64,000 bases of DNA. Source: Antedon mediterranea. Its lineage: Eukaryota; Echinodermata; Crinoidea; Comatulida; Antedonidae. Shown here one piece after another: positions 1 through 64,000 of this stretch. The stretch spans positions 27,028,501 to 27,092,500 of the forward strand of contig NC_092672.1 of the NCBI RefSeq assembly GCF_964355755.1. Direction: 5' to 3'. Both the position numbers and the translations under genes were made by a program. Every line of letters starts with the position of its first letter. The first letter of the stretch is position 1. The notes below the pieces were generated by a model. It saw only the letters and a list, made by a program, of their open reading frames with translations. It was not told the DNA's origin and ran no database searches.

Positions 1-705
1 GTAGGAAATGGGGGTTCCCATGCACCCCTGAGGTATATTTTTTTAATGTGATTTTTTATAATCCCAAGTATGTCTAGTAACCAGATCAGGCTGTTAACAT
101 TTTCAAATCGTGTCCCATGGGGTTGTTTTTTGACCCGTTTAGTCGGCCATGTTGGTATTAACAAATTTACATTTTTTCGCATTTCTCAGGAAAAGGAGGT
201 CGTTCGAGAACTGCTAATGCTCTAAAATGTGGACAAAATTGTGTAAAAATGTACTATACTACTGTACTATATTATTAGTGCATACATTTCGAAAGCAATG
301 ATACTTTCAGCACTCCACCCTTCTATTTCAAAATCCTTTTTTCACCACTGTATCTCTCTAAGCCTATAAAAGCTACGGTTTATTAATTAAACAAACACGT
401 TTTGAAATCATCATCACGTTTTTATTCGGCATTTTTTACTGCAAACTAATTGTTTACTTTATTACGTTATTTCTAATCGATAAATAAACTAATAACTAGG
501 CTTAATTGAAAGTGAGAGATAATCCTCTTCTCGCTCTCTGAAAGATAATGGATACACTAGGATATTAATAAAAGACAAATAGATTATGTTTGTTTTATTT
601 TAGGAGGGATTTGAAAATAAGCAAGTGGAATTATTATTATTCATCACCTTTAAAACTTGGTTTACATTAGGACGCAATGAGTAAAGCACAATGCAAGTAC
701 CTCGA

Positions 706-833
706 CCAATCACGACGCGATAGATCATCATCAAATGCCTCGTGATTGGTAAAATTACAAACGTTCCGCTTTACGTCTGAGTAGAAACCAAGCATTAACA
801 ACCTGTATGTGGATAATTACCAATCACGATGCG
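706..833. promoter_or_regulatory. Three CCAATCACGA motifs upstream of gene A
   Basis: The motif CCAATCACGA(C/T)GCG occurs at 706-719 and 820-833, with an inverted core (TCGTGATTGG) at 740-749. The CCAAT core and repeated arrangement 40-170 bp before the TATA box suggest proximal promoter elements. The function is inferred. The DNA before 700 shows no gene. Confidence 0.4.
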
Positions 834-872
834 GTATTATGGGAGTTTCATTTTAAGATTAGAGAAGAAGAC

Positions 873-880
873 TATAAAGG
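873..880 (+). promoter_or_regulatory. TATA box of gene A
   Basis: TATAAAGG lies 72 bp before the gene A initiator ATG. The other three discoidin genes have TATAAAAG 85-86 bp before theirs, so the position is conserved across the family. Confidence 0.6.
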
Positions 881-944
881 TTAGAAACACACATTGTGTG
901 CCATTCTCTTTAACATCCTTTGATAAATCAGTCATTCAACGAAG

Positions 945-4413
<3,469 letters not shown>

Positions 4414-4414
<1 letters not shown>

Positions 4415-4575
4415 AATGGACAACAACAGTGCTCTTAAACTCAACATTGGCATGTAGCAAAATACAATCATCTCTATATTTAGTAGGGTCTACTTACTGT
4501 ATACTTATACACAGTATTTAGTTACAATTAGAATAAAAAAGTAATTTTGTAATTATAAAATTAGACAAATAAAAT
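4414..4575 (+). other. Gene A exon 4 (3' UTR) with poly(A) signal
   Basis: The acceptor TTTTTTCCAG precedes 4414, whose first base completes the stop codon. AATAAA is at 4532-4537. The end of the transcript is estimated. Confidence 0.55.
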
Positions 4576-4839
4576 TAACAAAAAATTAATACTGAAACAA
4601 TGAAAAGTGGTTATAACCGGTTAGCCAGGCAATGGTATACAAGTTTGCCACGATGTTAATTCCATATTAGTTTCGATATGTAAGGGATTTATTCTATTAA
4701 TTCCATTGTTGCATTATAAATTACGGTATATTAAATGCGTTGTTCTGTATTTTTCTTTTTTTTTGTACTGTGATTATGTACTGTCTTTAAAATTCCCCCA
4801 CACAGATTGTTTATTATTACTCTAGTAGCTAGATCAACT

Positions 4840-5530
4840 TTCGTATGCACTTTGAGGTCCAGAGAATTTGACTTCAGAAATTGGTTTAGGGTGGTCAAAC
4901 AATCATTTTTGGCTTGGTTACACATTTTGAAAATGTGGCGAAAGGTCAAAAGGTCAGGGTGAAAAGTCATAAGACCCAACACCAATATGTCCTTAAATCT
5001 CAACAACCACTGGTCACAGCGAAGTAATTTTGGTCTCAAATTGATCAGAAGGTATACATTTATATTCAGTCTAATGGGACATTTTAGTTAAAAATGATCG
5101 GAAATGACATTTCTGACCTCTGACCCACAACCCAGGGCATGTATTTATCTCCGTAACTACTGGTCGTAGACACTTGAATTTGGTTTTAAATTGTTCGAAA
5201 TATATATTTTGTTATTTGTTAAACATTTTGAAAAACGTTACAAAAGGTCAAAGGGTCAGGGTCAAGGGTTATATGAACAAATAAATAAAGGTACTTGTAT
5301 CTCGGCAACCACTGGTCGCAGCAAGTCAATTTTGGTCTCAAAATGCTCAGAAGGCATGCATTTATATTCCGTCTAATGGAGCATTTTAGTAAAAATTGAT
5401 CAGAAAGGCCATTTCTAACCTTTGACCCACATACCAGGGCATCTTCATATCTCTGTAAGTACTGGTCGTAGAAACTTAAATTTGGTATCAAATTGTTCGA
5501 AATATACATATTTACATTAATTGTAATAGA
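4840..5530. repeat. Tandem block of about 150/300-bp repeats, GACCTTTGACC family
   Basis: Two 300-bp units (CACTGGTCACAGCG at about 5009, CACTGGTCGCAGCA at about 5309) each contain two related halves. Each half has a 'GTAACCACTGGTCG' start, a TCAAATTGTTC-like segment, TTTATATTC, TCTAATGG and a TGACCTTTGACC end. The same family recurs at 59925-60470. No protein was recognised. The sequence at 4600-4840 and 5530-5990 shows nothing else. Confidence 0.7.
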
Positions 5531-5991
5531 AAATGTGGTTGAAAGATGAACAGAAAATACTATTACTAATGTTTAAAACAAAAAACATATCTCTACACAA
5601 CTTATCCTTAGACAGTAATGTTATGCAATAACTGATACTTATTTTTTCAATTTCAAGTACTAGTTATTGCTGTCCACGAGAACAATTTTGATATAAACGT
5701 CAAGCTCAACAGTTCTTTTCAGAATGCTAGAAGTAACTTGCCATGTGTATCCGATTAAACACCCCGTGCATTTATTGTTCAAAAGGGTTTTTAGGGGGAG
5801 GGGAGGCATCTTTATTTGGAGTATAATAATTATGGTAGCATTATTAAATAAATACCACCTAGATGTAAAAAAAATACAGCACAATTAATATCAAAAAATG
5901 AAAAAAATTAGTAACACTTGCGCACTATTGCGCAGATCGATTTGTCTACAAAGTGGGCTGAGCTTGTACGTTGCGTGTTGGGTAATAGCGT

Positions 5992-6555
5992 TTAAGTTGA
6001 ATATAATGAACATGCATGTATTTGAGTCAACCATGCAAGAAACATGTCAAAACTCAATGCAACAGTGCCCATACTCATAACAATATGACTTTCTGTTGTG
6101 TATATCTTATCACAGGTATTGCAAATATAAGTGGGTGATGAAATGTAATCAGAGTCTGAAGAAGAAGGTGCTGGTGTCTTCCAGCCAATTACTTGTGGAT
6201 TACCTAAAAATATAACACATTAATTTAAGGTTAAGTTGATAGTTGTAAAGTCATGTGAGACAATTTGACTAATTCTAGGCCTACAGTATAGTGACTACCT
6301 AAGATACAGTATTTGAGAAAACTCGAGCACCGTACATCTGAGATCTGAGTTTTACAGACAACATTAATCAACACCTGTACCTTTGATCTTTTAAAGTAAA
6401 ATAATACACAGTTTGTAAGACTACTTACCATAAGAATCTCCAGCTGACTTGATGCTACCAGATGCTTTCAGTTTCATGTGAGCTCCTAGACTTCCATTAC
6501 CAGACCATATTAACCTTTCAGACTGAACATTGTTTACTAGTATTCTATTTTTCAG
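5992..6555 (-). CDS. Possible 3' end of an unrecognised minus-strand gene, two exons
   Basis: On the minus strand, an exon at 6555-6429 (acceptor TTTCCATACAG, 42 codons open, phase 1 exit, donor G|GTAAGT) can splice to 6203-5992 (acceptor ATATTTTTAG). The reading frame stays open across the junction until TAA at 5994-5992. The joined peptide is about 113 aa and includes a Ser/Asp-rich stretch (APSSSDSDYISS) and YICNTCDKIY with a C-x2-C pair. Codon content looks more protein-like than the surrounding AT-rich DNA, and three splice signals agree in phase. I do not recognise the family, and upstream exons were not found between 6560 and 7540. Confidence 0.35.
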
Positions 6556-7542
6556 CTGTATGGAAATAATTATTGTTGTGACATTCTATGACTTATGACG
6601 TACGTTACGTGTATTTTATCACTGCTGTTGGTAATTCACTTAAAAACAAACATTTGCAGCACACAGCTGTTTCAACCAATGTAAAATAAATAGAAAAAGT
6701 CAAGCGCCCTCAATATTGTCAGACGGCGATATGTGCCTGAGCGTGACGCCGCGCGAGTGGTTGAATCTCGTTCAACTTTCGCGACATTTGCAACTTTTAT
6801 AACTACACTTTAAATTATTTTAATCAATTTCGTCATAAATATTATAAAACCATTTTTATACTATTTGTTAGAAAATAAGTTTTTTAATTACCGATTTTTT
6901 GGAAATAATAAGTAATTTAGCATAACACCAAGTTTACGAAATTATTTACACCCGGAAGTTTTAAAAATTAACATCGATCGGCCTAGCAAATGTAAACAAT
7001 GGAAAGTTTGAAAAAATGCTTGTCAAATTGTACACTTTTTGTTTTTATTCGTAATTTTCATAAATACTTGGAAAATCTAGGTAAAAGTTTGATTATATAT
7101 GCTTACATGAGACATTGAATTGTTAGGAGGTGACGGTGAAAATCTCAAGAAATTTTCATTGAAAAACTCGACTGTTTTGTTAAATGCGAAACAGCGTATT
7201 TGGCGAGAGGTCGATGAACGCGTCTGATAACCGCTCGCTAGGCTGTACGCAACTAGGCCTAGGTTGTAGCTAGGCCTAGTTGGTACGTATAAGTAGTGTA
7301 ATCATGCTATACATCATTTTAATTTACAATATATTAAATAATAAGCTTAATTATTATCATTGTATTTATTTCAACTGAATATAATTCATCATAAATGTAA
7401 AAATTTAGTAAAACTACTAACTACCAGGCCTAGGCTAGGCCCTTAAAATTAAAGCCTATACAAAAATACTCAAACTACTGTATGATAAATATAATATAAA
7501 ATTAAAGGTTGGTAAAATTAACATTTCTTTTCATTTTTGTAG

Positions 7543-8413
7543 GCATCACAGTTTCACGAAAAGGCTTTACGTTCTACTTGCTTTTGTTGTGGAACAAAAT
7601 TTAAAGAAAAAGATAAAAAATACAATTTTTAAAATATGAAAAGCCGTCACAAATTTGCACTAAATCTAACAAATGTAAAATCACAACCTATATACATTTG
7701 TACAACCTGCCATTCACGAATTTGCAATGGATACTGTATACTACCACGCTAACATTTAAATTAACAGGGCATGAAACAAATTGCTTGGCATGCTACACCA
7801 ACAACAGCAAAAACTACATTCACAAGTGAAAGAACACACTGGCGTTTAAGGGAACAGTTTTTTTATTTGGTACAGCTGCTCCATAATCTGCTTTTCTTCC
7901 TTATATCTTCACTCTTTTTGAAAGTTTATACTAACAAATTTATTTAAATGAACATACCTCATAATCAAATAACTGTTTTCTCATCCTAATTTATATACAT
8001 AGTTTAAAAACTGCCAATTTTCAATTAAGATTACATCATACATTGTACATTTCTATTCAACAAAATTGTCAGAACTTTTCATTATTTAAATGTCTAAGAT
8101 AGTCAGGTCTCGGGTCCATTCTACAGTCACCACAGATTGACTTTTTCATCACAAAATTTCTGAAATTATAAAATGTATTAATGTGTAAATTAAGTATTTT
8201 TTTAATTACATAAAAAATATGATACAAGTATTTTTAGCAGAATACAGGCATATTGCACCAGGTGTAATACAGCTACATATGCTTGAGCACCATGCTATTG
8301 CATTCATGAGAGAATGGAAGGTGGTCTCTGAACAAGGCGGGGAGCTAATACATGCCGAACTCAACCGTCACAAAACAGCAGTGTGGATTAGAGTCAAACT
8401 TAGACTCATCTGA
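7543..8413 (+). pseudogene. Decayed zinc-finger-like gene remnant
   Basis: At 7543-7740 one frame reads ALRSTCFCCGTKFKEKDKKY, is interrupted by a TAA near 7630, then continues in frame to YICTTCHSRICNGYC, giving two C-x2-C pairs. At 8219-8413 a separate frame reads EYRHIAPGVIQLHMLEHHAI and then EQGGELIHAELN. The second part resembles, from memory, the C-terminal region of an uncharacterised repetitive protein family of invertebrates (Leu-His-rich, 'EQG.E..H...N'). The two parts may belong to one decayed gene. The premature stop and missing middle argue against function. Confidence 0.35.
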
Positions 8414-8675
8414 CTTTCACATCTCCAATGATACAAAATGAAATAATAAAACCCAACAAATGCAAGAAAGCCAACAAAGAATGATTCATTAACATTAATG
8501 ATCATAAAATATTGTACATTTTTAAATGTTAAAGGAATATTGCATTGTATTGATTTCCTTTTAACAATGCCTAATGATAATGAACATGTAAAAGTAATAC
8601 TATAGTATGTCTATATTTCAATTACTAACTAATTACTATTGATTGATAGTACTACTGCTGTACTGTACATGTGTT

Positions 8676-11243
8676 AGTGATTGATTGTTAAAGTTACAAA
8701 TTCATAGCATGGTAAACACAATTTAAAATTTACTAGTTCTTGAACAGTAAAATAAACTTACCTATATAGATGGTAGGTATAGGTATTGGTCCAAATCTGT
8801 TTAAAATGTTTTAGCCATTTTGGGTTGCCGCTATACTATATTATTATGTACCTAAAAAATATTAATAGTAATAGTATAACATTATAATAAGAATTAATTA
8901 AAATTAACTTATTATATTTACTATGGTTGCATACACACTAATTTGAATATGCAGTGATGAGCAAAAACAAATGTTAAAATTCATTATTTATAATAATTGT
9001 AATTATTACATACAGGGTAGGCATATATGCCTTATGTCATTGCATAGGGTATATATAACCAGGTATCCTCATAATAAACATTATTTGTAATAAATACTGT
9101 AAATATATTAAAAATAAAAATTAATAATATCCTCTAGGCCTAATTAGGTAGCCTACTAATACCTAGCCTATTGCTCTAGGCTAGGCTAAATAAGCTGGAA
9201 AGCTGCTTCTCTTAGGCTGCTAGTGCAAGAGAGCACAGGTCCAGCTAGTATATTAAAATAAAAATAGGGCCTAGCCTAGCCTAGCCAGTGGTAGTGATTG
9301 GTTGTTAATATTGAAAATTAATAGCATGGTAAACACAATTTAAAATTTACTAGTTCTTGAACAGTAAAATAAACTTACCTATAATATAGATGGTAGGTAT
9401 AGGTATTGGTCCAAATCTGTTTAAAATGATTTTTCCACTTCGGGTTGCCGCTATGTACCTAAAAATAGTAAAACATTACTATAAGAATTAATTAAAATTA
9501 GCTTATTAAATTTAATATGGTTGCATACATACTAATTTGAATATGCAGTGATGAGCAAAAACGAATGTTAAAATTCATTATTTATAATAATTGTAATTAT
9601 TACATACAGGGTAGGCATATATGCCTTATGTCATTGCATAGGGTATATATAACCAGGTATTCTCATAATAAACATTATTTAAATAAAATACTGTAAATAT
9701 ATTAAAACTAAAATTAATAATAATTAAATAATAATATATATTAGCCTAGACCTAATTAGGTAGTCTACTTATACCTAGCCTATTGCTCTAGGCTAGGCTA
9801 AATAAGCTGGAAAGCTGCTTCTATGTAGGCTGCTAGTGTTAGAGAGCACAGGTCTAGCTAGTATATTAAAATAAAAATAGGGCCTATAATATAGGCCTAG
9901 CCTACCCAGCCACTGGTAGTGATTGATTGTTAATATTGAAAATTAATAGCATGGTAAACACAATTTAAAATTTACTAGTTCTTGAGCAGTAAAATAAACT
10001 TACCTACTGTATATAGATGGTAGGCTGCTAGGTATTGGTCCAAATCTGTTTAAAATGTTTTTGCCACTTCAGGTTGCCGCTATGTACCTACAAAATAGTA
10101 AAACATTATTATAAGAATTACTTAAAATTAGCTTATTAAATTTAATATGGTTGCATACAAACAAATTTGAATATGCAGTGATGAGCAAAAACGAATGTTA
10201 AAATTCATTATTTATAATAATTGTAATTATTACATACAGGGAAGGCATATATGCCTTATGTCATTGCATAGGGTATATATAACCAGGTATTCTCATAAGA
10301 AACATTATTCAAATAAATACTGTAAATATATTAAATTAAATTTAATAATAATTAAATAATAATATATAGGCGTAGAGCCTAGACCTAATTAGGTAGTCTA
10401 CTTATACCTAGCCTAATTGCTCTAGGCTAGGCTAAATAAGCTGGAAAGCTGCTTCTCTGTAGGCTGCTGCTAGTGATAGAGAGCACAGGTCTAGCTAGTA
10501 TATTAACATAAAAATAGGGCCTATAATATAGGCCTAGCCTACCCAGCCAGAGGTAGTGATTGATTGTTAATATTGAAAATTAATAGCATGGTAAACACAA
10601 TTTAATATTTGCTACTTCTTGAACAGCAAAATAATCTTACCTATATAGATGGTAGGTATGGTCCAAATCTGCTTAGCCACTTCAGGTTACTGCTCTATAT
10701 ATGTAGGCTACCTACAATAGTATAACATTAATAATTATTATAACAATTTTATAAAATTAACCTAACTTATTAAATTTAATATGATTGCATAATAATTTGA
10801 ATATGCAGTGATGAGCAAAACCGAATGTTAATATGATGCTTGTCATTATTTATATTGTAATTATTACATACAGGGTAGGCCTATAATATTCCCTATGTCA
10901 TTGCATACATGGTATATATAATCCTCATAATATTAAATTTACAGTTTTTGTAATGAATACTGTAAATTTATTAAAACTAAAATTAATTATACTGATTAAA
11001 TAATATTAAAAATATATAGGCCTAGGCCTAGGCGTAGATCCTGGGCATAATTTTAATTAGGTAGCCTACTAATACCTATTAGGCTAGTAGTAGGCTAGCC
11101 TACTCAAGGCCAGGCTAACTAAGCCGGAAAGCTGCTTCTCTGTAGTAGGCTGCTAGAGAGCACAGGTCTAGCTAGGGCCTAGGCCTAGTATTAAAATAAA
11201 AATAGGGCCTATTATTGGTATATGCCTACCCTACCCAGCCAGG
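8676..11243. repeat. Four tandem copies of a repeat of about 630 bp
   Basis: Units begin with AGTGATTG at 8676, 9293, 9918 and 10555, giving spacings of 617, 625 and 637 bp; the last unit runs to about 11243. Shared landmarks per unit are GGTAAACACAATTTAA, GGTTGCCGCTAT or a decayed form, ATATGCAGTGATGAGC, TTGCATAGGGTATATA (changed in the last unit), AAGCTGCTTCT and a cluster of CTAGGCCTAG-like palindromes. Units 2 and 3 are most alike; unit 4 is most decayed. No coding capacity was seen. The flanking DNA at 8414-8675 and 11244-12080 shows no gene. Confidence 0.85.
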
Positions 11244-12089
11244 CCTAAATAATTAATATAATGTAACATTTCCAAACTCATTTGGGTCAGCTGTCACATG
11301 AAAGGCAGTGTTGCAACTAGAGTAGACACAAGCCTAAGCCTAAAAATGACACAATTTGAAACGGCCATAGCTCAAAAATTCAACCATCACCTCTCGACCA
11401 TTACTATGTTATAACATTCACAGATAACTAAATTATCATGCAGTACCAAAGAATTAGAGTGAAAATTACATTTTTTAAAGATACGGACAAACAAACATGT
11501 ACCAAATTTGGAAATGTCACTCACGTGCGTATTGGTATATGCTTGTATTTTATGGTCCACCCTTCCATTAATTTTCAGCGTTACATTCCTTGTAAAAAAC
11601 AAAACGACAACGTGCTTGTTTCATCCAGGGACTCTTTAATGAATATTCATATTTTTAGCGACCCTTTATTTTTTTATCTCATTCTCATTGGCTGTTTAAA
11701 ACATGTCTTTAAATGACGTTTGACTCCACTCTGCACACGTGGATTTGTAAGTAATTGTTTATGTATTGTTACTCCAGCGATACGACTTGTAACGTTGAGG
11801 GCGCATGACTTAATTCGTATGTTTGAAACAGCTGTGAGCAGAATTGTTATTGACCCTGCATTTCTCACACAGCGCCACCGCTATTGGTGTTTGTATTGTG
11901 AAGAAAGTCTGGAAATAAAACTACGTTTTCAAATCAACTCTAGAAAAAGGAACAATACAAATAGGACAGGAATGCAAACTTGTAAAATTAAGATGAAAAC
12001 AACTGAACAAAATCGCAGCTGAATCAAGATTTAACACTATTCTATTCTAATCTAATTGTAGGCAAATTGCCAAGGATAACCACAAATAA

Positions 12090-12789
12090 TAAAAACAAAA
12101 ACAACTATTGCTAATGCAATGCTTAAGGGTTTTTTTGAATAATAAAGGGTGTTTTTGGTTCCATTTAGAACAGAGTTTCAACTCTACTGTACAAGCTAAG
12201 CTAACAAAAGCTAGACTTATATCATTGGTAGGCCTACATATTCTAACATACATTACATAAGCTAAGGAATTTGAACAGGCATATTAATAGGACAAGATTT
12301 TGATTGAATATTAAAAAAAACCATTTTGTTTATTGTTGTTTCTATATTATGACTAAGACATAAATTGTATTATATTTATATTTATAACACGTAGAGGCCG
12401 TTATCACATCATTCTTACTAAGGTTTTTCATCAGAGCAACACAATTATGGTTTTGTCGTCATGTTTCTATTCGTTTTAACTAATATATTATTGCAAAACA
12501 CAATATGGTATTCCTCAAACTAAAAAGTTAAAATGTAATCCGTTCGTTGTTTCTCGAAAGACAGACAAAAAATACATTGATGGAATACAAATAGATTAAA
12601 TTTCCATTTCCTAATTGATGGGAGATATATATATTTTAAAACAATTATGCCTAAGCCGAGGAGAAGCCTAAGTTCTTCTGTCAGGACTTATTTAATTTCA
12701 TATATTGATCGACAATAATTGTTAAGAAAATATATAATCTATTAATGTATCTATAAATGAATACTTTCTATCGTTAAGAAAACCTTTGT

Positions 12790-12822
<33 letters not shown>

Positions 12823-13250
12823 AACATATTTATACAGAATAATACACAATCAAGTAGAAATAAACTTGTTTTACATTGTGGTCCTGTCGACAAAAGCGGA
12901 TACACATTTAAATATTATACAATTACAATTAATAATTATATAAATACAATACGGTTAACTCTGTCAAAATATTACACGCTTCATTTTTCCAACTATTTTT
13001 AATTATGAGACAATAAACACTTTGGAACTGATATCCCTAGTTTACAGTGTAGTAAGCTAAGTAAAAGGGTGCCGAAAAGTCTCGGGCTTCATTTTTATTT
13101 TTACTCTTGGGTGGGCTTCTTTTTTTGGAATAGCTTTTTTTCGAGATGGGCTTCTTTTCAAAAATCATTTTGCAAAACTAAAGAGTGAGGCTTCTTTTTA
13201 AAATACAATACTGTACTAGGATGTTTGAAACATTACCTGTGAAATGAATT
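12090..13250 (+). repeat. Duplicated 5'-flank-like block, copy 1
   Basis: This block matches 16500-17560 over most of its length, for example AATAAAGGGTGT, TTTCAACTCTACTGTACAAG, ATATTATTGCAAAACACAAT and a shared GGCTTCTTTT(C/T)-rich stretch. Parts also resemble the DNA 300-450 bp before genes A and B (AACAAATAGATTA and similar). It may be the 5' flank of a lost gene copy. A fragment with a (TTTA)n start interrupts it at about 12786-12980. Confidence 0.6.
12786..12980 (-). mobile_element. Probable LINE 3' tail insertion with (TAAA)n
   Basis: The sequence starts with (TTTA)n and is absent from the paralogous block at about 17250. Reversed, it would end in (TAAA)n like a LINE tail. No protein part was seen. 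Confidence 0.45.
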
Positions 13251-13256
13251 CATTCA

Positions 13257-13427
13257 CTATCCTTCTCAAAGGACATATACACAAGATGCTCCACATAAAT
13301 AAAGACTTATTATTACAAGTCTTTGTGAATAGAGTTGCAAATTGTCATGATAAAAATTCCTGACATATGACAAGATTTGAAACCAGGACCCTTGGATTGG
13401 TAGCCAAGCATCATAATCACCAAAACA
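13257..13427 (-). mobile_element. tRNA-derived SINE, family 2
   Basis: Reverse complement of the SINE head and body at 59574-59750. Shared parts are TGATTATGATGCTTGGCTACC, the B-box-like GGTTTCAAATC, and the body with AAGTCTTT and GAGCATCTTGTGTATATG. The LINE-like tail of the + copy is missing here. Confidence 0.7.
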
Positions 13428-13439
13428 ACATATCAAATA

Positions 13440-13685
13440 ATAAAAACATATGCACAGGAGGAGCTAAACGACTGGGACGAATAAAGAATTTAATAAAACC
13501 TATCAAACTTAAAGTGTAATATATCAAAAGGAGATAACTGAGATTCACAAGCAGATGCAAAAATAACTGAACAATACTCAACATTAGAAGCAAGTAAATG
13601 ACGTTATAAAGCAATAATAACACTGGGGCTATAGATGTCTCTATGTGTACAAACATGTAAATTTACTTTCAATATAATTCCTAAA
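13440..13685 (-). pseudogene. LINE reverse transcriptase remnant, C-terminal part
   Basis: On the minus strand, frames read SNVEYCSVIF and then ASACESQLSPF, matching the PHLEYCSAIF region of the 13.7-kb LINE. At least one frameshift or stop is present. Together with 15479-15880 it appears to be one old minus-strand LINE split by the + strand insertion at 13690-15410. Confidence 0.55.
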
Positions 13686-13689
13686 TTCC

Positions 13690-15410
13690 TGACTATGCGG
13701 TGGATAACTTAAGTTCTCTGTCTGTGAATCAGCATTCTGTGGAAAAGGCACTTAGTAACATTGATATCAATAAAGCTACTGGCATTGATCAGATTAGTAA
13801 CGTTGTCTTAAAGGGTGCCTCCTCCTCACTCTCTTATCCGCTTTGCAAATTGTTTCAGCTATCTATTAATTCTGGGGTTTTTCCTTCATCTTGGAAACAC
13901 GCTAATATTGTCCCAATTCACAAGAGTGGTCCCAAAAAACTAATCTGTAACTATCGTCCTATTTCGTTATTGCCTACTATGTCTAAGATTTTTGAGCGCA
14001 TTGTGCATGATGGTTTGTCATCACATGTTGCTAATGCTTTAAGTCCTAGGCAGCATGGTTTTGTCTCTGGGAGATCATGTCAAACCAACCTCGCACTGCT
14101 TCTTGCTACATCATACGATGCAATTAACAGCAAGAAGCAGTGCGATGTGATTTACACTGATTTCTCTAAGGCTTTTGATTCCGTTTCCCATGATTTGCTT
14201 ATTTTTAAACTTTCAAAATTTGGTTTATCCGGTTCACTGTTAAGTTGGTTTAAAAGCTATTTAACTAATAGACAACAGCGTGTTGTCATTGGGGGAGAGA
14301 CATCTGATTGGCTCCCTGTGTTATCGGGCGTTCCGCAGGGCTCGATCCTGGGCCCGCTTTTGTTTAATTTATTTATCAACGATCTTCCTTTAAAATTTAA
14401 TCATTCCGAGTCTCTTTTATTTGCTGACGATCTGAAATTGTTTAAAGTGATTACCACTCCACAGGATGCTTTTTCACTTCAGGAGGATCTGGATGGTCTC
14501 GTGGAATGGACGGAGAAGTGGGGGATAAAACTTAATGCTAATAAATGCAAATATTTATCTATAACACTTAAAAAAAGGCCTGTGCTCTTCAATTATAATC
14601 TGAGTGGACATGATCTTGAGATGGTTTATGTATGGAAAGATTTAGGTATTTTTATTGATAGTAAATTAAATTTTTGTTCACATATTAATCATGTGTTGTC
14701 AAAAGCAAATAGAATGATGGGCTTAATATGGAGAAATTGTAGGTTTATGAACGACGGCAGGGCACTTTTATCTTTATACAAATCTATTATACGTCCTCAC
14801 CTTGAATATTGTTCCGCAATTTTCAATTCAATTTCTCCATGTCAGGCCCGTCGAATCGACACTGTTCAACGGAAGTTTGTTCGATTCCTGTCTTATAACT
14901 GTGTTAATTTTGCCTTTTCCATTGATTCTGTCAGCAATCGTCGAACGATATCTGATATGGTTTTTTTATATAATATTTTAAATTCTAAATATGACTGTTC
15001 ATTAATTTCACTATTTAGTTTAAATGTTCCTGGTCGTACACGAAATAGACATTTATTGCATATTCCTTTTAGCCGTGTCGACTGTACTAAGAGGAGACTT
15101 TTTCATAGACTACCTTATACATTTAATAATCTAAATAGCAATCATATCGATATTTTTAATGATAGACTTGGTTATTTTAAGAGGACGATGATGTGTTCAC
15201 TTCTTGAACAGTCTGCATAACCTGTTTTAATTGAAATTTTTTATGGCATGCCAATCTATGTTTTATATATATATATATATATTTTATCTGTATTTTATTG
15301 TTAACCGTTTTTGATGTTGTATTGTTTTATGTTTCAAACCTGTTAGTGGCGGTATTTATCGCTGTTGGTTTTGATTGAATAAAATAAAATAAAATAAAAT
15401 AAATAATGGT
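13690..15410 (+). mobile_element. 5'-truncated LINE, Jockey/CR1 group
   Basis: An uninterrupted frame (13685-15220, about 506 aa) covers the reverse transcriptase and C-terminal region. Motifs include NYRPISLLP, QHGFVSGRSCQTNL, the first catalytic block YTDFSKAFDSV, SGVPQGSILGP, the catalytic LLFADDLKLF box, a KYLSI/DLGIFID segment, and RPHLEYCSAIF. The frame opens without an ATG at the truncation point, and no endonuclease is present. A 3' UTR ends GGCGGTATTTATCGCTGTTGG and then (AATAA)n-type repeats near 15380-15405. The intact frame suggests recent insertion, but this copy cannot move on its own. Confidence 0.85.
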
Positions 15411-15478
15411 GAACTAAAAATGTGTGTAAAATAATTGTATTGATCATATTATAAAAAGGTAAAAAAAAACACTTGGTT

Positions 15479-15880
15479 TCAGTTTAAGGGAAACATACAT
15501 GGATTTGCATTTGGAGACATTGAGAGATAGACCCAGTACCGACTCCATGCAACAACACTATCAAGATCCTCATAAAGACCCTTGGCAACAACATCAGAAC
15601 CGACAACACGATACAGCTTCAGGTCATCGTCATACATAAGGCAGTGTAACTTATTGACAAAATTAGAAAGATCATTAAAGAATACATAAAAAAACAAAGA
15701 ATAGACTCTTGGGGAATACCAGGGGGAATAAATTTAGAAACCCCATTAATAACTACACGTTGGCTGCGATTAAAGAGATAGTTAGAAACTAAATTGAGAA
15801 GGGGCACAGTAACACCAAATTGGTTAAGTTTATGAATAAGTTGCTAAAGAGAAAGGCAGTCAAACGCTTTAGAATATAGT
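15479..15880 (-). pseudogene. LINE reverse transcriptase remnant, central part
   Basis: Minus-strand frames contain YLFNRSQRVVINGVSKFIPP, GIPQ, DDDLKLYRVVGSD and LYEDLDSVVAWSRYW. This is the palm region with a frameshift between the GIPQ and DDLKLY segments. An AFD-like box lies further upstream on the minus strand near 15850-15880. It is the partner of 13440-13685. Confidence 0.6.
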
Positions 15881-16499
15881 CAGTAAAAATAATTGTAATT
15901 TAACAGCATCAATTAATTATTAATAATTATTCTTTATCAATGTTACATTAATTAAACAAACACTTTATGAAATCGTCTTCACGTTTTGATTCGTTTTTTA
16001 GTTATCGCTCATTAAACAAATATACATTAATAAAGTACACACAGATGATGTTTTCAGTTTTGTAAGTGATATGCAGATAACAGCAAATTATGTGAGACAG
16101 GTTGTAATCAGCAGACAAGAAACTACATGCTGATTATTGTCGCTAGACATGATACCGTACGAGAATTGGGTGTATTTGCAGTTAAAACTTAGTCAGCTAG
16201 TATGGGATACACGAGCCATTACGTTCGTGTGTGTGTCCATGTCTTAACTAAATCCAAACTATACCATGCAGTGTAAACATAAACTACATTTTGATATTGT
16301 GGTATAGTTATAGAAGTAATCCGATAATGCGTTTCCGAGTTATGAGTGATCTACAAGCCTACTTGTTGTTAAAAACAAGGCAAGAATTGTGTTTTGAGCT
16401 AAAATATTATACGTATGAAACGTCATATGTGCAACAAATTTTATCTTTTACTAATTAAGTTAATTAAGACTGAACAAGGATATACAGACAAAAAAAAAC

Positions 16500-16830
16500 A
16501 ACATTTTTTCTTATTACGTAAAAAATAAAAACAACTATTTAGGTCTTAAAATAATAAAGGGTGTGTGTGGTTCCGTTCAGAGTTTCAACTCTACTGTACA
16601 AGCTTAAGCTAACGAAAGCTACACATATGTCATTGGTACATATTCTAACATTACACTACATTATGGCTAACACATAATTTGTATTATATTTATAACACAT
16701 AGACAAGTTTTAACTTCTAGAAGGGATCCATGATATAATGACTTCCAATTACTGCTTTATCTATGTTTATAATACTGTTACTTTAATATCTTTTTTTCTA
16801 TTTTGTATTTTTATCTGAATAAATGTTATC

Positions 16831-16875
<45 letters not shown>

Positions 16876-17560
16876 ATCACATCACTCTTACTAAAGTTAT
16901 TTCATCAGAACAAAAATTTGGATTCGTCGTCATGTTTCTATTCGTTTTAACTAATATATTATTGCAAAACACAATGGTATTCCTCAAACTAAAAAGTTAA
17001 AATGTAATCCATTCGTTGTTTCCCGAAAAACAGACAAAAAAGGCATTGATGGAATACAAATAGATTAAATTTGCATACCATAATTATTGGGAGATATATA
17101 GACAATTTATTTTTAGGAAGGTTTTTTCTAAGCAATTAAACAGAATAGAAGCCAATATTCTTTTGTCTGAATTTCATATAATTTCATATATTGATCGACA
17201 ATAATCAAGAAAATATCTGTAGTCTATTATTATATCTATAAATGATTACCGGTACTTACTATCATAAACAAAACTGTTGTGGCCTGCTTCATGTTTTCCA
17301 TTATATTTTTTACTTATGAGAAAATAGACATTTTGTAAGTGGTATGCGGGTGAATGTACTGTTACAAGTGATATCCCTACTTTACAGTGTAGTAAGTAAA
17401 GGGGTACCGTAAAACCTTGGGTTTCTTTTTGTTGGTACACTTGGTGGGCTTTTTTTAGATCAGCTTCTTTTCGAGATAGGCTTCTTCTCGAGAATCTTTT
17501 TGAAAACTAAATAGGGAGGCTTCAAAATACAATACTGTACTAGAATGTTTGAAATATTAC
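16500..17560 (+). repeat. Duplicated 5'-flank-like block, copy 2
   Basis: Paralogue of 12090-13250. It carries its own insertion at about 16700-16872, which looks like a LINE 3' end: AATAAATGTTATCTGATTGATTG followed by (GATT)n. No gene was seen in 15890-18300. Confidence 0.6.
16700..16872 (+). mobile_element. LINE 3' tail with (GATT)n
   Basis: The sequence is absent from the paralogous site near 12395 and ends in about ten ATTG/GATT repeats, a common 3' microsatellite of CR1-like elements. It has no coding part. Confidence 0.5.
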
Positions 17561-18303
17561 CTGCCAAAGATCATATACATTATCTGCATCACAAGTTATC
17601 TAGCAATAAATAACCTTATTCCTTTGATATTTAAATAGTCTATCTAGTCTATATGGGTTTGAGTTTTTAGATGTCTTTTTACGACATGATGGTCAATTGG
17701 GAGATTTCAGTGAACGAATGGGACGGTATAGAGCGTTTTACAGTTTTTCGAGACACAGTGACGGCGGTCATCCCTTTCTGACAGTCCGCAGACCCTGTAT
17801 ATGGCTATTTCTATTCTTCTTTGAATCGAGCACTTCTGTCTACATGATTTAGGCTTATAACCTATCAAATTTACTAATACTTATTTTATATTTAGCCTAT
17901 ATCAAACCACTAATGTATGTTTGTTTCTGAAAAACAACTTTCAAATAAGCTTTATGCTTTGTTCCATTAACAAAAACATGTTTTCATATTCATTTTAACT
18001 AACATCTATTAATGTAAAACGTTATGGCCTCTTGACGAATTACCTAAACGTCCAAACTAACTAATGGAAAGTTAAGTGTAATCCCTTTCTCGTTCTTTAA
18101 AAAACATTGAACGAAAAACAATTTACAAAACAAATAGATTATATATTCATGTCATAATTGCTGCGAGATATGGCCATTATTTTAGAAAGCAAATAAGTCG
18201 AGGCCTGTGCGTTTTTCAGTCAGCATTTTTTTTTCTACAATCCTGGACACGCTACTGCTTCGCATATGTTTTTTTTTTGGTGTATTGCACTTCAAAATGA
18301 AGG

Positions 18304-18311
18304 TATAAAAG
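18304..18311 (+). promoter_or_regulatory. TATA box of gene B
   Basis: TATAAAAG lies 85 bp before the ATG, in a flank (about 18130-18389) that is conserved before genes CD and EF. Confidence 0.7.
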
Positions 18312-18388
18312 TTGTACCAATTATGAAAAATGCCATTCAGTTTGACAAGACAGCACTTCGATAAACCAATCATTCAACTATAATCAAG

Positions 18389-21300
18389 ATGTTTATATCA
18401 ACTGTGATAGCATTTATCATCTACTCATTCATGTTTTGTGAAGGACAAGGTAAACATATTTTACTTTTTTTCTACTTTTCATACATATACATGAGTGCTG
18501 TTATTCACTAAGGTATTGGAATATTATGCCTAGTCAAATTTTATTATGTTTTCCATATATTACAGGTCGTCTTGTATTTGTAAGAAAAGAAACACTTTAT
18601 CTCTTTATTTCTTCTCCACCACCCTCTTTAACAACACTGGTGATACTACATGTTCTCCGAGGAAACCCTTGTTTGCACAATGTACTATATAAGCTAGTGC
18701 ACTTTATGATGTTTAAAATAAGATTATTTTATATCGTGAATGTTGTGCATTTATAATAAACGTATGTGTGTATAACTTAAAATATTACAGTACATCTTTC
18801 ATTAGTATCCACATAATATTGTTTCAGTATCGTAATTCAATAGTAAAATATTTGATCATGGTAACTTAGTAGGCCTAATATAATCATGTAAATTTTACAT
18901 TTATTCATTTAATTAGGTTAAAAATACATAATAAAATGCATCACCATCATCATTATACTACTCTACGTTTATGTAATTTCAAGTAAGCTCATACATTTTT
19001 GTTTTGTAATCTAAAATTCTTGAATATTTTCTGTGATTTTGATATCTCTAAAGTTGATAAGAGTTAAACATTTAGCTTTTTCGTTTACATTAGTTTGTCC
19101 CACATGTTGTAGTAACATGCCGATTGGTCTCGCTGACGACAACCGAGACCCAAACTTTAAAGACACAGAATTTACAGCCAGCTCTTTTGAAACTTATGGC
19201 CAAAGACCATCAAGAGGTCGATTGAATACACAGCTTGAGGACTCTTCTAATCAGGGAGCGTGGATGGCCGCCTCCAGCAACAGCGATCCTTGGATTAAAG
19301 TAGATTTGAAAGCTGCCAATAACATCGGAGGCATAATTACACAAGGACAAAATGGTGCTAGTTACTGGGTTACGAAATTTGACGTTTCGCACTCAAAAAA
19401 TGGAAAAGATTTTGTCTACATCAAATCTACACCTACAAGTTCTGAACCTAAGGTAGATGTCTTTACTCTACTTCACAATAATTGTGTTTTAATACTTAAT
19501 TTTTGATACGTTTCTATAATTACAATGACTAGATGCTACGCTCGCTTCGCTCGCGTACCATCTAGTTCGTGCCCACAGATGATTCTCGAATACATAGTAA
19601 TTTCAGCGTAAAAAAAACTGGCAATTTTAAATGTACGTACGGCAGGACTATAAAACATTGTCGTTTACAGAAACAAATAAGTAGACACAATGATTTATGT
19701 AGTCAACCAAAATTAGCACCTAGAGACTTGTCACAAAATGAGTCGAAATTTGTTATTTGGACTCATTTAAACAAACCCAAATTATTCTTTATATTTCTTT
19801 ATTATCCAATCATTAACGAAATATTTTTTTTATAGGCCTATAAATAATATACCACTAAATAGAGTAAAACATTTCCGATTTAATACTTTATTAAAACTGT
19901 CACTGTCTCATGGTCGATTGAAATAGTAAAGTACATTTAAAGACCACTAATACATTTATATTTTTGTAATTATTAATTAATACAAACGTTGAGAAACAAC
20001 TGACGGTAATAAAGTATTATATTATTATGTGTTTATAATCTAAAAGTAGGGGCTACCCACACTCACAGTGATAAAGTTTATTAGTATATTTGTTTATATT
20101 CTATCTAACAGTACCAACACACTTTTGATTCAAATAGCGATCAAAAGTGGTAATACCTATTTGCAGTATTGTATAGCATTACAATACTATTTCTGTTTAT
20201 TCTCCAAGGGTCTATAAATTTACCTACTTGTGTTAAACCATTTAGGTATGCAATAATTTGGAATGTTCCATTCATTGCAAATCAATACATTTCTATAAAC
20301 GTATATTAAATCTATCAAAATAGTATTTTTTAAAGAAAATCGGCCTGTCTTCAACATTATGATGCTGTACTCTAGCTGTTCAACCGGTTTTCAGCTATTA
20401 AAAACAATTATCGTAGGAGGAGATAGGAAAATGCGAAGCCTCCTCGCATTTTTGTGGCGGGTATTTTTCAAGATGGACATCCATTAGACAGTGTATACCA
20501 CGATCGAAAAACACCCCTATTTGGGGCAAATCGTTGAACCTAAATTCGTTTTAATCGTCAATAACTAATTATCTAACTTAATTTAATTAGTAAACAGGGT
20601 TACATCAGGTGGTTAAAATGAGTACCGAAAGTACGAACCAACTTTATATACCATCGAGTAAAAATTCTAGAAGTAAAGCGCGATTTACCGAATTTTGCCT
20701 TTAATAAAATGCGAAGCCTCCTCGCATTTTTGTGGCGGGTATTTTTCAAGATGGACATCCATTAGACAGTGTATACCACGGTCGGAAAACACCCCTATTT
20801 GGGGCAAATCGTTGAACAAATTTCGTTTTAATCGTCAATAACTAATTATCTAACTTAATTTAATTAGTAAACAGGGTTACATCAGGTGGTTAAAATCAGT
20901 ACCGAAAGTACGAACCAACTTTATATACCATCGAGTAAAAATTATAGAAGTAAGGCGCGATTTACCGAATTTTGCCCTTACGTAAATTTATATATAGATA
21001 AAGCAATAGCATGGTACTTATAACATGATTGGCATTTACCAAGAAAGTATTACTTTATTTCCATTGACAATGGCTTAATTTTATTTAAACAATTATACTG
21101 TATTAAAAGTATGTTCTAATACAAAAATACAGAAATACCACAGAAAACTTTATTGGTCTCATATAAAAAATAAGTTGTTAATTCGATGTTGACAGCTCAT
21201 AGAATCCATACACACTTTAAATATAACAAATTGAAAATAGGCTTATAAAACAAAATATTATCTGAACAATGTATATGGTATTATTTTAGGTCTTTATTTA

Positions 21301-21649
21301 AAATGGGAGGCCTACTAAATAATATGATATATACTGCCATTTTAAAAAGTTCCTACTCTGTTCAGATCACGTTAAGTTCAGACTCTTTATTTTAACCTCT
21401 TTGGTTGGAATATGCCAGTCATCAGCATCGTGTGGTAACTGTTTTATCCAAGTATTACTGATTTAATTTTAATTTATTAACCTATGGATTTTTTTAATAT
21501 TGACATTTAAATAGGTCTTTACTGGGAACACTAATTCAGACACAAAAAAGTACAACTATTTTGAAAAGATTACTGCCCGTTACATACGTATTCATCCAAA
21601 GGCATGTCATGGAGCTACTAGTCTTAGGTTTGAACTTCTTTACTGTTAG
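18389..21649 (+). CDS. Gene B: secreted single F5/8C (discoidin) domain protein
   Basis: Predicted secreted protein of 184 aa. Exon 1 (18389-18449, 61 nt, phase 1) encodes the signal peptide MFISTVIAFIIYSFMFCEGQ. Exon 2 (19094-19452) starts after TTTACATTAG and encodes CCSNMPIGL, PSRGRLNT, GAWMAA, DPWIKVDL and GGIITQG. Exon 3 (21515-21651) encodes FTGN, ARYIRIHP, SLRFELLYC and then TAG at 21647-21649. The terminal Cys pair is present. Unlike CD and EF, the stop lies just before the splice junction. Intron 2 is about 2 kb because of a 1.5-kb insertion that the paralogues lack. Likely role: extracellular sugar or lipid binding. Confidence 0.85.
19528..21000. mobile_element. Insertion in gene B intron 2
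   Basis: Compared with introns 2 of CD and EF, gene B holds about 1.47 kb extra between AATTACAATGA and AGCAATAGCATGG. The left end carries a GC-rich TACGCTCGCTTCGCTCGCGT stretch; the right end is TTTATATATAGATA. Its right half recurs as a solo copy at 57585-57930. Class unknown. Confidence 0.6.
20428..20984. repeat. Two tandem 278-bp units
   Basis: Units start AAAATGCGAAGCCTCC at 20428 and 20706 and are nearly identical to the shared end TTTACCGAATTTTGCC. Each begins with a small hairpin, ATGCGA/TCGCAT. Confidence 0.85.
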
Positions 21650-22440
21650 TGGTAAGTAGGCCTATACTCGTATTGTACAGTACTTCTCTCTATGATACTG
21701 ACATCATGCCTGTGTCAAACTAACCAAGTGATAGAAAAGCAATCTTAGGCCTACGTGGAAAGGACTCTGGTAACTAACATAACGGACCAATCATGTTACC
21801 TTAATAAGGTCTAGTAATTAGTGTCGATATTATTGGGTGGAAAAGACGTTTCTCACAAATATACTAGAACCCATAACTTTAAACATTACACTTTCAGAAA
21901 GTAAAATCACTGAGTAAAGTCAAGACAGTGTAGTATCTTCTTTGGTGATGAGCTTGATATTTCGGTTCATGTTAAAAGAATACAGATTTTTATTTTTTAT
22001 TTCTGAAATTAACAATGAACCGATTTTCTTGACATTAAATACTATTGAAAATATGCATGTTCTGTAAGTACCGTAGCCTATGTTTCCACCAAAACATTCA
22101 GGATGATAACTTGAAAATTGCCATAGTCTAAACAAACAAACAAATAAACCAAAAGAACACACAAATAAAGTAGTACGTTTTATACTTAGCAAAAATACTA
22201 TTTTGCCAAGTAATAAAGTAAATTCTAAGCAGGAAAGAATGGAATTCTAAGCATGAAAGAGTGTAGTGTATACTATTTCTAAGACGGTTTCTTCGAAGGA
22301 AAAGTGATCAAATCAATTTATTTGCTCTTCCACCTGAATATTATCACTCTTGCCTGATGTAACTATTTATTTGACAAGTAATGCAGCTTATCCGCAATGA
22401 GACATTATGAATTATTTCTTTCGTAATCTTTTTTTTTCAG

Positions 22441-22900
22441 ATAAATAGAACGGCAAAAGAAACTACTGTCAAGTTACGAACGTCTGACCCATAGAGAATT
22501 AACAAATCATCGAATAGTAGTGTAGTATTAGTAATATAAATTATGGAAAATCGTGATATTTAACAGCTAAATTAAATTATAAAATGTTTAAACAATTATT
22601 GTGAAGGTGAAATTATTAATTAGAAAAAACAAATAGGCATAAAACATATATTATATATGTCAAATATTGCATTTTAGATTACGGATTTAACTTGATGTAT
22701 AGTTTCTGAATGTGTAAATGCATTTGGGAGTCATACAGTTTGAATTATTAAATGTAAATTACATATTAATTGCAATTGAATGAAATTTAATTAAATATTA
22801 TGAATAATGTAGAAATACAATTTTAGAACTTGTTTTTTTCATTGTCTTTGCATGTCTGAACTACTCAATGATTTCGTTTTTAACTTTTGAATAAAATAAA
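22441..22900 (+). other. Gene B exon 4 (3' UTR) with poly(A) signal
   Basis: The acceptor is a T-rich tract ending CAG at 22440; the exon begins ATAAATAGAACGGCAAA as in CD and EF. AATAAA at 22890-22895 is the likely cleavage signal. Confidence 0.6.
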
Positions 22901-23133
22901 ATAATTAATTAATGAATGAGCAACACACAAACAAACGAAGGGACAAAACATTGAAAAAATATTGAAGAAATGATGAATAAATATACGAACGAATAATGTA
23001 TAAACAAATGAAAGGCGATGTTATTAATAGGTGTACAATACATTAGTTTTATTTTAACGAAAGCGGCCATTTTAACGAACACTATACTTCCTGATATAAA
23101 TCAATGTTTAGCGCCAGTAGTTGGTCCCGATCA

Positions 23134-23530
23134 ACGAGCCACCCTTTATAGAAAATCCAGCTATAACACAGAATAATACCCCCCTGATTACAATAATAGA
23201 AGTTATAGATAGCATTAAACATCTTAAATTAAATAAATCACCAGGAATTGATGGTTTAACACCTAATTTTTTTAAGACCCTACCTACTAATATTTTACAA
23301 ATAATCACTAACATTTTAAATTTTATTATTAAATCTAGTAAATATCCAGACAATTGGACAACTGGAATTTTAGTTCCTATCTAAAAAATTACAGACCTAT
23401 TACTTTATTTACATGGATTATAGAAAAACGAATCAGCGAATGGGTAGAGCAAAATAATATTATACCAGAAGAACAAGCAGGGTTCAGAAAGGGATATAGC
23501 ACAACCGATAACATGTTCATTTTAGACACT
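23134..23530 (+). mobile_element. LINE family 2, 5' part of a broken copy
   Basis: The sequence follows GATCA at 23129-23133. Frames read SIKHLKLNKSPGIDGLTPNF, WTTGILVPI, NYRPITLF and EEQAGFRKGYSTTDNMF, the start of a reverse transcriptase, with a frameshift near 23380. The rest is at 29260-30149, and about 780 bp of the middle present in the other copy is missing. Confidence 0.75.
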
Positions 23531-23535
23531 TATTA

Positions 23536-23960
23536 ATTTGCGCATTTTGTCATTTTTAACGTGCTCGTATAGCGTTATTTTAAGTCGGAACTGACTCAAA
23601 TTTTGTGAATATACTAAGGATGGTGAGTAGAATCGTATTTTTTACGCCTTTTAAGTATCGCGCGCGCAAATTTTTGCCTAATGGCTTAATTCATGCTCTA
23701 AATTGATCAAAACATAATTTTGAGCTTTCTCAATTTTTAACGCGCAATTTCACGCGCATGACCTTGAAACGCACATGACCTTGAAACGCGTAAGTTTTTA
23801 TTTGCTAATATTTTTATCTTTGACCTGAAGTCTATGTGTAGTGAATTTTTTTCACATGTGATAATAAATTATGGAGATATGATTGATAATGTGATTTCAC
23901 AAAATGGCGTATAAATGACGTCACGGATGAGTGATCACGCTGAAAAACTAACTACGACTA
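23536..23960. repeat. CpG-rich dispersed element
   Basis: The stretch contains many GCGCG motifs (TATCGCGCGCGCAA, AACGCGCAATTTCACGCGC). Its segment AACGTGCTCGTATAGCGTTA is close to the reverse complement of part of the element at 36957-37760, so it may be a diverged relative. The DNA from 24000 to 25600 shows no gene. Confidence 0.4.
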
Positions 23961-25689
23961 AACTAAATTATTTTTAATTTATTTTGAAATTTTTGTGATT
24001 ATTGACATTTAACTTTTAGAGATAATTGACACACAAAATCTGTACAGAAAAAAATAAATATTAAGAATAACAATAATAAAGATCTTATACAATAACAATA
24101 GGTAATCATTTTATTCTAAATGATCACCTAATTATGGTTAATTCTGACATAGGCAAGCACAATGGAAAAACTTCGGTACAAATCTCTGCCTTGGATACCT
24201 ATCTGATCTATCTCAGATGTACCGTGAAATGTAAATTTGATAACATTAGTTTTCACTATTACGATATTGTTCCATATTTCTATCTTATGAAGATATTATA
24301 ATAAAGAGTTTTTTTAACAAAATTTATGATTTCAACGGTAGATTTTCAACTCAATTTCAATTCTTCGCAGTCAAAGTAATTTCCGGGTTCACGATGAATT
24401 CACCTTGCAACAACCTGGTTTCAACTATTTTCTCTCTTTTATACACAAGGAAGCAGTAAAAATAATAGATTTGACCCTGATAGTGACTGGAAACAGGCAC
24501 TTTCCATCAATCAATACAGTGTCCCTTTGGAAGACTGAAGAAAAAACCGATAGTAGGACTGGAGCTTAAGTTGGCCATAGTGGCTATAGCCATTTCAGTT
24601 TTTTGTTTATTTTAGGAACGGACCGCGCGTGTGAAGGTACAGTAGTTAAAAAATAAAAATTATACTGCAAATTAATAAAGATCAAATTAAATATATGCCA
24701 TAAAGAATCGGACTATATTGTGGGGAATAGTATTATAAAATTACATAGGGAGATTTGATGATAAGAAAAAAAAATTAACATCCCTCGAATAAGTACCTCC
24801 CTCAAATGAACTCCGCCTCCCCACCTCCGCCCTATCAGGGCCCTACCAAACAATAAACACTATACTTTAAAATGTTATTAATCATCTAAGACACTGTGAA
24901 ACAGAGTAGGTTTAGTTTTACGAATGTCAAGCATTTTCAATAATGGTAACCGACAGAAAACGTAGGAGAAGGAGAACGTCCTTCTAAAACCTTTTTATTG
25001 TTATTATTGAACCGATTTTTTGGTTTTTAAATAGGCATCTTATGAATATACCTATTTAAACTAAAACATTGTGGGCGTTAATAAGCAAAAGTCAGGGAGT
25101 TAAGTTAATTTGATATTTTGTTTTCTTATTCTGTAATTTTTCTAATTTAAAAACACTCTAGCAAGTAATTCTACAGTATTTGTGGTACAGTAGATTGCGT
25201 GCGTTTGTCTGTTTAGGATTGTAGGATTACTCAAAAAGTTATTGCAAGATTATTACCAAAAACAAGACATCAGATCTTATTACATGGTCAAGGACCACTC
25301 CATTAAATGTTGGGGCAATCCGGGCCAGGGTCCATTTTCAAAAGGCAGCGGCGAGTAGTCATTTTTTCGAGAATTATCTAAAAACCCTTGTATAAGAGGC
25401 AAGATTTATAATTATGTAAAATGTAATTTTAGAACAAAACATAATTTGATTTATTGTACAGGTTTTTTTATACCAGTAGTTAAAAAACTATTTTCACCAA
25501 TTTTGTTGTTGTTGTTGTTGCTGTTCTATTTTTTGTCAACTGAAACTAGTGTTGAAATTTGCATACACATGTTTTTAGCGAAATTAGTAAAATCACACAC
25601 AGAATTAGGACACACAAATAAAATATATATATATATATAAATCCAAAGGCAAATTACTGAAAAAAATGACAATGCTGTGGGTATCAGTG

Positions 25690-25810
25690 GCTGGATCTCA
25701 ATGGAGATACAAAAATAAAAAGCGAAAAGCTAAATCAAAACGATAAAGTAAACAGCCAGAAAAGTTAGCAGAGCTTTCGGGCAACACTAGCCCTTCATCA
25801 GTGCAAGTGA
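25690..25810. repeat. Second copy of the SINE-linked dispersed repeat
   Basis: Nearly identical to 1852-1975, again beside a TA run and SINE family 1. Confidence 0.65.
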
Positions 25811-25871
25811 TATATATATATATAATTTGAAACGATAAAGATGAGGAAATCTGTGAGAATGAGAAAAAGTC

Positions 25872-25942
25872 GCCCCAACCGAGCCTCGAACTCGGACCGC
25901 CTGCTTGATATGCAGATGTCCTAACCATTAGACCACTGGGGC
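25872..25942 (-). mobile_element. SINE family 1 head, inverted copy
   Basis: The minus strand carries the full tRNA-like head (acceptor stem, D arm, anticodon arm, T arm). Its tail runs on to about 25828. It faces the + copy at 26032, giving an inverted SINE pair about 90 bp apart. Confidence 0.7.
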
Positions 25943-26031
25943 TTTCATGGTATTGTTCGAACTCGATCGGATAACGACTCTTTAACATTCTCGGCGTGGT
26001 ACGGCGGAACAGCACTAGTCCTCAGTTGTAC

Positions 26032-26215
26032 GCCCCAGTGGTCTAATGGTTAGGACATCTGCATATCAAGCAGGCGGTCCGAGTTCGAGTCTCGGTTGGG
26101 GCGACTTTTTCTCATTCTCACAGATTTCCTCATCTTTATCGTTTCAAATTAATTAATTAAATTTCAGTATATCACCGGGCGGTTTAGAATTAATGTTCTT
26201 TGCCTCTTGTGTTTA
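26032..26215 (+). mobile_element. SINE family 1, tRNA head plus tail
   Basis: The head (26032-26103) folds as a cloverleaf: acceptor GCCCCAG/TTGGGGC, D stem GTCT/GGAC, anticodon stem TCTGC/GCAGG with loop ATATCAA, and T arm CCGAG-TTCGAGT-CTCGG. The anticodon would be ATC (codon GAU), rare for a real Asp tRNA. The tail after the head is shared by all three copies, so this is a SINE rather than a tRNA gene. It ends in a TA microsatellite. Confidence 0.75.
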
Positions 26216-26415
26216 TATATATATATATATATATAGATAAACACAAGAGGCAAATATATATATATATTCCTGTGAAATCCGACATAATTACTACTATTAT
26301 AATGTACATTGAACAATAATCTCTGGTAGGAATCAAACCAAATGTTCTTATTAGTATAGCCTTTTGGCAAAGTACCCACTGCATCATTTAATCAGATGCG
26401 AATCTATTACCAGCA

Positions 26416-26490
26416 TAAGCTTGATTGTCTATAACACCAGGCTATTGATCTAAAGGACATGGGTTCAAGTTCCACCCGAGTATTGATGTA
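26416..26490 (+). other. Weak tRNA-like sequence
   Basis: GGGTTCAAGTTCCACCC forms a T-arm-like hairpin with a B-box match. An A-box-like segment lies upstream, but no clear acceptor stem was found. It is perhaps another SINE head. Confidence 0.25.
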
Positions 26491-26764
26491 CTTCATGTTA
26501 AATAAAGTTATGTCAGTGCAGGGAAAACATTTTTTCAACCAAAATCAAGTCAAGCATAAGTAGAACCTACCAGCATGTCACAGCTTTTGAATAGTTTTCG
26601 TTTATATTGAAAAATTGGGGAAATATTTGTTTTAAATGTAAATTATTTAAATGGAATGGTAGGCCTATAACATTTTTTTATTTAAATATGTGCTATGATT
26701 AATTTATTGTAGCTAAAGTTGTTTTTTGTACAACATATATAATTATTTCAATATAAAATTTAAT

Positions 26765-27553
26765 GACAAAAAGAGAGATCGACGTTTCGGTACCATCATA
26801 GAACCATCTTCAAGATCAAGTGAATACAAAACAATAATAATTATGTGCACTAAGCACCAAAGTTGGTGAAAGGAAATGCTAATTTGGGGCTAATTAAGTA
26901 ATTAGCTCCTCCTACTGAGTTAGATAAACAATTTAGCTTTGATGGAATCCGATTGTTTATTGAGTGTAGGTTTTATCTCTTTGATCCACAACATCTTCTT
27001 AATTAGGCAATCAAACTTATTGTTGCATTTAGATAAGACTCTAAAGTATTCTGAGATATCACCAGTTATGCCATGTTGTTTTAGGTGATCGCCTATAATA
27101 CTTTTGTTATGTTCATTAATGCGTTTGTAAAGGTGTCGGCAAGTGTAACCGACATAGTTTGTATCACACAAACCACATTGAAATTTGTACACAACGCATT
27201 GTGAATTATGATTCTGGGTTTCATTTCTTTAGGTTTTAAGGTATCACCTATCTTACGACTAGTAAATACTGGTAAAATATCATTTTCAATCTTCGCACTA
27301 AGTTGTTTAAATTGTTTAGTAACCGTGTTACAACAAGTTTGATCCTTGTTCGGTAGTACAATCCTAATAGGCTGGGGAGATTCATCAGTTAGCATATCTT
27401 CATTAGTATTACTAGGAGTCACACAAGTATTAATGTATTGGTTGAAAGCCTTAACAATATTACTAATAAGATCTAAAGGATAATTCAACTTTTGAAAAAT
27501 CTTAGTTACATTATCAACCTCTGATAGGAAAATGTCATGCGTAGATGACAATT
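26765..27553 (-). mobile_element. Penelope-like element fragment with GIY-YIG domain
   Basis: On the minus strand, 27551 to about 27190 reads a C-terminal reverse transcriptase/linker segment (KLNYPLDLISNIVKAF, PIRIVLPNKDQTCCNTVTKQ, PVFTSRKIGDTLKPKE). After a frameshift, 27190 to 26920 reads a GIY-YIG endonuclease: YKFQCGLCDTNYVGYT, HLYKRINEHN, HLKQHGI and MLWIKEIKPTLNKQ. That order is diagnostic of endonuclease-bearing Penelope-like elements. A 3' segment at 26775-26830 contains GAAGATGG and CCGAAACGTCG. The copy is 5'-truncated and frameshifted. Confidence 0.8.
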
Positions 27554-28396
27554 TGTCACTTCAGACATACTCTCTTATTAATTAAGTCTAATCCGTGCCT
27601 TGAAAAATATTTATTGGATTGTACAGACTTTCTAGGATCTAGCCTCAAATTCAAACTACGTTCTAACACCCTTCCTTTAGGTCACAGGAGTTGTAAGTGG
27701 CTTCCTGAATATGATGGTATCTGTAAAATGTGTAAGAATGGTTTAGAAGACATTCAACATTTTCTATTCACATGTAACCAACTCAATGGCATAAGGATTG
27801 AAGAATATACCAAATTAGAATATATGTTAATCGATATCAATCATTTAGATGTATGGGAAAATTTTATCTCTGGTGACCTGAACACCAAATTATATCTTGT
27901 ATTAGGTGGAACTGATAACTACTATCATTATATGTATGACGTCGATTCCATATCAAATATCTTTGATTGTTACTGTAAGCACTATGTTAAAAGAGCTTGG
28001 GCACACAGATGTATTGTTCTAGGCGAGTAATGTTCATATCAATCAAACTAAATGATTGATATCTATCTCACTAAATGATTGATATCTATCTCATTACAGT
28101 GTTAGGTCTACATTGTTGTTGCCCAATTCATTTTATATTGTACAGTTCCTACCTATTCTATATGTTTATTTCTTGTAATTTTGTATTTTTAGGTGTCATT
28201 TCAATGGTATTGTAGTTACTGTAGTTGAATTGTTTTGACATGTTGACCTACGTCGACTTTTTATTGTAATTGTTAATTTCTATATCATGTTTTTTTTTTT
28301 TTTTTTTTTGTATATTTCTCTTGGATGCAGCTTCCATTTGGTCGAGTGCCACTGTTGTAAAAGTGTAATCTCCAAATAAATTATTATTATTATTAT
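27554..28396 (+). mobile_element. LINE 3' fragment with CCHC knuckle
   Basis: The frame to 28030 encodes LKFKLRSNTLPLGHRSCKW and then CKMCKNGLEDIQHFLFTC, a C-x2-C-x8-H-x4-C knuckle typical of LINE C-termini. A 3' UTR with a run of about 20 T follows, ending in (ATT)n at about 28378-28396. The family differs from the other LINEs here. DNA at 28400-29259 shows no gene. Confidence 0.65.
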
Positions 28397-29259
28397 GGAG
28401 ACAAAAGGTGTATTGCTACTTGGTTTGGATGTTTTTACCTAATCACAATATTGTACAGTCTCCATACAAACTTATTAACAAAAAATTATTCCGAACTGCA
28501 AATAACATTCAAAGCTCCAAATTCTATATATTTTATTTCAGGTAAAAATGAGGTAATCTAATATACATAGAAATGGTTGCTATGGTGATAAAACACATTT
28601 TTTTATACACCTAAAAAGTTAACATTATATTCATTAGATAACCTAATTGGCATTTCTTATAAATACCAGTATCAGATGATTTTTGCCTATGGAATAAAAA
28701 GTAACTGGATAATTTGCATAATTGTATGTTGTTGCTATGGAAATGAAAATGCATTTTGTTACAAAATTATACAATTTTGGAATTATTTTTTTTACATAAC
28801 TATATTTAACAATACTAGTAGATAGTTTAAATTCAAAAATTGCTAAAAAAGTTATTGTATATTATTTGAAAAAAAAACTTTTGTGCTTTTTTATGGAAAA
28901 ATTCTGTGTAAAATCTGTAATGTAAAAAAATGCATAGCAACGGTTGCTATAGCAATGGATATTTTAATTTTTTCATTTTCCAATACCAGAGTATGGTTCT
29001 AGCAAGTTTCAATGATTGTTGGTGAGTAGTTTTGGAGAAAAGTACTTTTAAGTTAAATTCTCCAAAAAACAAAATTTTAATGTAAAAAATGGCGGCCATT
29101 TTGATTTTGCGATTTGGGCATGTTCCCCAAGGGGATTCTGGGTAATTTTGAGTTGTGACCTTCCCTAGACCTATATTTTCAAAAAAATATAAAAATTAGC
29201 CGGTAGTACTTCCATTGCCACTTCAACCAAAAAATAGCCTCTAATCTGCCCACCTTACA

Positions 29260-30149
29260 TATAGAAGGAAAAGAAATTGAAAATATCCATCTTAAGCATT
29301 GTAAATATACATTAAATGTCCAGCAGTCGTGTCCCAACGAGGCGGCCAGAAGTGAATTAGGCCATATCCAATTAAAGTATTACAGACATATTAGAATGTT
29401 AAGTTACTGGATTAAAATATTAATGATGGAAGACACAAGACTACCAAAAATATGCCTTCTTCAACAAAAGTCCTGGGCCCAGAAGGGAAGCGACTGCTGG
29501 GTACTAAATGTTAAATATATTCTTAACTATTACGGATTTAATTATATTTTTTATTTAAATGATATAAATAATAATTTCTTACACAATTTCAGCCAGAGGG
29601 TATACGATACAGCTTTACAGAACGGAAGAGAAAGTCTCCAAAAAAACCCACGTTTGCGATTTTATAATATTTTAAAGCTGATTATGTTACAGAAGACTAT
29701 TTACATGATTTAAATTTTAAGTTTAGGACACTTTTATCAAGTTTCGTTTATCAACACATAATTTATTTATTGAGAAGGGAAGACATCTTAAAATAAATTA
29801 GAGAAAATAGAATCTGTTTATTTTGTAATACTGGTGAAATTGAAGACGAATTGCATTTCTTATTTAGTTGTTCTATATACAACAACCTGAGACAGAAATA
29901 CATTAAAATCAAAAATCAAAATATATATACCTATTTGAATTATGTATTTATAAATAAAAGAGAAATAAGACTGTTTGCTATATACATTGAAAAAAGTTTT
30001 AACTTAAGGAATGTCCAAATCAAGAGAAATAATTTTATTTTAATGTTTTAGAAAATGCATAAGTTTAAGAAACTATCGCCTAAATATTGATTCATGCTAT
30101 TATGTAATATGGACCGAAGGCCAAAATTACGAATAAAGAAAGAAAAAAA
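29260..30149 (+). mobile_element. LINE family 2, 3' part of the broken copy
   Basis: Resumes the element of 23134-23530: GKEIENIHLKHCKYTLNVQ, ARSELGHIQLKYYRHIRML, SYWIKILMMEDTRLP, then CLFCNTGEIEDELHFLFSC (C-x2-C-x8-H-x4-C). Several frameshifts and stops occur. It ends GAATAAAGAAAGAAAAAAA, followed by GATCA at 30150-30154, matching the GATCA before 23134. Confidence 0.75.
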
Positions 30150-31338
30150 GATCATATTCCCCTGTCAGGAACAAACAATCCCCACATTTGACCAATCAGA
30201 GCATAGATTTAGTTTCAGTGTAAATTATTAATTACCAGTACCCGGCGTAATAGTAGTGAGGCCAATGTGAGTTTTTCCATCATAGGGAGAATTTTCTGGT
30301 AATAGTTGGCAACCATGTGGAATATATCCCTTATGGGATGACAAAAAAGATAGAGGTGGATGCCACTCTCAAATTTCAGGTCAAATGTCATTTTCAAGGT
30401 TATAATGTCAAATATGGTACAATAGAGGTTTAAGCTGTTTTCAACAACATATAAGCCAATTAAATGAAATGTAACCATTATTGGATCATTATTGACATTG
30501 CGGAAGATTATCAATTCATCAATTTTTCAACTTACAAGTTTAAAGGTCATTTTCAAAGTCAAATAAAGCACAAACCTGTTAAATAATCGGTATTAATAAT
30601 TGAAATAAATATAATTTTCATGAGGATAGGATGGGGCTGATGGTTATAGTGTGGTGTCAAAAAGATCAGAATTTTACTCGGAAGATTTTAAACTTAAAAG
30701 CATTTGAATCACTCCTGAAAGTGGGAGATGAGTCCTAGAGTATAAAAATAACCGATTGGAATGTCTTAAATTACATTAAAACCGTCACAGAGGGGTTGTG
30801 AGTTGAGAGTAATGGGCCCATTTTAAGTGTTTCCTTTAGCCTAAGTGAATACAATGGAAATACAGTACTTAAATATTTATTGAGTAAAGTGAAATACTTA
30901 ATATTTAAGGGAAATAATCACTTTAGTGTGATTGGTAAAATACGGCCACTGAGTCTAGTTAGATGTAGCATTTCAAGACCCTCCAAAGACTATGTCTGTT
31001 ATACAGTTTTCTTCTCAAGAGTACCATATATTTGGCAATTAAACTTTTCTATGTACTGTAAGTGCAAATTCTTAATCTTATTCAATTCCATTTATAAGGA
31101 GTGGATGCGTTACGAACGTTTTCCATTTTATTTATTTGTTTACACCTTATTTATAGAGGGTGACCCTAAACAGCGTATGCTGACAATCAATTACCCTCTT
31201 GATGAGTGACAATGGCTGTGTGTATACTAGTACACCGGGGTAAACCCCTACTCGTCTCGAAAGATGTACTTGGCTCACTGGACCTACGGTTTAGGCCTAG
31301 TCCTTATCCGAGAAGACTCATTCTACCACCAGAGCCAT

Positions 31339-31432
31339 GGAGTGAGTGAGACTCGAACCCCTGCCGATTTTAATATGGCAATGTATTACGGTTCCACTGT
31401 CTTAACCACTTGGCCACCCACTCACTCACTCC
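31339..31432 (-). mobile_element. tRNA-Ser/Leu-like SINE head, unit 1
   Basis: The minus strand has a perfect end pairing GGAGTGAGTGAG/CTCACTCACTCC, an A box TGGCCAAGTGGTTAAGAC, an anticodon-like stem CAGTG/CATTG with an oversized loop, a long variable arm, and B box GGTTCGAGTC. The oversized loop argues against a working tRNA. Confidence 0.5.
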
Positions 31433-32104
31433 AGTATGAAAAGCTGAAGCTGATTATTCTTACTAGGGTTTCAGTCACTTTGCTATTCACTATACCATGC
31501 ATCGTCCATACTTTAGTAGGATATACGGTATATTGGAGTTACAAAGTGCATAGGCCTATAATTACCATATATAGCATATCATCAACTTTTAGGTATAAGT
31601 ACAATCTTTGTCATTGACATAGAAGAATATCATTTCTCCTTGTTGGTCTTGCATTCTGAAAATCCAGGAGACGAGGAGAAGGTTGTGCACAAGTTTCCAT
31701 TTGGCGGAAAAATGTTATCCATCATTTGTCCCAGTTCCACATACACCCACAAAAATTGAATATTAATAGGATTTTCTTTCAAGCAAAAATTAAAAACTTC
31801 GTGTTTGACGAGTTCCACAAAATGCAGTAATTCTGTACCTAAAGTATCTGCCTCCTCTTGAAATACATTACTGAAAATCTATAACTAATTAGGATTCATG
31901 ACAATACAAATAGATTATATTTTCATGTCATAATTGTTGCGAGACAGATTTTTTTTAAATATAAAAAGCAAATAAGTCGAGGCCTGTGTGTTCTTCAGTC
32001 AGCATTTCTTTCTAAAATCCTGGACACGCCACTGCTATGAATATTTACCAATAATATTATAATATTCACGGTGTTTTTTAGAGTGTTGCCCTTTAAATTG
32101 AAGG

Positions 32105-32112
32105 TATAAAAG
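32105..32112 (+). promoter_or_regulatory. TATA box of gene CD
   Basis: TATAAAAG lies 86 bp before the ATG, in the conserved flank shared with B and EF. No equivalent exists before the second-domain exons at 39168. Confidence 0.7.
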
Positions 32113-32190
32113 TTGTACCACTTATTACAAATGCCATTAAGTTTTGAAAACACGGTACTTTGATAAAGCAATCATTCAACTATAATCAAG

Positions 32191-35100
32191 ATGTTTATAT
32201 CAACTGTGATAGCATTTATCATCTACTCATTCATATTTTGTGAAGGACAAGGTAAAATATCAATTTTTCTACTTTTCATACATATACATGAGTGCTGTTG
32301 TTCACTAAGGTATTGGAATATTATGCCTAGTCAAATTTTATTATGTTTTTAATATATTACAGGTTGTCTTGTATTTGTAGGAAAAGAAAACACTTTATCC
32401 CTCTATTTCTTCTGCACCGCCCTCTTCAGCAACACTGTGATACTACATGTTCTCCGAGGAAACCCTTATTTGCACAATTTACTATATAGGCTAGTGTTAT
32501 TATGATGTTTAAAATAAGATTATTTTATATCGTGAATGTTGTGAATTTATAATAAACTTATGTTTGTATAACTTAAAATATTACATTACATCTTTCATTA
32601 GTATCCACATAATATTGTTTCAGTATCGCAATTCAATAGTAAAATATTTGATCAGGGTATTAACTTAGTAGGCCTAACATAATCATGTAAATTTTACATT
32701 TATTCATTCAGTTACAAATCCACATTAAAATGCATCACCATCATCATTATACTATACGTTTAAGTAATTTCAAGTAAGCTCATACATTTTTTTTGTAATC
32801 TAAAATTCTTTCATATTTACTTTGATTTTTATATCTCTAAAATACAAGAGAAAATAATATTTAGCTTTTCCTTTACATTAGTGGCTTCCACATGTAATAT
32901 GCCGATTGGTCTCGCTGACAACGTCCGAAGCACAAAGTTTCCTGATTCAGCATTTTCAGCCAGCTCTTATGAAAGTTATGGCCAAAGACCATCAAGAGGT
33001 AGATTGAATGCAAAGCATGAGAACGATAATAATATGGGAGCGTGGATGACCAACAATGATCCATGGATTCAAATATATTTGAAAGATGTCATTGAAATCG
33101 GAGGCATAATTACACAAGGACACAATGGTTATCCTTACTGGGTTACGAAGTTTCAAGTTTCATACTCAAAGGATGGAAAAGCGTTTTTCTACGTCAAACA
33201 AGCCGGTTCTAACAATGAGGTGTCTTTACTCTACTTTATTTTTGATACGTGTCTATAATAACAATAATAAAGCCAAATAGATTGATAATCATAACATGAT
33301 TGACATTTACCGAGAAATTATTACTTTATTTTAATTGACAATGCGTTAATTTTATTTAAACAAATATACTGTATTATAAGTACGTTCTAATACAAACAAT
33401 ACAGACAACAGTCTCATATGAAACACATCATACATGTTTGACAGCTCATACAATTCATACACACTTAAAATATATAAAGACAACTTGAGAATATATTATA
33501 AAACAAAACATTATCTGTACAATTTGTAGGGTTCTTCACAATAGTTTAGATCCTTATTTTGCTGGTTTTTAGTTCAGACTCCAATTATGCCAGTCATTAG
33601 CATCATGTGATAGCTGTATCTTCCGAGTATAACTAATTTAATTTTAATTTGTAAGCTGTGTTTTTTTAAAAATATTTACATTTAAATAGGTCTTTACTGG
33701 GAACACTGATTCAGACACATACATACGCAACGACTTTAAGTCGATTTTCGCCCGTTACATACGGATTCATCCAAAGGACTGGAATGGAGCTACTAGTCTC
33801 AGGTTTGAACTTCTTTCCTGTGGTAAGTATATACTCGTTTTACTTCTACATCATGCCTGCGCATCAATTGCTAATGGCCCAGTGACAAAATAGCAGCCGT
33901 CTAAAACAAGATGGTCTTTTTACTATAAAAGGAGTAAATCCAAAAACATCGACAAACCGAGCCAATACTATCCTAATCATGTTGCTCGTTTTTTTCTGGT
34001 GACGTTGAAACTAACCCAGGACCCAAGAAAGTTAAATGTCTACTTTCAAAACGCGCGTAGCATTAAAAATAAAATGCATTTTAGACCACCAAAACCAACG
34101 TTGAGCACCTTGAGCCTCTTCATCAATCTCTTAATATAAGCTAATACTTGAATCCACAAAGGCTGAATTGTGCTAGTCGGTGATTTTAACCTGCCCGATT
34201 TTCAGTGGAATGACGACGGTAGCCATACTTCATAGCCATAAATCAAACTCTGATAGTATGCTTGTTTTTCTGATCAAATCATTTTAACCTTTCCTAATAT
34301 AATTTTTCCTATACTCGTTTGAATAACATTTTAGATCTTGTACTTTATAGTAATTTTAAATACAATTGTAATGTTTCCATTGATGACTCGATCGTCTTTG
34401 AGTCTGATCATGAGTCCCTTCATATTAAGTTTGATATTGATTCCTGTTCTCGAGATAGTCATACTTTTAGGACTATTTAAAATTGTTCTAAAACTAATTG
34501 GGCTGTTATGTGCAATCTTTTTGATATATGTACCTTGGGATATCTTCAAGAGCTTTAATGATGTCTGTCTGGATGTGTTTTATAGTTTTGTCTCATCTAC
34601 TATTAAAGATATGGTTCCCACTATTACCCCCAACTTTCGCAAAGCTTTAAATATTAAAGAAATAGGCGTAAATTATATAGACAATATCGTACTGAATTTC
34701 ATAACAATGAATTTATCTATGCTCGTAGACATTTTAAACAACTTTGTAGAGTTTAAGTATCAAGAACCCTACATTTAAGAGTAACTATAAACAAACAGCC
34801 CCAACCATACTCAAGTATGGAGCTACTGAAGCTTGCAAACCTAATGATATTGATGAAGCCAATTTTGTATAATTTATTTGCTAGCTCTAATGATGTTAAG
34901 ATTACTATACTACCTTTCCTGATTTTGCTGAATATCCCCCTGATACTCTTTCTAATTTTTCTGTCAATTCTAATGAGGTTGCAAATACTTCTCAAGAATT
35001 AATCCCCATAAAGCGTTTGGCTGCGATAGGTTATGGAGAGTCGGTATTTTAAAGTAATTAAGTGCTAGGTCATAACAAATATACTCAGGCCCTAGAATGA

Positions 35101-38100
35101 TTCTAAGGGATCTTTTTTGGAGTTTCTCTATTTGGAGCGATTGTTTAAGGGTAATAGCGCCATGTCAATTCTTGTATTTTCCTTACAATTGGGAACGTTG
35201 TAACGTTTGCTCCCAATTTAAAAAGCAGATTTTTGTTATAATATTAGGAATTTTCGCCCTATGCCGTTGGTTTCTCTGTAAGATTTCCGAAAAAATTGTT
35301 AATACTGTAAATGGTTTCAATAATTTTTTTCTAACGTTGGACCTAACCTAGCCAAAAAAATAACAAGTCAATTTCCAAGTCATGATAGTCCCAATGATTA
35401 CATTAAGAAACGTATTCCAAATTCTATTTTTTAGAGGCCACTTCCAAAGAAGTATTAATTACAGAAGTGAACTTATATTTAAGTCTAAAAATTCCAGCGG
35501 ACATGGTGATGTACCTATGTCAATAGTTAAACCCATTATATATGAAATCAGTGAGCCATTGACACATATTTATAATCGTTAACTTGAGACTGGCATTTTC
35601 CAAGATACCCTTAAGATTGCAAAAAGTGTTCCCATCTACAAAGCTGGGATAAAAGTAGTTTCTCAAATTATCGACCGATCCCCTTGTTGCCCAAATTTTC
35701 TAAAATTTTAGAAAATTATTTAACACCCGTCTGTTGAAATTTATAGACAAATTTGATATTTTATATTCAGGACAATTTGGTTTTAGAAAAAATATGTCCA
35801 CCACTAGCCATGCATTGCTTCACTTTTCCGAGTTTATGCTTAAAGAGATGGACAGGTCTAACTATACAATTGGAATTTTTATTGACTTAAAAAAGGCGTT
35901 TGATACCATCGACCACAATATCCTTATAAAAAAAACTTGAAGCTTATGGTATTCGTGGAATTGCCAATAAATGGATGCAAAATTATCTTTCTAACAGAAA
36001 ACAATTTTTAACAATACATTTTGATACCACCTCAGAATTAACAGACATTTTATGTGGCATTCCACAGGGATCAATTTTGGGGCCCACTTTATTCTTTTTA
36101 TATATTAATGACATTTGTAATGCTTCTTCCCTAATGAAATACACACTTTATTCTGATGATGATACAAATATACTTTTTTTCTGGTAAGAACCTGCAATTT
36201 ATCTGTAATATTATTAATGATGAGCTAAAAAAATTAATACTTGGTTTAAGGTAAATAAATTGACGTTGAACCATAGTAAGACAAAGTATATTATTTTCAG
36301 CTGCAAAAACAATTATGAACCGACACATTTAGTTATTAGTGGTGTTGCAATTGAACGGGTAAATAAAATAAAGTTTTTATGAGTTGATTATTGATGGAAA
36401 TTTAAATTGGAAGTGTCATATTGATTATATTCATTCCAAAATTTATTATTAATTTATTATTATTTATTATTTAAGTATTGGAATTATTTATAAAGTGAAA
36501 CATTTACTAAATACACCAGCTTTATTTAAATTATATAATTCATTAGTTTTGCCTTATTTTACATATTGTTGTGAAGTCTGGGGTAATACCTTTAGAACTA
36601 GTTTAAATTGTTTATACATAAATTATTACAAAAAAGGCACACAGACTTGTTATGAAAGCCAATGTTTTATTTTTTTTAAACTCTTGATCTTTATAATTTA
36701 ATAAAACTATATACAGTTTCTCTAATGCATAAAGCTTTTCATAACTTACTCCCAGCGATTGTTCAAAATAATTTCATTTTATGCTCAGTTGTCCACGATA
36801 AATATACTCGACAAAAACACCAATTCTACCCACAATTTAAAAGAACCACTCAAAAATCATAAACTATCTTTTTTTTTTGTTAAGATAAAAAAAAAAGATT
36901 GTTTGCATTTTCTTAAAAGTTACATTTTGCTTGCCTATGACCTTTGTGCCATTTTTAGTCGCGTGGAAGCGACTCTATAGTTCACTATGTCGGTCGGTCG
37001 GTCTGTCTGTCGGTCTGTCTGTCGGTCTGTCTGTCTGTCGGTCCGGTATCACTATGCGTTTTATCGCTTTCTGACCTTATCTTGATATCAGTTTAATCTA
37101 GCTAGGTCAATTTTTCACAGTATATTCCTTATGGCCAGGAATCAATGTGGTTATGTTTTCACGGTGCGCAATAAAAAATTACGCGGTCTACGCACGATTT
37201 AACGAAATCACGTTTGTAATCATATCTTCACAACCATGAATCACAATTAAATAAAATTTGGTACTCATAAATTTCAGGGCATAAATCATCATATGGCAAT
37301 ACAATTACGTGCGTAGCGCATGTAACGCATGCGTACGCGCGCTTAACATTTTCAAAATTTATTTTCGATGAAATAAGAGTACATTTCAGGCAATTTTAAG
37401 CGTTTAAAAAATTGCCATGAGTGCGCATATTTTTGCGCGCGCACTGCGCGTTAAATGTTATTGCGCACTCTTTTTGCCCGATTTCTGTTTTCTTCACTTA
37501 CTTTCAACTCGAAATTACGTTATACGAGCACGTCGAAAGTGACAGGCTACGCACGTGTAAATTTAAAAAAAATAAATGTTTTTAAACATTTCAACATTTT
37601 TAAACATGTTCAGTAATTTCGGTCAGTATAGTTCACTATGTCGGTCGGTCGGTCTCTCTGTCTGTCTGTCGGTCTGTCTGTCGGTCTGTCTGTTGGTCTG
37701 TCTGTCGGTCCGGTATCACTATGCATTGTAGCACGCGACTTAATGGCTGTTGGCCTTGTTCATATTACTATTTATATATAGATACTATTTTGTAACAGGG
37801 GGTTTCTACTTATAAGCTGTGCTTCAGAGATTCCCCCTTTCCATTCATTCGTTTTGTAATGAATATTTATGTATGTTTCTATTTTTTGTTGTGAATGGAA
37901 ATAAAGATACAAACAAACACACAATCTCTTCTCGTATATATCACCTATTCTCTTTTCTGTCCAACATGACTTTGTCTCTGGCAGATCGTGTCAGACTAAC
38001 CTTGCTATTCTATGTAATCAGTTGCTTATCAGTCTTTTGGGTTTAGAGAAACAATCTCAGTGTGATATTGTCAACACTGACTATTCAAAAGCATTCGATA

Positions 38101-40969
38101 AAGTATGACACGATATTATAAGTATCAGATACTTACTTTATCACTTTTTTTTATTCAGTTCACAACCAACAGCGATGAAATCTAAACATAATACTATATT
38201 CATATTTGCAACAATAAGATAAACTTAGATTGGAACATAACAGAGATTAAAAAAAATTTACCCTTAAATACAATTTAAAAAATCAATATCCAAACAATTA
38301 ACAAGCACACTATTAAATGTGTAACCGCTGAAAAATACTTCGTTTTGTGCATTCAACAACACGACCACAAGGAACGTGAAGCAAACACTTGCCTGCGAGT
38401 ACGAGTTTGTATATTTAACTTAAACAAAGTAACAAGAGGACAATCATAAACAGAATTGAAAGAGTTGTTTAAAAATATCCTATCAAAAACAACTCTGCGA
38501 TTTTCAAGACAAATAAGAGAAACATTATAATTATGACAATATCAAAAAATACTCATTTTTATTACAACAATAACCTGTCTATTGATAGGTTTAACTTTCA
38601 AAAAGATCTGAAACTTAACTTTATTAAACATGTTGTTGCTAAGGGTAATAGAATGATGGGTATGCTTTGGCGTCACTGTAAATTGATAGTGTTACTAAAC
38701 TTTTATTATTTCTTTTGTCCGATCGATTTTTTATTTTTCATCATTTCAATTTCGATCTCTCAATCAAATCGTATCGAACGTGTTCAATACAAATTTATTT
38801 ATTTCATTAACTAAAACAATTCTGGTCTTCTAATCATCTTCCTCTGCTTCATAATCGGAGAAGTTTTTTCGATTTGATTTTTTTCTTCAAATGCTTTAAA
38901 CTCCTTTTTAAATTATAATTGTTGTCATTTTCTCTCTTAAAATTGATGTTCTAACTCTCACACTGACCTTTTCCCCTTGTCCGTTGTCGAACGTAACTAA
39001 AAATGATTTTAATCAAAGATTATCCAGGCTTTACAATTTAATTTCTATTAAAGGTAAGACTATCGATATTTTTTTGACACTTTAGACCTAAAGTTCTTAA
39101 AGCAATAAAAAAAATACATATAGTGAAATACAAGAGAAAACAATATTTAGGTTTTTGTTTTCATTAGTGGCTTCCACATGTAACATGCCGATTGGTCTCG
39201 CTGATGACGTCCGAGACACAAGGTTTCCTGACTCAGCATTTTCAGCCAGCTCTTATGAAGGGGAGGGCCAAAGACCATCAAGAGGTCGACTGAATGCAAT
39301 GCATGAAAGCTCTTCTAAAATGGGAGCATGGATGGCCAATGATCCTTGGATTCAAGTAGATTTGAAAGATGTCATTGACATCGGAGGCATAATTACACAA
39401 GGACAAAATGGTTATCCTTACTGGGTTACGAAGTTTCATGTTTCATTCTCAAAGGATGGAAAGACGTTTATCTACCTCAGACAAGCCGGTTCTAACAAAA
39501 AGGTTTCTTTACTCTACTTACTTGAACTTCATTTTTGATACGTGTCTATAATTACAATAATAAAGCCATATAGAATGGTAATACATAACATGATTGACAT
39601 TTACCAAGAAATTATTACCTAGACAATGGGTTAATTTATTTAAACAGATATACTATATTAAATGTACGTTCTAACACAAAAAATACAAAATACCACAGAA
39701 AACTGTATTGGTCTCATATAAAAAATAAGAAGTTAATTCGATGTTGGCAGCTCATAGAATTCATACACGCTTCTTAAAATATAATTAAAAGACAAATTGA
39801 GAATAAAACAAAACATTATCTGAACTATTTGTAGGGTTTTTCACAATGTTTTAGATCCTTTTTTTAATATGTGAGTTCCTACTCTGTTGACATCACTTTT
39901 GTTGAGTTTAGACTCTTTATATTAACCTCTTTGGTGGGAATATGCCAGTCATCAGCATCGTGTGGTAAATGTTTCATCCGAGGATTACTACTTTGATTTT
40001 ATTTTATTAACCTACGGATTTTTAAAATGTTTACATTTAAATAGGTGTTTACTGGGAACAATGATTCAGACACACAACGCACCAACTACTTTGAAAATAA
40101 GATTACCGCTCGTTATATACGGATTCATCCAAAGGAATGGTATGGAGCTACTAGTCTTAGGTTTGAACTTCTTTCCTGTAACTGGTAAGTAGGCCTATAC
40201 TCGTTTTCTTCTCTGTATGATACTGACATCATGCCTGTGTCAAAATAATCAAGTGGTTAAAAAAGCAATCTTAGGCCTACGTGGAAAGGTCTCTGGTAAC
40301 TAACCTAACGGACCAATCATGTTACTATAAACAGGTCTAGTAATTAGTGTCGATATTATTGGGTGGAAAAGACGTTTTCTCACAAATATATTAGAACCCT
40401 TAACTTTACCCTTTCAGAAAGTAAAATCACTGAGTAAAGTCAAGATAGTGTAGTATCTTCTACACTACCTTTGGTGATGAGCTTGATATTTCGGCTCATG
40501 TTAAAAGAATACAGATTTTATTTGTTATTTTTGAAATTATCAATGAACCGATTTTCTTGACATTCAATACTATTGACAATATGCATGTTCTGTAAGTACC
40601 GTAGCCTATGTTTCCACCAAAACATTCAGGATGATAACTTGAAAATTGCCATCGTCCAAACAAACAAACAAACAAATAAACCAAAACACACAAATAAAGT
40701 AGTACGTTTTATACTTAGCAAAAGTACTATTTTGCCAGGTAATAAAGTAAATTCTAAACAGGAAAGAATGAAATTCTAAGCATGAATGAATGTAGTGTAT
40801 ACTGATTCTAAGATTGTTTCTTCGAAGGAAAAGTGATAAAATCAATTTATTTGCTCTTCCACCTGAATATTATCACTCTTGCCTGATGTAAATATTTATT
40901 TGACAAGTAATGCAGCTTATCCTCAATGAGACATTATGAATTATTTCTTTCGTAATCTATTTTTTCAGA
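32191..40969 (+). CDS. Gene CD: secreted protein with two tandem F5/8C domains
   Basis: Proposed 335-aa secreted protein. Exons: 32191-32251 (signal MFISTVIAFIIYSFIFCEGQ, phase 1), 32882-33219 and 33690-33822 (domain 1), 39168-39502 and 40045-40184 (domain 2), and 40969 (last base of stop). Domain 1 ends RFELLSC with phase 1 exit and donor G|GTAAGT. Domain 2 enters in phase 1 (VASTCNMPIGL), so the join is in frame. The stop TG|A is formed across the final junction. Both domains have PSRGRLN, GAWM, ITQG, ARYIRIHP and terminal Cys. Domain 1 has WIQIYL where domain 2 has the usual WIQVDL. The 5.3-kb central intron is filled with LINE remnants. The alternative is two separate genes, but the first then lacks a last exon and the second lacks a start. 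Confidence 0.65.
33995..34024 (+). other. 2A-like ribosome-skipping peptide motif in a LINE
   Basis: In frame codons read SGDVETNPGP, matching the D-x-E-x-N-P-G-P consensus that makes ribosomes skip a peptide bond. The paralogous element keeps it at 47963-47992. CR1-like LINEs of sea urchins and other animals are known to carry such motifs near the ORF2 start. Here the frame breaks soon afterwards, so the copy is inactive. Confidence 0.75.
36957..37760. mobile_element. Unknown terminal-inverted-repeat element, unit-1 specific
   Basis: This 804-bp segment is absent at the matching point of unit 2 (50628/50629). The ends AGTCGCGTG (36957-36965) and CACGCGACT (37732-37740) are perfect 9-bp inverted repeats; 20 bp more follow the right end. 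Two direct subterminal blocks (about 36975-37055 and 37627-37724) carry (CGGTCTGT)n-type repeats and end GGTCCGGTATCACTATGC. The core is rich in GCGC motifs. There is no coding frame, so it is probably a non-autonomous DNA transposon of unidentified class. Confidence 0.65.
37960..39110 (+). pseudogene. Decayed LINE of the 13.7-kb family, unit 1
   Basis: Pieces match the 13.7-kb LINE in order: FVSGRSCQTNLAIL-like residues in a broken frame and QCDIVNTDYSKAFDKV near 37965-38108; VVAKGNRMMGMLWRHCK near 38630-38685; RIERVQYKF near 38769; and a C-terminal FRPKVLKAIKK-like end near 39080-39110. Stops and deletions are frequent. It ends close to the acceptor of the second-domain exon. Confidence 0.6.
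39168..40184 (+). CDS. Second discoidin-domain exons of gene CD
   Basis: Exon 39168-39502 (acceptor TTTTCATTAG, phase 1 in, phase 0 out, donor GTTTCT) and exon 40045-40184 (donor G|GTAAGT). The sequence includes ADDVRDTRFPDSAFSASSYE, DPWIQVDLKDV, GGIITQGQNG, ARYIRIHPKEW and SLRFELLSCN. Listed separately because its membership of CD is inferred from splice phase, not from a transcript. Confidence 0.85.
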
Positions 40970-41425
40970 TAAATAGAACGGCAAAACAAACTACTGTCAA
41001 GGTACGAACGTCTGACCCACAGTGAATTAACTAATCATCAAATAGTAGAGTAGTATTAGTACTATGAATTATGGAAAATCGTGATATTTAACAGCTAAAT
41101 TAAATTATAAAATGTTTAAACAATTATTGTGACGGTGAAATTATTAATTAGAAAAAAACAAATAGGCATAAAACATAAATTATATATGTCAAATATTGCA
41201 TTTTAAATCACGGATTTAACTTGATGTATTGTTTCTGAATGTGTAAATGCATTTGGGAGTCATACAGTTTGAATTATGAAATATAAATTACATATTAATT
41301 GTATTGAATGAAATTTAATTAAATATTATGAATAATGTAGAAATACAATTTTAGAACTTGTTTTTTTGTTGTCTTTGTATGTCTCCACTACTCAATCATT
41401 TCGTTTTTAACCTTGGAATAAAATA
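40969..41425 (+). other. Gene CD last exon (3' UTR) with poly(A) signal
   Basis: The acceptor TTTTTCAG ends at 40968; base 40969 completes TGA. AATAAA is at 41417-41422. The exon is homologous to 22441-22900 and 53811-54390. Confidence 0.6.
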
Positions 41426-41588
41426 AAATAAAAACACACAAACAAACGAAGGAACAAAACAATTGAAAGGCGATGTTATTAATAGGTGTACAATACATTA
41501 GTTTTATATTAACGAAAGCGGCCATTTTAACGAACACTATACATCCTGATATAAATCAATGTTTAGCGCCAGTAGTTGGTCCCGATCA

Positions 41589-44110
41589 ACGAGCCACCCT
41601 TTAGAGAAAATCCAGCTATAACACAGAATAATACCCCCCTGATTACAATATTAGAAGTTATAGATAGCATTAAACGATTTCTGGACCTCTATTGTGTAAC
41701 AATTTACCCCCCTCAATTTCCTGTGCTGCTAACCGCTATTCATTCAATAATAAAATTAAAAATTACCTTTTGTCTCATTACTGATCCATCTGTTTGATAT
41801 GTTTATCATTCATTTGTAATCATATTCGCTATATGCCATGCAGCTGTACTTTTTTCTGTTCTTTTTTTTAAACTTTTTATTCCAACTTTTATCTACTGGT
41901 TTTATTAATATTTTTTATTTCTTTATTGTTTAATTAATTTATTTTCTTTATTTATATTTTTTTCTTCTCTTAATTTAAATATGTAGGCCCTCAAAGCAAT
42001 CCCGTCACAAGATTATAATCTTTTTGGGATTTGCCGTCGTCCATTTTCTTGTTTTATCACTTGCCATTTTGTTTTTGTTACTTTTGTCTTTTGGACGTGA
42101 ATAAATGTTCTTTGAATTGAACTGAAAAAAAATCATCTTAAATTAAATAAATCACCAGAAATTTATAGTTTAACACCTAATATTTTTAAGACCCTACCTA
42201 CTAATATTTTACAAATAATTAATAACATTTTTAATTTTATTATTAAATCTAGTAATTATCCAGACAATTGGACAACTGGAATTTTAGTTCCCTTCTATAA
42301 AGGGAATGACCCAAATAACGTAAACAATTACAGACCCATTACTTTATTACCTATTTTTAACAAAACATTTACATGGATAGAAAAACGAATCAAAGAATGG
42401 GTAGAACAAAATAATATTATACCAGAAGAACAAGTAGGGTTCAGAAAGGGATATAGCACAACCGACACTTTAGTTAAAAAGGCCTTAAATAAGAAAAGGT
42501 GTAAACTTTATTGTGTATTTGTTGATTTCAAGCAAGCGTTTGATAGTATTAGTAGAATTATTTTATTTACTAAAATTAAACAAATGGGTCTTCCTTTATA
42601 CATTTATAATATTATAAGAGCAATATATAAGGATGTAAATATTAAAATTAAAATACAACATGGACTAACAAATAGTTTTAAAAGCACCACAAGACTTAAA
42701 CTAGGCTCTCTTCTATCGCCCATATTATTTATTATGTTTCTTTATGACTTAAAACAATTTTTATTAGAAAATGATTTACATTTCTGTTCAATAGGTCATC
42801 TCGCACTTAATATGTGCAGATGACCTTATGCGCATTTCATACTAAAAAATCGGAATTCCAAAACAAATAAATCAATTACAGAAATATTTCACAGAAAATA
42901 GCCTCACTATCAATAATGCAAAATCAAAAATAATGGTTTTCAGAAAAGGAGGAAAATTAAGTAACGATGATAAATTTTCGCTAAATGGAAATGATATAGA
43001 AATTGTAAATAATTTTAAATATTTAGGTTTCACCCTTAACAGCCAAGGTAAATGGAACACCATGGAAAAAGTCACAACAGACAAGACAAAAAGAGCCATG
43101 TTTAATTCAAGAAGGAAATTATCTGATTTAGGTTACAATTCTGTTAAAATTAAGAAAAAGCTATTTGAGACAAAGATCCTCCCTATTATCTTATATGGAT
43201 GCGAAATATGGGGGCATATAGAAGGAAAAGAAATTGAAAATATCCATCTTAAGCATTGTAAATATACATTAAATGTCCAGCAGTCGTGTCCCAACGAGGA
43301 GGCCAGAAGTGAATTAGGCCATATCCAATTAAAGTAGTACAGACATATTAGAATGATAAGTTACTGGATTAAAATATTAATGATAGAAGACACAAGACTA
43401 CCAAAAATATGCCTTCTTCAACAAAAGTCCTGGGCCCAGAAGGGAAGCGACTGCTGGGAACTCTAAATGTTAAATATATTCTTAACTATTACGGATTTAA
43501 TTATATTTTTTATTTAAATGATATAAATAATAATTTCTTACAAAATTTGAGCCAGATGGTATACGATACAGCTTTACAGAACGGAAGAGAAAGTCTCCAA
43601 CAAAACCCACGTTTGCGATTTTATAATTATTTTAAAGCTGATTATGTTACAGAAGACTATTTACATGATTTAAATTTTAAGTTTAGGACACTTTTATCAA
43701 GATTTTGTTTATCAACACAAAATTTATTTATTGAGAAGGGAAGACATCTTAAATAAATTAGAGAAAATAGAATCTGTTTATTTTGTAATACTGGTGAAAT
43801 TGAAGACGAATTGCATTTTTTATTTAGTTGTTCTTTATACAACAACCTGAGACAGAAATAAATTAAAATCAAAAATCAAAATATATATACCTATTTGAAT
43901 TATGTATTTATAAAATAAAAGAGAAATAAGACTGTTTGCTATATACATTGAAAAAAGTTTTAACTTAAGGAATGTCCAAATCAAGAGAAATAATTTTATT
44001 TTAATGTTTTAGAAAATGCATAAGTTTAAGAAACTATCGCATAAATATTGATTAATGTTATTATGTAATATGGACCGAAGGCCAAAATTACGAATAAAGA
44101 AAGAAAAAAA
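41589..44110 (+). mobile_element. LINE family 2, fuller copy
   Basis: Flanked by GATCA at 41584-41588 and 44111-44115. The empty site is preserved at 54613-54617 (CCGATCACATTCC). The coding region is interrupted: NYRPITLLP, EEQVGFRKGYSTTDTLVKKA, YCVFVDFKQAFDSI, LGSLLSPILFIMFLYDL, an ADD box near 42815-42835, NNFKYLGFTLNSQGKW, KILPIILYGCEIWG, IENIHLKHCKYTLNVQ and a C-terminal CCHC knuckle. It is 5'-truncated, frameshifted, and split by a 458-bp insertion at 41676-42133. Confidence 0.8.
41676..42133 (+). mobile_element. Non-coding LINE-tail-like insertion inside LINE family 2
   Basis: Absent from the sister copy, where TTAAAC joins ATCTTAAATT directly. It is T-rich, contains GGGATTTGCCGTCGTCC and AATAAATGTTCTTTGAATTG, and ends in a short A-run. 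This looks like a LINE 3' UTR inserted without its coding region. Confidence 0.6.
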
Positions 44111-45299
44111 GATCATATTCCCCTGTCAGCAACAAACAATCCCCACATTTGACCAATCAGAGCATAGATTTAGTTTCAGTCTAAATTATTAATTACCAGT
44201 ACCCGGCGTAATAGTAGGGAGGCCAATGTGAGCTTTTCCATCATAGGGAGAATTTTCTGGTAATAGTTGGCAACCATGTGGAATATATCCCTTATGGGAT
44301 GACAAAAAAGATAGAGGTGGATGCCACTCTCAAATTTCAGGTCAAATGTCATTTTCAAGGTTATAATGTCAAATATGGTACAATAGGGGTTTAAGCTGTT
44401 TTCAACAACATATAAGCCAATTAAAAGAAATGTAACCATTATTGGATCATTATTGACATTGCGGAAGATTATCAATTCATCAATTTTTCAACTTACAAGT
44501 TTAAAGGTCATTTTCAAGGTCAAATAAAGCACAAACCTGTTAAATAATCGGTATTAATAATTGAAATAAATATAATTTTCATGAGGATAGCATGGGGCTG
44601 ATGGTTATAGTGTGGTGTCAAAAAGATCAGAATTGTACTCGGAAGATTTTAAACTTAAAAGCATTTGAATCACTCCTGGAAGTGGGAGATGAGTCCTAGA
44701 GTATAAAAATAACCGATTGGAATGTCTTAAATTACATTAAAACCGTCACAGAGGGGTTGTGAGTTGAGAGTAATGGGCCCATTTTAAGTGTTTCCTTTAG
44801 CCTAAGTGAATACAAGGGAAATACAGTACTTAAATATTTATTGAGTAAAGTGAAATACTTAATATTTAAGGGAAATAATCACTTTAGTGTGATTGGTAAA
44901 ATACGGCCACTGAGTCTAGTTAGATGTAGCATTTCAAGACCCTCCAAAGACTATGTCTGTTATACAGTTTTCTTCTCAAGAGTACCATATATTTGGCAAT
45001 TAAACTTTTCTATGTACTGTAAGTGCAAATTCTTAATCTTATTCAATTCCATTTATAAGGAGTGGATGCGTTACGGACGTTTTCCATTTTATTTATTTGT
45101 TTACACCTTATTTATAGAGGGTGACCCTAAATAGCGTATGCTGACAATCGATTACCCTCTTGATGAGTGACAATGGCTGTGTGTATACTAGTACACCGGG
45201 GTAAACCCCTACTCGTCTCGAAAGATGTACTTGGCTCACTGGACCTACGGTTTAGGCCTAGTCCTTATCCGAGAAGACTCATTCTACCACCAGAGCCAT

Positions 45300-45393
45300 G
45301 GAGTGAGTGAGACTCGAACCCCTGCCGATTTTAATATGGCAATGTATTACGGTTCCACTGTCTTAACCACTTGGCCACCCACTCACTCACTCC
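45300..45393 (-). mobile_element. tRNA-Ser/Leu-like SINE head, unit 2
   Basis: A duplicate of 31339-31432 with the same length and pairing. Confidence 0.5.
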
Positions 45394-46070
45394 AGTATGA
45401 AAAGGCACGGAAGCTGATTATTCTTACTAGGGTTTCAGTCACTTTGCTATTCACTATACCATGCATCGTCTATACTTTAGTAGGATATACGGTATATTGG
45501 AGTTACAAAGTGCATAGGCCTATAATTACCATATATAGCATATCATCAACTTTTAGGTATAAGCACAATCTTTGTCATTGACATAGAAGAATATCATTAC
45601 TCCTTGTTGGTCTTGCATTCTGAAAATCCAGGAGACGAGGAGAAGGTTGTGCACAAGTCTCCATTTTTGGCGGAAAAATGTTATCCATCGTTTGTCGCAG
45701 TTCCACATACACCCACAAAAATTGAATATTAATAGGATTTTCTTTCAAGCAAAAATTACAAACTTCGTGTTTGACGAGTTCCACAAAATGCAGTAATGTT
45801 GTACCTAAAGTATATGCCTCCTCTTGAAATACATTACTGAAAATCTATAACTAATTGGGATTCATGACAATACAAATAGATTATATTTTCATGTCATAAT
45901 TGTTGCGAGACAGATTTTTTTTAAATATAAAAAGCAAATAAGTCGAGGCCTGTGTGTTCTTCAGTCAGCATTTATTTCTAAAATCCTGGACACGCCACTG
46001 CTATGAATATTTACCAATAATATTATAATATTCACGGTGTTTTTTAGAGTGTTGCTCTTTAAATTGAAGG

Positions 46071-46078
46071 TATAAAAG
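46071..46078 (+). promoter_or_regulatory. TATA box of gene EF
   Basis: TATAAAAG lies 86 bp before the ATG, as in CD. Confidence 0.7.
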
Positions 46079-46156
46079 TTGTACCACTTATTACAAATGC
46101 CATTAAGTTTTGAAAACACGGTACTTTGATAAAGCAATCATTCAACTATAATCAAG

Positions 46157-49100
46157 ATGTTTATATCAACTGTGATAGCATTTATCATCTACTCATTCAT
46201 ATTTTGTGAAGGACAAGGTAAAATATCAATTTTTCTACTTTTCATACATATACATGAGTGCTGTTGTTCACTAAGGTATTGGAATATTATGCCTAGTCAA
46301 ATTCCATTCCATATTATGTTTTTAATATATTACAGGTTGTCTTGTATTTGTAGGAAAAGAAAACACTTTATCCCTCTATTTCTTCTGCACCGCCCTCTTC
46401 AACAACACTGTGATACTACATGTTCTCCGAGGAAACCCTTATTTGCACAATGTACTATATAGGCTAGTGTTATTATGATGTTTAAAATAAGATTATTTTA
46501 TATCGTGAATGTTGTGCATTTATAATAAACTTATGTTTGTATAACTTAAAATATTACAGTACATCTTTCATTAGTATCCACATAATATTGTTTCAGTATC
46601 GCAATTCAATAGTTAAATATTTGATCAGGGTGGTAACTTAGTAGGCCTAACATAATCATGTAAATTTTACATTTATTCATTCAGTTACAAATCCACATTA
46701 AAATGCATCACAATCATCATTATACTATACGTTTAAGTAATTTCAAGTAAGCTCATACATTTTTTTTTGTAATCTAAAATTCTTTCATTTTTACTGTGAT
46801 TTTTATATCTCTAAAATACAAGAGAAAATAATATTTAGCTTTTTGTTTACATTAGTGGCTTCCACATGTAGTAACATGCCGATTGGTCTCGCTGCTGACG
46901 TCCAAAGCACAAAGTTTCCTGATTCAGCATTTTCAGCCAGCTCTTATGAAAGTTATGGCCAAAGACCATCAAGAGGTAGATTGAATGCAAAGCATGAGGA
47001 CGATAATAATATGGGAGCGTGGATGACCAACAATGATCCGTGGATTCAAGTATATTTGAAAGATGTCATTGAAATCGGAGGCATAATTACACAAGGACAA
47101 AATGGTGCTAGTAACTGGGTTACGAAGTTTCAAGTTTCATACTCAAAGGATGGAAAAGTGTTTTTCTACGTCAAACAAGCCGGTTCTAACAATGAGGTGT
47201 CTTTACTCTACTTTATTTTTGATACGTTTCTATAATTACAATAATAAAGCCATATAGATTGGTAATCATAACATGATTGACATTTACCGAGAAATTATTA
47301 CTTTATTTTAATTGACAATGCGTTAATTTTATTTAAACATTTTAAACGTTCTAATACAAAAAATACAGACAACAGTCTCATATGGAAAACATCATACATG
47401 TTTGACAGCTCATACAATTCATACACACTTAAAATATATAAAGACAAATTGAGAATATATTATAAAACAAAACAGTATCTGTACAATTTGTAGGGTTCTT
47501 CACAATAATTTAGATCCTTATTTTGCTGGTTTTTAGTTCTGACTCCAATTATTCCAGTCATTAGCATCGTGTGATAGCTGTCTCTTCCGAATATAACTAA
47601 TTTAATTTTAATTTGTAAGCTGTGTTTTTTAAAAAAATATTTACATTTAAATAGGTCTTTACTGGGAACACTGATTCAGACACAGACAAACGCAACGACT
47701 TTAAGTCGATTTTCGCCCGTTACATACGGATTCATCCAAAGGACTGGAATGGAGCTACTAGTCTCAGGTTTGAACTTCTTTCCTGTGGTAAGTATATACT
47801 CGTTTTACTTCTACATCATGCTTGCGCATCAATTGCTAATGGCCCAGTAACAAAATAGCAGCCGTCTAAAACAGAAAAAAAAAGGAGTAAATCCAAAAAC
47901 ATCGACAAACCAAGCCAGTACTATCCTAATCATGTTGCTTGTTTACGAGAACTCGTTTTTTTTCTGGTGACGTTGAAACTAACCCAGGACCAAAGGAAGT
48001 TAAATGTCTACTTTTAAAACGCGCGTAGCATTAAAAATAAAATGCATTTTAGACCACCAAAAACAAACTTCTTCATCAATCTCTTAATATAAGCTAATAC
48101 TTGAATCCACAAAGCCTGAATTGTGCTAGTCGGTGATTTTCAGTGGAATGACGACGGTAGCCATACTTATAAATCCAACTCTGCTAGTATGTTTGTTTTC
48201 TGACCAAATTCTTAATCCTTTTAACCTTTCCTAATATAATTTTGTAATACTAGTATTTTAGATCTTTTACTTTGTAATAATAATTTTAAATACAATTGTA
48301 ATGTTTCCATTGATGACTCGATCGTCTTTGAGTCTGATCATGAGTCCCTTCATATTAAGTTTGATATTGATTCCTGTTCTCGAGATAGTCATACTTTTAG
48401 GACTATTTAAAATTGTTCTAAAACTAATTGGGCTGTTATGTGCAATCTTTTTGATATATGTACCTTGGGATATCCTCAAGAGCTTTAATGATGTCTGTCT
48501 GGATGTGTTTTATAATTTTGTCTCATCTACTATTAAAGATATGGTTCCCACTATTACCCCCAACGGTTCGATAACAACTTTCGCAAAGCTTTAAATATTA
48601 AAGAAAATAGGCGTAAATTATATAGACAATATCGTACTGAATTTCATAACAATGAATTTATCTATGCTCGTAGACATTTTAAACAACTTTGTAGAGTTTA
48701 AGTATCAAGAACCCTACATTTAAGAGTAACTATAAACAAACAGCCCCAACCATACTCAAGTATGGAGCTACTGAAGCTTGCAAACCTAATGATATTGATG
48801 AAGCCAATTTTGTATAATTTATTTGCTAGCTCTAATGATGTTAAGATTACTATACTACCTTTCCTGATTTTGCTGAATATCCCCTTGATACTCTTTCTAA
48901 TTTTTCTGTCAATTCTATTGAGGTTGTTGCAAATACTTCTCAAGAATTAATCCCCATAAAGCGTTTGGCTGCGATAGGTTATGGAGAGTCGGTATTTTAA
49001 AGTAATTAAGTGCTAGGTCATAACAAATATACTCAGGCCCTAGAATGATTCTAAGGGCTCTTTTTTGGAGTTTCTCTATTTGGAGCGATTGTTTAAGGGT

Positions 49101-52100
49101 AATAGCGCCATGCCAATTCTTGTATTTTCTTTACAATTGGGAACGTTGTAACGTTTGCTCCCAATTTAAAAAGCAGATTTTTGTTATAATATTTAGAATT
49201 TTCGCCCTATGCCGTTGCTTTCTCTTTAAGATTTCCGAAAAAATTGTTAATACTGTAAATGGTTTCAATAATTTTTTTGCTATCATTGGACCTAACCTAG
49301 CCAAAAAAATAACAAGTCAATTTCCAAGTCGTGATAGTCCCAATGATTATATTAAAAAACATATTCCAAATTCTATTTTTTAGAGGCCACTTCCAAAGAA
49401 GAATTAATTACAGAAGTGAACTTATTTAAGTCTAAAAATTTCAGCGGATGATGTACCTATGTATGTCAATAGTTAAACCCATTATATATGAAATCAGTGA
49501 GCCATTGACACATATTTATAATCGTTAACTTGAGACTGGTATTTTCCAAGACACCCTTAAGATTGCAAAAATTGTTCCCATCTACAAAGCTTGGGATAAA
49601 AGTAGTTTCTCAAATTATCGACCGATCTCCTTGTTGCCCAAATTTTCTAAAATTTTAGAAAATTATTTAACACCCGTCTGTTGAAATTTATAGACAAATT
49701 TGATATTTTATATTCAGGACAATTTGGTTTTAGGAAAAATATGTCCACTAGCCATGCATTGCTTCACTTTTCCAAGTTCATGCTTAAAGAGATGGACAGG
49801 TCTAACTATACAATCGGAATTTTTATTGACTTAAAAAAGGCGTTTGATACCATCGACGACAATATCCTTATAAAAAAAACTTGAACTTTGAAGCTTATGG
49901 TATTCGTGGAATTGCCAATAAATGGATGCAAAATTATCTTTCTAACAGAAAACAATTTGTAACAATACATTGTGATACCACCTCAGAATTAACAGACATT
50001 TTATGTGGCATTCCACAGGGATCAATTTTGGAGCCCACTTTATTCCTTTCATTTCTTTTATTACATTTGTAATGCTTCTTCCCTAATAGAATACACGCTT
50101 TATGCTGATGATACAAATATACTTTTTTCTGGTAAGAACCTGCAATTTATCTGTAATATTATTAATGATGAGCTAAAAAAAATAATACTTTGTTTAAGGT
50201 AAATAAACTGTAAAATTACATATTGTTGTGAAGTCTGGGGTTATACCTTTAGAACTAATTTAAATTTTTTATACATATTACAAAAAAGGCACTAAGACTT
50301 GTTATGAAAGTCCCATACACCAGTCCAAGTAAACCAATTTTCTATTTTTTTTAAACTCTTGATCTTTATAATTTAATAAAACTATATACAGTTTCTCTAA
50401 TGCATAAAGCTTTTCATAACTTACTCGCAGCGATTGTACAAAATAATTTCATTTTATGCTCAGTTGTCCACGATAAATATACTCGACAAAAACATCAATT
50501 CTACCCACAATTTAAAAGAACCACTCAAAAATCATAAACTATCTTTTTTTTTGTTAAGATAAAAAAAAAGATTGTTTGCATTTTCTTAAAAGTTACATTT
50601 TCCTTCCCTATGACCTTGTGCCATTTTTCATATTACTATTTATATATATATATATACTATTTTGTAACAGGGGGTTTCTACTTATAAGCTGTGCTTCAGA
50701 GATTCCTCCTTTCCATTCATTCGTTTTGTAATGAATATTTATGTATGTTTATGTTTTTTGTTGTGAATGGAAATAAAGACACAAACAAACAAACAATCTC
50801 TTCTCGTATATATCACCTATTCTCTTTGCTGTCCAACATGACTTTGTCTCTGGCAGATCGTGTCAGACTGACCTTGCTATTCTATGTAATCAGTTGCTTA
50901 TCAGTCTTTTGGGTTTAGAGAAACAATCTCAGAAGCATTCGATAAAGTATGACACGATATTATAAGTATCAAATTCTTACTTTATCACTTTTTTTTATTC
51001 AGTTCAAAACCAACAGCGATGAAATCTAAACATAATAATATATTCATATTTGAAACAATAAGATAAACTTAGATTGGAACATTACAGAGATTAAAAAAAA
51101 ATTTACCCATAAATACAATTAAACTATAAATCAATATCCAAACAATTAACAAGCACACTATTAAATGTGTATCGGCTGAAAAATACCTCGTTTTGTGCAT
51201 TCAACAACACGACCACAAGGAATTAACGTGAAGCAAACACTTGCCTGCGAGTACGAGTTTGTATATTTAACTTAAACAAAGTAACAAGAGGACAATCATA
51301 AACAGAATTGAAAGAGTTGTTTAAAAATATCCTATCAAAAACAACTCTGCGATTTTCAAGACAAATAAGAGAAACATTATAATTATGACAATAAAAAAAA
51401 AATACTCATTTTTATTACAACAATAACCTGTCTATTGAAAGGTTTAACTTTCAAAAAGATCTGAAAATTAACTTTATTAAACATGTTGTTGCTAAGGGTA
51501 ATAGAATGATGGGTATGCTTTGGCGTCACTGTAAATTGATAGTGTTACTAAACTTTTATTATTTCTTTTGTCCGATCGATTTTTTATTTTTCATCATTTC
51601 AATTTCGATCTCTCAATCAAATCGTATCAAACGTGTTCAATACAAATTTATTTATTTCATTAACTAAAACAATTCTGGTCTTCTAATCATCTTCCTCTGC
51701 TTCATAATCGGAGAAGTTTTTTCGATTTGATTTTTTTCTTCAAATGCTTTAAACTCCTTTTTAAATTATAATTGTTGTCATTTTCTCTCTTAAAATTGAT
51801 GTTCTAACTCTCACACTGACCTTTTCCCCTTGTCCGTTGTCGAACGTAACTAAAAATGATTTTAATCAAAGATTATCCAGGCTTTACAATTTAATTTCTA
51901 TTAAAGGTAAGACTATCGATATTTTTTTTGACACTTTGTCAATTTTTAGACCTAAAGTTCTTAAAGCAATAAAAAAAATACATATAGTGAAATACAAGAG
52001 AAAACAATATTTAGCTTTTTGTTTTCATTAGTGGCTTCCACATGTAACATGCCGATTGGTCTCGCTGATGACGTCCGAGACACAAGGTTTCCTGACTCAG

Positions 52101-53811
52101 CATTTTCAGCCAGTTCTTATGAAGGGGAGGGCCAAAGACCATCAAGAGGTCGACTGAATTCAATGCATGAAAGCTCTTCTAAAATGGGAGCATGGATGGC
52201 CAATGATCCTTGGATTCAAGTAGATTTGAAAGGTGTCTTTGACATCGGAGGCATAATTACACAAGGACAAAATGGTTATCCTTACTGGGTTACGAAGTTT
52301 CATGTTTCATTCTCAAAGGATGGAAAGGCGTTTATCTACCTCAGACAAGCCGGTTCTAACAATGAGGTTTCTTTACTCTACTTACTTGAAGAACTTCATT
52401 TTTTTTGATACGTGTCTATAATTACAATAATAAAGCCATATAGAATGGTAATGCATAACATGATTGACATTTACGAAGAAATTATTACCTAGACAATGGG
52501 TTAATTTATTTAAACAGACTGTATTAAATGTACGTTCTAATACAAAAAATACAGAAATACCACAGAAAACTGTATTGGTCTCATATAAAAAATAAGAAGT
52601 TAATTCGATGTTGGCAGCTCATAGAATTCATACACGCTTAAAATATAATCAAAAGACAAATTGAGAATAAAGGAAAACATTATCTGAATTATTTGTAGGG
52701 TTCTTCACAATGTTTTAAATCCTTTTTTTAATATGTGAGTTCCTACTCTATTGACATCACTTTTGTTGAGTTTAGACTCTTTATTTTAACCTCTTTGGTT
52801 GGAATATGCCAGTCATCAGCATCAGGATTACTACTTTGATTTTAATTTATAAACCTACGGATTTTTAAAATGTTTACATTTAAATAGGTGTTTACTGGGA
52901 ACAATGATTCAGACACACCACGCACCAACTACTTTGGATATAAGATTGCCGCTCGTTATATACGGATTCATCCAAAGGAATGGCATGGAGCTACTAGTCT
53001 TAGGTTTGAACTTCTTTCCTGTGACTGGTAAGTAGGCCTATACTCGTGTACTTCTCTGTATGATACTGACATCATGCCTGTGTCAAACTAATCAAGTGGC
53101 AAAAAAAAGCAATCTTAGGCCTACGTGGAAAGGACTCTGGTAACTGACCTAACGGACCAATCATGTTACCTTAAAAAGGTCTAGTAATTAGTGTCGATAT
53201 TATTATTGTTTTCTCACAAATATATTAGAACCCATAACTTTAAACATTACCCTTTTAGAAAGTAAAATCACTGAGTAAAGTCAAGATAGTGTAGTATCTT
53301 CTACACTACCTTTGGTGATGAGCTTGATATTTCGGTTCATTTTAAAAGAATACAGATTTTATTTTTTATTTCTGAAATTATCAATGAACTTGAAATTCAA
53401 TACTATTGAAAATAGGCATCATCTGTAAGTACTGTATACCAATTTACACCAAAACATTCAGGACGATAACTTTAAAATTGTGAACGCCATCGTGCAAAAA
53501 AAAAACCAAATAAAACAAACACATCAAGTACGTACTATTGCCAAGTACATTATATTTTGCCAAGTAATAAAGTAAATTCTAAGCAGGAAAGAGTGAAATT
53601 CTAAGAAGGAAAGAGTGAAATTTTAAGTAGGGAAGAGTGTAGTGTATACTGATTCTAAGAATTTTCTGAAAAAGTGACAAAATTAATTTATTTGCTCTTC
53701 TACCTGAATATACTCACTCTTGCCTGATGTAAATATTTACTTACAAGTAATGCAGCTTATCCGCAATGAGACATTATGAATTATTTCTTTCGTAATCTTT
53801 TTTTTTTCAGA
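46157..53811 (+). CDS. Gene EF: secreted protein with two tandem F5/8C domains
   Basis: Proposed 336-aa paralogue of CD. Exons: 46157-46217 (signal, phase 1), 46856-47196 and 47655-47787 (domain 1), 52032-52366 and 52888-53027 (domain 2), and 53811 (last base of the TG|A stop). Domain 1 has one more residue than in CD (TCSNMPIGL) and again shows WIQVYL in place of WIQVDL. Domain 2 keeps WIQVDL but has KGVFDIGG where CD has KDVIDIGG, and ends SCD rather than SCN. All frames are open and all junctions GT-AG. The central intron (4.2 kb) holds the same LINE remnants minus the 804-bp element. As for CD, the two-domain reading rests on splice phases. Confidence 0.65.
47935..50790 (+). mobile_element. 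CR1-like LINE remnant, unit 2
   Basis: Paralogue of 33985-37920. The 2A-like motif is at 47963-47992. The GDFN motif is damaged here by a 15-bp deletion near 48141. The reverse transcriptase keeps SGQFGFRKNMSTSHALLHF, LKKAFDTI, CGIPQGSILEP and YADDTNILFSGKN. Frameshifts and deletions are frequent. Confidence 0.7.
50830..51980 (+). pseudogene. Decayed LINE of the 13.7-kb family, unit 2
   Basis: Paralogue of 37960-39110: the GRSCQT-like region, a KAFDKV segment with a further deletion, GNRMMGMLWRHCK near 51500-51537, and NDFNQRLSRLYNLI near the end. Confidence 0.6.
52032..53027 (+). CDS. Second discoidin-domain exons of gene EF
   Basis: Exon 52032-52366 and exon 52888-53027, homologous to 39168-40184 with the same phases. 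Motifs: PSRGRLNSMHESSSKMGAWM, DPWIQVDLKG, ITQGQNGYPYWVTKF, AARYIRIHPKEWHG and SLRFELLSCD. Confidence 0.85.
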
Positions 53812-54395
53812 TAAATAGAACGGCAAAAGAAACTACTGTCAAGTTATGAACGTCTGACCTATAGAGAATTAACAAAATATCATCGAATAGTAGTGTAGTA
53901 TTAGTAATATAAATTATGGAAAATCGTGATATTTAACAGCTAAATTAAATTATAAAATGTTTAAACAATTATTGTGACGGTGAAATTTTTAATTAGAGAA
54001 AACAAATAGGCCTAAAACATAATTATATTATAAAATGTCAAATGTTGCATTTTAAATTACGGATTTAATTAGATGTATAGCAAATTTGGAATTCATACAG
54101 TTTGAATTATGAAATATAAATTAAATAAATTGTATTGAATGAAACTTAATTTTATATTATGAATATGTAGAAATACAATTTTAGAACTTGTTTTGTATTG
54201 TCTTTGCATGTCTCCACTACTCAACTTGTTTTGTATTCTCTTTGCATGTCTCCACTACTCAACTTGTTTTGTATTGTCTTTGCATGTCTCCACTACTCAA
54301 CTTGTTTTGTATTCTCTTTGCATGTCTCCACTACTCAACTTGTTTTGTATTGTCTTTGCAATGATTTCGTTTTTAGCTTTAAAAAATAAATAAAT
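53811..54395 (+). other. Gene EF last exon (3' UTR) with expanded minisatellite
   Basis: Starts ATAAATAGAACGGC after a long T tract and CAG; its first base completes TGA. AATAAA is at 54385-54390. Confidence 0.6.
54187..54360. repeat. 38-bp minisatellite in gene EF 3' UTR
   Basis: Four full copies plus a partial one start at 54187, 54225, 54263, 54301 and 54339. They alternate between TATTGTC and TATTCTC variants, so the true repeat is 76 bp. Genes B and CD have a single copy at the matching place (about 22829 and 41362). Confidence 0.9.
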
Positions 54396-54693
54396 AAATG
54401 ATCAACACACAAACAATCAAAGGGACAACAAATTGACAATAAATTGAACAAACGATGAATAAATGAACGAACGAATAATGAACAAACGAATGAATGGCGA
54501 CGTTATATATTGGCGTACAACAACACTAGTTTTATATTTTACGAAAGCGACCAGATTAACGAACACTATACTTCCTGATATAAATCAATGTTTAGCGCCA
54601 GTAGTTAGTCCCGATCACATTCCCCTGTCAGCAACAAACAATCCACACATTTGACAAATCAGAGCATAGATTTAGTTTCAGTCTAAATTATTA

Positions 54694-57137
54694 TCCCCTT
54701 AGAGATACAGAATGTTTAGAAGCATTAAAGGCGATGGATAACAATAAAACCCCTGGGACAGATGGTTTTCCTGCCAAGTTTTATAAACTATTTTGGAATG
54801 ATATAAAAGATACGCTAATTAACGCTTACCATTATTCTTTCCAATCCGGGTTTTTAAGGATCTCCCAGAAACGAGGGGTGATATCACTTATACCGAAAAA
54901 AGATAAATCTCCGCTATTATTGAAAAACTGGCGTCCCATCTCGCTTTTAAATGTGGATTATAACATTTTAGCAAAAGCCATTGCGACTCGTTTAAAATGA
55001 GTGCTCAAACGGGCTTTCTTAAAGGCAGATATATTGGAGAAAACATAAGATTAGTCTATGACGTAATAGAATATGCATATAGATATAGAAATGCACAACA
55101 AGCCAAACTTACTATTTTTTTGTAGATTTCGAAAAGGCTTTCGATAAGGTGAAATGGGACTTCCTTGATATGTCTCTTAAGAGATTTGGCTTTGGTAAAA
55201 ATATGATAAATTGGATAAAAATATTATATAAAGACATTGTTAGTTGCGTTATAAATAACGGGATAACATCAAAATTCTTCAATTTAAAACGAGGCCTGCG
55301 TCAAGGATGTCCCTTATCCCCATATCTTTTTATAATTTGTGCAGAAACACTAGGTAACATGGTACGTCAATCAGACACATTTAAAGGTATAGAGTACAAT
55401 AATGTAGACATAAGAATTAGCCAATTTGCAGATGACACTGTGTTTTTTCTCAAAGACCAAAACTCAATTAAACCGATTATAGATATACTGGATGAATTTT
55501 CTATATATTCTGGACTCAGAATTAATTATGAAAAAAGTAACATTATGAGAATAGGATCTTTAAGAGACTGCGACTATGAAACGCCATCTGAGAAAAGTAT
55601 TTCATGGACCAAAGGCCCAGTAAAATACTTGGGTGTTAATATTTCTTGTAATTTTAATGATATTTTCAGACTCAATTTTCCAGATAAAGCTAAAAATGCT
55701 GAACAAGTATTAAATATGTGGAAACAACGCTCACTTACTTTGTTTGGAAAAGCAACTATTATTAAGTCACTGTTTCTCCCGATATTCACGTATGTTTTCT
55801 CAAATTTACCAGACTCACCCGATTGTTTCCTTCAAGATATTCAAAGTAAAATATTTAAATTTATGATGGAACGGAAAACCCGATAAAGTCAAAAGAAAAG
55901 TCATGCTTAACAATTTTGACGAAGGAGGGTTAAAAATTCCCCATATTAAGAGTTACTGTACATCTCTCAAATCATGTTGGGTGAAAAGATATCTTGATGG
56001 AAATCAATCCAAGTGGAAAGTGTTTTTAAAAAGTAAGATTAAAGAGGTTGGAGGAAATATTGTTTTCGAAACCAACTTTTCTAAATCTTCAAAAATATTA
56101 AAACAATTTGAAAGGTTCCATAAAGATGTACTCTCTGCTTGTAGAGCCGTATACGATAGAGGACATCTTAAATCAATCTTTATGGAGCAACTCATGTTTT
56201 GATAAAAGAGAATTTAAGGTTGAACAAAATTGGTTGGTTAAAAATGTAAACTATGTAAAAGATGTCGTGAACAAAGAAGGGAAAATATTAGAACTAGACG
56301 AATTTAACCAAAAATATAATTTTAAACCAGACTTCTTCTTATATCACCAAATTGTAAATTCAATTCCAAAGCTCTGGAAACAGAAATTAATTGAACAAGG
56401 TGTAAACACAACTAACGAAGTTGAATCCAAATTACAGACATTCATTTCTGTGAAAACGAGAAATTGTCATTATATCTATAAACACATTATATTAAAAAAT
56501 CTTGAAGAGCCAATTGGAATTGAATCCAAATGGGAAAAGGAGTTTGACAACAAACTTGATTGGAAAAACCTTTTCTCAAATTTACACGCCTGTACAAATG
56601 ACACTAAGCTAAAAAATATAATTTATACAAATACAATGCTCTTTAAGATGTCAAAGGTCGATTCACCAATGTGTAGTTTTTGCAAGGAAAAGCAGGAAAC
56701 ACTGCTACATATGTTCTTTGAATGTGATCTGGTAAAGAAAATTTGGGAAAATGTAAAACAATATATGTATCGAAATATCAACAATAACTTAATTATCACC
56801 AAAGAAAGTATATGTTTTGGTTTTGGAAAAACACACAGTGATGCAAACATTTTAATTTTAATTACAAAGTGGTACATATTTAGTTGCAAAATCAAAAAAC
56901 AATTACTTAATTATAATCATTTATTTCACATTTACCAAAAATACAAGGCAACCATATTATTAACAAAATGATTTTTATAAAGTGTATTTTTGCGATACAT
57001 TATTTTTTTTTTCTTTAATTTCATTACTCTCTTATTTTTGAGAGAGTATTATATCGTTTTAATAGTTACGTTGCCTTTATATATTAATTTGGTATTATGT
57101 ATGTGTTGAAATGAAATAAAAAAAAAAAAAAAAGTAT
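54694..57137 (+). mobile_element. 5'-truncated Tx1/L1-like LINE
   Basis: Flanked by a perfect 10-bp target-site duplication TAAATTATTA (54684-54693 and 57138-57147) and preceded on the right by a run of about 18 A. Coding pieces: NNKTPGTDGFPAKFYKLFW, NWRPISLLNVDYNILAKAIA, GFLKGRYIGENIRLVYD, VDFEKAFDKVKWDF, LRQGCPLSPYLFI, ISQFADDTVFFLKD, VKYLGVNISC, then LNNFDEGGLKIPHIKSY and the knuckle CSFCKEKQETLLHMFFEC. Frameshifts occur near 55000, 55130, 55870 and 56130. There is no endonuclease. Confidence 0.85.
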
Positions 57138-57584
57138 AAATTATTAAATTAGCCGTACCCGGCGTAATTCCGCACACTACATTCTAATACGACATGCATG
57201 ATTAAAAATCGAAATCGCTTGATTGGGGAGTGGACGATTTAATATGAAATAGATTTGATAACATCTTGAAAGATTTGTTAGATAAACCGATTATGGGATG
57301 GGATGTCAAATAAAAGCATTGTATCAAAAGTAAAGCTTTAAAACTAGAATAATGCTGAACGCTATAATCAGGGAGAGTTAAATTAACTCTTCCCTGCTAT
57401 AATGAACTAAACTGAGCATAATATAATAAGGATAGCCCAAGTTAAACAAGAAATATTTCTTACAAAAAACGGTTTTAATTAGTGTTCTTTCTTCCTTGAA
57501 TTGTCATTTTGTGCCAAAAGTGCAGGAAGTTGACGCTCTAGCTCACGACTATTTAGAAGCTAACATTCAGACCACTAATCATTG

Positions 57585-57930
57585 TTATCAATACATTTAT
57601 ATAAACATATATTAAATATATCAGAATAGTATTTTTTAAAGAACATCGTCTTCAACATTATGATGCTGTACTCGAGCTGTTCAACCGGTTTTCAGCCATC
57701 AAAAACAATTATCGTAGGAGATAGGAAAATGCGAAGCATCCTCGTATTGTTGTGTTTTAATTGTCAATAACTAATTATCGAACTCAATTTAATTAGTAAA
57801 CAGGGTTACATCAGGTGGTTAAAATCAGTACCGGAAGTTCGAACCAACTGTATATACCATCGAGTAAACATTCTAGAAATAACGCGCGATTTACCGAATT
57901 TTGCCGTTACGTAAATTTATATATAGATTA
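57585..57930. mobile_element. Solo copy of the gene B intron-2 repeat
   Basis: Matches about 20275-20984: CTTCAACATTATGATGCTGT, CTGTTCAACCGGTTTTCAGC, then TTAGTAAACAGGGTTACATC and the same TTTATATATAGAT end. It has one 278-bp-type unit with an internal deletion. DNA at 57150-57580 shows nothing else. Confidence 0.65.
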
Positions 57931-58063
57931 TAAGTTTCCTAATTAGAATATGAAAGTAGTGAATTAGACAAATGCGAATGACACTGTAAAGAGACTACTG
58001 TTGGGGCAGCCTGCCAACGATAGTTTGCAGACATTAAAGCATTATTTACCAGTAGTTTCAAAA

Positions 58064-58390
58064 GTTAAAAATATATTGTCCTCCTAAAAAAATTGTTTCA
58101 AATATGCCATTTTAATTCCACGTAATAGTTATTCACTTTGAGCAAAAACTGAATCGAAAAAAAAATTATTCACCTGAAAAAAAATGTAATTTAAAGCATA
58201 AAATGCTTAAATTGTTTGTCAGACAATAGTTTTTGGTTAAAATTAACCGTTTCTTTTGTCTTTTTATAAGTGAAATAATTATTTTTTTTAAAGAAGTGAA
58301 TAACTTTATTAAAAAACTACAGAATGGCCTATTTAAAGTCTGACTTTTTAAATCTTCTTTTCATGTTTTGGGGGACAATTTTGTTATCTA
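58064..58390 (-). mobile_element. Decayed MITE, same family as 3605-3972
   Basis: Opposite orientation to the first copy. TATTGTCCTCC on the left and GGGGGACAAT on the right are the eroded ends. An internal ACCTGAAAAAAAATGTAATT matches the reverse complement of the first copy. DNA at 58400-59570 shows no gene. Confidence 0.55.
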
Positions 58391-59573
58391 CATATTTTTA
58401 TAATTGGTAATCAATGTATGATAAAGAAATTAAATATAATAAATTTATAAATGTATATGTGCTTATAATAGCAAATATATAAATTAGTTAATACATTCAA
58501 ACCTGATGTTTCTTAAAAAAATATTATCTCATCTAAAAGAGACAGCCGTGGCCAAGCTACAATGGCACTACTTCTCTAGGTCACCCCTATCATCAGAGGC
58601 AGAAATATAAATATATGTTCTAACACTACAGTTAACAATCATTCAGGGCACAACCCAAGAAGGAGACACTTTGTTGGGTCCAGAAAGTGGGTTCTATTGT
58701 AATAAAATACCGTCTATGTACTTATGTATTTGAACTAGAAATAAACCATGCTTGGTCAGTTTTGAGAACAAATATTTTAATTTATATTTTTTGCTAAAAA
58801 TATTACACAGCATTCATATTCTATTGGAAAGATAATCTCAACGTCGTGATGAGGTAATTTCCTGATTTATCGTAATCAAAACGGTACTGGGTATGGTCTA
58901 CTAGCTTTTCTGCTCCCAACCAGTACATCCATTCATAGAAACCTTGATGAAGTAAGCCTATCTGATGGTAACCATAGAACGGTCCCGAGTAACGACTAGT
59001 CGATAGAAGATTGAAAACATTGTTAGAGATAGAGTATACGATGTTTGATTATGTGTAGATTTGTGATTTGTTCTTTTATTCTAATGATGTTCTGCATAAG
59101 GAAATGGAGATAGTAGTTGGGTAAAATGATTTTTTTATATCAATTAATTAAATTATCGTAGATTGTATATTATGCGATAAATATTGTTTAATAAAGTTTT
59201 GATATATTATTATTATTATTACATCAATATAATTTGTAATCAAATACATATAGTATTTATTGATTATGAACACTAATAGGCTTGTGATATGAAATGGCGG
59301 CCATTTTGGACGTCAGCTTGGATTTGAGGATGACCACAGTAAATTTGCAACGATAGAATCAGAGAGTTTATTGTGCAGAGAGGTGGCAATGCAACACTTC
59401 TAAACAAGCTCTTGAAACTCTGCTTAATGAAACATGCTATGAGTTTTTAGTACTATTCATAACAATAGAAGTCCAGTCAATCTATGACAAAAAAGGGCGT
59501 AACCCAAAACAAATTGCAATAGTTTCCAAACCTTTTTTATTTGATTCTATAAGCATCTGGGAAGATCATTGAG

Positions 59574-59838
59574 TGGAGCTGTGGCTTGGTGGTTATGATG
59601 CTTGGCTACCAATCTAAGGGTCCTGGGTTCAAGTCCTGTCATATGTCAGGGTTTTTTTCTCATGACAATTTACAACTCCACTCCCAAAGACTTAATAATA
59701 AGTCTTTGTTTATGTAGAGCATCTTGTGTATATGTTTGTCTTGTGAAATTATTAAATAGTTTATCCATCCTGTAATTGGCGGGTTACTCGCTGTTGGATG
59801 AGTATGAAATAAAATAAAATAAAAAAATAAAATAAAAT
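59574..59838 (+). mobile_element. SINE family 2 with LINE-like tail
   Basis: A tRNA-like head (59574-59645, with GTGGCTTGGTGGTTATGATG as A-box region and GGTTCAAGTCC as B box) is followed by a body (ACTTAATAATAAGTCTTTG and on) and a tail TTGGCGGGTTACTCGCTGTTGG ending in (AAAAT)n. The tail resembles the 3' end of the LINE at 13690-15410. Confidence 0.7.
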
Positions 59839-59924
59839 CTACCAAAATCGGTTCAGTGGAACATACTTTTTAAGGGGTTTTAAGGTCATAGGGGTCAAAT
59901 TACACATTTTTCTATTTTGAAAAC

Positions 59925-60470
59925 TACTAGGCGTAGCATGTTAATTTTGGTGTCAAACTATTCAGAAGACCCATATTTATATGTACTCTAATGAAACCTT
60001 TTTACCAAAAATTACAGGAAAGCATGTTTTTGACCTTTGACCTATTTTATTGTATATATTCGTATATTCGTATCTTAGTAACCAGTGGGCGTAGATGAGC
60101 GTTATTTGCGTCAAACTACTCATAAGGTCAATGTTTATATTAGTTCTAATGGAAAAGATTCGTGTAAAATGACCGGAAGTCATTATTTTGACCTTTGACA
60201 CATATTCATTATTTTAGATTTCTCAGTAACTACATTTTTTATATCTCAGTAACCACTAAGCACAACTTCGTCAATTTTGTGTCAAAAGATTCAGAAGACT
60301 CATATTTATATTCACTATAGGCCTAATGAAAAAGTTTTTTAAAAAATGGATAGAAACTATGTTTTTGACCTTTGACCTATTATACCAGTATATTTGTTTA
60401 TATTTACTCTAATGAAAACAAATGCAAATGTACAATATAACCGAAAATCATTATTTTGACCGTTAACATT
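59925..60470. repeat. Three repeats of about 160 bp, GACCTTTGACC family
   Basis: Units near 59925, 60082 and 60252 share a GTAACCA(C/G)T start, GTCAAACTATTCAGAAG-like and TTTATATT segments, TCTAATGAAA, and a TTTTGACCTTTGACC end. Same family as 4840-5530. Confidence 0.7.
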
Positions 60471-60537
60471 TTCTAGTCGTGTCATGAATAAATCTCGGGT
60501 CTCGAGTATAACATTTTAAATTTGACCAAATAATAAG

Positions 60538-60899
60538 TGCGGCGATCTGACAGACGTTGGGCTGGAATATCAACTGAACTTGCCATAGAACAGTGTCTTA
60601 TGCGTAGCATAAAAACAAGAGGAGGTCTAACAAGAGGGCGAGGATTAACAGAAATTCAACGACTTGTCTGGGTCCTTTCAACTCCAGTCTGCGCCAAGAT
60701 CAATCATTCAATGCAAGAGTTCACTAACGTGTTGTATACTACCAGTGAACAACATAAAGAAACAACATATGCCAGAAAGATGAAGGACCTCAGTGATGTA
60801 CAAGACATATCAAGGTATCTGACACAGCGAAATCCATTCAATACAGACAGTACAAAATCACTGACAAACATTGCAACTGGAGTGACGGCACATATCAAT
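60538..60899 (+). CDS. Exon or fragment of a conserved uncharacterised gene family
   Basis: About 120 open codons with no AT-rich bias: RRSDRRWAGISTELAIEQCL, MRSIKTRGGLTRGRGLTE, then SEQHKETTYARKMKDLSDVQ and LTNIATGVTAHIN. This closely resembles, from memory, a widespread uncharacterised invertebrate family with consensus RRSDRFW.GLS..L.IEQ.LMRS.K..GGLTRGRG. Possible exon limits are AATAAG|TGCGGCG on the left and AAT|GTACAG on the right. On the right it runs at once into a repeated GGCCGTAGCCAGG element, so it may be a truncated relic. No other exon was seen. Function unknown. Confidence 0.55.
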
Positions 60900-60903
60900 G
60901 TAC

Positions 60904-61230
60904 AGGGCCGTAGCCAGGATTTGTCAAGGGGGGGTTCGGACACTAAGTATTTGGGTCAACCCCCCCCCCTCCCCCTGGGGTGGGGCCTGAGGCGAAGCGA
61001 ATTTTGTTAAATGACACCCCTAGATGGCCGGAAAAGACACTCTCATGCAGCATGCTACCAATGAGCAAAACGATCGTACTTGGACTCGTGGACTATTTAA
61101 ACGATAACATTTATTGCCGTATGTTAGATGCGCGTGCTCTGTGCGGAGCCGCCGATTGTTTGATCATTTACTCGATATTTTGTTTTGCGTTCAAGTTCAA
61201 TGCGAACGTACGTCTAGGAGAAGCCCCGAA
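60904..61230. repeat. GGCCGTAGCCAGG repeat, first copy
   Basis: Begins GGCCGTAGCCAGG, passes through G-runs and a C-run, then ACACTAAGTATTTG and AAATGACACCCCTAGATGGCC. A related direct copy is at about 62700-62880, outside the other end of the foldback structure. Confidence 0.6.
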
Positions 61231-61267
61231 AAAAGCACACTGGGTGAAGGCAAATGCAATTCTTATT

Positions 61268-62694
61268 ATAGCTCTATCTGAATATTTATTTACAGCAATT
61301 TGTTGAGGAAATTAATTATGCCAATGTAAATAGGTGATATTGATACATTTGAGTACGTATCGGCTGGTGGTCTAGAAAAAAAATAATCGGATGCCATAAT
61401 GTGAACTACAGTACATGATACCATAGATATTATAGTGTAAAATATTAATATTCACTATAATCCTCTATGATACATTACACTTCATAGCCACACATAAATA
61501 CTGATGTATGTCGGAAGGCTATATACTTTATGCATGCTGTCTGACTGCCAGTGATCTAAACAATTGGTACGCAGTTGTCTGGCGGTGTCCTTTGTACGAA
61601 TCGTTCGTGCCCCAGCTCGCTGTGAGACGCGTCAATATCATGTTACATGCAGGGACCAAACATTTATTTTTCAGGTTAAAATCGGCAATTCATTTGCAAA
61701 TCTTAGAAATTTACAGACACGTATCGCTCGAAGTACGCTCATACAGGGAAGAAGGTACTGTATGAGTTATTTCGAACGAGTTTACGAATTTTTCAATTTA
61801 CGAACAACTTTTTGTACTGTGGGGCACGTATTTGGACGATTTTCGGAGATGAGGGTGAGGTATTGGGCATGTCGGGGATGGGGGTTTGCAGTCGGTTAAG
61901 GGGGGTTCGCTGTAAAGGGGGGGGGGGGGGGGTTCGCCCGAACCATAAAAACACCCCCTGGCTACGGGCCTGATGTAGACTGTGACAATGCCAAGCATGT
62001 AGCAGGCCCGTAGCCAGGGGGGTTTTTATGGTTCGGGCGAACCCCCCTTTACAGCGACACCCCCCCCCCACCCTCTTAACCGACTGCGAACTCCTATCCC
62101 CGACATCCACAATACCTCACCACAACCTCATCTCTGAAAATCCTCCAAATACGTGCCCCACAATACAAAAGGTTGTTTGTAAATTGAAAAATTTGTAAAC
62201 TTGTTCGTGAATACCTTATTGTTAAACAAATGAATTGGTTGCCGATTTTTACCTGAAAAATAATACGAATTTTTGGTCCCAGGATGTAACATGATATTGA
62301 CGCGAGCTTGGGCACGAACGAATCGTACAAAGAACACCGCTAGACAACCGCGTACCTATTGTTTCGATCACTGGCAGTCAGCATGCATAAAGTATATAGC
62401 CTTCCGACGTACATCAAAAAATGGAACGCTGCGGTTACCTACAATATTTATGTGTGGCTATGAAGTATAGTGTATCATCATCATCATAGAGGATTATAGT
62501 GAATTTAATATATTACACTATAATATCTATGGTATCATGTACTGTAGTTTACATTAGGCCTATGGCATTCGATTATTTTTTTCTAGACCATCAGCCGATA
62601 CGTAGGCCTACTCAACTGTATCAATACCACCTATTTACATTGATATATTTAGTTTCCTCAACAAATTGCTGTAAATAAATATAGATAGAGCTAT
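61268..62694. mobile_element. Large foldback element, two arms of about 700 bp
   Basis: The left arm (61268 to about 61975) starts ATAGCTCTATCT; the right arm (about 62003 to 62694) ends as its reverse complement AGATAGAGCTAT. Matching pairs run inward throughout, for example TTTATGCATGCTG with CAGCATGCATAAA, down to the inner GGGCCTG/CAGGCCC ends around a loop of about 30 bp. G-runs and C-runs lie near the centre. Open frames in the arms are not protein-like. It is probably a foldback transposon or an inverted duplication. Confidence 0.8.
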
Positions 62695-62699
62695 CAGGG

Positions 62700-62880
62700 G
62701 CGGTCGCAGGACTATTTTAAGAGGGTTGCCCAAAGACTCCAGGGCTGTAGACACTGAGTATTTGAGCAAGCAAATTGTTAAATGACACCCCTAGATGGCC
62801 GCAAATAGTACTCTCGCACGTAAATTTATGATAATTTTTTTTTCGTTCAATGCAAACGTCGCGGGGAAGTCTCCGATTAA
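62700..62880. repeat. GGCCGTAGCCAGG repeat, second copy
   Basis: GTAGACACTGAGTATTTG and AAATGACACCCCTAGATGGCC, and a later GTTCAATGCAAACGTCG segment, match 60940-61220 in the same orientation. The two copies bracket the foldback arms. DNA from 62900 to 64000 shows no gene. Confidence 0.55.
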
Positions 62881-64000
62881 GGTACTTTTGGTACGGTAAT
62901 ACATTCTAATAACTGTACTCAATTAATGTAAATTAATTATCAATTAATAATTTTAAAAAGTTGTACAAAAAATATGAAGCAGTTGCTATAAATATATTGA
63001 GCAAAAGGTTAAATTGTATAATTTGGAATTTTAATTCATTTAAAAATGCTAAATAAAGTCAGATGTTAAAACCACATTTTCCAAAAATTCATTTTCATTT
63101 ATCCACTATAAACTTTACAAAAGTGTTGTTTTAAACCACACTCCAAATAAAACAAAGAAAATAATGATAGGAAATTTGCAGAAAGAAGCAAACTTTGCTC
63201 TGTTACCGGTATAACACGGTTCAAATTTTGGAACGTCTATAAAATAACTACGGAAATTCGGCCTATTTACGACGAACGTACGGAAATGAAGATAAATAGG
63301 GTACTACACGCATCGGAAATACAACACTATACGCACAATTATGATTTGGCCTAAAAATTGGCCTTAGATTATGGAAAACCCCCGGCAAAACGCAATAATT
63401 ATGGACAAATCGATTATTAGCCTTGGCAATATGCCTAATATTTAAAAAGAATGAATATAGGCTATATTTCGTTTGTCGATGAATTTTTTAAATCATGTGT
63501 GAATGATTGATCCATTAGAGGTAATCTGTGATGGTTCTAGTAACACTGCTATGCGTGCGTAATTTGTGAATAACGTAGTAGTATGCTACATACACGAGCC
63601 TAGATAGGGAGGATCTGTACTGTCGTTCATTGCGAGAGGAGGGGGAAGTCCGGTAATGTGTCATGAAAAATGTAACAAGCCAGAGATGAAATAAAATTAC
63701 TAACATTTAGCTGATTGTCGTTGTTTTAGTCGTCGTCAGAAGTTTATCGACCGACATCTATTTCTCATGTGTAGTAGAGCGTTTCTTTGATTGAATAATT
63801 TTTTTTGTATTATAACACAAGTTCATTTTGGATTTTCAGTAAATTACCAATTGTTTATTCAAAGTCAAACTGTAACTAATCCCTCACTATTCAATCAAAA
63901 TGTTATTATACTACTATATTGTTGAAAAATGGATTGCGTGACTTGAAAATAGATTGATAGTAAAATGTAATAAAGACACGTTCTTGTCTGGTTATTAGGT

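Follow-up and report, generated by a model that had tools for sequence, protein, structure and literature searches.

Predicted two-domain discoidin genes in a tandem duplication of the crinoid Antedon mediterranea

The window, by which we mean the whole 64,000 nt stretch of DNA that was analysed (C3:27028501-27092500, in a genome of 354 Mb and 18 contigs), carries a cluster of genes for discoidin-type (F5/8C) domains. A query with the D domain has at least 77 matches in the genome at E <= 0.001. A COX1 family search of this genome returned no match. One tektin exon fits the 8snb chain best (176.1 bits, against 138.3 for the next chain); 8snb is from a sea urchin and the next chain is human, which may hint at an echinoderm or a near relative. 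On C3 the members are Z (outside the window), A, B, C, D, E and F, all on the plus strand, and the two nearest relatives lie on C5. A signal exon followed by exons 2 and 3 is present in Z, A, B, C, E and both C5 genes; D and F have exons 2 and 3 only. Apart from the combinations C plus D (CD) and E plus F (EF) considered here, all family members that were examined are single-domain genes.

Exon borders, phases and splice sites were recomputed for B to F (Table 1). The intron after exon 1 is in phase 1 and that after exon 2 in phase 0. An earlier note on this DNA had given coordinates that turned out to be base-exact, and the joins it proposed, 33822 to 39168 and 47787 to 52032, coincide with the recomputed borders. 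It had also described C and E as ending in phase 1 at a strong donor and without a stop, and D and F as beginning in phase 1 some 4-5 kb further on. Recomputation returned the same arrangement, with GTAAGT as the donor in both C and E. The stop of D and F is possibly completed by splicing (TG/A; 40184/40969 and 53027/53811), and the unspliced reading also stops immediately (TGG TAA).

Table 1. Features of the two-domain gene models and their surroundings (window coordinates)
Feature	Position	Strand	Remark
Gene B, single-domain relative	18389..22904	+	exon 1 18389-18449, exon 2 19094-19452, exon 3 21515-21651
Copy 1 of the ~14 kb tandem unit	29258..43214	+	copy 2 starts at 43215
C TATA box	32105..32112	+	86 bp upstream of ATG
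C exon 1, predicted signal peptide MFISTVIAFIIYSFIFCEGQ	32191..32251	+	phase-1 donor
C exon 2, first part of F5/8C domain 1	32882..33219	+
C exon 3, end of domain 1, no stop	33690..33822	+	phase-1 donor TGTG/GTAAGT
C-D central intron, broken LINE pieces	33823..39167	+	5345 nt
D exon 2, first part of F5/8C domain 2	39168..39502	+	phase-1 acceptor; no upstream signal exon
D exon 3, end of domain 2	40045..40184	+	TAA 40186-40188 if unspliced
Candidate D exon 4, mostly 3' UTR	40969..41430	+	spliced stop TG/A; end approximate
E TATA box	46071..46078	+	86 bp upstream of ATG
E exon 1, predicted signal peptide	46157..46217	+
E exon 2	46856..47196	+
E exon 3, no stop, ending as C exon 3	47655..47787	+	phase-1 donor
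E-F central intron, copy of the C-D intron	47788..52031	+	4244 nt
F exon 2	52032..52366	+	no upstream signal exon
F exon 3	52888..53027	+	TAA 53029-53031 if unspliced
Candidate F exon 4, mostly 3' UTR	53811..54224	+	spliced stop TG/A; end approximate

Joining C to D and E to F keeps the frame open to the end, as had been claimed, and yields 336 codons for CD and 337 for EF, with W as the last residue if the final donor is unused. Two F5_F8_type_C stretches were found by Pfam in each joined protein (E 1.1e-47 for CD and 5.3e-48 for EF), and the PF00754 profile scores of 161.8 bits (CD) and 162.8 bits (EF) are both above the curated cut-off of 28.2. Above cut-off the two models hold F5/8C domains only, PF22633 overlapping them. 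The first and last cysteines of an F5/8 type C domain form a terminal disulfide, and all four module translations (C, D, E and F) have a cysteine at the start (TC) and at the end (LLSC). At E <= 0.001 the joined CD protein matches 66 distinct PDB sequences. Its residues 4-315 align in one stretch to the C1C2 portion of the factor VIII light chain (3j2s_B, E 1.1e-37), and neuropilin-2 likewise aligns to it in one stretch (E about 1e-30).

The end of the domain distinguishes C and E from the rest of the family. GTAAGT stands at this position in all nine members examined (Z, A, B, C, D, E, F and the two C5 genes). In seven of them (Z, A, B, D, F and both C5 genes) the site is in phase 2, and the first in-frame stop falls in the interval from 5 nt upstream to 1 nt downstream of the donor. 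The donor of C and E is in phase 1, and the next stop, a TAG, comes 68 nt past it. The alignment has a 4-nt gap at the junction in C and E only, and the absence of these 4 nt both eliminates the stop and places the donor in phase 1. Judged from the aligned sequences, this 4-nt difference is the decisive change. All seven stop-bearing members retain the GT that follows the stop codon, which suggests that the donor is used in them as well. B, D and F have the acceptor TTTTTTCAG/ATAAATAG in common, and splicing to it would give D and F a completed stop, TG/A; in B the stop comes earlier. If C and E were left unspliced, 22 further residues would be followed by a stop, with AATAAA about 250 bp on (34068 and 48036), although this motif is common in such AT-rich DNA.

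The central introns were searched for a separate beginning of D and F. A tblastn search with exon 1 (E<1) found no signal exon in either intron, while matching B, C and E, and weakly A, Z and the two C5 genes. A crude scan for an ATG, a hydrophobic stretch and a phase-1 donor gave no hits in the E-F intron and five in the C-D intron, the latter from two start codons that both run into a GTCGGTCTGTCTG repeat; four control stretches of 5.3 kb gave 0, 0, 2 and 3 hits. By these two methods an independent first exon for D or F was not found, in agreement with the earlier statement that the second domain sets have no signal exon. The same holds for their reported lack of a TATA box: TATAAAA occurs within the central introns (33924 and 35925; 49869) but not near exon 2 of D or F. 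In comparison, B, C and E have TATAAA 85-86 bp upstream of their ATG, and A has it 72 bp upstream. A point against the join is that in pyrimidine content the acceptor of D exon 2 is only tied fourth among the 97 YAG sites of its intron, and that of F exon 2 tied second among 73.

The LINE reverse transcriptase ascribed to the central intron was also recovered, as RVT_1 in two of the four C-D intron pieces tested (E 6.7e-07 and 1.7e-06, at about 35704-36180); the other two pieces matched nothing. In both central introns the LINE matter opens with the frame piece FSGDVETNPGP (34001 and 47969), which holds a 2A-like motif of the form D(V/I)ExNPGP, read as DVETNPGP in the C-D intron. Such motifs are described from non-LTR elements, including sea urchin ones, in PMC4981915.

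Gene B, a complete one-domain gene, has a head like that of C and E and a tail like that of D and F. Its head shares 304 14-mers with C and 304 with E, and none with the two central introns. For its tail the numbers are 536 with D, 393 with F, none with the C-D intron and one with the E-F intron. Relative to B the losses are therefore reciprocal, the 3' tail being absent only in C and E and the promoter and signal exon only in D and F. From these matches, C plus D and E plus F would each make up one complete gene frame with two modules. B (18125-22904) differs from C (31901-33236) by 5-10% in intron 1 and by 17-27% over exon 2, and from D (39874-41431) by about 2-9% after exon 3 and by 10-33% in intron 2 and exon 3. 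The domain module is thus an island of divergence between similar flanks, perhaps because the flanks have undergone gene conversion or because the module itself changes fast.

CD and EF are, by sequence comparison, copies of one duplication of about 14 kb. Positions 29258-36259 are 95.5% identical to 43215-50207, and 37750-41395 are 90.9% identical to 50616-54224. The left edge of copy 2 falls inside a LINE reading frame, and the window contains no N. This position of the unit edge (29258, 43215) would fit unequal crossing-over between LINEs. In a module tree of eight rows C groups with E (support 93/97) and D with F (80/89), values below the tool's star level; this pairing places the split of C from D before the 14 kb copy. 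The C5 gene C5a was left out of the tree on account of its exon 2, which is matched in two overlapping frames (C5:395927-396261); this copy may be broken. Since EF is a duplicate of CD, it is not independent evidence, and the two cases count as about one.

Purifying selection was not found by dN/dS, which is 1.23 for C-E (14 nonsynonymous and 3 synonymous changes) and 3.11 for D-F (11 and 1); changes are few, and Fisher p is below 0.2 in none of ten pairs. The C-E exons are not more conserved than noncoding DNA (17/471 versus 96/3543, p 0.30). The D-F exons are (13/475 versus 148/2828, p 0.02), but the 1.2 kb directly before exon 2 of D and F is as conserved as these exons (2.0%). No indel separates the D-F exons, where 3.3 to 5.6 would be expected (P 0.036 to 0.004), and the C-E exons differ by a single indel of 3 nt. 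A neutral simulation with an assumed indel-length spectrum left frames open in a fraction of 0.089 for C-E at mean rates, of 0.012 (mean) to 0.064 (low) for D-F, and in none of 3000 runs at the C-D divergence. These results indicate that the frames were maintained, chiefly during the older C-D divergence; they do not show strong constraint after the 14 kb copy. Selection lends weak support to CD and EF.

An array on C2 (23.97-24.00 Mb) offers a precedent within the family. In the 10 kb examined, out of about 29 kb with matches, exon 3 ends in phase 1 in all seven modules, with the donor 4 nt after the last cysteine, and six exon-2 starts fit phase 1 by eye. Of the six gaps between modules, five gave nothing in the crude exon-1 scan and the remaining one a single weak candidate. 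Like CD and EF, the array has an exon pair per domain and phase-1 module ends; unlike them, it has many modules and a CCAG, GCAG or AGAG linker before the donor. The one-domain genes Z, A, B and the two on C5 resemble CD and EF in the signal exon, exons 2 and 3, phases 1 and 0 and GTAAGT, but have a stop at the junction and one domain.

These features make it probable that CD and EF are one two-domain gene each, as the earlier note had proposed, with CD extending from 32191 to about 41430 and EF from 46157 to about 54224. The proposal draws support from the open joined frame, the loss of the stop in C and E only, the loss of the head in D and F only, and the C2 precedent. A phase match alone has a chance of about 1 in 3; the stop loss, the reciprocal losses and the C2 array carry the reading beyond a lucky match. 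In the predicted gene, the transcript would start from the promoter and signal exon of C or E, whose exons 2 and 3 would encode F5/8C domain 1. The phase-1 donor would then be spliced across the LINE-filled intron of 4-5 kb to exon 2 of D or F, and exons 2 and 3 of the latter would supply domain 2 and the stop. The product would be a secreted protein of about 335 residues with a signal peptide and two F5/8C domains joined through LLSC-VAS-TC. Splicing, secretion, binding and the order of events in CD and EF are what we infer from sequence; binding of sugar or phospholipid may be expected from the family.

As to origin, a tandem pair of one-domain genes could have fused through the loss of 4 nt at the end of the first copy, which would have abolished its stop and shifted the phase of its last donor from 2 to 1. 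The tail of the first copy and the promoter and signal exon of the second would have been lost, and EF would have arisen by the later duplication of about 14 kb. Homology between the C and D blocks stops about 42 bp upstream of exon 2 and 25 bp downstream of exon 3, with LINE matter between. CD may have come about by fusion through deletion or by internal duplication of an exon pair. The class 1-1 rule, as presented in PMC8001218, holds that extracellular modules are flanked by phase-1 introns and arise from secreted proteins of one domain in which a phase-1 intron follows the signal peptide. The C and E modules are bounded by phase 1 on both sides; D and F begin in phase 1 and end at a stop or in phase 2. 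Chimeric structures from tandem duplication are treated in PMC5460883, and events of this kind, in which tandem duplicates of class 1-1 modules fuse, are already well known.

The same exons could be combined differently. Alternative splicing might yield one-domain proteins (exon 1-C2-C3-exon 4, ending SCDK-stop, and exon 1-D2-D3-exon 4), with the two-domain form minor or absent. Indeed, the C-only, D-only, E-only and F-only joins are all in frame and translate to complete one-domain proteins, the number of domains seen in the other family members examined. Low-level chimeric transcripts of tandem alpha-defensin genes, as described in PMC11840258, indicate that splicing between neighbouring copies can be rare noise. 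We nevertheless consider this explanation quite unlikely, given that strong adjacent exons would have to be skipped, that the domain-joining splice is the nearest-exon default, and that modules of the same family are joined in this manner in the C2 array. A broader version is that the 4-nt loss created a splice-selectable repertoire, in which one promoter per locus would give three in-frame secreted proteins (two-domain, first-domain-only and second-domain-only) in a fast-changing family. This we regard as unlikely, if somewhat less so.

Two further explanations question the copies themselves. D and F, and perhaps C and E, might be pseudogene remnants with a leftover frame, C and E lacking a 3' end and D and F a 5' end. 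The reciprocal truncation, the LINE-filled middle and dN/dS near or above 1 would suit such decay, but none of the four modules has a frame-breaking indel or stop, splice sites are intact in all of them, and the simulated neutral frames rarely (D-F) or never (C-D) stayed open. Decay is accordingly the least probable of the alternatives, and we give it very little credence. It is hardly more probable that EF is the other haplotype of CD, placed in the assembly as a false tandem copy, which would leave CD unaffected. Many stretches of the two copies differ by 1.5-4.4%, as haplotypes of marine animals can; but the uninterrupted window, the copy edge inside a LINE reading frame, the 10% difference between D and F in intron 3 and the differing flanks beyond the copy edges all argue for a genuine duplication.

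The predicted two-domain proteins can be set beside known tandems. As in the C1-C2 pair of factor V and factor VIII (PF00754), the two F5/8C domains of CD would follow each other directly with a very short linker, and the joined frame gives one continuous alignment over both (3j2s_B). Factors V and VIII have A or B domains, however, whereas two F5/8C domains make up the whole mature protein in the CD and EF models. Lactadherin (MFG-E8) is a secreted protein with a tandem F5/8C architecture, and its single C domains match the CD query (2l9l_A, E 7.3e-21); the CD and EF models differ in having no EGF domains. Because Pfam found neither A nor EGF domains in the two models, we do not file them as orthologues of factor V/VIII or lactadherin. 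A literature search by listings returned no report of this locus, which is no proof of absence.

If the models are correct, CD and EF would represent a young and readable origin of a two-domain extracellular protein, in which the fused gene and its later copy are found next to relatives with one domain. A small change at the stop/donor junction would separate the one-domain from the two-domain state. In practical terms, the loci also caution that gene finders may break up genes of this sort where an intron is filled with LINE sequence.

Elsewhere in the window, two tRNA-like matches exceed the Rfam threshold, at 25871-25942 on the minus strand (52.6 bits) and at 26032-26103 on the plus strand (57.9 bits). 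An open frame at 26920-27228 on the minus strand has a GIY-YIG match (E 4e-05) and is possibly part of a Penelope-like element.
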